This document shows positions 1 to 46,434 of a stretch of 46,434 nt of DNA, piece after piece. The DNA is from an uncultured bacterium (GTDB lineage Bacteria; Patescibacteriota; Minisyncoccia; Phycocordibacterales; UBA2100). A program made the translations under genes and the position numbers. Where the stretch lies: positions 71,209-117,642 of the forward strand of contig CAIJXH010000002.1 in the NCBI GenBank assembly GCA_903824595.1. The letters are read 5' to 3'. The stretch's first letter is position 1. Each line of letters begins with the position of its first letter. The notes under the pieces were generated by a model, which made no database searches, was not told where the DNA came from, and saw nothing but the letters and a program-made list of their open reading frames with translations.

Positions 1-53
1 CACATCCGCACAGCTCTTGCTGCACGCGAGAAGAAACAGTAGCGAATCCACCT

Positions 54-1034
54 TTACACAGAGAAATTTGAGACTGAGTACAAATCATCTTCTGGTTCGG
101 GCGGCGGCACCACGACCTGAGCAGGTTGCTCAACAACAGGATCAGCAACGTGTACGACATTTTCTGGAGATTGTTCACGTAATTCAGCATCGGTCGGTCG
201 GTTGGACATGTCTGCAAATACTTTTTTCAGATTCACCAAATCTTCCGCCGAGAAAAAATCAATAGTGAGTTTCCCTCCTTCATTGCGCTTTTCAATACGC
301 ACGCGCGTACCAAGCTTTTCTGTAAGCTCGCGCTCCATTTGCAGCAAATCTGGCGAGAGATCACTTTTCTTGCGGACTTTATCAATCGCAACACGACGTG
401 CAAGTGCTTCAGCATCACGCACCGTAAGATGCCTAAGAGCAATTTCGTCGAATAATGTTTTCTGCTCTTCTGGTTTGTCAACCAACATCAAAAGTGGACG
501 TGTATGACCTTCGCTAATAACACCAGACTGAAGCGCATCCTGCATCTCTTGCGGCAACAACAAAATACGCAAAGAATTTGATACATATTCCCTGCTTTTA
601 CCAACACGCTGCGCGATCTCCGCATGTTTCAACGCAAAATCATCGACGAGCCGCTGAAATGCTTTTGCTCGATCGACTGCATTCAAATCTTCACGCTGGA
701 GATTTTCTATGATAGCGAGCTCAAGCTTCATGCGATCAGAATCTTCTGACGTGCGGATCACAACAGGCACCTGAACGACTCCCGCCAGTTTCGACGCACG
801 CAAACGACGCTCTCCCGCGACAAGTTCATATTCTACATAAATCCCCTCACCTGGTCGTTCGATTTCTTTACGCGTCACCGTCAACGGTTGAAGCACCCCA
901 TACTGACGAATCGATTCTGCAAGCGACGCGAGAGCCGCCTCATCAAACGTACGACGCGGCTGGAACGGATTAGGCTTGATACGCTCAACCTCGACCCAAA
1001 ATATTGAATTCCCGTAATATGCGCCTGCTTCCAT
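54..1034 (-). CDS. parB: ParB/Spo0J-family chromosome partitioning protein
   Basis: A CTP-dependent DNA clamp that loads at parS centromere sites and works with ParA in chromosome segregation. Seen in the sequence: the N-terminal PNPFQPRR segment, the GERRLRASKLAG CTP-binding motif, the ENLQREDLN motif, then a helix-turn-helix (HAEIAQRVGKSREYVSNSLR) and a Pro/Val-rich tail. The product is about 326 residues, normal for the family. I chose the ATG at 1034 because an extended -10 (TGG-TATACT, 1043-1051) ends 8 nt upstream; the alternative ATG at 1052 is part of that -10, and longer forms would run into the divergent tRNA-Leu gene. No parA partner lies in the window; it would be expected just downstream, off the left edge. 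Confidence 0.93.
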   Translation of the reverse strand: MEAGAYYGNSIFWVEVERIKPNPFQPRRTFDEAALASLAESIRQYGVLQPLTVTRKEIERPGEGIYVEYELVAGERRLRASKLAGVVQVPVVIRTSEDSDRMKLELAIIENLQREDLNAVDRAKAFQRLVDDFALKHAEIAQRVGKSREYVSNSLRILLLPQEMQDALQSGVISEGHTRPLLMLVDKPEEQKTLFDEIALRHLTVRDAEALARRVAIDKVRKKSDLSPDLLQMERELTEKLGTRVRIEKRNEGGKLTIDFFSAEDLVNLKKVFADMSNRPTDAELREQSPENVVHVADPVVEQPAQVVVPPPEPEDDLYSVSNFSV

Positions 1035-1042
1035 AGGCAACA

Positions 1043-1052
1043 AGTATACCAT
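1043..1052 (-). promoter_or_regulatory. Extended -10 promoter of parB (leaderless)
   Basis: The minus strand reads TGG-TATACT, ending 8 nt before the parB ATG at 1034. Transcription would begin at or within 2 nt of the start codon. No clear -35 is visible. This is inferred from sequence only. Confidence 0.5.
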
Positions 1053-1101
1053 GCGCAAAAATTTGTCATCCTGTGGAAATGGTCGTACACTCTCCTGTAT
1101 T

Positions 1102-1182
1102 GCCGAAGTGGCGGAATGGCAGACGCGCACGACTCAAAATCGTGTCTCGCAAGGGGTGAGGGTTCGAGTCCCTCCTTCGGCA
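1102..1182 (+). tRNA. tRNA-Leu (anticodon CAA)
   Basis: A class II tRNA. The acceptor GCCGAAG (1102-1108) pairs with CTTCGGC (1175-1181). The anticodon loop CTCAAAA carries CAA (reads UUG) with A36-A37-A38, the triplet favoured by MiaA. A long variable arm follows, and the T loop is TTCGAGT. The 3' end is ACC followed by G, so the terminal A of CCA is not encoded. Confidence 0.95.
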
Positions 1183-1185
1183 CCG

Positions 1186-1227
1186 AAACAGTTGAACCGC
1201 ACGTATCACGTGCGGTGATTACTGTTT
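1186..1227 (+). terminator. Nested hairpin downstream of tRNA-Leu(CAA)
   Basis: An inner perfect 8-bp stem CCGCACGT/ACGTGCGG with a 3-nt loop (1197-1215) lies inside an outer AAACAGT/ACTGTTT pair (1186-1192 and 1221-1227). It sits 3 nt after the tRNA and ends in TGTTT, so it is likely a terminator or 3' processing structure. The T-run is weak. Confidence 0.55.
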
Positions 1228-1319
1228 GAGCCAAAAGGATGAGTTGCACTATGGGACCGAATGGCTTGTATATATCGTGATATACTCTTCCAGTATCAGA
1301 AAAGATATTTTTCATTATC

Positions 1320-1808
1320 ATGAAACCACCTCTGCATCCTCAAGAGAAAGATCGCATGGAAGCCGTGCATCGATTGAACATTCTTGATACCAAACCAGAC
1401 CCGCGTCTCGACGCTCTCACGAAAGAAGCAACAGAAAAGTTGCGGCTCCCCATCTCTACCATTTCAATCCTAGACAACGAACGCGAATGGTATAAATCAT
1501 GCCAAGGAATACTTGATACTGAAGATCAGCGAGATAACGCATTCTGCAGTTGGGCACTTTTGTCGAGCGATGTTTTCATCGTCGAAGACACGTTGCTCGA
1601 CGATCGTTTCAAAAGCAATCCTCACGTCATCGGAGCTCCATTCATACGATTCTACGCAGGATGCGCAATCACCGACACGAAAAGTTCGTTGCCTATCGGT
1701 GTTTTTTGTGTAAAAGACACGAAACCGCGCTCACTCAGCCTCGAAGAAATCGGGACGTTGTTCGATCTAACCCAAAAAGCAGAAAACATCATCAATGATC
1801 TCGCGTAG
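1320..1808 (+). CDS. Stand-alone GAF domain protein
   Basis: A single GAF sensory domain of 162 residues with no attached output domain. Family features seen: the opening RLNILDTKPDPRLDALT, the STISILDNEREWYKS strand-turn, the DNAFCSWAL segment, the VEDTLLDDRF helix start, and the IRFYAGCAI...PIGVFCVKDTKPR core. GAF domains of this subtype bind small ligands or act as dimeric sensors, often fused to kinases or cyclases. Alone, it may act as a free sensor or redox-type enzyme; no partner is adjacent. It is flanked by tRNA genes on both sides. The start ATG is the first in frame and fits the domain border. Confidence 0.8.
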   Translation: MKPPLHPQEKDRMEAVHRLNILDTKPDPRLDALTKEATEKLRLPISTISILDNEREWYKSCQGILDTEDQRDNAFCSWALLSSDVFIVEDTLLDDRFKSNPHVIGAPFIRFYAGCAITDTKSSLPIGVFCVKDTKPRSLSLEEIGTLFDLTQKAENIINDLA

Positions 1809-1853
1809 GCGCCTCCCTACAAAAAAATCTTATTTCGTGTAAAATCAACCGTA

Positions 1854-1926
1854 CCGCCCATAGCTCAGTTGGTAGAGCAGTCGCCTCTTAAGCGAACGGT
1901 CGTTGGTTCGAATCCAACTGGGCGGA
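1854..1926 (+). tRNA. tRNA-Lys (anticodon CTT)
   Basis: The acceptor CCGCCCA (1854-1860) pairs with TGGGCGG (1919-1925). The D arm is AGCTCAGTTGGTAGAGC, the anticodon loop CTCTTAA reads AAG, and the T loop TTCGAAT is standard. The top pair of the anticodon stem is a G:A mismatch. CCA is not encoded (discriminator A, then CAT). A TAAAAT -10 box at 1840-1845 places the transcript start close to the tRNA 5' end. Confidence 0.93.
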
Positions 1927-2020
1927 CATTGCTTTTTATTGCTTATAACATTCAGTCGCGAATAAAAAAGCGCGATTCAATGCTCACTGCACATGTGATA
2001 CAGTACATGCGTTGCCCGTT

Positions 2021-2106
2021 GCCGGGGTGATGAAATGGTAGACATAGGGGACTTAAAATCCCCAGATCGAAAGATCGTGTGGGTTCGAGTCCCACTCCCG
2101 GCACCA
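2021..2106 (+). tRNA. tRNA-Leu (anticodon TAA), CCA encoded
   Basis: A class II tRNA with acceptor GCCGGGG (2021-2027) pairing TCCCGGC (2096-2102), anticodon stem GGGGA/TCCCC with loop CTTAAAA (anticodon TAA, A36-A37-A38), variable arm around GATCGAAAGATC, and a standard T arm. The 3' end ACCA is encoded. The last A (2106) is also the first base of the miaA start codon. MiaA modifies A37 of tRNAs of exactly this type. Confidence 0.95.
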
Positions 2107-3011
2107 TGAGTTTACACAAAGTGCTGTGCATAGTCGGTCCGACCGCATCGGGCAAGAGCGCTTTGGCTGTGGAATTGGCGCGAACGTTCGACGGCGAGAT
2201 CGTATCGGCAGATTCACGGCAAGTGTATCGCGGACTCGATATCGGTTCCGGTAAAATCACAAAACAGGAAATGTGTGGTATCCCCCATCATCTACTCGAT
2301 GTTGCTTCCCCCACACGCACGTTCACCGCGCACGATTTTGCAAAAAAAGCGCGTGTCGCGATTGCGGATATTGAGGCGCGGCATAAACTTCCCATTGTTG
2401 TGGGTGGCACAGGATTCTACATTGATGCACTTGTCGGACGTATTCCGCTTTCTAACGTGCCAATCAACACAAAACTGCGAGCGCAACTTGAAAAAATCCC
2501 TACCGAGAAGCTTCTTGCACGTCTACGAAAAATAAATCCCGCGCGCGCCGACACCATCGAACCACATAACAAACGTCGCATTATTCGTGCCCTTGAGATA
2601 GCGCATACACCTCATGCGGCGGCGCCTTCGGCGCCGCCGCCCTACGAAATCCTTTGGCTCGGCATCGCTCCCCCGTTTACCACACTTGAAGAGAAAATCA
2701 CCGCACGCCTCTATTCTCGCATCCGCGTTGGGATGATCGCCGAGGCGCGCCGCCTCCGCGCCGACGGGCTCTCTTTCCGCCGCATGGAATCGCTTGGTTT
2801 GGAGTATCGTTCACTCGCGCGACTTCTCCAAGAAAAAATATCGCGCGAAGAATTCGAGACCGAGCTCGTCCGCGCTATCCGCCGTTTCGCCAAACGCCAA
2901 ATCACCTATTGGCGACGCAATACATCCATTCACTGGTTCGATCCATCCGTCCCATCAACCATCATCGACACAGTCGCCACGTGGCTGCTCGTGGATAACA
3001 AACCGACATGA
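2106..3011 (+). CDS. miaA: tRNA dimethylallyltransferase MiaA
   Basis: Transfers a dimethylallyl group from DMAPP to N6 of A37 in tRNAs that read UNN codons. Seen: P-loop GPTASGKS at residues 11-18, the SADSRQVYRGLDIGSGK segment, GGTGFYIDAL, NKRRIIRALEI, and a C-terminal RFAKRQITYWRR helix. Length 301 residues is typical. The ATG at 2106 fits: MiaA proteins begin a few residues before the P-loop and no other ATG is suitable; GTG at 2121 is the only close alternative. The start codon overlaps the CCA of tRNA-Leu(TAA), a predicted MiaA substrate. A short Ala/Pro-rich insert (AAAPSAPPP) is encoded by a perfect palindrome at 2616-2640. Confidence 0.95.
   Translation: MSLHKVLCIVGPTASGKSALAVELARTFDGEIVSADSRQVYRGLDIGSGKITKQEMCGIPHHLLDVASPTRTFTAHDFAKKARVAIADIEARHKLPIVVGGTGFYIDALVGRIPLSNVPINTKLRAQLEKIPTEKLLARLRKINPARADTIEPHNKRRIIRALEIAHTPHAAAPSAPPPYEILWLGIAPPFTTLEEKITARLYSRIRVGMIAEARRLRADGLSFRRMESLGLEYRSLARLLQEKISREEFETELVRAIRRFAKRQITYWRRNTSIHWFDPSVPSTIIDTVATWLLVDNKPT
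2616..2640. repeat. Perfect 11-bp palindrome with TTC loop inside miaA
   Basis: GCGGCGGCGCC, then TTC, then GGCGCCGCCGC, with no mismatch. It encodes the low-complexity segment between two conserved parts of MiaA, so it is probably an inserted palindromic element that preserves frame. It resembles the palindrome at 25534-25564 in having a 3-nt centre. Confidence 0.7.
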
Positions 3012-3038
3012 GAGACAAAGATGCTACGATGTATGGAT

Positions 3039-3779
3039 ATGCTTCGTCATCTCATTCATTCTCCCGCACAATCACCCATGTCGCTTGATCACGAGCGTCG
3101 GTATTCTCTGCGAATCAAAGACCTGCCAGAAGATGAGAAGCCACGCGAAAAGCTTACCGCACGCGGTCCTGATGCGCTTTCAGTACACGAGCTGCTTGCC
3201 GTTATTCTCAATACAGGCACCACCAAAGAAGATATTCTCACCATGACGCAACGCATCATTCGCGAGTATGGCGAACAAGGAATCATGCATTCTCGCAATC
3301 CAGAGAAACTTGCCGACGACATGCGCATCCCCATTGGAAAAGCTTTGCAAATAGTCGCCGTAGTAGAGCTTGGCAGAAGGTTTTTTGCCCGCAACAATAC
3401 AACCACTCCCACCATCCGAACATCGGCGGACGTGTTTGAACATGTGCAAGATATGCGCCGTCTCCAAAAAGAACGATTGCGCGGATTGTATCTCAACGCA
3501 CACTATCGGCTCATCCACGATGAAATACTTTCGATTGGCACTATTGATTCGAGTATTATGCATCCGCGCGATGTATTCAAACCAGCTCTTGAATATTCTG
3601 CGGTCGCAGTGGTTATAGTACACAACCACCCATCGGGCATACTCGCGCCGAGCAACGAAGATATTGCCATTACCAACCAACTCATCGACGCTGGGCGCAT
3701 GCTTGGCATCGATCTTATTGATCATATAATTGTGACCGAGCATGCACATGCGAGCATTCCGGCACCATACACGGTATGA
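3039..3779 (+). CDS. radC: RadC/JAB-domain protein
   Basis: A RadC-family (UPF0758) protein with a C-terminal JAB/MPN metalloprotease-like fold. Seen: the N-terminal IKDLPEDEKPREKL and ELLAVILNTG helix-hairpin-helix region, and the metal motif HNHPSG followed by APSNEDI in the last 50 residues. Despite the historical name, its role in DNA repair is doubtful and the biochemical function is unresolved. An extended -10 (TGC-TACGAT, 3022-3030) lies 8 nt before the ATG at 3039. ATG 3078, directly before the conserved region, is an equally reasonable start. The stop codon overlaps the next gene as ATGA. Confidence 0.9.
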   Translation: MLRHLIHSPAQSPMSLDHERRYSLRIKDLPEDEKPREKLTARGPDALSVHELLAVILNTGTTKEDILTMTQRIIREYGEQGIMHSRNPEKLADDMRIPIGKALQIVAVVELGRRFFARNNTTTPTIRTSADVFEHVQDMRRLQKERLRGLYLNAHYRLIHDEILSIGTIDSSIMHPRDVFKPALEYSAVAVVIVHNHPSGILAPSNEDIAITNQLIDAGRMLGIDLIDHIIVTEHAHASIPAPYTV

Positions 3780-4096
3780 GTACAATCACAACAATAGAGA
3801 AAACAACGTATCAGATCACCAGTCGCGCATGGTTTATACACGATGGCCCTCCAGAAGATCGTGTGCGAGATATTGCATTCCACGTCCAGGGTGGCGATTA
3901 TTTCTCGACACTGGCAACCATTATGATGCTGGTTGCCGATTCTCTCCAAGACAACCGATCGCATAACGAAACACCCAGCACATTTACCATCAACACGCTC
4001 TCTGCTCTCAAAGATGAGCTCATGCACTTACATCATAACTATCACATCGAACCAGGGCGTTTTATGCGACACAACGAATCACGAGAAACAACGTAA
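3776..4096 (+). CDS. Small hypothetical protein coupled to radC
   Basis: A 106-residue soluble protein I do not recognise. It starts in an ATGA overlap with the radC stop, so it is probably translated by coupling and belongs to the same transcript. The centre (DIAFHVQGGDYFSTLATIMM) looks like a helix-rich core; the protein is rich in His, Asn and Thr, with no cysteines, signal peptide or membrane segment. Its last 35 nt overlap the 3' end of the convergent ZIP transporter gene. Confidence 0.6.
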   Translation: MSTITTIEKTTYQITSRAWFIHDGPPEDRVRDIAFHVQGGDYFSTLATIMMLVADSLQDNRSHNETPSTFTINTLSALKDELMHLHHNYHIEPGRFMRHNESRETT

Positions 4097-4787
4097 TCAT
4101 TCCACCTATTGTTGCTATCGTTGTCCATCGTCTGGGATGTTCATGATGACTTTCTGGCAACAAATCGCTCGCGCCGATATACAGGAAAAAGCCTGCGAAA
4201 ATCGCCAGCAACATTCCGAGCGACGCATGCGAAACAGAAAAGAAGAGCGCTGATACAATACCCGCCATGGGCGCTATTGCATCAATCATGAGCCATATCA
4301 TTGCACGAGTACGCGTGCCTTTGTTGCGTGTAATCATGGAGACTGTGTTGATGCCATCAGAGAAATCGTGCGTCAATACCGCAGCCGCCACGATCCATCC
4401 CATGTGTGGCGATACATGGAACGCCAAACCAATACCTAACCCATCAAGAAAGCTATGAAGTGAGAGTGTCCCTGCACCCCACACACCACGCGCACTTTGC
4501 TCATGATCATGCACATCATCATGATGACGATGTAAGATGACCATCCGATCAATCACAAGATACGTCGCAAAACCAAGCGCCACCAGAGCCAGTGTATACG
4601 ATGGCGTGCGCAACGACGAGGAACCGATGAGCTCGATCGCTTCCGGCATCAAATCAAAAAAAGCAACGCCTATAACTGCCCCTGCCGAGAATCCCAATAT
4701 CAGATGCAGTCGATCTTTTAGATAAAACGCAAACAGTCCGCCAGAAAATGTCGCGCAAAATGCAGCGATCGCTATGGAAAAAATCAT
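4062..4787 (-). CDS. ZIP-family divalent metal transporter
   Basis: An inner-membrane importer of zinc or related divalent metals. The 241-residue product has about eight hydrophobic segments, a His-rich cytoplasmic loop (HRHHDDVHDHEQ, after the third segment), and the paired metal-site helices HSFLDGLGIGLAFH and HDFSDGINTV. It resembles the ZupT/GufA group more than eukaryotic ZIPs. The ATG at 4787 begins the first membrane helix, and the next Met is far inside the conserved region. That ATG shares its A with the encoded CCA end of tRNA-Ala, so the gene is likely read through from the tRNA cluster upstream. Confidence 0.85.
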   Translation of the reverse strand: MIFSIAIAAFCATFSGGLFAFYLKDRLHLILGFSAGAVIGVAFFDLMPEAIELIGSSSLRTPSYTLALVALGFATYLVIDRMVILHRHHDDVHDHEQSARGVWGAGTLSLHSFLDGLGIGLAFHVSPHMGWIVAAAVLTHDFSDGINTVSMITRNKGTRTRAMIWLMIDAIAPMAGIVSALFFSVSHASLGMLLAIFAGFFLYIGASDLLPESHHEHPRRWTTIATIGGMITLFLVIRCVA

Positions 4788-4860
4788 GGTGGACCTAAGG
4801 GGAATCGAACCCCTGCCTCCGCAATGCGAATGCGGCGTTTTACCACTGAACTATAGGCCC
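4787..4860 (-). tRNA. tRNA-Ala (anticodon CGC), CCA encoded
   Basis: The acceptor GGGCCTA pairs with TAGGTCC and includes the G3:U70 pair that marks alanine tRNAs. Anticodon stem CCGCA/TGCGG with loop TTCGCAT gives CGC (reads GCG). The T arm AGGGG-TTCGATT-CCCCT is standard. ACCA is encoded, and the terminal A (complement of 4787) is the first base of the ZIP gene start codon. Confidence 0.94.
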
Positions 4861-4919
4861 TTCTTTCTCACCTCACGACACAGAATACCCGAACTTAGAC
4901 ACAACGTCCATGTTTTGTG

Positions 4920-4990
4920 TCGGGCTGCCGAGAATCGAACTCGGGCTACAAGACCCCCAGCCTTGCGTACTACCACTATACGACAGCCCG
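4920..4990 (-). tRNA. tRNA-Pro (anticodon GGG)
   Basis: The acceptor CGGGCTG pairs with CAGCCCG and has the C1:G72 pair typical of bacterial tRNA-Pro. The anticodon loop CTGGGGG reads CCC/CCU and has G37. The T arm is CCGAG-TTCGATT-CTCGG. CCA is not encoded. Confidence 0.93.
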
Positions 4991-5013
4991 CTTTTTCGTA
5001 GTGCAGTCCTTTG

Positions 5014-5084
5014 TCGGGCCGCCGGGAATCGAACCCGGTCTTTACGAACCCGAATCGTACGTACTACCGGTATACTACGGCCCG
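5014..5084 (-). tRNA. tRNA-Pro (anticodon CGG)
   Basis: The acceptor CGGGCCG pairs with CGGCCCG (C1:G72). Anticodon stem TACGA/TCGTA with loop TTCGGGT gives CGG (reads CCG). The T arm CCGGG-TTCGATT-CCCGG is perfect. CCA is not encoded. It lies 23 nt upstream of tRNA-Pro(GGG) in the same cluster. Confidence 0.94.
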
Positions 5085-5120
5085 AAAAAGAACTTCACTT
5101 CCTGTTACATACCAACAGGG

Positions 5121-5194
5121 TGCACCCTGCAGGATTCGAACCTGCGACCTTTCGAATGTGAATCGAACGCTCTAACCAACTGAGCTAAGGGTGC
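5121..5194 (-). tRNA. tRNA-Val (anticodon CAC)
   Basis: The acceptor GCACCCT pairs with AGGGTGC. D arm AGCTCAGTTGGTTAGAGC. Anticodon stem TTCGA/TCGAA with loop TTCACAT gives CAC (reads GUG). The T arm GCAGG-TTCGAAT-CCTGC is perfect. It is the first gene of the Val-Pro-Pro-Ala cluster. The 3' end is ACC followed by C. Confidence 0.95.
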
Positions 5195-5202
5195 GCTTGG
5201 CG

Positions 5203-5231
5203 ATTATCACCCATAAACGTATAACGCTCAA
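5203..5231 (-). promoter_or_regulatory. Promoter of the tRNA cluster
   Basis: On the minus strand TTGAGC (-35, 5226-5231) and GATAAT (-10, 5203-5208) are separated by exactly 17 nt. The -10 ends 8 nt before the 5' end of tRNA-Val. It probably drives tRNA-Val, two tRNA-Pro, tRNA-Ala and the ZIP gene. Confidence 0.6.
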
Positions 5232-5237
5232 GTCGTC

Positions 5238-5705
5238 TTATTTGATAGCAACCACTTTATACTTTTGCGTACCTTTAGGGGTTTCAAAGGTAAATACGTC
5301 GCCGCGCTTTTTATCCATGAGTGCCGCTCCGAGTGGCGAAAGATGCGATATCTTACGCTCTTGCATATTCGCCTCCGCCGATCCGACAATTTCGTACACA
5401 TGCTCTTCTTTTTCATCATGTTTCTGAATAGTAACCACACTCCCGAGCGAAACAGTGCTTCCCTTCGCGTGCTCTATGATTCGCGCATGCGAAAGCTGCT
5501 CTTCTACGACTCGGATTCTATCTTCGGTCGCTGCTTGTAGATTGCGAGCTTCTTCATATTCAGCATTTTCAGAAAGGTCGCCGAGTGATCGGGCATACTC
5601 AAGCTGTTCGGCGATCTCGCGACGACGCGTCGTCTTGAGATGCTCAAGCTCTGTTTTGAGCTCATCAAATTTCTCTTTGCTCAAATAATTATTTTCCTCA
5701 TTCAT
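5238..5705 (-). CDS. greA: Transcription elongation factor GreA
   Basis: Binds the RNA polymerase secondary channel and stimulates cleavage of backtracked RNA. The product is about 155 residues, standard size. Seen: the N-terminal antiparallel coiled coil with the tip motif LGDLSENAEYEEARN (acidic catalytic pair), followed by the FKBP-like C-terminal domain with VSLGSVVTI and SPLGAALMDKKRGD. The start ATG is taken at 5705 because a TATAAT -10 at 5719-5724 overlaps the alternative ATG at 5720. The leader is then about 6 nt. It follows the PBP2 gene in the same direction. Confidence 0.95.
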   Translation of the reverse strand: MNEENNYLSKEKFDELKTELEHLKTTRRREIAEQLEYARSLGDLSENAEYEEARNLQAATEDRIRVVEEQLSHARIIEHAKGSTVSLGSVVTIQKHDEKEEHVYEIVGSAEANMQERKISHLSPLGAALMDKKRGDVFTFETPKGTQKYKVVAIK

Positions 5706-5712
5706 ATCTTGT

Positions 5713-5733
5713 TGCCTCATTATACATGAGGCA
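5713..5733 (-). promoter_or_regulatory. greA -10 box inside an 8-bp inverted repeat
   Basis: TGCCTCAT (5713-5720) and ATGAGGCA (5726-5733) form a perfect inverted repeat around the minus-strand TATAAT (5719-5724). This could be an operator over the promoter, or a small hairpin ending the upstream PBP2 transcript. There is no T-run. Confidence 0.45.
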
Positions 5734-5766
5734 TTCTAGTATGCCAGTGGACAATGAATGATTCGA

Positions 5767-7467
5767 TTACTGCACGTACTCGGGATGTGATTGTATCAAC
5801 CATTGAAAGAACGGGACCAGACCGGGAGCGGCTCCCGACGCAGTGCCTGCCGGCGCGTGCTCAAGCACTACCGCATACGCATAGTGCGGATTTTCCGCTG
5901 GCCAAAATCCGATCGACCACGAGTTCATCCACTGATTGTGCGTTCCTAGTTGAGCTGTCCCTGTCTTACCCGCAATGTGAATACCTCCTATATAGAGAGA
6001 CTTCGCTGTGGCGTCATGGCGATCAGACGTAACAGCCATGCGCATACCTTCACGCACAACCGCCAAATTACGGTCATCGATAGCAACCATGCGATAGGGC
6101 GCTGTAGAGCTCGCAATAAGCTGCGGCACGAATAACTTGCCGCCATTTGCAATTGCCGCAGTGTATACCGCCGCCTGTATGGGAGTGATCTGAAAACCAT
6201 ACTGCCCGATTGCAGTGTGATACGTATCACCAATGCGCCATGGATCATCTTTACCGAACACTGTTTGTTTCCACGCTGGTGTCGGTATCACTCCTGCCAT
6301 TTCTCCAGACAATGCGATGCGCGTTGTCGTACCGAGTCCAAACTGTTGCGCATAGTGGTCGATTTTAGAAATACCAAGCCCCACCTGTCCTCCAAACCCA
6401 CCCCCAATGGTGTAAAAATATTCATCAGAAGATACGGCTATTGCAGTCCGCATGTCTATCGGACCATGCACCGTCCAATCTCGAAATATCGAAGGATGTG
6501 TCTTGTCATAAGGATTTTGAACAACAATCTTGCCTGTTGATATAATTATTTTGTCCGGACTTATAATGCCTTCTTGAAGTGCAGCGGATGCAAATATCGG
6601 TTTGACAATTGAACCCGGTACGTATAACCCAGAAATTGCTCGATCAAGAAGAGGAGATCCCGCGCTACGCGATGCGCTCGCAATAGCACTAGCGTCGCCA
6701 TTCACAAACATCGAGAGATCGTATTCTGGGTAACTCGTCAACGCAAGAACCTCTCCTGTACGTACATCTATAATCACTCCTGCTCCTCCCGTAAAATGTT
6801 GTTCACGCGCATGAGTTGAGAGCACTGAATATAGTTTGCTCTGAACGTCGGAATCAATCGAGAGATGCAGCGGATTACCATCGCGTGGTGGCGCAATGAT
6901 GCCGCGTTCTTGTACCGTTCCGTGCGCATCAGTCTCGATTATGCGCGCACCATTCACACCAGCGAGTGTTGAATCAAATGATTGCTCGACACCCGCAACG
7001 CCCGCATAGGTATCGCGCCACCACACGCCTTGCGCATCGGCTTTTGGATAACGCACAAAACCGAGCAGATGAGAAAGCCCGGGCAACGAACTATAGGAAC
7101 GTAACGCAAATGGTGTCGTCGATGCACTCGCGGCAGGTGCTGCTTCATTCCACGCCAACGCACGCCCATTCCGATCGTAAATAATTCCGCGCAAGGCGAA
7201 CAACGTATGTTTATCAAGACGATTATTTTCGGAAATGGTGGCATACGCAGCGCCGTGTACCACTTGCAAGTCATACGCACGCGCAATGAAAAAACTCACT
7301 ATGAGCACACACGCAACGCCAACTCCCGTCATTGCAAATGTCGATACGGGACGCACAACCACGCCTTCAAATTGACCATCATCGCGTCCCGGCAAATTAC
7401 TCGAATCTAGAAAGACTTCGTCAGGCGCAATTTCGTGCGAAACTATGCGGCGTTTCCAAAACAACAT
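5767..7467 (-). CDS. mrdA: Penicillin-binding protein 2 (elongasome transpeptidase)
   Basis: A class B PBP that cross-links peptidoglycan during elongation. It has one N-terminal membrane helix (about residues 43-64), a dimerisation/pedestal region starting LRGIIYDRNG, and the transpeptidase domain with all three motifs: S286-x-x-K289 (GSIVK), S346-S347-D348 (PBP2-type SxD rather than SxN), and K501-T-G. Length 566 is slightly short, with a compact pedestal. It is the last gene of the mreB-mreC-mreD-mrdA order, the classical rod-shape cluster. It follows the mreD gene by 60 nt. Confidence 0.95.
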   Translation of the reverse strand: MLFWKRRIVSHEIAPDEVFLDSSNLPGRDDGQFEGVVVRPVSTFAMTGVGVACVLIVSFFIARAYDLQVVHGAAYATISENNRLDKHTLFALRGIIYDRNGRALAWNEAAPAASASTTPFALRSYSSLPGLSHLLGFVRYPKADAQGVWWRDTYAGVAGVEQSFDSTLAGVNGARIIETDAHGTVQERGIIAPPRDGNPLHLSIDSDVQSKLYSVLSTHAREQHFTGGAGVIIDVRTGEVLALTSYPEYDLSMFVNGDASAIASASRSAGSPLLDRAISGLYVPGSIVKPIFASAALQEGIISPDKIIISTGKIVVQNPYDKTHPSIFRDWTVHGPIDMRTAIAVSSDEYFYTIGGGFGGQVGLGISKIDHYAQQFGLGTTTRIALSGEMAGVIPTPAWKQTVFGKDDPWRIGDTYHTAIGQYGFQITPIQAAVYTAAIANGGKLFVPQLIASSTAPYRMVAIDDRNLAVVREGMRMAVTSDRHDATAKSLYIGGIHIAGKTGTAQLGTHNQWMNSWSIGFWPAENPHYAYAVVLEHAPAGTASGAAPGLVPFFQWLIQSHPEYVQ

Positions 7468-7527
7468 CGACTCACTATACTGGGCACCACCTCACTCGTC
7501 CACTTTTCTTGAATCTTCCCGATGACG

Positions 7528-7797
7528 TTAGTACCCAACCATACACCGCGTACGAAACGGCTCAAACACCCACACAAGCATCACACCAACAAGAGCGCAC
7601 ATCGGAGGATACGGAGCACCAGGCGCATACCACAACACATCCATCAACAAACCGATGCAGGGCACTTCCCACGCACGAAATCGCACCGACAATGCCAGCA
7701 TACCGATAAGGGGAATCCACCACGGCGCGAAAAAGACACCGAGCACACAGCTCATTGCGACGAATGCACGTATATTATCTGTTTTTGAATACCACAT
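7528..7797 (-). CDS. mreD: Short MreD-like membrane protein
   Basis: An 89-residue hydrophobic protein with about three membrane segments, in the exact position of mreD between mreC and PBP2. Normal MreD has about 160 residues, so this is either a reduced MreD or an unrelated small protein replacing it. The ATG at 7797 gives a 23-nt overlap with the end of mreC, consistent with coupling. A longer in-frame ATG at 7845 would overlap mreC more deeply. The identification rests mainly on gene order and hydrophobicity. Confidence 0.6.
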   Translation of the reverse strand: MWYSKTDNIRAFVAMSCVLGVFFAPWWIPLIGMLALSVRFRAWEVPCIGLLMDVLWYAPGAPYPPMCALVGVMLVWVFEPFRTRCMVGY

Positions 7798-8566
7798 AGA
7801 CAAACGTGAGACTGTCGAGTGCGGAAGGTAGCGCAATGTATACATCTTGAGCGGTGTTCACTGCATCCACATGCACCGAACTCACCACGCCGACCATTCT
7901 TCCGCCATATGCAGGTACGCGCACGGCATCTCCTACCGCTAATGCGATACCGCGCGGTACCGCAGCACGACCATACCCTCCTTTTCCATGCACAAGCACC
8001 GAAGCTCCTGCGATAGTCGCTTCGAACGACATATCGTGAGCAAACGTCTCCATGACGAGTGAGCTGCGCGCATCCGCTCGCACCACACGCCCAACCACAA
8101 AGCCTGCCGCATCACCCGAGAGAACGAGGCTTCCTTGCATCACCCCATCATCCAGCCCGGCACCAATCATGAATGTCCCGTAAGGAGATGAGTACCACGA
8201 TGAAACAACGGGAGCCGTGATGCCGTGCGCATTCTCAACAAGATGCGTAATCGCACGCAAAGCATTCGTCTCTTCCTCAAGCGCATCGCACCGCGCCGCC
8301 TTATCTTGTATAAGCGCAAGACGCGAACGAAGTGCGGCATTCTCTTCCATCAACGAACGACGTGACGAGAAAAATCCGCTCATGGCCACTTCTCGCATGA
8401 TTCCACTGCACGCGACCCACACACGCGCTTCACTCATGCGCATCCACACTCCCACACCGCCGCCCGTACTATGGTCGATCGCCACAATACACACAACCAT
8501 CACGGTCGCTAATACGACACGACGTCTGCCACGCCTTTGATCATTCGGTAGGGACCAATTCATCAT
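7775..8566 (-). CDS. mreC: Rod shape-determining protein MreC
   Basis: A periplasm-side scaffold linking MreB to the elongation enzymes. The 263-residue product has a short basic N-terminus (RRGRRR), one membrane helix (about 17-31), a coiled coil (about 70-110: SLMEENAALRSRLALIQDK), and the double beta-barrel domain with GLDDGVMQGSLVL and VAVGD-like repeats (LAVGDAVRVPAYGGRMVGVV). The start codon lies 26 nt inside the end of mreB, so the two are translationally coupled. A second ATG three bases on is equally possible. Confidence 0.9.
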   Translation of the reverse strand: MMNWSLPNDQRRGRRRVVLATVMVVCIVAIDHSTGGGVGVWMRMSEARVWVACSGIMREVAMSGFFSSRRSLMEENAALRSRLALIQDKAARCDALEEETNALRAITHLVENAHGITAPVVSSWYSSPYGTFMIGAGLDDGVMQGSLVLSGDAAGFVVGRVVRADARSSLVMETFAHDMSFEATIAGASVLVHGKGGYGRAAVPRGIALAVGDAVRVPAYGGRMVGVVSSVHVDAVNTAQDVYIALPSALDSLTFVYVVFKNR

Positions 8567-9632
8567 CAGATTTCAAAATCGCCTCGCGAAACAAGGCAAT
8601 GTTATCAAGTACTATGGCTGTTCCTCGCACAACTGCAGTCAACGGATCGCTTGCGACAACGACAGGAAGCCCGAGAGAACGGGTGAGAAATTCCGGAAGT
8701 CCGCGTATCAACGCACCGCCGCCCGCAAGATAAATACCTCGCTGCATAATGTCCGACAGAATTTCAGGCGGCGTGTGCTCAATCACTTCTTTGACCGACT
8801 CAACCAATTCTTCGATTGAATGTTCGATCGCATTCCGCACATCCTGATCGGATATCATTATTTCACGAGGGAGACCTGTAACTAAATCGCGGCCACGCAC
8901 CGCCACTTGTAGTCGCTCTCGCGATGGCGCAACAGACGCAATGGCAATTTTGACTTCTTCCGCTGTCTTTTCTCCGATCAAAATCTTGAACTCGTTACGC
9001 GCATGCGCGACGATATCACCATTGAAACGATCACCTGCAATACGCACATTACGCGACGTCACAAGTCCACCGAGCGATACAACGCCTACGTCAGTCGTAC
9101 CGCCACCAATATCTATTACCATGCTCCCTGTCGGAGAATGCACGGGCAGCCCGATGCCAATGGCCGCTGCCATCGGTTCCTCGATAATATGCACCTCGCG
9201 AGCACCAGCCGCACGCGAAGCGTCACGTACGGCGCGAACTTCGACCGACGTTATGCCCGAAGGGACGCCGACAGTCACGCGTGGACCAAGCCATTTCGGC
9301 TGCCCTTCCTGTGCCTTGTGAATAAGATACGCAAGCATTTCAGAGGTAACTTCAAAATCAGAGATTACACCGTCAACGACTGGCTGTACTGCAATGATGT
9401 GAGGAGGTGTACGTCCAAGCATTTCTTTCGCCTGCACCCCCACCGCAACGACACGATTTGTTTTCTGATTCATCGCCACAATTGACGGTTCATTTATGAC
9501 AATACCGCGACCTTTCACATACACGAGCGTGTTTGCTGTCCCAAGATCAATGCCTATGTCATTGGACACGAACCCCATAACACGCTCCTTCCATTCGCGC
9601 GATCGCTGTAGCACATCATTCATAGCATTCAA
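8541..9632 (-). CDS. mreB: Actin-like cell shape protein MreB
   Basis: A bacterial actin that forms membrane-bound filaments guiding wall elongation. Seen: phosphate-1 motif DIGIDLGTANTLVYVKGRG, connect-1 region EEPMAAAIGIGLP, phosphate-2 DIGGGTTDVGVVSLGG, and adenosine motif GIYLAGGGALIRGLPE. At 363 residues it has about 20 extra N-terminal residues (NDVLQRSREWKERVMGF) that could form an amphipathic membrane-binding helix. The ATG overlaps the proS stop in a 4-nt ATGA. A paralogue is at 14464-15480. Confidence 0.97.
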   Translation of the reverse strand: MNAMNDVLQRSREWKERVMGFVSNDIGIDLGTANTLVYVKGRGIVINEPSIVAMNQKTNRVVAVGVQAKEMLGRTPPHIIAVQPVVDGVISDFEVTSEMLAYLIHKAQEGQPKWLGPRVTVGVPSGITSVEVRAVRDASRAAGAREVHIIEEPMAAAIGIGLPVHSPTGSMVIDIGGGTTDVGVVSLGGLVTSRNVRIAGDRFNGDIVAHARNEFKILIGEKTAEEVKIAIASVAPSRERLQVAVRGRDLVTGLPREIMISDQDVRNAIEHSIEELVESVKEVIEHTPPEILSDIMQRGIYLAGGGALIRGLPEFLTRSLGLPVVVASDPLTAVVRGTAIVLDNIALFREAILKSDDELVPTE

Positions 9633-10876
9633 TCGGTGAGACGTCTTATAACTTCTGAATCTGGGATCATCGTGGATACGCCATCGACTCGCGAGATCAT
9701 TTCAACACTGCCTTCCGTCATGGTCTTCTCCGATATAATCAAGCGTGTCGAGATCCCTATCAAATCGGCATCGGCAAACTTTTCGCCCGCGCGCGTATCT
9801 CGATCGTCAAAAAGCACATCGATACCATTATCGACGAGCAGTTCATACAGACGATCCGCTTCGGCGATGATGTCTTTGTTGCCGCCCGTGATCGCAATGA
9901 GATGCACTGCAAACGGCGACACTTCTTTTGGCCACACGATTCCCTTTTCATCGCTGCACGCTTCCACAATCACGCCCATGAGTCGAGTGATGCCAATACC
10001 AAAGCAACCCATAATAGGATGCACGTTTTTTCCGTCGCGATTTTTGTAGGTGAAATCAAAATCCTTGGCATACTTGGTGCCTAGATCAAATATATTTCCA
10101 ACCTCCGACGCTTTCGCCCGCGCAAGAGAGCCTATATTGCATCGCGTACATCCGCCACCCGCTTTCGAATCGCTGATTTCAGCGTTGACGCAGTATGAAC
10201 ATTTGTCGCAGTACAGAATATCGTCTTCTCCTGCATCCGTGAGCACCATGAATTCGTACGAGAGTTTCGTCGTGAACGCGCCTCCCGATGCCTCCGTTGC
10301 TTTTGCCACCAAACCGCATCGTTCGTATACACGCAGGTAGGCTTCTTTGGCGGTGTGATAAAAACGATCAAAGTCTTCTTGTGTCTCATGGAACGAGTAC
10401 ATGTCTTTCATGGTGAACTCCCTTCCGCGCATGATGCCAGATTTTGCCCGCAACTCATCGCGATACTTTTGTCCGATTTGATACAGCGCAAGCGGCAAAT
10501 CCTTGTATGACGTGATGTATTCCTGCGCGATTGGCGTCGCGATCTCCTCTTCACTCTGACCAATGGTGTACTCTTTTTCCGTACGACTAAGAATTTTGAA
10601 AACAACGTCGACATTGTCCCATGCGCCGGTTTGTTTCCACGGTTCGCTCGGATGGAGCGTCGCCATTTTGATTTCCTGTCCCCCAATCTTATTCATTTCG
10701 TCGCGTACGATGCGTTCAATTTTTTCCAACACTACACGCCCAAGCGGCAAATACGAATACACCCCCGCCATTTCTTTGTGGATAAATCCAGCACGAATCA
10801 GAAGCTGCGCATTTTTTGACACCTCATCTTTTGGCGCCAATTTCCTCGTTTTTGTGAATAGGTTCGATTGCCTCAT
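9629..10876 (-). CDS. proS: Prolyl-tRNA synthetase, short form without editing insertion
   Basis: Charges tRNA-Pro. The 415-residue enzyme has motif 1 (AGVYSYLPLGRVVLEKIE), motif 2 (YRDELRAKSGIMRGREFTMKD), motif 3 (GCFGIGITRLMGVIVE) and a C-terminal anticodon-binding domain (FDDRDTRAGEKFADADLIG). The usual bacterial enzyme has about 570 residues with a deacylase (INS) domain between motifs 2 and 3. Here that slot holds only about 50 residues with two CxxC pairs (C223/C226 and C243/C246), probably a zinc knuckle. The start at 10876 matches the conserved MRQSNLF opening and lies 7 nt after a TACAAT -10. Two tRNA-Pro genes are in the window. Confidence 0.95.
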   Translation of the reverse strand: MRQSNLFTKTRKLAPKDEVSKNAQLLIRAGFIHKEMAGVYSYLPLGRVVLEKIERIVRDEMNKIGGQEIKMATLHPSEPWKQTGAWDNVDVVFKILSRTEKEYTIGQSEEEIATPIAQEYITSYKDLPLALYQIGQKYRDELRAKSGIMRGREFTMKDMYSFHETQEDFDRFYHTAKEAYLRVYERCGLVAKATEASGGAFTTKLSYEFMVLTDAGEDDILYCDKCSYCVNAEISDSKAGGGCTRCNIGSLARAKASEVGNIFDLGTKYAKDFDFTYKNRDGKNVHPIMGCFGIGITRLMGVIVEACSDEKGIVWPKEVSPFAVHLIAITGGNKDIIAEADRLYELLVDNGIDVLFDDRDTRAGEKFADADLIGISTRLIISEKTMTEGSVEMISRVDGVSTMIPDSEVIRRLTD

Positions 10877-10883
10877 GCACTGC

Positions 10884-10889
10884 ATTGTA
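10884..10889 (-). promoter_or_regulatory. -10 box of proS-mreBCD operon (leaderless)
   Basis: TACAAT on the minus strand ends exactly 7 nt before the proS ATG, which puts the likely transcription start on the start codon. No convincing -35 was seen. Confidence 0.5.
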
Positions 10890-10944
10890 GCGCAAATTTT
10901 CAAAGAATATCATTGACAATCAATCGACACTGACGTGCAAACGC

Positions 10945-12072
10945 CTAGAATAACCCTGAAATTTGCTTTATGAGCGTCGTAAGACGAGAATCAGTCGTAC
11001 TGTTTGTTCTAATCAATGGAAGCGTCGTGAAAACTGGCACGGAAGGAATCGTGACATATTGTGCTGAATTATAGACACCATACAACATCTTATCATTGCT
11101 AGCCTTGAGTGTGCGCAGTGTCGTCTGATCAGCAATACCTGTCGGCGAAATACCATTGCGAACTTGAAACGATGTCACTGCGGCCTGTGTTTGTTTGCCG
11201 AATACACCGTCACTGGTAATACCGAGCAATGTCTGCAGTTTTTTTACATCGCTTCCCTTACTTCCTTTTTGCAACGATACCGACTCGTCTGATGAGATAA
11301 GTTGCGACGCATCACTTTGGATTGGCTGAATTAGAGAAGTAGAAGTTTCTGGCACCGAAACACTAGAATCACCCCCGACTTGGAGGACTGATGCAAATAG
11401 TTTCTGCAAATTCCCTCCAAGAGAATTCTTCAATTCGATTTTATAACGCTCAACGGATGCAACTTGTGCCGCACACAACGTCGGCGCGACCACGCTTCCC
11501 TCTTTTACAGACGCGCAGTATCGACAATCAAGCGTCGTCAAGCGCGATATGTTTTCTCTCGAAGCAACATCATCCAACTTTTGCACATCAGGAAGTACAG
11601 CGCAATACAGCACACGACACGTCCCTCCATCATGAGATCCTGTGCGTGAATACGTCTTGTACGAAGGCAAATAATATTGCGGAAACGGTTGTCGATTTGC
11701 CCCATACTCAGTGGCATCGGCACATGCCTTGAACATTTGATTTGTATCGCGAAATGAAAACCCAGGTGCCGTGAGCGCAATACGAGTAAATGTATAGTCC
11801 CAGCTCGTGTACGACGGAACATTACTATTGAATGACGCTACAAAACGGGGACTTACTAGTTTGAAAAAGCACGTGTTCGTTCGATACGACAACGGTGCGT
11901 CTGACGATTCTGGCATGCCAAAGAAATCTTTTGAAAACAAAAACTCTTTTGTACCATCGCATGTCGCGCCGCTAACACGCGACTGATTTTGATTCGGCAC
12001 GCTCGTCGCATATGCGGTACAACATAATCCACACCCCATTCCCACGATCAGCATCAAGATTGTTTTATGCAT
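10945..12072 (-). CDS. Secreted Cys-rich protein with peptidoglycan-binding domain
   Basis: A 375-residue exported protein: signal peptide (about 1-22, MHKTILMLIVGMGCGLCCTAYA), a Cys-containing N-terminal region of unknown fold (about 10 cysteines between residues 35 and 215, including CRVLYC and CRYC), then a PG_binding_1 domain near the C-terminus (LQKGSKGSDVKKLQTLLGI...DGVFGKQTQAAVTSFQ). The binding domain anchors proteins to peptidoglycan. No catalytic domain is recognisable. It lies 30 nt downstream of the protease gene, inside the wall-growth block. Confidence 0.8.
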   Translation of the reverse strand: MHKTILMLIVGMGCGLCCTAYATSVPNQNQSRVSGATCDGTKEFLFSKDFFGMPESSDAPLSYRTNTCFFKLVSPRFVASFNSNVPSYTSWDYTFTRIALTAPGFSFRDTNQMFKACADATEYGANRQPFPQYYLPSYKTYSRTGSHDGGTCRVLYCAVLPDVQKLDDVASRENISRLTTLDCRYCASVKEGSVVAPTLCAAQVASVERYKIELKNSLGGNLQKLFASVLQVGGDSSVSVPETSTSLIQPIQSDASQLISSDESVSLQKGSKGSDVKKLQTLLGITSDGVFGKQTQAAVTSFQVRNGISPTGIADQTTLRTLKASNDKMLYGVYNSAQYVTIPSVPVFTTLPLIRTNSTTDSRLTTLIKQISGLF

Positions 12073-12102
12073 ACGATAAGAATCGACATAACGCCGCCGT
12101 GA

Positions 12103-13188
12103 TTACATCAAAAGACGGACAATGTCGTGATACGTTACGACAACCATAAGAAGTATGACGCAAATAATACCAACACCATTGAGCAGCTGCACAACGTAGC
12201 GTGGAACATCTTTGCGACGAATGGCCTCGACACCAAGAAGTACAATTCTGCCGCCATCAAGTGCGGGGATAGGTATGAGATTGATGATGGCGAGATTGAC
12301 CGAGATAAACCCCGCAAGCGCAAGCACGTTACCAAATCCGTTATGCGCAGCGTCACCGACAATCTTTACTAATCCTACGGGACCGACCATTTCAGAAAGC
12401 ATCGATGTTTTACCAGAAAACACGCCCGTAACCATGCGCCATAAACCTCCCGTCACCGTAGCTCCCGTGTTGCGTACACTCACCATTGCCGCACACATCG
12501 ATTCATACCAAGAAAGCGGCGTATCATTCACAAGCGCAAGACCAACCCCAAGAGCAGGACGATTCGCTTCATCAAGAATAATTGCGTGCGCCGGGCGGAT
12601 GTGTGCAATGTTAGCTACACCTGCACGAGCGTACGAAATGGAGAGATTTTGCCCCCCTCGCTGACTCACAAAATCTGATATCGCATCGGGTGTGAATACG
12701 GAAAGTGCAGTACCGTGTTGATCAGTAATTCCTGTTATCGTGTCGCCACCACGCATACCCGCGGCCGCTGCAGGCGACCCCGCGACAACCCCTGTTACCA
12801 GCACATAAGAGGCAGGCGATTCTTCCGCGACGACACGCGGAACGCCGATATGGAACGCTATTGTAAAGAGCGCACATCCCATGATCACATTCATGGCAAC
12901 GCCCGCAATCAATATCAGCGCTTGCGCCATACGACCAGCATTACGCAACGCTCCCGCTCCCGCCTGTTTATCACCCTCATCTCCAAACAAACGCACAAAT
13001 CCGCCAAAAGGAAGCCAATTGAGCGTATATTCGGTACCGCCAAAATGCCCCATCGTCAAAGCACGCGGCGGATATCCTATGCCAAATTCCTCCACGTGAA
13101 CACCGCACAATTTTGCAGCGACGAAATGCCCGCACTCATGCACCACCACCAACACAACCAATATCAACAGCACGAGAAGCACGGTCAT
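12103..13188 (-). CDS. rseP: Site-2-type intramembrane metalloprotease (RseP/M50)
   Basis: A zinc protease that cleaves substrates inside the membrane. Seen: HECGH (HExxH) in the first helix (VVVHECGHFVAAKLCG), a membrane-embedded FGGFVRLFGDEG segment, one PDZ domain (about residues 120-200, VVAGSPAAAAGMRGGDTITG), and the C-terminal NLIPIPALDGGR motif carrying the third zinc ligand. Length 361 is typical of a single-PDZ family member. The ATG overlaps the frr stop by 4 nt. In other bacteria RseP homologues act in envelope stress or signal-peptide clearance; the substrate here is unknown. Confidence 0.93.
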   Translation of the reverse strand: MTVLLVLLILVVLVVVHECGHFVAAKLCGVHVEEFGIGYPPRALTMGHFGGTEYTLNWLPFGGFVRLFGDEGDKQAGAGALRNAGRMAQALILIAGVAMNVIMGCALFTIAFHIGVPRVVAEESPASYVLVTGVVAGSPAAAAGMRGGDTITGITDQHGTALSVFTPDAISDFVSQRGGQNLSISYARAGVANIAHIRPAHAIILDEANRPALGVGLALVNDTPLSWYESMCAAMVSVRNTGATVTGGLWRMVTGVFSGKTSMLSEMVGPVGLVKIVGDAAHNGFGNVLALAGFISVNLAIINLIPIPALDGGRIVLLGVEAIRRKDVPRYVVQLLNGVGIICVILLMVVVTYHDIVRLLM

Positions 13189-13736
13189 GCGGTCATTTCT
13201 TCTGCTTTTTTATCAAACGCTTGCTCGAGTTCGGCGTTTATTGTATCCACTTTCTTTTGTAGCTCTTCTTTGAAACGAAATTTATCGTCCTCCGTGAGAA
13301 GCCCGAGGCGCTCTTTTTCTTGTATGTCTTTCCATGCCTCATCACGGGCTATGCGCACGGCGGCACGCGACTCTTCGAACTTGGCCTTGGCAATCTTTAC
13401 AAACTCTTGGCGGCGCTCGCCCGTGAGCTCTGGGAACGTAACACGAATACCCGCAGAATCGGTGACAGTCCCCACGCCAAGGTTTGCTATCGTGATCGCC
13501 CGCTCGATGTCTTTTATCAATCCAGCGTCCCACGCGGTAACCCGTAGCGTGCGCGCATCTTCTATACCCACGTTTGCCACCTGCTTGAGCGGCATCATTG
13601 AGCCGTACGCAGATACTGACACACTATCGAGGATTGCGGGTGACGCACGCCCCGTTCGCACGCCACGATACTCTTTTACGAGCCATTCTTTTGTTTTTTC
13701 TAAACTTGCCTCAAACGATGTAAAGTCGTAATTCAT
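13185..13736 (-). CDS. frr: Ribosome recycling factor
   Basis: Splits the post-termination ribosome together with EF-G. The 183-residue product shows the family core: EYRGVRTGRASPAILDSVSV, GSMMPLKQVANVGIEDARTL, GIRVTFPELTGERRQEFVKIAK, and a C-terminal coiled helix. The ATG at 13736 is chosen because TACAAT (13744-13749) ends 7 nt upstream and it matches the family N-terminus; the longer frame would extend into holB. It is followed by the M50 protease with a 4-nt overlap. Confidence 0.96.
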   Translation of the reverse strand: MNYDFTSFEASLEKTKEWLVKEYRGVRTGRASPAILDSVSVSAYGSMMPLKQVANVGIEDARTLRVTAWDAGLIKDIERAITIANLGVGTVTDSAGIRVTFPELTGERRQEFVKIAKAKFEESRAAVRIARDEAWKDIQEKERLGLLTEDDKFRFKEELQKKVDTINAELEQAFDKKAEEMTA

Positions 13737-13743
13737 ACGTGTA

Positions 13744-13749
13744 ATTGTA
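13744..13749 (-). promoter_or_regulatory. -10 box of frr (leaderless)
   Basis: TACAAT on the minus strand ends 7 nt before the frr ATG, in the 13-nt gap behind the holB-like gene. It predicts a transcript starting at the AUG. Confidence 0.45.
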
Positions 13750-14403
13750 CTACATTTTTCCAACAAGTAACGCAACCTGTTCAAGCAAGGGTTTTATCAA
13801 CGCTCCCTTATCGGTCAGGTATCGGCGGGCACGGTATATAGCCGCAATTCCTTGATGATCAGGGTTCGTTCTACGCGCCACCGCATGCTCAAGCGACGCC
13901 AGAAATTGTACTATTGCATTCACGTCACGTCGCTCGTCATCTTTTTTCTCGATAAGAGACGCGATATGTGTGAGACGTTTTTGTGGCTCTGCATCAAGAA
14001 ATTGCATGGCACGTTCTATATTCACTTGATTATTCGTATCAAGCGTCATCATCTGCGCACGCGATCGTATGGTTGATATGAGTGTCTCTGGAGACGGAAT
14101 CACGAAGAAAAATAAAGCATCGCCTACGGGTTCCTCTATTGTCTTCAGGAACGCATTTTGCGCTTCATGCGTCATGTCAGGCACCACGACAATAAATACA
14201 CGGCGTGTATCAATCGCACGACACGCCGCGCGCTCAATGATATCGCGCGCTTCTTCGATGCCAAAATGTTGATACGTCCGCACATATACATCGGAATTTT
14301 TGGCACACGCAACGCCATGCTCTTCGAGATACGCATACAGTCCGGGGAGCAGTTCTTCTGTCCCCGCTACAAGATACGCACCACCATTCAACGGCGAATT
14401 CAT
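13750..14403 (-). CDS. holB: DNA polymerase III delta-prime-like subunit
   Basis: A clamp-loader-type AAA+ protein. The diagnostic part is MTHEAQNAFLKTIEEP, followed by ALFFFVIPSPETLISTIRSRAQ, the region that carries the SRC-type arginine finger (here SRA). No Walker A is present, which is normal for delta-prime. At 217 residues it is much shorter than E. coli HolB (334), lacking most of the lid and collar. It is preceded by an extended -10 (TGC-TATACT, 14410-14418) 6 nt before the ATG. Confidence 0.82.
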   Translation of the reverse strand: MNSPLNGGAYLVAGTEELLPGLYAYLEEHGVACAKNSDVYVRTYQHFGIEEARDIIERAACRAIDTRRVFIVVVPDMTHEAQNAFLKTIEEPVGDALFFFVIPSPETLISTIRSRAQMMTLDTNNQVNIERAMQFLDAEPQKRLTHIASLIEKKDDERRDVNAIVQFLASLEHAVARRTNPDHQGIAAIYRARRYLTDKGALIKPLLEQVALLVGKM

Positions 14404-14409
14404 ACTCCC

Positions 14410-14418
14410 AGTATAGCA
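14410..14418 (-). promoter_or_regulatory. Extended -10 of the holB-like gene (leaderless)
   Basis: TGC-TATACT on the minus strand ends 6 nt before the ATG at 14403. This predicts a leaderless transcript. Confidence 0.5.
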
Positions 14419-14463
14419 ATATTACGCATATATGCTTTCACGCGATGCACAAGTGAAGCCACG

Positions 14464-15480
14464 CTACCGCTTGGAAATAATCGCCTTCTTGTAGGTATCG
14501 AGATGTTTGAGCGCTTCTCCCGTTCCCTTCACCACACAGTACGCTGCATCTGGCGCAAGACGCGCCTTCACGCCCGTACGCCGCAACACGAGCTCGGGCA
14601 AATTCCGAAGCATCGAAGAGCCGCCCGTCATCGTGATGCCGTTGTCTATGATGTCTGACGCCAGTTCAGGAGGAGTTTCTTGTAAAACATCTTTGATGGC
14701 ATTGATGATGACGCGCAATTCCTTACCAATCGCGCGGACGATTTCATTCGTCCCCAATTCCACCGAACGAGGCAGCCCTGTGACATGATCACGCCCCTTT
14801 ACCATCATCATAAGCTCTTCATCCATAGGTACCGCTGATCCTATGTGAATTTTTACTTCTTCCGCCATTTTGTCACCAATCGAAAGATTGAAAGTTTTCT
14901 TGATGTAATCGGCTATTGCATGATCCAGTGCATTTCCTGCACATTTTGCCGATGTCGATGCAACGATACCGCCCAACGCTATTACCGCAACATCCGTCGT
15001 ACCACCTCCGATATCCACGACCATATGCCCGCGAGCTTCATGAATAGGGATTCCTGCGCCGATGGCAGCGAGGATAGGTTCTTTGACCACGTACGCTTCG
15101 CGTGCACCTGCTTTTGTGGCTGCCTCAATAACGGCGCGGCGCTCCGTCGAAGTGACGCCAGCGGGCACCGATACCATTACTTCTGGACGAAATATATTCC
15201 ACCTGCCTAATGCCTTGTGAATGTAGTAGCGCAACATGGCTTCGGTTACTCGATAATCAGCAATCACGCCATCTTTCATGGGACGATAGGCAATTATCTC
15301 GTCGGGTGTACGACCAATCATCTCTTTTGCGTCATTGCCAATGGCGAGGATGCGATTATCTCTCTGCGATACCGCCACGACTGACGGCTCATGCAACACA
15401 ATACCGCGTCCCGGTACAAACACGAGCACGGTGGTAGTACCAAGATCGATGCCGAGTTTTGGAGTAAAGGAAAAAGTCAT
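14464..15480 (-). CDS. Second MreB/Mbl-type actin paralogue
   Basis: A 338-residue bacterial actin, clearly homologous to the MreB at 8541-9632 but divergent. Seen: LGIDLGTTTVLVFVPGRG, KEPILAAIGAGIPI, DIGGGTTDVAVIALGG, GITMTGGSSMLRNLPE. Relative to the first copy it lacks the N-terminal extension, and the adenosine motif has GGSS in place of GGGA. The start at 15480 (MTFSFTPKLG) lies 10 nt after TACAAT (15491-15496). It stands alone with its own promoter, outside the mreBCD cluster, so it may form a separate or mixed filament. Confidence 0.93.
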   Translation of the reverse strand: MTFSFTPKLGIDLGTTTVLVFVPGRGIVLHEPSVVAVSQRDNRILAIGNDAKEMIGRTPDEIIAYRPMKDGVIADYRVTEAMLRYYIHKALGRWNIFRPEVMVSVPAGVTSTERRAVIEAATKAGAREAYVVKEPILAAIGAGIPIHEARGHMVVDIGGGTTDVAVIALGGIVASTSAKCAGNALDHAIADYIKKTFNLSIGDKMAEEVKIHIGSAVPMDEELMMMVKGRDHVTGLPRSVELGTNEIVRAIGKELRVIINAIKDVLQETPPELASDIIDNGITMTGGSSMLRNLPELVLRRTGVKARLAPDAAYCVVKGTGEALKHLDTYKKAIISKR

Positions 15481-15584
15481 AGGTGAGGGCATTGTATAGC
15501 TTTCAACGCATTTGACAACAAAACGTACCGATAGAAAAAACCGCATCGCCTATTCCAATTATGGAACACGCGATGCGGCTGCAG

Positions 15585-16565
15585 TCAAAAGAACTCGCCA
15601 CACAAAAAAGCAACCCCATACGAGACGCCCGTGCACACGGGGAAGGTGATTATCCACGCGAGCACAATGTCACGCAACACAAACCACTGCACGCTACCCA
15701 CGCGCCTACTTGAGGCCGCTCCTGCGATAGACGACGTAATCGTGTGCGTCGTACTAAGAGGAATACCGCACATAGAGGCACAGGTGATCGTTGCAGCAGC
15801 AGATGTTTCGGCTGCAAATCCCTGCCACGATTCGATGTGCGCCATGCGCATACCGATCGTACGGATGATGCGATATCCGCCGAGCGACGTGCCAACACCC
15901 ATCGTACCCGCACACACAAGCACGACCCAAGACGGCACTTGAAATATCGGAATCGCATCGCCAAGCAACAGCGCGAGCGTAAAGACACCCATGAATTTTT
16001 GCCCGTCGTTCATGCCGTGCGCAAAAGCCATGAACGACGCCGAGAGAATTTGCAACAGATCAAACGCCCGTTTCGCTTTTCCACTCGGCAAATTGCCGGC
16101 ACATTTCGTGATCAACGTGCCGATCACAAACGCCGCAAAGATCCCGAGCAACACCGAACCCGCCATCCCAATGAAGACGAGTTTCCAACCTGTCCACTCA
16201 AGCGCGTCAACACCGCCAGACGCCAATCCTGCTCCTGCGAGTCCTGAGAGCAACGCGTGCGATTTGCTGACGGGAAAACCGTTGTGCGCAGCGAAACACC
16301 CCCACGCAATAACACTGCACATCGCGGCACACAGAGCGGGGAGCGTGATGAGGTGAGGATCAACAATGCCTTTCCCCACCGTCGCCGCTACCGCCGTACC
16401 AGTCATCGCGCCAGCCGTGTTCAAGATCACGGCGAGCACAATCGCTTTTGGCACAGAGAGTACGCGCGTCGCGACAACCGTTGCGATTGCATTTGGCGCG
16501 TCAGTCCATCCGTTGACGAATTCTGCCATGAGAACGAGTGTCAACGTAAAAATGAGGAGCGCCAT
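15585..16565 (-). CDS. pit: Inorganic phosphate transporter, PiT family
   Basis: A low-affinity phosphate (metal-phosphate) symporter in the inner membrane. The 326-residue product has about ten hydrophobic segments and the duplicated family signature: FVNGWTDAPNAIATVVATR near the N-terminus and FAHGMNDGQKFMGVF in the second half, plus GIPLSTTHTITSSIAG near the C-terminus. It starts 1 nt after the stop of the DUF47 gene, the usual partner order. Confidence 0.93.
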   Translation of the reverse strand: MALLIFTLTLVLMAEFVNGWTDAPNAIATVVATRVLSVPKAIVLAVILNTAGAMTGTAVAATVGKGIVDPHLITLPALCAAMCSVIAWGCFAAHNGFPVSKSHALLSGLAGAGLASGGVDALEWTGWKLVFIGMAGSVLLGIFAAFVIGTLITKCAGNLPSGKAKRAFDLLQILSASFMAFAHGMNDGQKFMGVFTLALLLGDAIPIFQVPSWVVLVCAGTMGVGTSLGGYRIIRTIGMRMAHIESWQGFAAETSAAATITCASMCGIPLSTTHTITSSIAGAASSRRVGSVQWFVLRDIVLAWIITFPVCTGVSYGVAFLCGEFF

Positions 16566-16566
16566 G

Positions 16567-17223
16567 TCATCCTCCTTGCGCGATGGCGAGCATCACTTTT
16601 CCGCATCCATTAGCATGGTCGGTACACTTCTCGAGAAGCGCAACATAATCACGCACCACAATAAATCCGATGGTATCGAGTGTACCTCGTCTTTCTTCTG
16701 CGACGAGAATATGCTCGACTTTCTTGCGGATTTCGTCAGCCTCGTGCTCCATTTTTCGCAAGATCACACGCCCTCTTTCACACCGCTGTACATCGATGTG
16801 CTTCGAGGCAAGAAGTGTCACAAGCTCATACACTTCGGCACTCATGTCGTTCACCATGCTAAATAAACGCTCGATGTGTTTATGGAGCACTTCGTGTTTG
16901 GTAATTATTCCGTTGACCCTATCACCGTGAACATCAATAAGGTCTGATACTTTCCTCATGCCCTTAGCTGTTTCGTCCAATTTTTGTGCGAGCAATATTA
17001 TTTTATCCCGATCGATCGAGGTGATGAATATTTCGTTGACAAGCTTATGCACGTCATCGACACGCTTGCCCGCATCACGAACTAACTCGTGAATTAGATA
17101 GCACTCTGCGCCGCGCTCCCCGCTCAAAAGAACATTCGCTGTATCCGCATTGATACGAGCGATTGCACTAAGATGACTCAAGCACTCCGTGTTTTTGCCC
17201 TGAGACAGCAAGCATTTCCACAT
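16567..17223 (-). CDS. DUF47/PhoU-like protein paired with Pit
   Basis: An all-helical PhoU-like protein that is commonly encoded directly upstream of PiT transporters and is thought to regulate them. The approximately 218-residue product has long amphipathic helices and PhoU-type patches (EREAD-like MEHEADEIRKKVEHIL, and VRDAGKRVDDVHKLVNE). Three ATGs are close together (17247, 17232, 17223); I used the last, which fits the domain start. No clear promoter was seen, and a TTTGATATCAAA palindrome lies about 15 nt upstream. Confidence 0.8.
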   Translation of the reverse strand: MWKCLLSQGKNTECLSHLSAIARINADTANVLLSGERGAECYLIHELVRDAGKRVDDVHKLVNEIFITSIDRDKIILLAQKLDETAKGMRKVSDLIDVHGDRVNGIITKHEVLHKHIERLFSMVNDMSAEVYELVTLLASKHIDVQRCERGRVILRKMEHEADEIRKKVEHILVAEERRGTLDTIGFIVVRDYVALLEKCTDHANGCGKVMLAIAQGG

Positions 17224-17328
17224 GACACACATCTTCTTTGATATCAAAGATCACGCCTATTGGCTCGCCGAGCACTTAATCATCCATGCGCTCAAGAGTC
17301 AATACATCGTGGCAAGTGCGGTGAATTA

Positions 17329-17361
17329 TGTTATACAGTGTGCAGCGTCAACCGAGGGAGG
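17329..17361 (+). promoter_or_regulatory. Promoter and strong ribosome binding site of the zinc-ribbon gene
   Basis: An extended -10 TGT-TATACA (17329-17337) is followed by a short leader with GAGGGAGG (17354-17361), 5 nt before the ATG at 17367. It is one of very few strong Shine-Dalgarno sites in the window. Confidence 0.5.
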
Positions 17362-17366
17362 CGTAC

Positions 17367-17585
17367 ATGCACCACACAGCGAAAGCATATAAAATACCAC
17401 ATGCCATGCGGGGACCCGCATCGGCAACGTGTCCGGCGTGTAAGCAAACGGTATATTGCTATGGCGTGCAAGGTAAAGTGTATATACAAAGCCACGGCAA
17501 ACCAAACCCGCATCACACACACAGGTGTGATGCTAGCGACACCGAAATCAACGAAGAGCGCACCACGTTGGCACTTTCATTTTGA
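17367..17585 (+). CDS. Small putative zinc-ribbon protein
   Basis: A 72-residue protein with CPAC (about residues 22-25), a lone Cys-Tyr, then HGKPNPHHTHRC, which together could form one treble-clef or ribbon zinc site. It is not recognised as a known family. Support for it being real: an extended -10, a strong Shine-Dalgarno 5 nt from the ATG, and a hairpin terminator about 20 nt after the stop. It lies alone on the plus strand between two minus-strand operons. It could be a small regulator or nucleic-acid binder; nothing around it indicates which. Confidence 0.55.
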   Translation: MHHTAKAYKIPHAMRGPASATCPACKQTVYCYGVQGKVYIQSHGKPNPHHTHRCDASDTEINEERTTLALSF

Positions 17586-17602
17586 AAGGCACCAGTTCTT
17601 TG

Positions 17603-17640
17603 AACCGCCGCGGAAAACCGTCTTCCCGGCGGTTTTCCAT
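17603..17640 (+). terminator. Terminator after the zinc-ribbon gene
   Basis: AACCGCCG (17603-17610) pairs with CGGCGGTT (17627-17634), with an alternative inner GGAAAACCG/CGGTTTTCC stem, followed by TTTTCCATTTT. It may also serve the convergent methyltransferase gene. Confidence 0.6.
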
Positions 17641-17643
17641 TTT

Positions 17644-18408
17644 CTACGAAACACTCGATAACACTCGCGCTTCCAACATGAGAAAAAGCGGAAATTCTTT
17701 GCGGGCGCGATCTTCAGCAGCTTGACGCGGTCCTTTTTCACTCTGTTTGTGCGAGATCCATTCTTCGAGCCGTGTGACGGCAAACCCAGCTTTTGAGAGC
17801 GCTTTGAAAAAATCCTGCAGCGAACGATGATAAGAAACGGTCGACTCGCTCGCTTCTTGTCCCGGATGCATGACGATCGCGTGCGAGCTTTGCGAAAGGT
17901 AGCCGTCGAGGCGACGGTACTGAATTCCCTCTTTCTCGTCCCATTCCCAGCGCGATCGTTTTGGAATACGGAACGCTGGATGATTCATGACGAGCACCAA
18001 ACGACCGCGCGGCGCGAGTACGCGCCGCGCTTCCGCGAACACGTCGCTCACGTTTTCAATATTCTGAATCGCGAGCACAGTCGTCGCCACATCAAACTGC
18101 GCATCTTTTGCACACGAGAGCGCATGCGCCGAAGCGACAGAAAAGTTAATCTCGGGCGAGCGTTTCTTCGCAATCGCAATCAGCTCTTTTGAAATATCCG
18201 CACCCACCACCTTCGCACCCGTTTCCGCAAACAGTCGCGAGAAAAATCCCTGCCCGCAGGCAATATCGATCACCCGATCGCCTTTTTTGAGCGCGAGCAC
18301 ACGCAGGAGGTTGGGAGCAATCACCTTCGCCTGATAACTATCATCGTCTTCCAAGTATTCGTCGTACCACTCGGCAACGCTTCCCCACGATGTATCTTTT
18401 GATTTCAT
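17644..18408 (-). CDS. Class I SAM-dependent methyltransferase
   Basis: A 254-residue Methyltransf_11/UbiE-like enzyme. Seen: motif I VIDIACGQGFFSRLFAETG, the acidic VVGADIS end of strand 2, FDVATTVLAIQNIEN (motif II), and RRVLAPRGRLVLVMNHP (motif III). The substrate cannot be read from the sequence. Its ATG overlaps the ABC ATPase stop by 4 nt, so it is translated with the exporter, which hints at an exported or envelope substrate, but this is only context. Confidence 0.8.
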   Translation of the reverse strand: MKSKDTSWGSVAEWYDEYLEDDDSYQAKVIAPNLLRVLALKKGDRVIDIACGQGFFSRLFAETGAKVVGADISKELIAIAKKRSPEINFSVASAHALSCAKDAQFDVATTVLAIQNIENVSDVFAEARRVLAPRGRLVLVMNHPAFRIPKRSRWEWDEKEGIQYRRLDGYLSQSSHAIVMHPGQEASESTVSYHRSLQDFFKALSKAGFAVTRLEEWISHKQSEKGPRQAAEDRARKEFPLFLMLEARVLSSVS

Positions 18409-19088
18409 GTGCGACGATCTTCGCTCACAATTCTTCCGTCGTCAATCCGCACGATGCGATCGGCGAGTTTGCCGTACTCTTCCTCGTGCGTAACCATGAT
18501 AATGGTCTGCTTTTCCTGATGGAGTTTGGCAAAGATGTCCATAACGACGCCAGATGATTCACGGTCGAGGTTGGCGGTCGGCTCGTCGGCAAAGATGATT
18601 TCCGGTTTCTCGGCGACAGCGCGCGCAATCGAAACACGCTGCTGCTCACCGCCCGAAAGCTGACTCGGGAGATTGTTGAGTCGATTTCCGAGTCCCACAT
18701 CGACCAGTGACTGCGAAGCAAGCTTGATCGCTTCTTCCTCTTCGTATTCTTCCATGAGGAGCGGCAAGACGACGTTTTCGAGCGCCGTGAGCTCGGGCAA
18801 AAGTGCGTAATCTTGGAATACGTAACCAAATTTGCGCAAGCGAAACGCCATCTTTTCGTGTTCGGTCATCGCGTGCACTTCTCTGCCGTCGATGAATATC
18901 ATTCCCGTGGTCGGCTCGTCGAGCAAACTGATTTGGTACATAAGAGTGCTCTTGCCCGCTCCGCTTCTGCCCATGATTGCGATCCACTCACCCTTCTCCG
19001 CCTTGAAATCAATACCCTTCAACACGCGTGTCTCCACCGCGCCACTCATGTACGTCTTCGTGAGTCCTTTGATATCAATAATGGGCAT
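18405..19088 (-). CDS. ABC transporter ATPase (LolD/MacB type)
   Basis: The nucleotide-binding subunit of a MacAB/LolCDE-type system. Seen: Walker A GRSGAGKS (40-47), Q-loop FGYVFQDYALLPELTALENV, signature LSGGEQQRVSIARA, Walker B IIFADEPTANLD, and H-loop MVTHEEEY. Length 227 is standard. Its partners are the FtsX-like permease (21750-23006) and the membrane fusion protein (23008-24513), but a restriction-modification cassette now lies between. The ATG follows the stop of the cassette's last gene by only 3 nt, so expression may depend on translation of that gene. Confidence 0.94.
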   Translation of the reverse strand: MPIIDIKGLTKTYMSGAVETRVLKGIDFKAEKGEWIAIMGRSGAGKSTLMYQISLLDEPTTGMIFIDGREVHAMTEHEKMAFRLRKFGYVFQDYALLPELTALENVVLPLLMEEYEEEEAIKLASQSLVDVGLGNRLNNLPSQLSGGEQQRVSIARAVAEKPEIIFADEPTANLDRESSGVVMDIFAKLHQEKQTIIMVTHEEEYGKLADRIVRIDDGRIVSEDRRT

Positions 19089-19091
19089 ACG

Positions 19092-19775
19092 TTAGTCTCG
19101 TTTTTTTCTCATTATGAATAGATATTTAAATCCTCGTAGATAAAAATTATATTGTCTGGCTCGTTCATGCCACACACCTGTATTTGACGTTTGATTATGA
19201 CGAGTGAGACAAACTATGTCCATTGTCTGAAAATATTTTTCTAATCTCTGCCACATTAAAAATCCAACGGGGGTAAATTTCTTTTTAACCCACTGATCCG
19301 CAATAACCCAACCCATAACCTTATCATGTTTCAAGATTCTTGAGGTCTCTCTCGCTGTTTTTTCTAATTCGTCATAAAATTCTGTTTTCTCACAGGAAAT
19401 TTTACCAATACAACGAGGGTCTTCTGAATAATTTATATTATCGGAATACGGAGAATCAATAAAAACAAAATCAACAGAATTATCCGCGAGAGGAATTTTG
19501 CGAGAATCGTTTTTAATGATTTCAGGTCTTGTTACATTAAGATCGTAACCAATAACTTCTCGTTTTAATTCTCTGGCTACATCAATTGTAGTTCCGCTTC
19601 CGCACATCGGATCAACGACCAAGTCACCTTCCTTTGTGTATCTATGCAATAAATTCCAGAGGACAAAAGCTGGCGTTACGCCATTATATTTATTATTTCC
19701 GTGGGGTTTATCTCCATAATTTTGTGTCGGATAATCCCATAGTGTAGTTGATTCTAAAATCAAATCTTTAGCCAT
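19092..19775 (-). CDS. DNA methyltransferase (N4/N6 type), R-M system
   Basis: A 227-residue modification enzyme. Seen: SAM-binding motif VDPMCGSGTTIDVARELKRE (residues about 54-73) and catalytic motif IV as DSPYSDN (about 108-114), followed by a typical EFYDELEKTARETSRILK helix. The order is motif I before IV. It lacks an obvious large target-recognition domain, so it may be a compact m4C/m6A methylase. It is the last gene of the cassette, 1 nt from the nuclease gene. Codon use is AT-rich compared with flanking genes. Confidence 0.85.
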   Translation of the reverse strand: MAKDLILESTTLWDYPTQNYGDKPHGNNKYNGVTPAFVLWNLLHRYTKEGDLVVDPMCGSGTTIDVARELKREVIGYDLNVTRPEIIKNDSRKIPLADNSVDFVFIDSPYSDNINYSEDPRCIGKISCEKTEFYDELEKTARETSRILKHDKVMGWVIADQWVKKKFTPVGFLMWQRLEKYFQTMDIVCLTRHNQTSNTGVWHERARQYNFYLRGFKYLFIMRKKRD

Positions 19776-19776
19776 A

Positions 19777-20445
19777 TTATTCCAAAAGTTTTTTCAAATC
19801 ATCAATGAACTTATCAAACATTTTTACCTTGTCGCTTTCCTCAATATTCGTCTCGCTCAATACATAACTGCCGTCTGTATCAATCTCAACAATTGCTCGG
19901 CCTTTCTTTGTGGGTTTTTTGACTGTCAATGTTCCGTCCTCATCGGGTGTTACGAAATAAACTTTTATATGTTTTGTTGCTTTATCAGAGGCAAGTTTTA
20001 TTTTCCAATAACCAGTCTGTGCGATCCTTTCTCGTAAAGTAACCTTGCTAGACAAAACGGCAACAACCCTACTTGTTTTTGGATCATAGATAATTAAATC
20101 AACATCTGGTAAATGCAAACCGAATTCGCCGTAATCAACAGTGATGTTTCTCTTAACCTCACTTAATTCTTTAGAAAGATTTGATCCATTTGTTCTTTCA
20201 AGACTATTTCCATTTACTACTTGCAAATTGAGAGCGTGAACCTCATCTGTAATAATGTACTCAATCAATTTCTCTAAATTCTTACCCTTGAACGCTCGCC
20301 ATGATTGCTCGTGGTCATCGCCAGTAAAATCTTTGCCGTGTTGCTCTTTTGCTTCTTTTAATACATTTGAAATATGCCTGTATGCTTCTATGCCATACTT
20401 TTTCTTTTTCGTATCATATATTTTGATAAGGTCTTGTATTGTCAT
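19777..20445 (-). CDS. Type II restriction endonuclease, BsaWI-like
   Basis: A 222-residue protein between two DNA methylases. The pattern LPDVDLIIYD followed by VVAVLSSKVTLRERIAQTGYWK is a PD-(D/E)XK-type active site of the CCGG-family form (Asp, then Ser-x-Lys, with a following Arg-Glu-Arg). The DHEQSWRAFKGKNLEKLI helix near residues 44-60 is also typical of BsaWI-like enzymes as I recall them. If correct, the target may contain CCGG, but specificity cannot be read from sequence. It starts 4 nt after the upstream methylase. Confidence 0.68.
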   Translation of the reverse strand: MTIQDLIKIYDTKKKKYGIEAYRHISNVLKEAKEQHGKDFTGDDHEQSWRAFKGKNLEKLIEYIITDEVHALNLQVVNGNSLERTNGSNLSKELSEVKRNITVDYGEFGLHLPDVDLIIYDPKTSRVVAVLSSKVTLRERIAQTGYWKIKLASDKATKHIKVYFVTPDEDGTLTVKKPTKKGRAIVEIDTDGSYVLSETNIEESDKVKMFDKFIDDLKKLLE

Positions 20446-20449
20446 ATTT

Positions 20450-21721
20450 TTATTTTTGCATTACTAATATATATTCCGTTGGATAAGCAGAGATTTTGTT
20501 TTTGTCAGTTATACTTGCAAACTTTCCCGTTTTTTTATCTCTAACAGACGGTAAATTTTTTGAGGGTATCTCTCTTTTAATAATATCAGCGACTTTTAGT
20601 CCCAAGTTTTGCAATTGTTCAACAAAAACTTCTGCATTGAGTATCTTAACACCCTTTAAGCTAGTGTTCCCGACAACAATACAGGTTTTCCCTCCTTTCT
20701 TAAGCATTCTTTTCATTTCAAAAAAGACCTGATTCATCTCGCTAAAGTATGTTGAGACTTCTTCGGCAATTTTCTTATCTATACCCAGCAATTCTTTTCG
20801 GATATTTTCTGCGATTGAGCTATTGAGTGTTAAATCTTTTTTATTATGATATGAGGTGCCAATAAAACGCTTTCGGAAATCACTCAAATCTTTTGTATAC
20901 TCTAGCCATAATGCGGTTAGTTGGTGTAAATCAGCATATTCATATGAAGTAACATAGGGCGGAGAAGTAACAATCAAACTAATACTGTTGTCTTTCGCAG
21001 GAATTGTCCTTGCATCTGAACAAACTACCTTGCTTGGAATTTTCAAATATCCTTTCTCTGATAATAATTCAAATAATCGAGCATTGCCACGCAACATCAT
21101 TTTTATTTGTTTTGCAAAAGTCTTGACAGGATCTGACGGCTTTTTTTCAAGATCTCTTGTCGGCTTATTACTTTTTTGCAACCAAATTGAACAATTTTTT
21201 AAGATATTTGAAAATCCGCAAAAGAAAAAGTCTTGAGCGTCTTGATCTTTAATCTTTGAAATTTCTGCAAAGATAAAAGCGAGTCTTCTCTTGTCTTCAG
21301 GCTTGAACCAGTAATCAATTCTCGCATGTTCGTGAATCGTGACTTTTGTTTTTTCATTATAGGTTTCTAATCTTTTTTGCAGTATTGCAAATTCTTTCTC
21401 AATTTTTTCTGGGTTAATCGGAGTGATTTTTGCTTTTGTGATCAAAACAGCAACAGGGTTAATATCAACAGCAATCGACGGTCGCCCCATAACTTTTGAT
21501 TCAACAAGTGTTGTTCCGCACCCACCGAATGGATCAACAATAAAATCACCCTCTTTTGTATATTTTTCCACTAGGCGCGAAACTATCTGTGGAATAAATT
21601 TTGCAGGGTAACGATGATAACCATGCGTAATATAAGTGGTATCTTTTCGTGTCTTATCAGAAAAAGACCACGAATGATCAATCTTTGTTTTATCGAGCAA
21701 CGAGATGATATCTGTATTCAT
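20450..21721 (-). CDS. DNA methyltransferase with TSPPY motif (m4C-type)
   Basis: A 423-residue methylase: FxGxG-type motif VDPFGGCGTTLVESKVMGR (about 62-81) and catalytic TSPPYVTSYEYADLHQ (about 255-270), a hallmark of N4-cytosine methylases. The long middle region probably holds target recognition. It is the first gene of the cassette. TGA-TAAAAT (21729-21737) ends 7 nt before the ATG, so the cassette seems to carry its own leaderless promoter. Low GC content marks it as acquired. Confidence 0.88.
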   Translation of the reverse strand: MNTDIISLLDKTKIDHSWSFSDKTRKDTTYITHGYHRYPAKFIPQIVSRLVEKYTKEGDFIVDPFGGCGTTLVESKVMGRPSIAVDINPVAVLITKAKITPINPEKIEKEFAILQKRLETYNEKTKVTIHEHARIDYWFKPEDKRRLAFIFAEISKIKDQDAQDFFFCGFSNILKNCSIWLQKSNKPTRDLEKKPSDPVKTFAKQIKMMLRGNARLFELLSEKGYLKIPSKVVCSDARTIPAKDNSISLIVTSPPYVTSYEYADLHQLTALWLEYTKDLSDFRKRFIGTSYHNKKDLTLNSSIAENIRKELLGIDKKIAEEVSTYFSEMNQVFFEMKRMLKKGGKTCIVVGNTSLKGVKILNAEVFVEQLQNLGLKVADIIKREIPSKNLPSVRDKKTGKFASITDKNKISAYPTEYILVMQK

Positions 21722-21728
21722 ATCTATG

Positions 21729-21737
21729 ATTTTATCA
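21729..21737 (-). promoter_or_regulatory. Extended -10 of the R-M cassette (leaderless)
   Basis: TGA-TAAAAT on the minus strand ends 7 nt before the first methylase ATG (21721) and lies in the short gap after the permease stop. Confidence 0.5.
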
Positions 21738-21749
21738 TGGACCTTTTGA

Positions 21750-23006
21750 TCAATTCCTCCCCAAAATGGAATCCAGCGTATTTTTGCGAACGATCATGCG
21801 TGCGGGGATGTAGCCGGCGATAATGGTTGATACCACGAGTAGCGCCACACGAAATGCCGTGTCGGGAATCGGCGCCACCAAGATACCGTCGCTGAAAGGG
21901 AAATCGATCGGGTGCGCGGCGACCGACGGCACCAGCAGTCCGTACAACACAATCAATCCAATCGCCGAACCAGCGAGCGCGTAGAAAAGCGACTGAAACA
22001 TGTACGAAATCTCGATCGCCGTGCCTGAAATACCAATGCCTTTCAAAATACCGATGTACTTGCGGCGCGTGAGAGCGTTGATGAATATGACGATGAAAAT
22101 GGTGATGGATGCAACAACGAGCCCGACCGACGATATCATGTTGCCAAGCATGGCGAACGTGTTCTTGATGTCGGCGACACCGTTTGGAATAGAATCGAGA
22201 AATGTTTGCACTTTAGCTTTCCTCCCCACCCCGCTATCGCGCACAAGATCGCGAAACGCATCAGGACTACTGCCCTCTTTGAGACGTATGGCAATCTGCG
22301 ACACATTGAAATCATCACGTCCAAATAGTTCGCGTGCTTGACCAGATGTCATATAAATACCTGTCGCGAGCGGTTCGATCTTTGATTTCAAGATTCCTTT
22401 CACGGTCATTTCGCGCGTTGCGCCGTTCACCGTAATGCGCACTACCGTACCAGGATGCACGTTTTTGAGCGGCGTAATACCCGCTTGCTCGCCAAACGCA
22501 TACCGATCGATCAAAAGATCGCCTATCAAGATTTGATCGTAATCGGTCGGATCGAGGTACTGTCCTTCAATCACGAAACGTGAGATGCCCGTTAGCTCAT
22601 TTTCTGCTATCGGATCAATACCCAAAACCTGCGCTCCTGTTTCATTTGGTTTTTCATTGGTGTCGGTACGCGTTTTGTAATTTGCCTCCACCGTACCGCT
22701 GCCTACATACCGCGCCGACAGATCCTGCACCTGCGGCAATGTGTGAATAAAAGAAAGCACGGCGGGAGCATCTTCGATATACCGTTTCGTGGAGAGTGAA
22801 GAGATGATTACATCACCTGTGTATAGCTGGCGGTACTGTTCATTGATTCCTTCGATGAGCCCTACCAAAACACCTGTCACCACGACGAGATTGAGGAACG
22901 TGAGCAGCATCACAAAAACAATAAGTGCATTGGTCCACTTGCTTGAGCGACGTAGCTGTCGCCACGCGAGATAGAAGCCGACGCGTGCATCAAGCGCAAA
23001 CGACAT
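21750..23006 (-). CDS. FtsX/MacB-like ABC transporter permease
   Basis: A 418-residue MacB/LolC-type membrane subunit: a first helix (about 28-50), a large extracytoplasmic domain (about 50-285, MacB_PCD-like, with IEGQYLDPTDYDQILIGD), then three helices of the FtsX domain, including ALTRRKYIGILKGIGISGTAIE, and a C-terminal PARMIVRKNTLDSI. It starts 1 nt after the stop of the membrane fusion protein gene. The matching ATPase is separated from it by 2.6 kb of restriction-modification genes. Confidence 0.92.
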   Translation of the reverse strand: MSFALDARVGFYLAWRQLRRSSKWTNALIVFVMLLTFLNLVVVTGVLVGLIEGINEQYRQLYTGDVIISSLSTKRYIEDAPAVLSFIHTLPQVQDLSARYVGSGTVEANYKTRTDTNEKPNETGAQVLGIDPIAENELTGISRFVIEGQYLDPTDYDQILIGDLLIDRYAFGEQAGITPLKNVHPGTVVRITVNGATREMTVKGILKSKIEPLATGIYMTSGQARELFGRDDFNVSQIAIRLKEGSSPDAFRDLVRDSGVGRKAKVQTFLDSIPNGVADIKNTFAMLGNMISSVGLVVASITIFIVIFINALTRRKYIGILKGIGISGTAIEISYMFQSLFYALAGSAIGLIVLYGLLVPSVAAHPIDFPFSDGILVAPIPDTAFRVALLVVSTIIAGYIPARMIVRKNTLDSILGRN

Positions 23007-23007
23007 A

Positions 23008-24513
23008 CTATTTCTTCGGATTGAGCACGATTGTGTCTCCTTCAACAATTCCCGACTCGATCACCGCCGATCCGAGCGCCGACACCGCACCCACCGTTAC
23101 GGCACGCTCCACGACTCCGCGATCATTTTTTACCTGCATCCACGTGCGTCCGTCTTTTTCATATATTGCCGCTTTCGGTACCACGATCGCATCTGGCACG
23201 TATGCCGTCGTAATAAGCGTGGTTGCCGTCATGCCCGAACGAATCCTCGAATCGGCTGCAGTAAATTGGAGCGTCGTTTTATAGGTAGATACACCGTCGT
23301 GAACCGTCTCTGCAGGATCGATCAATACAACCTTGGCGTCAAACTGTAGATCGCCGTATGCATCAAGCTTTACTGCCGCGGGATCACCCACTTTCACGTT
23401 GACAATATTGATCTCGGGAATATATGTTTCTATTTGAAACGTACCATCACTCACCATCGAAATTTGCGTTGCGCCCGATGATGCAATACTTCCTGTCTTT
23501 GCATTCACTATGGTGACAATCCCAGAAAACGGCGCGACGATGAGCGTCTTCTGAAGCTGAGCTTGCGCGCTTGCCACATCTGCTTGCGCCGACTCCACCT
23601 GCGCGCGCTGTGCCGTAATATCTTCTTGTGTCGCACCCGCTTGCTCAAGCTCGAGATTTTTCTGCTGTGTATCAAGTGCGGCAGCATCGGCAGTCACCAA
23701 AGAAAGCGCGGTGTTGATGGCGGTGCGAGCTCCCCCTGTCGAAACAATCCATGTATCGATAGTCGCTTGTGTGGTTACTAGGTTGGGAATGGCATGATTG
23801 AGCGCGTCGTTCGCATCCGAAAGAACCATGGCAATCTGCGCAAGATTATGTGTCGCTTCGCGGATAGAATCTTCCGTATTTCCAATTTCTAAAATCGCAA
23901 CACTTCTCTGCCATGTCGAGAGCATCATTTCCGCACTCACTCGCTCTGTTTCAACTCGTGATGCCAACTGCGTGTCAGTCACCGAGAACAGCAAACGCGG
24001 ATCGGTGCGTGGATTTTGTATAAATTGATCGAGCGTATTATGCACGGCGCTATCAGCAGCTCTATACGCATCGCGAATCGCATTCACAAGCGCCGCCCGA
24101 CTACTCGTTACCATTGATTCCGTAACGGCGACTTGCTCGGCGCGCGTACCTGCTTCCAATGAGGAGAGACGGGCATTTTGAGTTTCAAGAGCTGCTTGAC
24201 GCTGCATCACCGCCGCGCGAGCGTCTCCATTCTCTACGGCGGCAAGTATCGTTCCTTCCGATACACGCTGACCGACAACCGCATACACCGCGGCAATTCT
24301 CCCGCTTTGAGCAAATCCCATATCTACATTTTTCGCCGCAACAACTTTCCCCGATATCGACACCTGTTGGCTAAACGCGGTACGATGCACGACTTGCGTC
24401 TGAGATACTTCAACCGTACTGTGTACAAAGAAGAACCAACCACACACCACTCCTGCCACCAGTAGCAAGATCCGCGTCTTATACATCATCACATACGCTT
24501 GCAACATTCGCAT
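23008..24513 (-). CDS. Membrane fusion protein (MacA/HlyD type)
   Basis: A periplasmic adaptor of an ABC exporter. The 501-residue product has an N-terminal membrane anchor (about 12-30), a lipoyl/barrel half (VSISGKVVAAKNVDMGFAQ, QRVSEGTILA), a very long coiled-coil hairpin (about 80-310), the returning lipoyl half (IVAPFSGIVTIVNAKTGSIA), and a C-terminal beta barrel (KTTLQFTAADSRIRSGMTAT). The hairpin is longer than in MacA. As the probable host has a single membrane, the protein likely works at the cell surface. It starts the exporter operon; the true start may be any of three nearby ATGs. Confidence 0.9.
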   Translation of the reverse strand: MRMLQAYVMMYKTRILLLVAGVVCGWFFFVHSTVEVSQTQVVHRTAFSQQVSISGKVVAAKNVDMGFAQSGRIAAVYAVVGQRVSEGTILAAVENGDARAAVMQRQAALETQNARLSSLEAGTRAEQVAVTESMVTSSRAALVNAIRDAYRAADSAVHNTLDQFIQNPRTDPRLLFSVTDTQLASRVETERVSAEMMLSTWQRSVAILEIGNTEDSIREATHNLAQIAMVLSDANDALNHAIPNLVTTQATIDTWIVSTGGARTAINTALSLVTADAAALDTQQKNLELEQAGATQEDITAQRAQVESAQADVASAQAQLQKTLIVAPFSGIVTIVNAKTGSIASSGATQISMVSDGTFQIETYIPEINIVNVKVGDPAAVKLDAYGDLQFDAKVVLIDPAETVHDGVSTYKTTLQFTAADSRIRSGMTATTLITTAYVPDAIVVPKAAIYEKDGRTWMQVKNDRGVVERAVTVGAVSALGSAVIESGIVEGDTIVLNPKK

Positions 24514-24545
24514 ACTTTTGTATGCACCAGTGTATCACAAAAACT

Positions 24546-25523
24546 TTACGCGCATTCTTGCATCGCTCCCCCGTCGGCAGCAGCAAGCGCTTCCAACAAA
24601 GGCGCGATACGACCCTCCATGATTCCCGCAATATTTGACCACGATTCCTTGATGCGATGATCGGTCACGCGATCTTGAGGCACATTATACGTCCTGATCT
24701 TTTCGGAACGATCGCCTGTACCTACTTGAGATTTGCGATCGGCAGCGCGAGCACGATCTTCAGCTTCATCTTTTGCCTGCTGCAGCTTACTCGCGAGAAG
24801 CTTTAGGCCTTTTTCACGATTTTGCTGCTGACTACGTTCCGACTGACAACGCACTTCTATGCCTGTCGGAATGTGGACGATGCGTACTGCCGTTTCAACC
24901 TTGTTCACGTTTTGCCCTCCGGCACCACCAGATCGTGAGAATTCAATATGAAGATCAGCGGGGTTTATTTCTATTTTGGAACGTTTGTAGATAGGCAAAA
25001 TGGCAACAGACGCGGTGGATGTGTGAATACGTCCCGCTTTTTCAGTCGCTGGCACTCGCTGAACACGGTGCACTCCAGTCTCGAATCGTAGTTCGCGATA
25101 GCAACCCTCTCCCTTTATTTCAAACTGCGCCTCTTTGTATCCTCCCACGCTTGCACGCGATTCTTCGAGCGGTCGCGAAGACCACCCCTTCATTTCTGCG
25201 TACCGTATATACATGCGCGCCACATCTTCCGCAAAGAGCGAAGCCTCATCACCACCCACACCCGCGCGCACTTCAAGCACTATTTCATTTGGCCACTCAC
25301 GCTCGTTGTCATTGCCAACAATATCGGAGATCTGTGTCATGAGAACCTCTTTATGTGTCGCAATATCAGACAATTCTTTTTCAGCTAACTCTTTCATCGC
25401 AGGATCTACATTCACCAATTCCTCGGCATCATGCTCTGCCTGTGAAAGGCGTTTCCATTCGGCAACCAAATAGGCAACACGCCGATCGTCGGCATACTCT
25501 TCAGGGTTGATCTGTGTATTCAT
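24546..25523 (-). CDS. prfA: Peptide chain release factor 1
   Basis: Terminates translation at UAA and UAG. Seen: the RF1 codon-recognition tripeptide PAT in [21 protein letters not shown], and the catalytic GGQ in [18 protein letters not shown]. Length 325 is slightly short (E. coli RF1 360), with a reduced N-terminal domain 1. The ATG at 25523 is chosen because TATACT (25531-25536) ends 7 nt upstream. That -10 overlaps a 14-bp perfect palindrome. The usual downstream prmC gene is not present. Confidence 0.96.
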
Positions 25524-25530
25524 AAGCATT

Positions 25531-25536
25531 AGTATA
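25531..25536 (-). promoter_or_regulatory. -10 box of prfA (leaderless)
   Basis: TATACT on the minus strand ends 7 nt before the prfA ATG. Three of its bases (25534-25536) are also the end of the palindrome at 25534-25564. Confidence 0.5.
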
Positions 25537-25564
25537 GCGCGCCACGCGAAGCGTGGCGCGCTAT
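25534..25564 (-). terminator. Perfect 14-bp palindrome between rpmE and prfA
   Basis: ATAGCGCGCCACGC and GCGTGGCGCGCTAT are perfect complements around a 3-nt centre. It lies 12 nt after the rpmE stop, so it would form a strong hairpin in that transcript, but there is no T-run. It overlaps the prfA -10 box. Terminator, RNA-stability element or regulatory site are all possible. Confidence 0.55.
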
Positions 25565-25576
25565 GTCACACCAGCG

Positions 25577-25849
25577 TTATTTTTTCGTCGCTTTCTTTGG
25601 AGCCGCCTTTGCCATGCGCGTTTTGAAACGCTCCACGCGACCGGCAGTGTCTACAATCTTCGATTGTCCCGTGTAGAAAGGATGCGATGCTGAAGAAATT
25701 TCAACCTGAAATACAGGATACTCCTTCCCGTCGTCCCATGTATCTGTTTTCTTCGTGTTGATGGTTGAACCAATCAAAAAACGCTTCCCCGAGGTAACGT
25801 CCTCGAAAATCACCTGTCGATATTCTTCCGGGTGAGTATCTTTTTTCAT
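25577..25849 (-). CDS. rpmE2: Ribosomal protein L31 type B
   Basis: A large-subunit protein at the bridge to the small-subunit head. The 90-residue product begins [21 protein letters not shown] and contains [12 protein letters not shown] and [24 protein letters not shown]. It lacks the zinc-binding CxxC pairs, so it is the zinc-independent B form. The tail is Lys/Ala-rich ([11 protein letters not shown]), as usual in small-genome lineages. The ATG at 25849 lies 8 nt after TACTAT (25858-25863). Confidence 0.95.
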
Positions 25850-25866
25850 GCCGCGCAATAGTACCG

Positions 25867-27147
25867 TCACCCGCCCAAAATGTCAATTTGCGATTGCACT
25901 TTCGCTGAAAGATCCATGACATCGTCGCCATAAAATGCATACGCGGGTTTCGTTGCGTTCTTCCACCCCGCAAGGTAGCGGAGCGCCGCCAAACGTTCGG
26001 CAGCCACACCTCCACGATCAGCGCCATTGTCCATCATGAGAATCGCCGTCGCAAACACAGCAGTACGCGGACTCCATGGATTAGGAGGACTCTGTCCTGC
26101 CATGTTCGCAATCCGATCTTGGTAGAGCGCCCACGTCGAGGGAATGAACTGTGCAGGACCCATCGCGCCACCCCAGCCATACCACGGCTTTTTCGATACC
26201 TTTTGTGTATTTGGATCAAGCCCGAGTTGCGCACACAGCTGTGCAAACACGGGACGATCGCGTGTCGGATGCATATCTACAAGCCAATTTCCTGTGCCAA
26301 CATTCTGTCCGAGATTGCTTTCTTCAGAAAGAATACCGAGGATGAGCGCAGGGCGAACACCCGTGATCTTTGACGCCTCTTTCGCGTAGGCGTACATGTC
26401 GCCAAACGATACAGAAGAGCTGTCGCGCAAACTAAATAGCGCGGCACGTATCTGCGCCGCACTCTGTTTCTTGGACGCGATAACTTGCAGGTAAATCGCT
26501 TCTTGTCCGCGTGCAGCAGTCACGAGATCTTGTTTTTGTTTCTGCGTCACTTTCAAAGACTGCTGTTGCAGTACTTGCAATTGACGTAAATCTTCTTCTT
26601 CCGATTGCTGATCAAGCAACGCCTGTCGTCGTACCGACAGATCTTGACGCGTCGTCGCCATTTCAGTAAAAGAGAGCCCGAGAGCATGTTGAATCGTGGC
26701 AAATTCGTCGAGTTCTCCAAAAAGATCGGTAAGCGAGCCGCCCAACATGACTTCTGCAAACGTGGTTTCGTCTATCTCGCGCGTGCGGCGCAGTATTTGC
26801 GCCAACGACGCCTGTCCGTCAGACACCTTTCCGTCCAGTACGTGTATCGCCGCCTCTTTGTCGGAAACCCCCGATTGCAGCTGTTGAATGACGAGATCGC
26901 GCTGTCGTATCGCAAGCTGTGCCGCCTTTATTTTTGAGTCAAGCACCGACACATCGCGCTCAAAAGAAGCACGCTGCAATGTCTGTGACGCTAACCGCTC
27001 TTGATTTTGCACTATCTCACTTTCAATTTGAGCGAGTTGTTTTTGCAATGCTGCGCGTTGATCTACTACGGTATCCGCATAGCACGGGACACTCATCGCG
27101 AGCGAACACGCGATACAAAGAAACACACGTCCGTACGCTGGGCGCAT
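25867..27147 (-). CDS. Secreted coiled-coil protein with lytic transglycosylase-like domain
   Basis: A 426-residue exported wall enzyme. It has a signal peptide (about 1-24, ending CYADT), a long coiled coil (about 28-235) similar to the regulatory coils of PcsB/CwlO/EnvC-type proteins, and a C-terminal SLT/MltB-like domain with [18 protein letters not shown] (probable catalytic Glu) and [20 protein letters not shown]. The role is probably cleavage of glycan strands, gated by the coil. An extended -10 (TGC-TACAAT, 27158-27166) lies 10 nt before the ATG. The coil plus transglycosylase combination suggests control by a membrane complex such as FtsEX, not found here. Confidence 0.85.
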
Positions 27148-27157
27148 ATATACCGCT

Positions 27158-27166
27158 ATTGTAGCA
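27158..27166 (-). promoter_or_regulatory. Extended -10 of the transglycosylase gene
   Basis: TGC-TACAAT on the minus strand ends 10 nt before the ATG at 27147, predicting a leader of only about 3 nt. Confidence 0.45.
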
Positions 27167-27170
27167 AATT

Positions 27171-27833
27171 TTATTGCTTCTTTGTGCTCGCGCCCTTGTC
27201 TTCCGCTTTGTGTGCGCCAGCGTCTGCTTCGGAAGCAGCAGCTCCTGTCGTAATGATAGTCTCAACAGGTGTCGCGGGACCTTCTTTTTCTTCCTGGAAC
27301 GCCTTTGCGAGCGCGACGATTTCATCTCGATCAGTTATCAGAGTCGCGCTCGACGGCAATGCAATATCCGAAGCGAGGATATGATCATCGACGAGCTCGA
27401 GCTTGGAAAGATCAACAACGAGATGCTGGGGAAGTTCTGCAGGAGATACATCTATCTCCACTTCATGCATGGTCTTCACAATCACCGCACCAGCCTTTTC
27501 AGCAGGAGCAGAACCCATGAATTCGAGTGGTACGCTAATCGTGATCTTCTTCCCTTTTTCAAGCACGTAGAAATCAGCATGCAAAAGCGAACCTGTTACT
27601 GGATGGAATTGCATATCACGAATGAGTGTCTCTTTTTGCTCACCCACTCCCGAGAGCGAAATAATAGCCGTTTCTCCCGCTGCTCTCCACACGCGCTTGA
27701 GAGAACCTTCCTCCACCGATACAGGGGTCGCCATTTCTTTTGGACCATAAAAAACAGCCGGTACCATACCGCGCTTTCGCAGCGCTTCTACCGATTCTTG
27801 CGCATCGCGCTTCGTAACGTCAAGCTTCAACAT
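27171..27833 (-). CDS. rplY: Ribosomal protein L25 (CTC form)
   Basis: Binds 5S rRNA. The 220-residue product has the L25 N-terminal domain (MLKLDVTKRDAQESVEALRKRGMVPAVFYGP) and the TL5/CTC C-terminal domain (ISVPLEFMGSAPAEKAG, PQHLVVDLSKLELVDDHILASDI), with an acidic-Ala tail. The start at 27833 matches the family and lies 7 nt after TATAAT (27841-27846), the clearest leaderless promoter in the window. It is divergent from the PfkB kinase gene. Confidence 0.95.
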   Translation of the reverse strand: MLKLDVTKRDAQESVEALRKRGMVPAVFYGPKEMATPVSVEEGSLKRVWRAAGETAIISLSGVGEQKETLIRDMQFHPVTGSLLHADFYVLEKGKKITISVPLEFMGSAPAEKAGAVIVKTMHEVEIDVSPAELPQHLVVDLSKLELVDDHILASDIALPSSATLITDRDEIVALAKAFQEEKEGPATPVETIITTGAAASEADAGAHKAEDKGASTKKQ

Positions 27834-27840
27834 GGCGAGG

Positions 27841-27846
27841 ATTATA
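27841..27846 (-). promoter_or_regulatory. Consensus -10 of rplY (leaderless)
   Basis: A perfect TATAAT on the minus strand ends 7 nt before the rplY ATG at 27833. Confidence 0.6.
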
Positions 27847-27896
27847 CTGATTTGTAGAGGGTTTGCAATAGCACGCACACTATCTCACGCAAGACA

Positions 27897-27905
27897 TGCT
27901 ACAAT
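27897..27905 (+). promoter_or_regulatory. Extended -10 of the PfkB kinase gene (leaderless)
   Basis: TGC-TACAAT ends at 27905, exactly 7 nt before the ATG at 27913. Confidence 0.55.
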
Positions 27906-27912
27906 TTCCGAC

Positions 27913-28917
27913 ATGGCATTAGATGTACTCGCTATTGGAGACATTGCAACCGATACATTCATACGCCTCAAAGACGCGAGTGTCACATGCGACAGTCGCC
28001 ATGAACACTGCCTTTTGTGCATGCGTTTTGGCGCAAAAATCCCCTACGAATCGGTAGCGGTAGTATGCGGTACAGGCAACGCTGCAAATGCTGCAGTCGC
28101 ATGCGCAACACTCGGACTCACGGTCGCAATGGCGTCTCATGTGGGCGATGATGATCTGGGGCGTACCAATATAGAAACACTTCGCGCGCGCGGCATCGAC
28201 ACATCACTCGTCGTACGTGAAGCGGGAAAAACATCCAATCACAGTTTTGTACTTTGGTTTGAAGATGAAAGAACGATTCTCGTCAAACACGAAGAATTCT
28301 CATACCGATTCATACAACCACACACACCGCCACAATGGATTTATTTTTCGTCAGTGGGGAAAAACTCAGACACGTATCATCGCGAAATAGAAGAATATCT
28401 GTCCGCTCATCCATCTATACGACTTGCATTTCAGCCTGGAACTTGCCAACTTTCCATGGGCAAAAACGCACTGATCAATCTATACAAGCGCGCCAATATC
28501 GTGTTCTGCAACAAGCAAGAGGCGCAAACCATACTTGAAACAAACGAGCAAAGCATGGCGATCCTCTTGAGAGACATGCGTGCACTCGGCGCAAAGATTG
28601 TTGTCATAACCGATGCGCTTGAGGGAGTTTCTGCCGCCGATGAGACCACATCGTTCAGCATTCCCGCGTTTATGATGCCGAAACCTGCAGTGCAGCGCAC
28701 GGGAGCAGGTGACGCCCTTGCTTCTACCACCATGGCGTATCTTTCGTTCGATCTTTCGCTTGAAGAATCGCTCATGCGCGGCGCAATCAATGCCGCTTCG
28801 GTCGCGCACGGCATAGGAGCACAAGCAAACCTCCTCACGCGCGATGAGATTGAACAGTGGTATATGCATCGTCCTGCTCATTTTGTTGCCAATCCTCTTA
28901 CGCTCCCTCGCGCATGA
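27913..28917 (+). CDS. PfkB-family carbohydrate kinase
   Basis: A ribokinase-like sugar or nucleoside kinase of 334 residues. Seen: N-terminal DVLAIGDIATDTF, glycine-rich VVCGTGNAANAAVACATLGL, VGDDDLGRTNIETLRARGIDT, and the C-terminal anion-hole/catalytic motif RTGAGDALASTTMAY with the catalytic Asp. A Cys-containing insert near residue 25-38 (CDSRHEHCLLCMRFG) is unusual for the family and could bind a metal. The substrate is not predictable. The stop overlaps the next gene as ATGA. Confidence 0.9.
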   Translation: MALDVLAIGDIATDTFIRLKDASVTCDSRHEHCLLCMRFGAKIPYESVAVVCGTGNAANAAVACATLGLTVAMASHVGDDDLGRTNIETLRARGIDTSLVVREAGKTSNHSFVLWFEDERTILVKHEEFSYRFIQPHTPPQWIYFSSVGKNSDTYHREIEEYLSAHPSIRLAFQPGTCQLSMGKNALINLYKRANIVFCNKQEAQTILETNEQSMAILLRDMRALGAKIVVITDALEGVSAADETTSFSIPAFMMPKPAVQRTGAGDALASTTMAYLSFDLSLEESLMRGAINAASVAHGIGAQANLLTRDEIEQWYMHRPAHFVANPLTLPRA

Positions 28918-29669
28918 ATGGCGGACATTCGATCGAAACTGGCTCGCCACACGCGCCGCGTGAAGTCCTTATATTCCACGGCTATACAGGCGATCCGGAA
29001 GAATTTAGGGAACTTGCCGAGATGCTTGCGGCACGCCTTGATGCACATGTATTCGTCCCTCTTCTCCCCGGACACGGCAAGAGCGAGAAGGATCTCCTGT
29101 CCACGTCATTCGATGAACTTGTTGACTCGGCACTCTCACACGTCGAACACACGGCGTCTTTCGGCAAACAATTCGTCCTCATCGGCAATAGTTTCGGCGG
29201 ACTTTTAGCAATTCTCGCTACGGCAAAACACATGCCCGCAGCACTGGTACTTTCAGTAACTCCATATAAAACGCGTTTTCCATTCAGCATACCCGGTATG
29301 GGATACGCGCTTCATCTGCGACGATTTTGGAACAAAACCCCGCACATGAGCCAGCGTGAATTGCGCGCACGCAAACATCTCCCCTTTTATTCACATGCGC
29401 CGGGGATATCGCTCTCTCTCATCAATGAAGGACGTCATCGTGCACGCGACATAGTGCCGCACATCACCTGCCCCATACTAAGCATCAATGCTGAATACGA
29501 TCCGATTGTTCATCCCACAAGCGGCATAACATTACTTGCTCATAGTGGGAACAACCCGCTCAATACACATGTCATGCTCCCGCATCATCCGCACCGCGTA
29601 TTTTTTGGAAGCGGACACGAAGAAGCCGAGCAGCTCGTGTTCGAATTCCTTGAGCACATTCTGCAATAA
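28914..29669 (+). CDS. Alpha/beta hydrolase (carboxylesterase/monoacylglycerol lipase-like)
   Basis: A 251-residue serine hydrolase. Seen: the oxyanion-hole strand VLIFHGYTGDPEEF, the nucleophile elbow GNSFGG, the acid residue region NAEYDPIVHP, and the catalytic His region near FGSGHEE at the C-terminus. It resembles Est30-type carboxylesterases, which cut short acyl esters or monoglycerides. Translation is coupled to the PfkB kinase through the ATGA overlap at 28914. The substrate is unknown. Confidence 0.88.
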   Translation: MNGGHSIETGSPHAPREVLIFHGYTGDPEEFRELAEMLAARLDAHVFVPLLPGHGKSEKDLLSTSFDELVDSALSHVEHTASFGKQFVLIGNSFGGLLAILATAKHMPAALVLSVTPYKTRFPFSIPGMGYALHLRRFWNKTPHMSQRELRARKHLPFYSHAPGISLSLINEGRHRARDIVPHITCPILSINAEYDPIVHPTSGITLLAHSGNNPLNTHVMLPHHPHRVFFGSGHEEAEQLVFEFLEHILQ

Positions 29670-29705
29670 AAAAACCGCTCGCCAGAATGTGATCTGACGA
29701 GCGGT
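29668..29705 (-). terminator. Rho-independent terminator of the GC-rich secreted protein gene
   Basis: On the minus strand ACCGCTCG (complement of 29698-29705) pairs with CGAGCGGT (complement of 29674-29681), with a further inner 4-bp stem, followed by a run of seven T (complement of 29668-29674). A second 9-bp inverted repeat GAGGGCTAC/GTAGCCCTC (29708-29736) spans the stop codon of the gene. Confidence 0.8.
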
Positions 29706-29712
29706 GCGAGGG

Positions 29713-30306
29713 CTACTTGTAGAAGTAGTAGCCCTCAAGAACAACGATCGGATCTCCGCGTTCCTCCTGGAACGCCGCCCGAAGCTTTTCGAGCGGGTTC
29801 AGGAAGACATGGAATCCGTCGGGTCGTTTGACCGACCCGAGGAGTCCGGAAAAATTCCGGACGAACCGACTGGGCGCACCCTGCTCGGGATGCGCAAAAA
29901 GATCGCGGGCGAGCAGCTCGGCACTTGCTGCCGATTGCGCCCGGGCATTCCCGAGCCACTGCTCGCCGAGGACAACCTCGACACTCCGGGTACATCCGCT
30001 GTACCCGGTCGGGAGCATCGCCACGCACTGCTCGAAGACAGTGCAGAGCGACTTTCCCGTCTCGGCGCGCACCGCAAGCGCGGTGCGGCCGATAAGCCGC
30101 TGCACGGCAGCCGACGCTTTCCCGCGGTCGGCACCGTGCCAAATCTCGAGCCCGAGGCATTTGACGTCTGCCTCGGACACGAGCGCCTCCTGGCGCTCGA
30201 CGCGTTGCGTCGGCGTCTCCTTTCGGAACGCCGACGCAAACTGGCTCGCCGTGCCGCATACCAAAGCGGCGACGGCGAGCCATACGAGCGCCGTCAAAAA
30301 TTTCAT
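29713..30306 (-). CDS. GC-rich secreted protein, distant SleB-like hydrolase fold
   Basis: A 197-residue protein with a signal peptide or N-terminal anchor (about 1-26, KFLTALVWLAVAALVCG). The segment KCLGLEIWHGADRGKASAAVQRLIGRTAL, then SLCTVFEQ, resembles the cell wall hydrolase SleB/CwlJ family, but the expected catalytic Glu region (EARGE) reads HGADRG, so activity is doubtful. GC content is clearly higher than in neighbouring genes. A strong Shine-Dalgarno (AAAGGAGG, around 30318-30325) lies 10 nt before the ATG at 30306; a TTG one codon earlier is also possible. A good terminator follows. It is likely a transferred gene. Confidence 0.6.
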   Translation of the reverse strand: MKFLTALVWLAVAALVCGTASQFASAFRKETPTQRVERQEALVSEADVKCLGLEIWHGADRGKASAAVQRLIGRTALAVRAETGKSLCTVFEQCVAMLPTGYSGCTRSVEVVLGEQWLGNARAQSAASAELLARDLFAHPEQGAPSRFVRNFSGLLGSVKRPDGFHVFLNPLEKLRAAFQEERGDPIVVLEGYYFYK

Positions 30307-30392
30307 CAATTTTTTGCCCTCCTTTCAGGCAATTTCTTCTATTTATATTCTACCACACCGACACTATTTTGTCTATACATCGAAAAATCGCC

Positions 30393-31388
30393 TTATCTAT
30401 TGGATTTTCGAGCTATCGCTCTTTTCACCGCTGCCTTGATATGCTCCACGTCGAGCCCGTACTCCTCATACAATTCCGTCGGAGTTCCTGATTGTCCAAA
30501 GCGATTTTGTGCGCCGAGAAATTCCATCGGTGTCGGAGTAGTTCGAGCAAGACATTCGGCGATTGCACCACCCAAACCACCGATCACCTGATGATCTTCG
30601 AGCGTCACCACCGCACCCGCTTCTTCGGCAAGGCGCGATACAGTTGCTTCGTCGAGTGGTTTGATCGTGTGGATGTTTGCGACCGTTACCGCAATCCCCT
30701 CGTTCTCCAGCTCGCGCGCCGCAAGAAGCGCATGATACGTAATCGCACCCGTAGAAAAAATTACCGCCTGCGACTGTTCGCCGCACCACAGCACATTCGC
30801 CTTCCCAACGGAAAACGGCGTCTCTGACGTGGTCATCGTCGGCATATTGTCGCGCCCAAATCTAAGGTACACAGGCGAGCCAAGCTTTGCCGCGGCGAGC
30901 GTCGCCTTGTGCGCCTCTATCGCATCACACGGCGAGATGACCGTCATGTGCGGAATCGCACGCATGAGCGCAATGTCTTCGAGTGCCTGATGCGTCGCCC
31001 CGTCGGGACCCGTCATGAGCCCTGCGTGCATACCGCATATCACCACAGGTACGTTGTTGATGCCGATGGTGGTGCGGATTTGCTCCCAATTGCGCCCGGG
31101 ATTGAACGCGGCATACGAGGTGGCAAACGGGATTTTGCCCGCGTGCGCCATGCCCGCCGCCACCGTGGCAAGATTCTGCTCGGCGACCCCTACCTGCACA
31201 AAACGCTCGGGAAATGTCTTTGCAAACGCATCGGCGCAGGTGGATTCCGTAAGGTCGGCAGTGAGAACGACGACGCGCTGATCCGCCTTCCCCGCCTCAA
31301 CGACGCCCGAACCAAATCCGGCGCGCGTCGCCGCTTTGTCAGGCTTGTCAAAGAGATTCGGTGCGATATGAGCGTCTGGATGTATCAT
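30393..31388 (-). CDS. Transketolase, C-terminal subunit
   Basis: The pyrimidine-binding and C-terminal half of a split transketolase, which moves two-carbon ketol units between sugar phosphates. Seen: GFGSGVVEAGKADQRVVVLTADL, the catalytic Glu motif VGVAEQNLATVAAGMAHAG, FARMRAIPHM-type HQALEDIALMRAIPHMTVI, and the C-terminal domain VANIHTIKPLDEATV and EDHQVIGGLGGAIAE. Length 331. Its ATG overlaps the N-terminal subunit by 4 nt. It ends the gapA-rpiB-rpe-tkt operon. Confidence 0.94.
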   Translation of the reverse strand: MIHPDAHIAPNLFDKPDKAATRAGFGSGVVEAGKADQRVVVLTADLTESTCADAFAKTFPERFVQVGVAEQNLATVAAGMAHAGKIPFATSYAAFNPGRNWEQIRTTIGINNVPVVICGMHAGLMTGPDGATHQALEDIALMRAIPHMTVISPCDAIEAHKATLAAAKLGSPVYLRFGRDNMPTMTTSETPFSVGKANVLWCGEQSQAVIFSTGAITYHALLAARELENEGIAVTVANIHTIKPLDEATVSRLAEEAGAVVTLEDHQVIGGLGGAIAECLARTTPTPMEFLGAQNRFGQSGTPTELYEEYGLDVEHIKAAVKRAIARKSNR

Positions 31389-32230
31389 ACGATTGAAGCG
31401 CGAGCGACGCGAAGCTCTTCGAGAAACACTGTCGCCTCATCCTCGTTTGGTGACTTTCCGTGCCATCGATACTCTCCTTCGATACTTCTGATGCCCTTGC
31501 CGGGAATCGTGCGTGCCAAAATCATCGTCGGCTTGTCGACAACAGTATTCGCCTCATCGCATGCAGCAGCGATCTGCCTGATGTCGTGTCCGTCAATCTC
31601 GATCACATGCCAGTTGAATGCGCGACACTTGTCGACAAGCGACTCAAGCGGCATCACGTCTTCGGTGCTGCCGTCGATTTGAATGAGGTTGCGATCCATG
31701 ATCGCCGTAAGATTGTTGAGTTTGTACTTTGCCGCACACATCATCGCCTCCCACGTATTACCTTCTTCATATTCACCATCAGACACCGCGCAAAAGACTC
31801 TGTTTTGTTTTCCGTCTATGCGCAGCGCAAGCGCAACCCCTGCCGCCTGTGAAAGTCCGCTTCCGAGCGGTCCTGAGGTGGTTTCGACCCCGGGCAACAG
31901 TGCTCGCTCGGGATGTCCTTGCAAGCGCGAGCCGAATGAGCGAAGCGTCATACATTCTTCCACGGGAAAATATCCCGCGTGCGCCATCGCCGCATATTGT
32001 ACAGGCGCAACATGCCCATTGGAGAGAATGAGCCAGTCACGCTCACTCCATTCTGGATTCTTCGGATCATGTTTCAATACATGCACGTATAAAGTCGCAA
32101 AAATATCCGCCATGTCGAGCGACCCTGCGGTGTGTCCTGATTTTGCTTCTGCAAGCATCGCGACAATAGTCTGACGAATGTCATTGGCGCGAATCGCAAT
32201 ATCTTTCACTTGTACATCGGTCAACGTCAT
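31385..32230 (-). CDS. Transketolase, N-terminal subunit
   Basis: The thiamine-diphosphate-binding half of the split enzyme. Seen: AKSGHTAGSLDMADIFATLY, WLILSNGHVAP, the TPP motif SDGEYEEGNTWEAMMCAAKY followed by DRNLIQIDG, and the C-terminal TIPGKGI. Length 281 is usual for the split form. It follows the epimerase gene by 9 nt and overlaps the partner subunit. Confidence 0.94.
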   Translation of the reverse strand: MTLTDVQVKDIAIRANDIRQTIVAMLAEAKSGHTAGSLDMADIFATLYVHVLKHDPKNPEWSERDWLILSNGHVAPVQYAAMAHAGYFPVEECMTLRSFGSRLQGHPERALLPGVETTSGPLGSGLSQAAGVALALRIDGKQNRVFCAVSDGEYEEGNTWEAMMCAAKYKLNNLTAIMDRNLIQIDGSTEDVMPLESLVDKCRAFNWHVIEIDGHDIRQIAAACDEANTVVDKPTMILARTIPGKGIRSIEGEYRWHGKSPNEDEATVFLEELRVARASIV

Positions 32231-32239
32231 ATCGCGCGA

Positions 32240-32950
32240 TTATATCACCGCCGATGCAGCACGTTCACCAAGATCATGGTATGTAGCGAGAGGATTGTCC
32301 GCTTTCGCGATAGCGCTTCCCACGCCGAAATGCCGCGAGCCCGCACGAGCAAGATCTGCGATATTGACCGCTGATACTCCACCATCCACCGCAATGACTG
32401 TATACGGATATCGCGCATGAAGTATTGCGACACGCTCGAGTGCGCGTGCATCATACGGCGCACCTTGCGCACCCAATGTAGCAATCGACATAATTTGTAC
32501 TACATCACAAAGCGTAATGATGGGATCGAGCACAGAAAGAGGAGTGTCTAACAAGAGCGCAAATCCCACCTCTGCCGCTCCCGCTGCTTTCCAAATCGAA
32601 CACGCTTCTCGCGCCGCACTCACGTCGGCACAGGTTTCTATGTGCGCGATAATACGGCGACACCCGACACGTGCAAGAAGTTCCCCCACATGGAGCGGGT
32701 CTTCTACCATAAGGTGCGCCTCATAGGACATGGTGTCGGCACACGGCAGGTGTTCTCCCTTTGTCGCCATGTGTTCAAAATCTTCCCACTGCCCTTCCCC
32801 ATACGGCCACGAGATAGCAGGGACAAACACGCCGTCACCCACATCGAGCTGCATCCATGATGCATACGTCGCGTATGCATTCGACTGCTCCGAGAGCTCC
32901 GCAAACGTCGACGGACACGTGTTGGTCGGTATAATCTCGATATCACTCAT
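32240..32950 (-). CDS. rpe: Divergent ribulose-phosphate 3-epimerase-like protein
   Basis: A TIM-barrel enzyme that would interconvert ribulose-5-P and xylulose-5-P. Conserved: the first catalytic Asp in MQLDVGDGVFVPA, the second-strand YEAHLMVEDP with metal His, and the VDGGV Asp. Not conserved: the first metal His (normally HxD; here Gln at QLD) and the MSVNPGFGGQ loop (here MSIATLGAQGA). So the fold and pathway context are clear but metal binding must differ. Length 236. The ATG overlaps the rpiB stop by 4 nt. Confidence 0.82.
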   Translation of the reverse strand: MSDIEIIPTNTCPSTFAELSEQSNAYATYASWMQLDVGDGVFVPAISWPYGEGQWEDFEHMATKGEHLPCADTMSYEAHLMVEDPLHVGELLARVGCRRIIAHIETCADVSAAREACSIWKAAGAAEVGFALLLDTPLSVLDPIITLCDVVQIMSIATLGAQGAPYDARALERVAILHARYPYTVIAVDGGVSAVNIADLARAGSRHFGVGSAIAKADNPLATYHDLGERAASAVI

Positions 32951-33429
32951 GCGGTCTTATCTATGTGCGCAATGCGACGAACGTGTCTCTCTTCGCCACT
33001 GAACGGTATCGCGAGCCATGCACGCACCGCATTCTTTGCTTCATGTTCTGTGAGAAAACGTCCCGCGAGAGAAAGCACGTTGGAATCATTATGTTCGCGA
33101 GTGGATGTGATCATATCGAGCTCTCGACCGTCCGCGTCTGTTTGTTTGTGCGCTGGTTCACCATAATACACAACAGCGCGCGCACCTCGCACGCGATTCG
33201 CCGCACACGCTTCTCCCTGCCCAGAACCTCCTATAACAATTCCGCGCCTACGCATCGGGTCTTCGGCAACCTTCCGAGCCGCCGCTTGCACAAACAGAGG
33301 ATAGTCGTCGTTCATATCCAACACGAACGCACCCATATCTTCAACGTCATACCCAAGCGACTGGACAAACGGCTTGAGCGTTTCCTTGAGCGAGAACCCG
33401 CCGTGGTCTGCCGCAAAATAGATTTTCAT
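32947..33429 (-). CDS. rpiB: Ribose-5-phosphate isomerase B
   Basis: Interconverts ribose-5-P and ribulose-5-P. The 160-residue product has the N-terminal IYFAADHGGFSLKE, and GIVIGGSGQGEACAANRVRGARAVVYY. In E. coli RpiB a Cys before the GTG loop is the base; here, as in the mycobacterial form, the loop is GGSG-xGE with Glu as the probable base. The C-terminal HNDSNVLSLAGRFLTE matches the family. It starts 7 nt after gapA. Confidence 0.93.
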   Translation of the reverse strand: MKIYFAADHGGFSLKETLKPFVQSLGYDVEDMGAFVLDMNDDYPLFVQAAARKVAEDPMRRRGIVIGGSGQGEACAANRVRGARAVVYYGEPAHKQTDADGRELDMITSTREHNDSNVLSLAGRFLTEHEAKNAVRAWLAIPFSGEERHVRRIAHIDKTA

Positions 33430-33436
33430 GCAATAT

Positions 33437-34450
33437 TCAAAGTCGCTCCGCTACGCTCGCAACATGTTCCACCAGCGTATGTGCATATCCCATTTCGTTG
33501 TCGTACCATGCAAGTACTTTGACGAGCATGCCGTCGACCACGCGTGTCATGGTGAGATCTGCAATGGAACCATACGGTAGCCCGAGAATGTCGGTAGAAA
33601 CAAGCTGTTCGTCAGAAACCGCAAACACGCGCTTCCACCTCTCGCTCGTCGCAGCTTTGCGAAGCGCACCATTCACCTCTTCAACGGTCGTCGCGCGTTT
33701 CGGTACAAACGTGACATCCGCGATCGACCCCGCAGGCACAGGCACCCGCACCGCAATACCGTCAAACTTGTCTTTGAGCTGTGGATACGCAAGAGATGTC
33801 GCTTTTGCTGCACCCGTTGACGATGGTCCAAGATTCATAGCACCAGCACGTCCGCGGCGAAAATCGTCGGGAGCGACACTGTCGACGATGGATTGTGTCG
33901 CAGTGTACGCATGCGTTGTATTCAAAAGCGCGCGCTCGATGCCAATCGCCTCGTCAAGAATACCAACGAGCGGAGAGATAGCGTTGGTGGTGCACGACGC
34001 GTTAGACGTAATGGGACACGCGCCAAATTTTTCTTCATTTGCTCCAATAAGAACCGTATCGACTCCTTCGCCTTTCCCAGGCGCAGAAATAACGACACGT
34101 TTCGCACCTGCTGTAATATGCGCCTGTGCCTTATCGGCAGACGTGAAGCGCCCCGTAGATTCGATCACGATATCTACATTCATGTCTTTCCACGGAAGTA
34201 ACACTGGGTCTTTCTCCTGCATGAGAGTCACACGTTTCCCATCAATAAGAAATGCGCCGTTTTCCGTTGCTACGGAAAACGGCGCCCGCCCATACACCGA
34301 ATCGTATTTCAAAAGATACGCAAGATTTTCCACCGGCGCAAGATCGTTGATGGCAACAACTTCAATTTCTCCCCTTCTGTCCGAAGCGAACAGCGCACGC
34401 ACAAATCCACGTCCAATTCTTCCAAAACCGTTGATGGCAATTCTGCTCAT
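33437..34450 (-). CDS. gapA: Glyceraldehyde-3-phosphate dehydrogenase, type I
   Basis: Oxidises G3P to 1,3-bisphosphoglycerate. The 337-residue enzyme has the NAD fold start RIAINGFGRIGRGFVRALFA, the catalytic Cys in SNASCTTNAISPL, the His region of TTHAYTATQSIVD, and AAKATSLAYPQLKDKFDG. It is the first gene of the sugar-phosphate operon. An extended -10 (TGA-TACAAT, 34461-34469) ends 10 nt before the ATG. Grouping with rpiB, rpe and transketolase makes G3P and pentose phosphates flow together. Confidence 0.97.
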   Translation of the reverse strand: MSRIAINGFGRIGRGFVRALFASDRRGEIEVVAINDLAPVENLAYLLKYDSVYGRAPFSVATENGAFLIDGKRVTLMQEKDPVLLPWKDMNVDIVIESTGRFTSADKAQAHITAGAKRVVISAPGKGEGVDTVLIGANEEKFGACPITSNASCTTNAISPLVGILDEAIGIERALLNTTHAYTATQSIVDSVAPDDFRRGRAGAMNLGPSSTGAAKATSLAYPQLKDKFDGIAVRVPVPAGSIADVTFVPKRATTVEEVNGALRKAATSERWKRVFAVSDEQLVSTDILGLPYGSIADLTMTRVVDGMLVKVLAWYDNEMGYAHTLVEHVASVAERL

Positions 34451-34460
34451 AATCAGTGTG

Positions 34461-34469
34461 ATTGTATCA
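34461..34469 (-). promoter_or_regulatory. Extended -10 of the gapA operon
   Basis: TGA-TACAAT on the minus strand ends 10 nt before the gapA ATG; a TATGAT is offset upstream as an alternative. Confidence 0.45.
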
Positions 34470-34529
34470 TATGGAATTTATGCAATCGAGCGCGCGTTGT
34501 AGCCACAAAAAAACTTCGTATTTTTATAC

Positions 34530-34567
34530 TCGCCCGACACTCCGTGTCGTCCTCATTATTTTTGCGG
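34530..34567 (+). repeat. 38-bp direct repeat, left copy
   Basis: Identical to 46261-46298 except for one base (position 22). It contains the palindrome CGACAC-TCC-GTGTCG followed by CTCATTATTTTTGCGG. It lies in the intergenic region between gapA and the Fic gene. Confidence 0.85.
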
Positions 34568-34648
34568 AGTGTTAGTCATCCTAACCACACTGATTAACGA
34601 TAATCCCGAATCGGGCACTAAAATCTTGTCATAGAGTCCAACTCAACC

Positions 34649-34700
34649 TTGACAATCATATATAATCGGATATTATCATAACAAATCGGCAGATAATATC
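34649..34700 (+). promoter_or_regulatory. Promoter with 9-bp inverted-repeat operator before the Fic gene
   Basis: TTGACA (34649-34654) and TATTAT (34671-34676) are 16 nt apart. GATATTATC (34669-34677) and GATAATATC (34692-34700) form a perfect 9-bp inverted repeat covering the -10 and the start region. A repressor site is likely; the Fic protein itself ends in a winged-helix domain and could be the regulator. Confidence 0.6.
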
Positions 34701-34733
34701 GTCATCGCACGCGGTGACAATGGAGAAGAGATT

Positions 34734-35354
34734 GTGATTTTCCGCCCAACGCCACCATACTTGGTAAAGAAAGAGATGGATGATGTATTGGCATGGACTC
34801 ACGCGGCACTGAAAAGCCGCGATTTGCATCCACTACTTATCATCGCCACCTTTATCTTAGAATTCCTTGCAATCCACCCGTTCCATGACGGCAACGGGCG
34901 TTTGTCGCGTGCACTCACGAATCTCATGCTCTTACAGGCAGGGTACGAATACATTCCGTATGTGTCACTCGAGGAAATTATCGAGAATCGCAAAGATGCC
35001 TATTACTTTTCTCTCCGTGGCGCACAGCGGCATCACAAGACTGAACGCGAAGATATCAGTACGTGGATCGTCTTTCTACTTGAAGCGCTCGTATCGCAGG
35101 CTGAAGATGCTCGTCTGCTCATCGAACGTCAAGATCCAGAACGACTTCTCTCTGAACGGCAACTCACCATCTTCACACTCTTCACATCAAAAGCGGAGCT
35201 CACTCCGCGCGAGATCGTATTACAGACTGAGATTCCCCTTCCCACAGTGAAGCAAGTCCTCGCGCGCCTCGTCGCGCTCAAGCTCGTAAAACGCATCGGT
35301 CTCGGACGAGCCACGAGGTATCGTAAATTTGATCGCGCTCCCGCTTCAAGGTGA
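34734..35354 (+). CDS. 5'-truncated Fic-domain protein with winged-helix C-terminus
   Basis: Fic enzymes transfer AMP or other nucleotide parts to proteins. Present: the catalytic motif HPFHDGNGRLSR, the preceding FRPTPPYLVKKEMDD flap region, the downstream helices, and a C-terminal winged helix (LLSERQLTIFTLF...TPREIVLQTEIPLPTVKQVLARL). Missing: the roughly 120 residues normally found before the Fic core, including any inhibitory helix of the SSxIEGT type. The reading frame is open upstream to 34653 and encodes recognisable Fic sequence (NIVIARGDNGEEI), but has only the GTG at 34734 as a start. It is either a pseudogene fragment or a short active form under the promoter just upstream. Confidence 0.75.
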   Translation: MIFRPTPPYLVKKEMDDVLAWTHAALKSRDLHPLLIIATFILEFLAIHPFHDGNGRLSRALTNLMLLQAGYEYIPYVSLEEIIENRKDAYYFSLRGAQRHHKTEREDISTWIVFLLEALVSQAEDARLLIERQDPERLLSERQLTIFTLFTSKAELTPREIVLQTEIPLPTVKQVLARLVALKLVKRIGLGRATRYRKFDRAPASR

Positions 35355-35569
35355 GTCACGTAAGCATGGTAATGCAGTGTTTGTAGATCCTGAAAATGAG
35401 TTTGCAGCTTTCGAAGATCAGTGGGAATACTTGAGTCATGTGCAACGCATGAGTGTGAACGATCTCGATACCCTAAGCGGAAGATCGGACAAATCTGTTC
35501 TACCAAGAAGAACGCGATGGGGCCGGTTACGGTCGCTATGGTGCAGACGCTCGCACGCATGAGTGACAT
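35355..35569. other. Non-coding or degraded stretch after the Fic gene
   Basis: No gene could be supported. A plus-strand frame from 35329 to 35562 (GNAVFVDPENEFAAFEDQWE) looks protein-like for about 40 residues but has no start, no match I recognise and no continuation, so it may be a fragment of a deleted gene. Confidence 0.4.
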
Positions 35570-35708
35570 ATCCCTGACGGAACCCTCCTTGATGCGGTTG
35601 ATAATCTGTTCGCGCACATCGGGCGCGACTTTGTATTTCCTCATATGCTACTAATTCTAACGGGTAATCCCGCCCGGAATCAGTGTCCGAAATTTGGGGG
35701 TCGGTTCA
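35570..35708 (-). mobile_element. IS3-family remnant (terminal repeat and orfA start)
   Basis: On the minus strand the element begins TGAACCGACCCCCAAATTTC and continues GGACACTGATTCC, the form of an IS3-family terminal inverted repeat. About 60 nt inside, an ATG at 35644 opens MRKYKVAPDVREQIINRIKE, the N-terminus of an IS3-type OrfA helix-turn-helix protein. After about 23 residues the sequence no longer resembles a transposase and no orfB (DDE) domain follows. Only one end is present, so it is a dead fragment. Confidence 0.6.
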
Positions 35709-35771
35709 ATACCTCGTCTTGTTCTTGATATGCGTGCGTCTATCTTTTATGTTTTGTGATACTGACATAGC

Positions 35772-36389
35772 TTACATCAAAAATTGAATTAAAAATGCGC
35801 CTAAGATAGGTAAGATTAGGTTATCTATTCCGTAAATTGACAGGAATTCCACGATGGTCAGGATCGCACTAATAACAACCAGCTTATAACCAAAAACTGG
35901 AGCAAAAAAGAAAGTAAGGATTAGCGTGCAGATAAAGAAAATAGTCGACCCTTCGGCACTCTTGGTGTTTCCAAAGAACTGAACCTTATGTTTACCAAAT
36001 TTCTCTCCGCCTAAACCCGCTAAGGCATCTGATATTCCCATAACGAGCACACCGAACTGAAAGGCTGCTATGCTGTGGGGAAGAAATACAAAAGCGGAAA
36101 GTGCTTCTCCGAGAGGCAGGAAAACATCTCCAAAAGATTTGCGATCAACATCGTGAATGGAGGATAAGAAAGTGGTTTTACGTCCTATAAATATTAAACT
36201 CGCAAAGAACAAACAGACTATAACTATGGTTAGTTGATTTAAGAAAAGTGGTGAAATTGCGGCGATAAGAGCTGCACCAATATGAGTGACCCTCCTCGAA
36301 ACATTTGTGCTTAGAGAGAATCTTCTTTTGACTATCTCAACGACGCCAATGAAAATGCAGGATATCAATACAAAAAAGAGAAGATTCAT
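35772..36389 (-). CDS. CTP-dependent dolichol/phytol kinase-like membrane protein
   Basis: A 205-residue polytopic protein of the CTP-using prenol kinase group (SEC59/VTE5/DGK1-like), which phosphorylates long-chain alcohols. Seen: RRVTHIGAALIAA (32-44), IGRKTTFL, FGDVFLPLGEALSAFVF, the signature GISDALAGLGGEKFGKHK (118-135) and TKSAEGS (142-148). About six membrane helices. It is the last gene of the lipid operon, starting in an ATGA overlap with the GNAT gene. The substrate (polyprenol, phytol, diacylglycerol) cannot be fixed from sequence. Confidence 0.82.
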   Translation of the reverse strand: MNLLFFVLISCIFIGVVEIVKRRFSLSTNVSRRVTHIGAALIAAISPLFLNQLTIVIVCLFFASLIFIGRKTTFLSSIHDVDRKSFGDVFLPLGEALSAFVFLPHSIAAFQFGVLVMGISDALAGLGGEKFGKHKVQFFGNTKSAEGSTIFFICTLILTFFFAPVFGYKLVVISAILTIVEFLSIYGIDNLILPILGAFLIQFLM

Positions 36390-37390
36390 ATATTAAATTC
36401 AAATGCAGCATATTGATGAAAAAAGACCGCCTCTTCTTTAGGAAAATTCTTTATGTTGTTGCCTTCCCTGATAAGGGCGTAGATCATTTTTTTAAATCCG
36501 GCTTTTTCGGCATCTATATGCACTTGATATGCAAGGGCATTCCCCAATCCCATGCCTTGATATTGCGGTAGTACAGCAATAGTTTTGCAAATGAGAGTCT
36601 GATCATCTTCTCGGGAAGTACTACAAAACCCTATGATCTCATTGCCCTTATACAACAGATAAAGCGAATTGAGATGTGCTGTCATTTTCTCAGATGAGTA
36701 CAGCTGCATGAACTCTTTTTCGTTTAACTCGGTGTAGCCCCAACTTCCGCTGAAAACCGTCTTTGAAATATCTGTGATTTTTCGCATCTCTTCAAGACCT
36801 ACAGTCTTTGTTTCCATTATTGAAAAACCGAGATCCTGCATCTTCTCGAGAGCAGCTTTGTCTATAACCCTCAACACAATATTGAAAGGCTCGCGTGACG
36901 CCGAATAATAAGGGATTTCGGCCGCCGGTTTATTGGATGTGAGAAAATCGTAGTAATAAGTCTCGCACAAAGGCTCCGCCTTAAAAAAGGGAGAGCCATC
37001 ACTCTCTTTAATACACCTATACTGGTGCCAGATACTCCCGCTTACAGGGCCTTTTAAGACCGAGATTCCTTTTGCTTTAGCGAGTTTAGTTAAACTGCTC
37101 CACAGCGAGCTAAAGATTGCCGCGTCATCCGAAAATTCCATAAACCCAAAGAATGCTTCTCCTTGGGGCAAGCGTTTATCGACAATTAGGGCAATATGCG
37201 CTTTCATCTGTCCATCTGCGTGCCCTGCAATAGGATAGAACGACACATTGTCGTTATTTAAGCAGAACTCCCAAGCCTTCTTTGAGTCGCTCAAAAAGAA
37301 GTCAAAATTTCTGTAATTACCGTATTTCTTCTGAAGCAATTGCGTGAATTCGTCAGCAGCTGAATCAGGTGTGTATGGATTAATTTGCAT
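36386..37390 (-). CDS. GNAT-family N-acyltransferase
   Basis: About 334 residues. The C-terminal GNAT domain has the acetyl-CoA motif A, KTIAVLPQYQGMGLGNALAY, and the preceding YLLYKGNEIIGFCSTSR strand. The N-terminal half (about 1-200) has the PIAGHADGQMKAHIALIVD and LKGPVSGSIWHQYR segments, suggesting a second, degenerate GNAT repeat or substrate domain. The start at 37390 leaves an 11-nt overlap with the upstream gene; ATG 37435 is an alternative. In this operon it could N-acylate the amino group left by the BtaA-type reaction, which is inference. Confidence 0.75.
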   Translation of the reverse strand: MQINPYTPDSAADEFTQLLQKKYGNYRNFDFFLSDSKKAWEFCLNNDNVSFYPIAGHADGQMKAHIALIVDKRLPQGEAFFGFMEFSDDAAIFSSLWSSLTKLAKAKGISVLKGPVSGSIWHQYRCIKESDGSPFFKAEPLCETYYYDFLTSNKPAAEIPYYSASREPFNIVLRVIDKAALEKMQDLGFSIMETKTVGLEEMRKITDISKTVFSGSWGYTELNEKEFMQLYSSEKMTAHLNSLYLLYKGNEIIGFCSTSREDDQTLICKTIAVLPQYQGMGLGNALAYQVHIDAEKAGFKKMIYALIREGNNIKNFPKEEAVFFHQYAAFEFNI

Positions 37391-39665
37391 AATCAAATGT
37401 CTTAATGATACCGCTTGATCCGTCAATTTCGACAATCTGATTATCCCGTAAGCTGGTTACCGCATCTGTAGCACCAATAACGGCCGGTATTCCCAACTCT
37501 CTAGCCACAATAGAAGCGTGAGACAGTACACCTCCATGCTCTATAATCAGTCCCTTGGAAAGCGCAATAAGCGAAGTCCATCCGGGGTCGGTGTGCGAAG
37601 TGACTAAAATATCAAAGTCGATATGGGATGGCATCGAAAAATCTTTGAATACTTTGACTTTGCCTCTGATCAGCCCAGGTGACGCCGGTCGCGCGCGGAT
37701 TATGTCCGATTCGATTTTGCTGACGCCCTTAAGAGGGGGCGGTTGATTATTTACGCTTGAGAAATGGGACAGAGGAATCAGATCCTTAAAAGAATCATAA
37801 AGTCGTTTCCGCTCGGCGACCTTCTGTAATAGATTCGCATTCGTTTTTGCCGTGGGTGTGAGGATCTCTTCTAGATAAAGATAGAAAATATCATCCGGCG
37901 TTTCAATCACTCCCTCATCAGCGAGAATATTACCCATACGCCTGAAAAGTTTTCTAGCCATCCCAAATGTGTTTGAACGCAGGAGACGAAATTCCTCGCG
38001 TCGAGATGCATATTTTTTAAACTTTGCCAAAATAATTTTAGCCGCTACCTTTTTAAAAAACGGTAACGCTAACTCGATCTGCCTAGCAGCAGATTTTGAC
38101 TGATAACCACGATACGCCTTCAGGACAACCAACAGTTTTTTAGAGTCCTCATCAACACCTATAGATTCAAGTTTCAACTCGTTTGCAAACCTTCCCCCGA
38201 AAGAGTGCAAATATTCTTGAAGAACGGTGCAGATTTTTGGATAGCGTTGCACTTCGCTATTGAATGCCTCAACATTCTCAGATTCAATTGATTGCCATAA
38301 AATCTTATGTTCATGCATTTGCGTACTGAGAGACGCAAGGGCTGATACTTGCTCTGTTGCTTTACTGGGGAACATGAGGGCTTGTTGCAGGTCTTTCTCA
38401 CCAAGCATCTTTTTTAAAATGCCTAAATAGGTCATTACAAAAAAGTCGTTCTCTAGGGTGATATACCATCTACGCAAGAGTCTTTTATTGAGACTCTCAA
38501 ATAGATCGATACATTGCTCGTAAGTCAGGCGCTCGAAATCATGATTTCGAAGTTGACTTAAATGGCTTTTGACGCTCGACTTAAAGTAAGCAGCGGTGAT
38601 TCCGTACACGGCTACTTTAGCGGCAACAATAAGCGGATAAAAAATCTTTAAAACAATGGAGGGTTTAATTGCCGTCCCGACTTCTTCCCTGACGTTGCTC
38701 GTGATCATCAACTCGAAATTCTGCTTATTTCTCCGGTACCCAGGCACAAATTCTGCCATGCGATACCAATTGTTCATGTTGTAGTACATCCGACCATAGA
38801 AAAAACCTAAGAGGTTTTCAAAAACATCGGAGTGTTTTTCAAGTCTTTTCTTGGAGACTCCTGACATATACAGCAAGTCTTTGTATACTTGTGCATATAC
38901 CATCTTTGCAAAAGTACAGGTGAGTGGGAGCACTATTCCTGAGTAACTTTCTGCAATGTTGGCACTATCAAAATATTCCCGCTTCGCCACTGCGAAATCT
39001 CTGGTGATTGGACGAGACTGGAGTATATAAAGTTGCCCATCTTTAAAGCACCATTCGATATCCTGCGGTGCCCCGAAGAATTTTTGTATCTTGGCTGCGA
39101 TTTCGGCTAGCTGTTTTATATCCGAAACCCTGAGTGATTCTTTATCCCTTGTCTCAGCTATGATTTTATCTCCTATAAAAAACTTCACCGTTTTCTCCTG
39201 AATAGTTTTATTGAGTATGGTGCCATTCTTATCGCATATATACTCATCGCACGCTTCACCATTAACGACTGGCTGGCAGAGCCCAAACGTGGCGTTTATC
39301 ACTACGGTGTCCTTGTCTACTTCTGTAAACATCACTCCTGCTAAGTCGCTCGGTATGAATCCCTGGACTATGACTGCCCCAGGTATGCCCTTGAAAGAAG
39401 CGATGACTCTTACAACCTCACCAGCCACGTTTTCTTTGGCAACTCCTATCGCAGAATAAAAGTGCCCTGCAAAAGATTGATTTTTCGAGTCTTCACCTTT
39501 TGCGGAAGAGCGTACCGCAAAAAAAGAAACTCGTGGTAGCTGTTCATCAATCTTTTGCAAAATGTCTTCCGATGACCAGCTGCTGTCGCATACAAAAAAT
39601 TCAGGCACTTCAAAACCGCCCTGTCTTAGTCTTTCTAGCGCGTATGCCTTGCCGCCTTTTTCCAT
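37380..39665 (-). CDS. PEP-synthase/rifampin-phosphotransferase-like enzyme
   Basis: A 761-residue three-part phosphotransferase. N-terminal ATP-grasp (PPDK_N; FFAVRSSAKGEDSKNQSFAG near 50-70, VIVQGFIPSDLAGVMFTEV, DIEWCFKDGQLYILQSRP near 200-218); a long helical middle (about 225-640) without recognised PEP-synthase barrel; and a C-terminal swivelling domain with phosphohistidine His716 in GGVLSHASIVARELGIPAVIG. The C-terminal PEP/pyruvate TIM barrel of true PEP synthase is missing. This is the architecture of rifampin phosphotransferase, where ATP's beta-phosphate passes through His to a small molecule. Here the acceptor is probably a lipid intermediate. Confidence 0.82.
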   Translation of the reverse strand: MEKGGKAYALERLRQGGFEVPEFFVCDSSWSSEDILQKIDEQLPRVSFFAVRSSAKGEDSKNQSFAGHFYSAIGVAKENVAGEVVRVIASFKGIPGAVIVQGFIPSDLAGVMFTEVDKDTVVINATFGLCQPVVNGEACDEYICDKNGTILNKTIQEKTVKFFIGDKIIAETRDKESLRVSDIKQLAEIAAKIQKFFGAPQDIEWCFKDGQLYILQSRPITRDFAVAKREYFDSANIAESYSGIVLPLTCTFAKMVYAQVYKDLLYMSGVSKKRLEKHSDVFENLLGFFYGRMYYNMNNWYRMAEFVPGYRRNKQNFELMITSNVREEVGTAIKPSIVLKIFYPLIVAAKVAVYGITAAYFKSSVKSHLSQLRNHDFERLTYEQCIDLFESLNKRLLRRWYITLENDFFVMTYLGILKKMLGEKDLQQALMFPSKATEQVSALASLSTQMHEHKILWQSIESENVEAFNSEVQRYPKICTVLQEYLHSFGGRFANELKLESIGVDEDSKKLLVVLKAYRGYQSKSAARQIELALPFFKKVAAKIILAKFKKYASRREEFRLLRSNTFGMARKLFRRMGNILADEGVIETPDDIFYLYLEEILTPTAKTNANLLQKVAERKRLYDSFKDLIPLSHFSSVNNQPPPLKGVSKIESDIIRARPASPGLIRGKVKVFKDFSMPSHIDFDILVTSHTDPGWTSLIALSKGLIIEHGGVLSHASIVARELGIPAVIGATDAVTSLRDNQIVEIDGSSGIIKTFDYAN

Positions 39666-39669
39666 ATCG

Positions 39670-40560
39670 CTAATGAGCTAAAAAGTAGATTATTAAATTG
39701 AAAATACCGTACATAAGCAGGAAGGACAGCTGCATTAACTGATCGGTTTGATGAGTCTTTTTTAACCAGTGAATCAGAGTTGCAAAACATACAAGTAATG
39801 TTGCACATAGAGAAAAAATAAGGAGGCCAGTTATATGCGGCGAAAGTAGTGTGGTGATTTGAAAGAAAAGTACCGCATTGAGTAAAATCAGAAGTAAGTA
39901 AATGACCATCGAGTTATTGAAGCCCAAATACCACGTGTAGGTATCCTTGCCCGTGCCATCATTGCCAGGTATTTTAAGCTTACGTACAAACTCAAAGACA
40001 ATTGTGCCTACAGTCGTAAAGAGGAAGTGCGTGAATACAAGGTTGTTTAGTGGAATAGGATTCGCGAACATCGCATACACAAAAACCTGCATCAATAGCA
40101 TCTGTAGCAAATTAGCGCCATTGTAGAGAAAAAAATGACGTCGGATTTTTTCTCCAACAAAAAATTCCTTACCTGCTAAATGTGAATAGACAAGCATGCA
40201 TACGGCTGCGATGAGAGCCGACCGTCCGGCTATTGCCGCAATAACTACAAGAATGGCAATAGCTGCAAAATCTACATACCGTAATTCTTCTTTCGAAATT
40301 ATGCCCATTTGGACGGGCCGAGACGCATGATGAATGTTGTCATGGCCGTAATCACGGTGTTCGTCGATAACTCGTATGTGTAATAAGTATGCAAGTGATG
40401 CAATAACTGCCAGTGCCACTTGAATAACTGTCGGATAAACTGAAACAATCACTGCAGAACTAAGCGCGGCTGGAAGTAGACTTAACCCCAAGACTGCGAT
40501 GGGGAAACGCTCCTTTTGGTAGGTATAAAACTTTCTACTTGTAGCAATAGCTTTTTTCAT
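39670..40560 (-). CDS. UbiA-like prenyltransferase
   Basis: An integral membrane enzyme of 296 residues with about eight or nine helices. The first Asp-rich motif is RVIDEHRDYGHDN with D66, D70 and D74 and the following RPVQMGIIS (81-89), very close to the UbiA pattern. The second (EFVRKLKIPGNDGTGKDTYTW, about 190-210) contains D201 and D206. These motifs bind Mg and prenyl diphosphate. The acceptor is unknown. It overlaps the BtaA-like gene by 4 nt and is followed after 4 nt by the phosphotransferase gene. Confidence 0.85.
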   Translation of the reverse strand: MKKAIATSRKFYTYQKERFPIAVLGLSLLPAALSSAVIVSVYPTVIQVALAVIASLAYLLHIRVIDEHRDYGHDNIHHASRPVQMGIISKEELRYVDFAAIAILVVIAAIAGRSALIAAVCMLVYSHLAGKEFFVGEKIRRHFFLYNGANLLQMLLMQVFVYAMFANPIPLNNLVFTHFLFTTVGTIVFEFVRKLKIPGNDGTGKDTYTWYLGFNNSMVIYLLLILLNAVLFFQITTLLSPHITGLLIFSLCATLLVCFATLIHWLKKTHQTDQLMQLSFLLMYGIFNLIIYFLAH

Positions 40561-41639
40561 TTGTATATAGTGTGGGCATGAAAGCTGTCGTAGAAAAACA
40601 CTTTGTCTTTAGCGCGCAGATTATGCAGCTGGTTCTCGTCGGTTTTTATGAGCACAGATTGCTGAGCTGGATATGATCGTTTGACGAGATTATTCCAATA
40701 CGCTATTACGGCACCAGATTTTGCAGTCCGGATTATTTCTTGCCAAACAATGTCATTGTCTGCGATTGAGAGGGCCTCAAAAATATCCGAGAGATTGAAC
40801 TTGGAGAATGTGTCATCGGGAATTGAACGCAAATAGGTCAAAAGATTATCTGTTGAGATAGAAAGCGCGGATTCCGGTATTTTTCTTAATAATTGATAAC
40901 CGTGTTCTTCAAGATAGGGCGGGAGTTCTTTGTCATACCCTCCTGTCAGGCTGTAATGCAAAAAATAGTTTCCTTGAATGGGTACTGATTTTAAATGACG
41001 CTCTAACCGCTGGCGATAAACATCCGCAACGGTCTGGCCCTCCGTATAAGAAAACATACCTTTTTGACGTGCGTATCTTTTAAGCATTAAGCGGTTTGAT
41101 GCCAATCCAAAAAAGAATCGCCAGCGCCATGAATTCCACTGACGGGTATAAAAGTCTCTTTGCTCTTGAATATTCTTGCAGTTGAGCAGTTTGTAAATAG
41201 TCCGCCTTGAATGAATAAGCGGCAGTATGTAACGTGCGAAAAATATGATGAAGCGCTCAAAGCGTCCACAATGAATTACGCCTTTTTCTATCAAATCTTT
41301 ATGACGCGACCACCAGGTGTCGACGGTGGGAGATAAGTTTGCTCGAACCTTCCGAAAAAGCTCCTCTCGATGTTTTGAATCTCTCGCGCCCATCAACTCT
41401 AAGTATTCGTCATAGGCAAGACATTTCGCAGCACTCTTCTTGAATTCGAGTAGATAGTTTTGTGCCGGATTCAGATCGATTGAATCAACCTTCCCCGCAC
41501 CGGCCAATAATAGGGTCAAGGTATTATCGCCACCGGACGTAATCGATAGCACATGATCCGTTGGGTGAATTGAAAGTGCCTCGATTAATACTTGTGGATC
41601 TTCCCAGCACTGACTGTAGTTAATGAGTTTTTTATCCAT
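40557..41639 (-). CDS. BtaA-like SAM 3-amino-3-carboxypropyltransferase (DUF3419)
   Basis: BtaA moves the 3-amino-3-carboxypropyl group of SAM onto the hydroxyl of diacylglycerol, the first step of betaine lipid synthesis. The 360-residue product has the hallmarks: YSQCWEDPQ (8-16), LSITSGGDNTLTLLLAG (30-46), SIDLNPAQNYLLEFK, then the long helical middle and the C-terminal DTFSKFNLSDIFEALS and GAVIAYWNNLV. The acceptor may differ from diacylglycerol. No BtaB-type N-methyltransferase is recognised next to it. It overlaps the reductase gene by 8 nt. Confidence 0.87.
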   Translation of the reverse strand: MDKKLINYSQCWEDPQVLIEALSIHPTDHVLSITSGGDNTLTLLLAGAGKVDSIDLNPAQNYLLEFKKSAAKCLAYDEYLELMGARDSKHREELFRKVRANLSPTVDTWWSRHKDLIEKGVIHCGRFERFIIFFARYILPLIHSRRTIYKLLNCKNIQEQRDFYTRQWNSWRWRFFFGLASNRLMLKRYARQKGMFSYTEGQTVADVYRQRLERHLKSVPIQGNYFLHYSLTGGYDKELPPYLEEHGYQLLRKIPESALSISTDNLLTYLRSIPDDTFSKFNLSDIFEALSIADNDIVWQEIIRTAKSGAVIAYWNNLVKRSYPAQQSVLIKTDENQLHNLRAKDKVFFYDSFHAHTIYK

Positions 41640-42579
41640 GAGAATGTTCGGAGTCTCGAAAAAACGTCAGTGCTTTTATCATGTAGTCATGATTTATGAG
41701 ATTATCCTCGCAGATAGAAGGTGGAAAAGGGTAATCCATAGACCAGTAAGGGCTAAAGTGTTGAGAAACTCGATAGAGCGCTGCCTCCTCCTCTGTCAGA
41801 TCCATGCCCCCGAACTCTTGAAAGGACACATCTAGTATTTTAACACCATCGAGCAGATTAAAAAACCTGAGTGTCTCGTCTAAAGCCCAGCCCGAACGAG
41901 GCGGAGCAGGATTGGTCACATACAAGGTTTCAAGCCGATTATCGCGTATGGCTTTACCAATGCTCACCGCTGCTTGATCCACTGGCACCATATTGGACTC
42001 ACCAAGCATTTTGGGGAACCGCAGCACGCTATTTTTTGCCGAGGCTGACTGAACAGCCGACACGAATGCTCGGACAATTTGATAAAAGCCAGAAAAATTC
42101 CTTATTTCTCCTGTGCGACTATTTCCCGTTAGGACAGCGGGTCGGAATATGCCGTGAGGCACCCCTGATTTGACCAATACCTGCTCGGCATTGTATTTAT
42201 CTTGTTCATATCTATTATTGAAACACTCGACTTTACCTTCTGGCCTATACACAAAAGCTGTACTGACAAAATACACAGGCACGTTCAGTTTTTCGGCCAA
42301 CGCGACCACCCTATACATCATCATCTCATTCTTGTTGTGGGCTTCGCGAAAATGCACGACGCCAGCACAATGAATAATGCAATCTACCTGATCTGAAAAT
42401 TCGATCTCTTTTTCTGTAAGATCGCATTCGATTATCTGTTCAAATTTTGTCTTCTGAACGGGTAAGGCATCGGACATGCCCGGTCTTATGCAAGGAATGA
42501 GATCAAAACCATGTTGAACAAGGTCTAAAGCGACCTCATATCCCAAATTTCCAGTAATGCCGGTAAGTAGTGCTTTCAT
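41632..42579 (-). CDS. Extended SDR: NAD(P)-dependent reductase/epimerase
   Basis: A 315-residue Rossmann enzyme. Seen: nucleotide motif TGITGNLGYEVA (6-17), CIIHCAGVVHF, catalytic Y124-x-x-x-K128 in NRYEQDKYNAEQ, and GIFRPAVLTGNSRTGEIRNF. It is closest in feel to the NAD_binding_4 group (thioester or fatty acyl reductases) rather than sugar epimerases, but this is not certain. It is the first gene of the overlapping lipid operon and could supply a fatty alcohol or reduce a lipid carbonyl. Confidence 0.78.
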   Translation of the reverse strand: MKALLTGITGNLGYEVALDLVQHGFDLIPCIRPGMSDALPVQKTKFEQIIECDLTEKEIEFSDQVDCIIHCAGVVHFREAHNKNEMMMYRVVALAEKLNVPVYFVSTAFVYRPEGKVECFNNRYEQDKYNAEQVLVKSGVPHGIFRPAVLTGNSRTGEIRNFSGFYQIVRAFVSAVQSASAKNSVLRFPKMLGESNMVPVDQAAVSIGKAIRDNRLETLYVTNPAPPRSGWALDETLRFFNLLDGVKILDVSFQEFGGMDLTEEEAALYRVSQHFSPYWSMDYPFPPSICEDNLINHDYMIKALTFFRDSEHSHG

Positions 42580-42644
42580 GGATACAAGGCGATGACCATC
42601 ACTCTACCAGAGTGTGGCCGAACAAAAACCGGCCGAGGGCTACT

Positions 42645-43289
42645 TTAATTTGCGCCCGACCACGCCTTGCGATTGAAAAGCAACGTAGCCAAGAGAACAA
42701 AATATACGGTGCCAATAATCCAGCCGGTAATGTACAGGGTTTGCGTGTCTTTGTTGGTAATGAGCATGACACCTCCTACAACTTCCGCAATTAGCCCGTA
42801 CCGTACAAGTCCAGAATACGGTGCCTTAAATTTTGAAGCGACCAGATCGATTACAGGTAATGTGATGAGTGCCAATGCGAACGTATAGAGTATTTGTACT
42901 AACGGGGTCAGGTTAAAGAAGAGGAATCCCTCCGGCGAAATGAAAGCGTTGGCAGGTGCTACATACCTCCCGACATAAAATATACCAGCGACAGCAACGG
43001 CACCCAGGACAGTCATTAAGAGATTGGTGCTTGCCGAGGTCTGCTGAAGTGATACGTAAAGAAATACGACAAGAGAGACTAGAAAGGCGATCGCGCCAAA
43101 AGTGATGAACGACAATAACTGATCTGGATTAATGTACCCAATCGTCCATAGCGCAAATGCGGCAGCATCGAGCAAAAGGCCAACGCCGAAGTATTTAAAG
43201 AGAGGATCTTTTCTGCTAACAAATTTACCTCCTAAAAGAACGGTTGCCACCACGTTGCTTACAAAAAATAGTACTACGGAGGTATTCAT
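42645..43289 (-). CDS. Seven-helix membrane protein of unknown function
   Basis: A 214-residue hydrophobic protein with about seven membrane segments and short loops; the C-terminus is basic (FNRKAWSGAN). I do not recognise the family. The layout (NTSVVLFFVSNVVATVLLGGKF, YINPDQLLSFITFGAIAF) is that of small sensor or carrier proteins, with no catalytic motif visible. It is 65 nt upstream of the lipid operon and in the same direction, and is divergent from the plsC gene. Confidence 0.7.
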   Translation of the reverse strand: MNTSVVLFFVSNVVATVLLGGKFVSRKDPLFKYFGVGLLLDAAAFALWTIGYINPDQLLSFITFGAIAFLVSLVVFLYVSLQQTSASTNLLMTVLGAVAVAGIFYVGRYVAPANAFISPEGFLFFNLTPLVQILYTFALALITLPVIDLVASKFKAPYSGLVRYGLIAEVVGGVMLITNKDTQTLYITGWIIGTVYFVLLATLLFNRKAWSGAN

Positions 43290-43390
43290 AATAAATATGT
43301 GCTTAGAGCACTAGCTCATTAATATACCTAGAAGTGTACCACGGTTCTGTTTTCTTCATATATACTTATGCACATAGGTCTATTTCACCC

Positions 43391-44074
43391 ATGCCTCGAT
43401 ATAAAATCATGCCCATCATATTTCAGCGCCTCGCGTGGGGACCCGTTAGGCTTGTGATGTGGCTGTTTGCAGGCCTCGAAATTAAAGGGGCCGAAAACCT
43501 AAAAAAGGTTGAGGGTAACTTTATTATCGCGAGCAATCATACGAACCAACTCGACCCCATCTTACTCGTCGCATGTTTCCCATTCTTTTCAAAATATATA
43601 CCGCTGATGTTTGCTTCTCGGGAGAAAGATTTTTACGCAAAAACTGGATGGAAGCGTTGGGTATACGGAGATACATTCTTTCGTCTAATGGGAGCACACC
43701 CTATGTATGGGGGTCTAAATAATTACGAAGCCGCTCTCCGTCATCATCTTGAATTTGCGCGCAAGGGAGAGAGTATCTGTATTTTCCCTACTGGTAAGAA
43801 AAAAAATGGCGTCATCGGAAAAGCCAAAGGAGGTGTCGGCTACCTCATGCATGCAACGAATCTACCCATATTACCTGTAAAAATACAGGGACTGGAAGGG
43901 ATGAGTTGGCTTTCTGTATGGACAGGTAAACACAAGGTAACCGTAACTTTCGGAGAACCACTACAAGTAAAAGACATCTTTATTAACACGAGTTTTATCC
44001 AGTTGGTGCAGGACCAAAACCCCTATGCTGACGCTGCCGCTGCAATAATGGAAATAGTCGAACAACTCAACTAG
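43391..44074 (+). CDS. plsC: PlsC-type 1-acylglycerol-3-phosphate acyltransferase
   Basis: Adds an acyl chain to lysophosphatidate or a related lipid. The 227-residue product has motif I NHTNQLD (H50-x4-D55), motif II near YAKTGWKRWVYGDTFFRLMG, motif III FPTGKKKNG (FPEG variant) and motif IV LPILPVKIQG. It lacks a long N-terminal membrane domain. ATG 43391 is preferred over 43334 because of the conserved IMPIIFQRLAW start. A TATACT (43361-43366) could serve as its -10. It is the only plus-strand gene in the lipid block and overlaps the next gene tail-to-tail by 8 nt. Confidence 0.88.
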   Translation: MPRYKIMPIIFQRLAWGPVRLVMWLFAGLEIKGAENLKKVEGNFIIASNHTNQLDPILLVACFPFFSKYIPLMFASREKDFYAKTGWKRWVYGDTFFRLMGAHPMYGGLNNYEAALRHHLEFARKGESICIFPTGKKKNGVIGKAKGGVGYLMHATNLPILPVKIQGLEGMSWLSVWTGKHKVTVTFGEPLQVKDIFINTSFIQLVQDQNPYADAAAAIMEIVEQLN

Positions 44075-44807
44075 CGCGGTGTTTAATGCTAGAAAACCTT
44101 AGCATTATCAAAATGATATAAGCAAGAAGCAATCCCGGCATAGTCAATGCGAGGCCTTCCAAGTCCCCCAGGCTCCCTAAACCGCCTAACCCAAACTCAC
44201 CGCTTCCCCCTAAAAAAGCCGAGGGGATAAGAACTGAAAATCCAGCAACCAAGACCATTCCTAGCATTTGGATAAAAGGAATAAAGTTTAATAAAAAAAT
44301 AACATTCCTCGCTACGATGATTCTTGATATCCAAGGATCTAGGTGGGATTGAGTATCGGAAAATTTCCTACTAAATAAGTAATTTTCTAGGCAGAAAAAA
44401 ATTGCAAATATTACAAATACCATTAACATCTCTGCCCAATATGGCCACAGAACAGGGATGCAAAATAAGATAAACAAATCGAGTCCAAATACCAGTAGTA
44501 GTGACATGACCATAAAGATCCGATTTGTGAGAGGTATATCCTCCTTGCCCCAGACACTCCTTACAGGTTGGTTTGCAACAATCACTGTCTTATTAACCGC
44601 AGGTAGTGGTTGAAGGGGCGGTACTGTAGTTGGAGGTGTGGGAACTTGGGCCGTTGGGATCGAAGGAGTTTTTCCTAAAGTCGTAAATGCTTCCGTAACA
44701 TCCTGCTCGCTCCAACCTTGCGAAATAAGTGCCAGCCAAATTGCTTCTTTTTTGATTCCAGCTGCAAGCTGTTGTCGAATGTAATCTAAAAGTTGAGGGG
44801 TAACCAT
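44067..44807 (-). CDS. Membrane protein with CPR-type N-terminal helical motif
   Basis: A 246-residue protein. Residues about 3-43 (LLDYIRQQLAAGIKKEAIWL, then LISQGWSEQDVTEAF) form the short UBA-like helical motif that occurs at the N-terminus of many CPR membrane proteins. A Pro/Thr-rich linker (about 48-75) follows, then four or five membrane segments and a Gly/Leu-rich loop (FLGGSGEFGLGGLGSLGD). The function is unknown. It is useful as a lineage marker. It overlaps plsC tail-to-tail by 8 nt. Confidence 0.75.
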   Translation of the reverse strand: MVTPQLLDYIRQQLAAGIKKEAIWLALISQGWSEQDVTEAFTTLGKTPSIPTAQVPTPPTTVPPLQPLPAVNKTVIVANQPVRSVWGKEDIPLTNRIFMVMSLLLVFGLDLFILFCIPVLWPYWAEMLMVFVIFAIFFCLENYLFSRKFSDTQSHLDPWISRIIVARNVIFLLNFIPFIQMLGMVLVAGFSVLIPSAFLGGSGEFGLGGLGSLGDLEGLALTMPGLLLAYIILIMLRFSSIKHRAS

Positions 44808-44861
44808 ATACTGAAAAGGATACCACCTTTATTTTAGGAATAAACGGGTTATACACAGCGC

Positions 44862-45986
44862 TTATTCGGTACGCTTTAGGCGTATTCGAAATAGGCTCAT
44901 TGAGTTTATTTCAAACGCAATCTTTGCCCCATGCATCCAAAGCTCCCACAAGCGATAAAAGGCTGGGTCGAATTTTTGCTCTATATCTGATCGGTGACTT
45001 TCCAAGTTTTTTATCCATTCCGTCATGGTTCGGATATAGTCTGGTGTATCGTCACGAAATTCCTCCACTGAAAATCCTGCCTGAGTAGCAACAGAGAGAA
45101 GCTCCTCCTTAGCGGGCAAGTATCCCCCAGGAAATACATATTTCAATGTCCATTTGTCCACGGGGCGCGGCTTGTAACGACCCGTGAGTTGAAGGACGAG
45201 AGGTCCACCCGGTTTTAGCACTTTATGGAGTCGCCCAAAAAACATGGACAGCTTTTGTTGACCGATATGCTCTATTGATTCGAGCATTATGATCCCATCA
45301 AACTGCGTACTTGGAAGATCTTCGACCATGTCTCGGTATTCAAGCGATACCTCCTTTTCTAAATGATCTTTTTTAATTAGTTCCCGACAATATTCAAGTT
45401 GCGCGTTGCTTAAGGTATAGCCCGTTATGTGCCAATGCATCTCTTTTGCCGCATACTGAGCAAATCCACCCCACCCAAAACCGAGGTCGAGAATGGATGC
45501 TCCAGAAGGTAGATTTAACCACTGACCCAAAAGAGCAATCTTTTTTTGTTGAGCGTCCGCTAGACTTTCAGACCCTGTTTCATAGCGTCCGGCAGAGTAC
45601 GACATTGTTTTATGATCCAAGATCATTTGGAAGAAATCGTTGCCCAGATCGTAGTGATAGGCAATCTGGTCTTTTCTGTTACGAGGTACGCTCCAATTAG
45701 AAAGAAGTGTGGCGAAAATAAGTCTTGGGGAACGACGCACATGTTTGAACTGATGTCTTAGGCGAAGATAGGCTTCCAGATCACCTTCAACTCGGAGTTT
45801 TCCTTCCATGTAGGCCTCTCCAAATCCAAGGGCTCCTTGTGCTAATAATCTTTGGACGGTTTTTTCATCCTCAAAAACCAATGTAAAAGTTGTTGAGTCC
45901 CCAGTGCCGTAAAAGTGCTCGGTACCATCCCAAAGTTTGATAGAAAACTTGGGGCCAGTAAACTGGCTAAAGATCTCTTGTATCAT
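44862..45986 (-). CDS. Cyclopropane-synthase-like lipid methyltransferase
   Basis: A 374-residue member of the CFA synthase family, which methylates unsaturated acyl chains of phospholipids using SAM. Seen: YHYDLGNDFF (110-119), SAM motif LDLGFGWGGF (166-175), ESIEHIG (236-242) with the family Glu, and KYVFPGGYLP (about 282-291). Residues that hold bicarbonate in E. coli CFA synthase, as I recall them (Cys139, His266, Tyr317), align here with Ala/Gly, Gln and Ile, so the reaction may differ. I chose ATG 45986, which has GAGGTGA about 12 nt upstream; ATG 46019 lies only 8 nt after a terminator hairpin and longer forms run through it. Confidence 0.85.
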   Translation of the reverse strand: MIQEIFSQFTGPKFSIKLWDGTEHFYGTGDSTTFTLVFEDEKTVQRLLAQGALGFGEAYMEGKLRVEGDLEAYLRLRHQFKHVRRSPRLIFATLLSNWSVPRNRKDQIAYHYDLGNDFFQMILDHKTMSYSAGRYETGSESLADAQQKKIALLGQWLNLPSGASILDLGFGWGGFAQYAAKEMHWHITGYTLSNAQLEYCRELIKKDHLEKEVSLEYRDMVEDLPSTQFDGIIMLESIEHIGQQKLSMFFGRLHKVLKPGGPLVLQLTGRYKPRPVDKWTLKYVFPGGYLPAKEELLSVATQAGFSVEEFRDDTPDYIRTMTEWIKNLESHRSDIEQKFDPAFYRLWELWMHGAKIAFEINSMSLFRIRLKRTE

Positions 45987-46027
45987 CCGAAAGTAGTTCA
46001 CCTCTTCATTATGCCTCATGTCGATAC

Positions 46028-46056
46028 AAAAAAGCACCCTAATTAGGAGCTTTTTT
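46028..46056. terminator. Bidirectional terminator before the CFA-like gene
   Basis: AAAAAAGC (46028-46035) pairs with GCTTTTTT (46049-46056) around CCTAATTAGG, with A and T runs on both sides. In the minus direction it ends 8 nt before ATG 46019, so it either ends an upstream transcript or acts as an attenuator. Confidence 0.75.
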
Positions 46057-46434
46057 GTAATTTTTTCCCTACTTAGACCATCGACGCGTCTCGAGCGCGA
46101 TGACCTAGCTCGACTTGGCGGAGGGTGAGGGATGCTCCGAAGAGCTCGCTTCGGCTCCGTCGAGCCAAAGCTCCTCTCGGGCCTGCTCACGGCGTCCCGT
46201 CTGCTGACGGGTCCCGCGCCGTTCGCTTTCGAATCCCTCCCCCTTCCTGCAAAAATACAATCGCCCGACACTCCGTGTCGTTCTCATTATTTTTGCGGTG
46301 ATGTATTAACCTTTGCGCGAACCCACTTCGCACGCGCGGAGCGCGTGGTGGCTTGAAACTGCCTCGTACGCTCCGATTGCGCTGTGATGCCAACCAATGC
46401 GCCTCGGACACGCTCGCGGACTCGCGTGTGCAAA
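46057..46434. other. GC-rich, hairpin-rich stretch without a gene
   Basis: About 380 nt with no supportable gene. It has several inverted repeats (CCGAAG/CTTCGG around 46137-46155; CACGCGC-GGA-GCGCGTG at 46331-46347; ACACGC/GCGTGT near 46408-46430) and the right copy of the 38-bp repeat. A TTCGAATCCCTCC near 46224 resembles a tRNA T arm, but no tRNA folds around it. Confidence 0.5.
46261..46298 (+). repeat. 38-bp direct repeat, right copy
   Basis: Same orientation as 34530-34567 with 37 of 38 bases identical. The two copies bracket about 11.7 kb that holds the Fic gene, the IS3 remnant and the lipid genes. Confidence 0.85.

Follow-up and report, generated by a model that had tools for sequence, protein, structure and literature searches.

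The window analysed here, 46,434 nucleotides in length, contains six consecutive genes on the minus strand between positions 35772 and 42579. All six open reading frames were verified at their coordinates, and both the positions and the junctions agree with the sequence-only reading, which had described genes joined by overlaps of 4–11 nt or by a 4-nt gap. In bacteria of the Candidate Phyla Radiation (CPR), the block extends past these genes (42645–46271); the right edge of the window is the contig end, and the block was read up to there.

35772..36389, minus strand: CTP-dependent lipid (prenol/DAG) kinase-like membrane protein, 205 aa (PF01148, E=0.006)
36386..37390, minus strand: tandem-GNAT acyl/acetyl/aminoacyl transferase, 334 aa (PF00583, E=8e-10)
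37380..39665, minus strand: predicted PPDK/rifampin-phosphotransferase-like ATP:lipid phosphotransferase, 761 aa (PPDK_N 1e-34, PEP-utilizers 2e-22)
39670..40560, minus strand: predicted UbiA-superfamily intramembrane prenyl/alkyl transferase, 296 aa (PF01040, E=0.0016)
40557..41639, minus strand: predicted BtaA-like (DUF3419) 3-amino-3-carboxypropyl transferase, 360 aa (PF11899, E=5e-75)
41632..42579, minus strand: extended SDR reductase, 315 aa (NAD_binding_4 E=5e-14, Epimerase 3e-10)
42645..43289, minus strand: TM7, multi-span membrane protein, family unassigned (CPR version only)
43334..44074, plus strand: PlsC-like acyltransferase, transcribed divergently (PF01553, E=7e-13)
44067..44807, minus strand: TM9, membrane protein, family unassigned (CPR version only)
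44862..46271, minus strand: cyclopropane-fatty-acid (CFA) synthase-like methyltransferase (CMAS, E=3e-62)

The SDR and BtaA genes overlap by 8 nt, BtaA and UbiA by 4 nt, and GNAT and CTP kinase by 4 nt, and a 4-nt gap separates UbiA from PPDK. PPDK and GNAT overlap by 11 nt if GNAT begins at the ATG at 37390, the start favoured by its homologues; the listed reading frame opens at a TTG at 37435. In the CFA synthase-like reading frame, homology to relatives starts near residue 90. TM7 matches no Pfam family above cut-off. Since the genes are kept at 40–65% identity and in the same order in other lineages, they are coding beyond doubt. Strong profile matches confirm the earlier assignment of the BtaA-like, PPDK-like, GNAT and SDR families.

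The window locus was compared with at least eight other CPR contigs (nine loci in all). Among the loci listed, L003–L008 and L010 have the order BtaA, UbiA, PPDK, GNAT, CTP kinase in common, and L009, which is cut off after PPDK, follows the same order up to there. GNAT is conserved in seven other CPR loci. TM7 is found in all nine (41–71% identity), PlsC at the same position in seven of the eight others, TM9 at the same position in L003, L005, L006, L007, L009 and L010, and CFA synthase in L003, L009 and L010; L006 and L007 gave no CFA synthase match, though both contigs extend beyond TM9. These four genes are features of the CPR version of the cluster. The SDR keeps its TGxxGNLG and YExDK motifs and occurs in five of the nine loci (absent from L003, L006, L007 and L009); its profile found no solved sequence at E≤1e-8. 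Within the phylum, 1 of 380 genomes contains the operon.

Outside CPR, the cultured alkaline-spring alphaproteobacterium Roseinatronobacter sp. S2 encodes the same five families at P8S53_RS20210–RS20230, in one overlapping, plasmid-borne operon that also carries an AMP-dependent ligase. Together with the CPR loci this operon rules out one-genome noise. It also lacks the SDR, as do four of the nine CPR loci, so that the SDR, previously listed among the six operon genes, is optional and not part of the core. Subsets of the cluster (PPDK–BtaA, UbiA–PPDK–BtaA and BtaA–CTP kinase) are found again in the phylum to which a proteobacterial relative (L011) belongs. There, BtaA adjoins the CTP kinase in five loci, and PPDK lies near operon-type BtaA in 14 of 21 loci versus 0 of 20 other DUF3419 loci (Fisher p=4e-6). 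A fusion of HMG-CoA reductase and APH follows directly after BtaA in L059 and lies near BtaA in L061. A scan of viral contigs with the BtaA alignment gave no relative. The sequence-only reading was to be given up if the genes occurred together in one genome only; this does not refute it, since five of the six are found together in many CPR lineages and in the alphaproteobacterium, with subsets in a third group. Because the same five genes are adjacent in CPR and in a cultured alkaline-spring bacterium, we conclude that the five enzymes very probably build one unusual lipid.

We then considered what each enzyme may contribute. The DUF3419 match of the BtaA-like protein spans residues 6–356 of 360 (E=5e-75). 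The NYSQCWED motif and the SAM-site Asp55 ([VI]D) are invariant in the alignment, and Y8, E13, D14, G37, D55, N57 and K67 are common to CPR BtaA and BtaB-linked BtaA. Since the CPR proteins depart from BtaB-linked BtaA at 17 of its 34 invariant columns, the acceptor may not be DAG. In the phylogenetic tree, a branch with 100/99 support splits operon-type from BtaB-linked BtaA. Among the loci examined, no operon-type BtaA has the N-methyltransferase BtaB beside it; BtaB does adjoin a DUF3419 gene at L077, L079 and L084–L087. A search for solved-structure relatives of BtaA gave nothing convincing. The separate branch, the missing BtaB and the lost columns would also suit a DUF3419 protein that moves another SAM-derived group or uses a non-lipid acceptor, in an operon for some other lipid-modification pathway. 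We consider this very unlikely, given that the SAM-site Asp is kept along with some of the core motifs and that aminocarboxypropyl transfer is, to our knowledge, the sole characterised activity of the family. The head group is likely homoserine-type, judging from DUF3419 membership. To this extent the homoserine-headed lipid proposed earlier is supported, with the reservation that these proteins stand apart from BtaB-partnered BtaA.

The UbiA-like and CTP-kinase-like proteins both score below the Pfam gathering cut-off (PF01040 E=0.0016; CTP_transf_1 E=0.006, 16.9 bits against a cut-off of 24). Their earlier assignment is borne out in part, by a profile match for UbiA and by a confident model with a weak fold match for the kinase. 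The nearest solved sequence to the UbiA family profile is digeranylgeranylglyceryl phosphate (DGGGP) synthase (6m31, E=2e-7). The first motif (NDxxDxxxD) is kept as an acidic DExxDxxxD-type variant that aligns with the DGGGP synthase motif, and R-x-x-D-[ED]-x-[KR]-D-x-x-x-D is conserved in all relatives; the second Asp-rich motif (DxxxD) is altered to D/E..GKDTY or EE...SY forms. In the kinase-like protein, the motifs RR/RK..H, GxSDA...G and KS.EG are kept in CPR and non-CPR relatives, and we take RR/RK..H, G..DA...G and KS.EG to be motifs of the CTP-dependent lipid kinase family (Dgk1/SEC59/VTE5 type). Its non-CPR homologues beside BtaA are 440–480 aa long. A search for solved-sequence relatives gave nothing convincing; the model (pLDDT 83) has CDP-DAG synthetase 4q2e as its best, weak PDB fold match (E=0.24, prob 0.89).

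Related CTP kinases phosphorylate DAG too, and the operon could be built around this lipid: a Dgk1-type DAG kinase would act alongside a BtaA that converts salvaged DAG to ordinary diacylglyceryl homoserine, PPDK and UbiA would modify the head group or a side product, and the route would be free of prenols. DAG is the known substrate of BtaA (PMC8752610), PlsC and CFA synthase adjoin the CPR operon, and a structural comparison for the kinase turned up CDP-DAG synthetase alone. Such a route leaves the strictly kept UbiA–PPDK pair unexplained, however, including the pair that occurs without BtaA in Streptomyces clavuligerus, and the adjacency of HMG-CoA reductase points to isoprenoids. We regard it as rather unlikely.

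The PPDK-like protein contains an ATP-grasp domain (PF01326) and a mobile His domain (PF00391). Both match those of its nearest solved sequence, rifampin phosphotransferase (5fbs/5hv1, E~1e-89), but residues 228–443 do not match 5fbs. The catalytic-type His716 in GGVLSHASIVAREL, Arg52 and the ATP-grasp motifs are invariant. An assignment to rifampin phosphotransferase proper is not supported: the NCBIfam Rph score is 184 against a cut-off of 999, and the rifamycin-binding central domain is unmatched. Since the protein is equally near the PigC/RedH ligases and Rph (NCBIfam: RedH 5e-55, PigC 4e-52, rifampin phosphotransferase 4e-54), it could join two molecules instead of phosphorylating one. 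UbiA would then alkylate the joined product of a condensing ligase, and the operon would make an exported specialised or signalling metabolite, not a bulk membrane lipid. AMP-dependent ligases and MMPL exporters adjoin BtaA in non-CPR loci, and Streptomyces homologues lie beside AfsA, which is of the gamma-butyrolactone type; both observations fit this idea. Yet the cluster persists complete in CPR genomes, which hold very few specialised-metabolite genes, and it is accompanied there by PlsC and CFA synthase. This points to membrane chemistry, and we judge a condensing role unlikely.

The GNAT model shows a tandem GNAT fold (pLDDT 69) that matches many tandem GNAT kinds with low TM-scores; among the classes compared (bacterial ceramide synthase, FemX, N-acyl amino acid synthase), the model appears to single out none. 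Homologues occur in Roseinatronobacter (E=1e-16) and in L061. Its putative role in acylating the amino group has one basis, the absence of BtaB.

In the genome that carries the window (98% complete), single-family searches gave no matches to IspG, polyprenyl synthase (PF00348), UppS, ketoacyl synthase or CDP-alcohol phosphotransferase (PF01066). As no genes for de novo prenyl, fatty-acid or phospholipid head-group synthesis were detected, the substrates are probably salvaged. The very small CPR carriers of the cluster are probably host-dependent. Polyprenyl synthase is present in three and UppS in seven other CPR hosts, so prenol salvage is not required in all. Apart from this restriction, the two-step prenol activation and UbiA transfer that had been proposed are consistent with the context, namely the missing prenyl-diphosphate synthesis, the UbiA–PPDK pairs and HMG-CoA reductase near BtaA. 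In S. clavuligerus the PPDK–UbiA pair lies beside AfsA, whose product is an allylic phosphate, and this too speaks for the route.

The reading that we tentatively prefer is a conserved pathway for a membrane-associated lipid with an aminocarboxypropyl (homoserine-type) head group. From gene families, motifs, co-conservation, the lack of an adjacent BtaB and the host gene absences we infer the reactions, their order and the product. The CTP-dependent kinase would phosphorylate a membrane lipid alcohol, for which a prenol salvaged from the host is the likeliest candidate. The PPDK/Rph-like enzyme would add a second phosphate through a phospho-histidine (ATP beta-phosphate) to give an allylic diphosphate. 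UbiA would then use this diphosphate for the alkylation of an acceptor, which may be a glycerol hydroxyl, the group that DGGGP synthase acts on. BtaA would move the 3-amino-3-carboxypropyl group of SAM onto a remaining hydroxyl, and the tandem GNAT would acylate the product. In the CPR version, PlsC, CFA synthase and sometimes the SDR may adjust acyl chains. A more specific product, quite unlikely as it stands, is a phosphate-free prenyl- or alkyl-ether glycerolipid with an N-acylated homoserine head. Such a lipid would form a bacterial membrane-lipid class not recognised before; CPR that otherwise make no membrane lipid would assemble it from salvaged prenols and acyl chains, and free-living Alphaproteobacteria and the L011 relatives would possess the same pathway.

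CPR genomes reportedly lack any complete lipid pathway of a known kind, and a CPR-rich 0.1-μm filtrate was rich in betaine-headed lysolipids, some of which correlate with Kaiserbacteria and Parcubacteria (PMC7242380). Members of these groups, among others, carry the operon, a candidate system for head-group synthesis encoded by CPR themselves. With 1 carrier in 380 phylum genomes, however, it is not common enough to account for the filtrate lipids in general; if the ether-glycerolipid reading is true, the unusual homoserine- or betaine-type lysolipids reported from CPR-rich filtrates would have one of their genetic origins in it. The operon would also extend the DUF3419 family beyond DGTS, and it hints that lipid kinases may exist among the Rph-like phosphotransferases. 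Since a plasmid copy is present in a cultured bacterium, the chemistry can be tested directly. The earlier remark that no described pathway with this set was known agrees with our search of open-licence PMC papers, which yielded none that brings these genes together.

Several known systems resemble parts of this cluster. The btaA–btaB betaine-lipid genes of Rhodobacter sphaeroides and rhizobia share DUF3419, the SAM-site Asp and core motifs, and aminocarboxypropyl transfer to a lipid hydroxyl would be expected here too. In contrast to those genes, the present operon has no BtaB, its DUF3419 protein belongs to another branch of the tree, and its partners are UbiA, PPDK, GNAT and a CTP kinase. 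DGGGP synthase of archaeal ether-lipid synthesis acts on a glycerol hydroxyl; UbiA differs from it in the DExxDxxxD form of motif 1 and the altered motif 2, and no archaeal ether-lipid genes were seen beside UbiA here. Rph has ATP-grasp, central and C-terminal His domains in the same order and the catalytic-type His in common with the PPDK-like protein, whose counterpart of the central substrate-binding domain is unmatched; nothing here points to rifamycin as its substrate. Mycobacterial Rv2047c, with epimerase and PEP-utilizing domains, is encoded in an operon with pks12 and likewise couples an SDR to a PEP-utilizing domain beside lipid-phosphate (mycoketide) synthesis (PMC7058343); unlike the cluster described here, it is a single fused protein with a putative role, and no BtaA or UbiA is reported with it.

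The phytol salvage route also combines an enzyme of the CTP kinase family with a second phosphotransferase and a UbiA-type transferase. Its members are the phytol kinase VTE5, the phytyl-phosphate kinase VTE6 and the UbiA-type HPT. The second phosphotransferase of the present cluster is PPDK/Rph-like and not of the VTE6 type (DUF92 family), and in place of tocopherol head-group genes the cluster contains BtaA and GNAT.

Six consecutive minus-strand reading frames occupy positions 35772-42579 of the window, as the sequence-only reading had it, and its claim of tight linkage was borne out: the junctions are overlaps of 8, 4, 11 and 4 nt plus one 4-nt gap, counting GNAT from the ATG at 37390, a start backed by homologues. 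Pfam assigns DUF3419 (the BtaA-like protein), PPDK_N with PEP-utilizers, GNAT and extended SDR strongly; the UbiA and CTP_transf_1 matches are weak and under cut-off. By NCBIfam, the PPDK protein is about equidistant from rifampin phosphotransferase (Rph) and the condensing enzymes RedH and PigC.

One BtaA-protein scan of GTDB contigs returned nine loci, eight of them from the Candidate Phyla Radiation (CPR): Daviesbacteria, a Parcubacteria genome, Staskawiczbacteria, a Paceibacterota, Levyibacteriota, Kaiserbacteria, Elulimicrobium and one "uncultured bacterium", whose BtaA clusters with that of the window. The order BtaA-UbiA-PPDK-GNAT-CTP kinase is common to all eight, the L009 contig stopping after PPDK. 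The refuting condition set in the sequence-only reading, confinement to a single genome, did not hold: the set recurs in distant phyla. The SDR, counted there as one of the six operon genes, is present in only five of the nine CPR loci (here and below including the window). The conserved block reaches past 35772-42579, with an upstream membrane protein (TM7) in 9/9 loci, a divergent PlsC acyltransferase in 8/9, a second membrane protein (TM9) in 7/9 and a cyclopropane-fatty-acid synthase-like gene in 4/9, several contigs being too short to judge. L009 carries multiple consecutive TM9-like copies.

Window 42645-43289: TM7, without Pfam family, retained with the CPR operon
Window 44067-44807: TM9, without Pfam family, retained with the CPR operon

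In two CPR loci, both without SDR, an additional radical SAM gene separates UbiA from PPDK; the L007 copy was identified solely by its match to the L006 gene.

L006, 3775-9103: radical SAM gene after UbiA and before PPDK
L007, 11976-13130: the same insertion

The L006 PPDK has no in-place N-terminal ATP-grasp domain. The operon in this locus ends with a stand-alone PPDK_N-like ORF; the enzyme may be split.

In the six complete loci compared, the pairwise distances of the five core proteins are correlated with one another (r 0.54-0.83), the pattern expected of genes that are inherited or transferred as one block. The operon is rare in the window's phylum (1 of 380 genomes), and a BtaA search of 51 congeners found no operon. 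The operon is an accessory block that has probably moved horizontally. G+C is 41-44% from the operon through the window end and 47-57% across most of the 14 kb before. Elsewhere in the window lies what looks like a restriction-modification island inserted in an efflux operon, partly in low-G+C DNA (37% at 20-22 kb) and flanked by genes for an ABC-transporter ATPase (18405-19088) and a MacB/FtsX-like permease (21750-23048).

Window 19092-21721, minus strand: BsaWI-like type II restriction endonuclease and two N6/N4 DNA methylase genes

Outside CPR, Roseinatronobacter sp. S2, a cultured bacterium from a serpentinizing spring of pH 12 (PMC10508151), has a plasmid on which a single operon of overlapping genes encodes UbiA, PPDK, DUF3419, an AMP-binding ligase and two "hypothetical" proteins; the hypotheticals match our CTP kinase (E=3e-24) and GNAT (E=1e-16) profiles. 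The ninth locus, L011, is titled uncultured proteobacterium, and a MYXO-CTERM-like protein suggests Myxococcota. DUF3419 occurs in 68 of 237 genomes of its phylum. Taking as operon-like the 21 loci whose BtaA scores at least 389 bits in the iterated profile, PPDK lies inside the retrieved stretch in 14 (at 7-8 kb in L052 and L060) and in 0 of 20 other DUF3419 loci (Fisher p=4e-6); the line is arbitrary, and reassigning L083 (388 bits, 3.6-kb contig), which the tree groups with operon-type proteins, alters little. Among the 21, UbiA occurs in nine and GNAT in two, and in five a CTP kinase gene directly adjoins BtaA. MMPL exporters adjoin BtaA in several loci of this phylum.

Intactness of the UbiA and kinase active sites, a point raised by the sequence-only reading, held in part: UbiA motif 1 and the CTP-kinase motifs are kept, and UbiA motif 2 is altered. 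Every UbiA relative has the acidic motif R-x-x-D-[ED]-x-[KR]-D-x-x-x-D, which aligns with ND..D...D of DGGGP synthase. PPDK conserves its ATP-grasp motifs and mobile-domain His; its central domain has no match to Rph, as would be expected for a different substrate. The predicted CTP kinase model weakly resembles CDP-DAG synthetase, and GNAT is a tandem-GNAT protein.

The window genome (98% complete) yielded no IspG, trans-polyprenyl synthase, UppS, ketoacyl synthase or CDP-alcohol phosphotransferase (PF01066) in searches confined to these five families, which were positive in 9 to 14 of 14 control genomes. PF01066 is present in 10 of 30 sampled genomes of the genus; its absence there is common, not universal. 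The sole UbiA-family match in the genome is the operon UbiA, and a prenyl-diphosphate-using enzyme in this host would depend on salvage; the two kinases could furnish the diphosphate from salvaged material. Other CPR hosts encode polyprenyl synthase (three) or UppS (seven), so prenol salvage is not necessary everywhere. The prenol reading agrees with two outside contexts, a Streptomyces clavuligerus PPDK-UbiA pair adjoining AfsA and HMG-CoA reductase near BtaA in L059 and L061. The AfsA product is an allylic phosphate, and by analogy a phosphate-to-diphosphate kinase plus alkyl transferase would also fit that setting. The S. clavuligerus "hypothetical protein" after the Rph-like PPDK is a UbiA homologue.

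L064, 13027-18404 (Streptomyces plasmid): AfsA and isoprenylcysteine-methyltransferase-like gene with Rph-like PPDK
L065, 4669-9423 (Streptomyces plasmid): the same combination
L059, 9322-13154: HMG-CoA reductase-APH-type kinase fusion directly after BtaA
L061, 13765-16179: the same fusion, 3.5 kb downstream of BtaA

The gene set is real and conserved across distant phyla, and it points to one lipid pathway. The families are known; their combination was not found described among open-licence PMC papers, in line with the sequence-only reading. We infer the operon's chemistry, and N-acylation is its weakest step. A lipidomic study that surveyed 675 CPR genomes found a complete known lipid pathway in none of them. 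It also reported that lysolipids, all betaine-headed, accounted for 31% of the lipids of a fraction rich in CPR, several of them showing a correlation with Kaiserbacteria, Falkowbacteria and Parcubacteria; BtaA goes unmentioned (PMC7242380). The operon is a candidate source of CPR-encoded head-group synthesis; since it is rare and comes without BtaB, it is not a general answer to these lysolipids.

The characterised BtaA partners the methyltransferase BtaB (PMC8752610). BtaB stands next to the DUF3419 gene in Rhizobium, Shinella and four L011-phylum loci, and beside none of the operon-type BtaA genes examined. In a 53-sequence tree every BtaB-linked protein splits from the operon type (support 100/99), and the CPR proteins form one clade (100/100). 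PPDK-linked proteins are not a single clade, as eight without nearby PPDK or BtaB nest inside. Ten L011-phylum DUF3419 loci (L066-L072, L074, L076 and L078) lack both neighbours, and the tree joins eight of these in a clade with strong support; they are possibly a third context type. Six BtaB-linked proteins have 34 invariant columns in common, and the CPR proteins keep 17 of these, SAM-site Asp55 among them. From these shared columns and the BtaB split, aminocarboxypropyl transfer by CPR BtaA would be the natural expectation, and the acceptor may differ from that of known BtaA.
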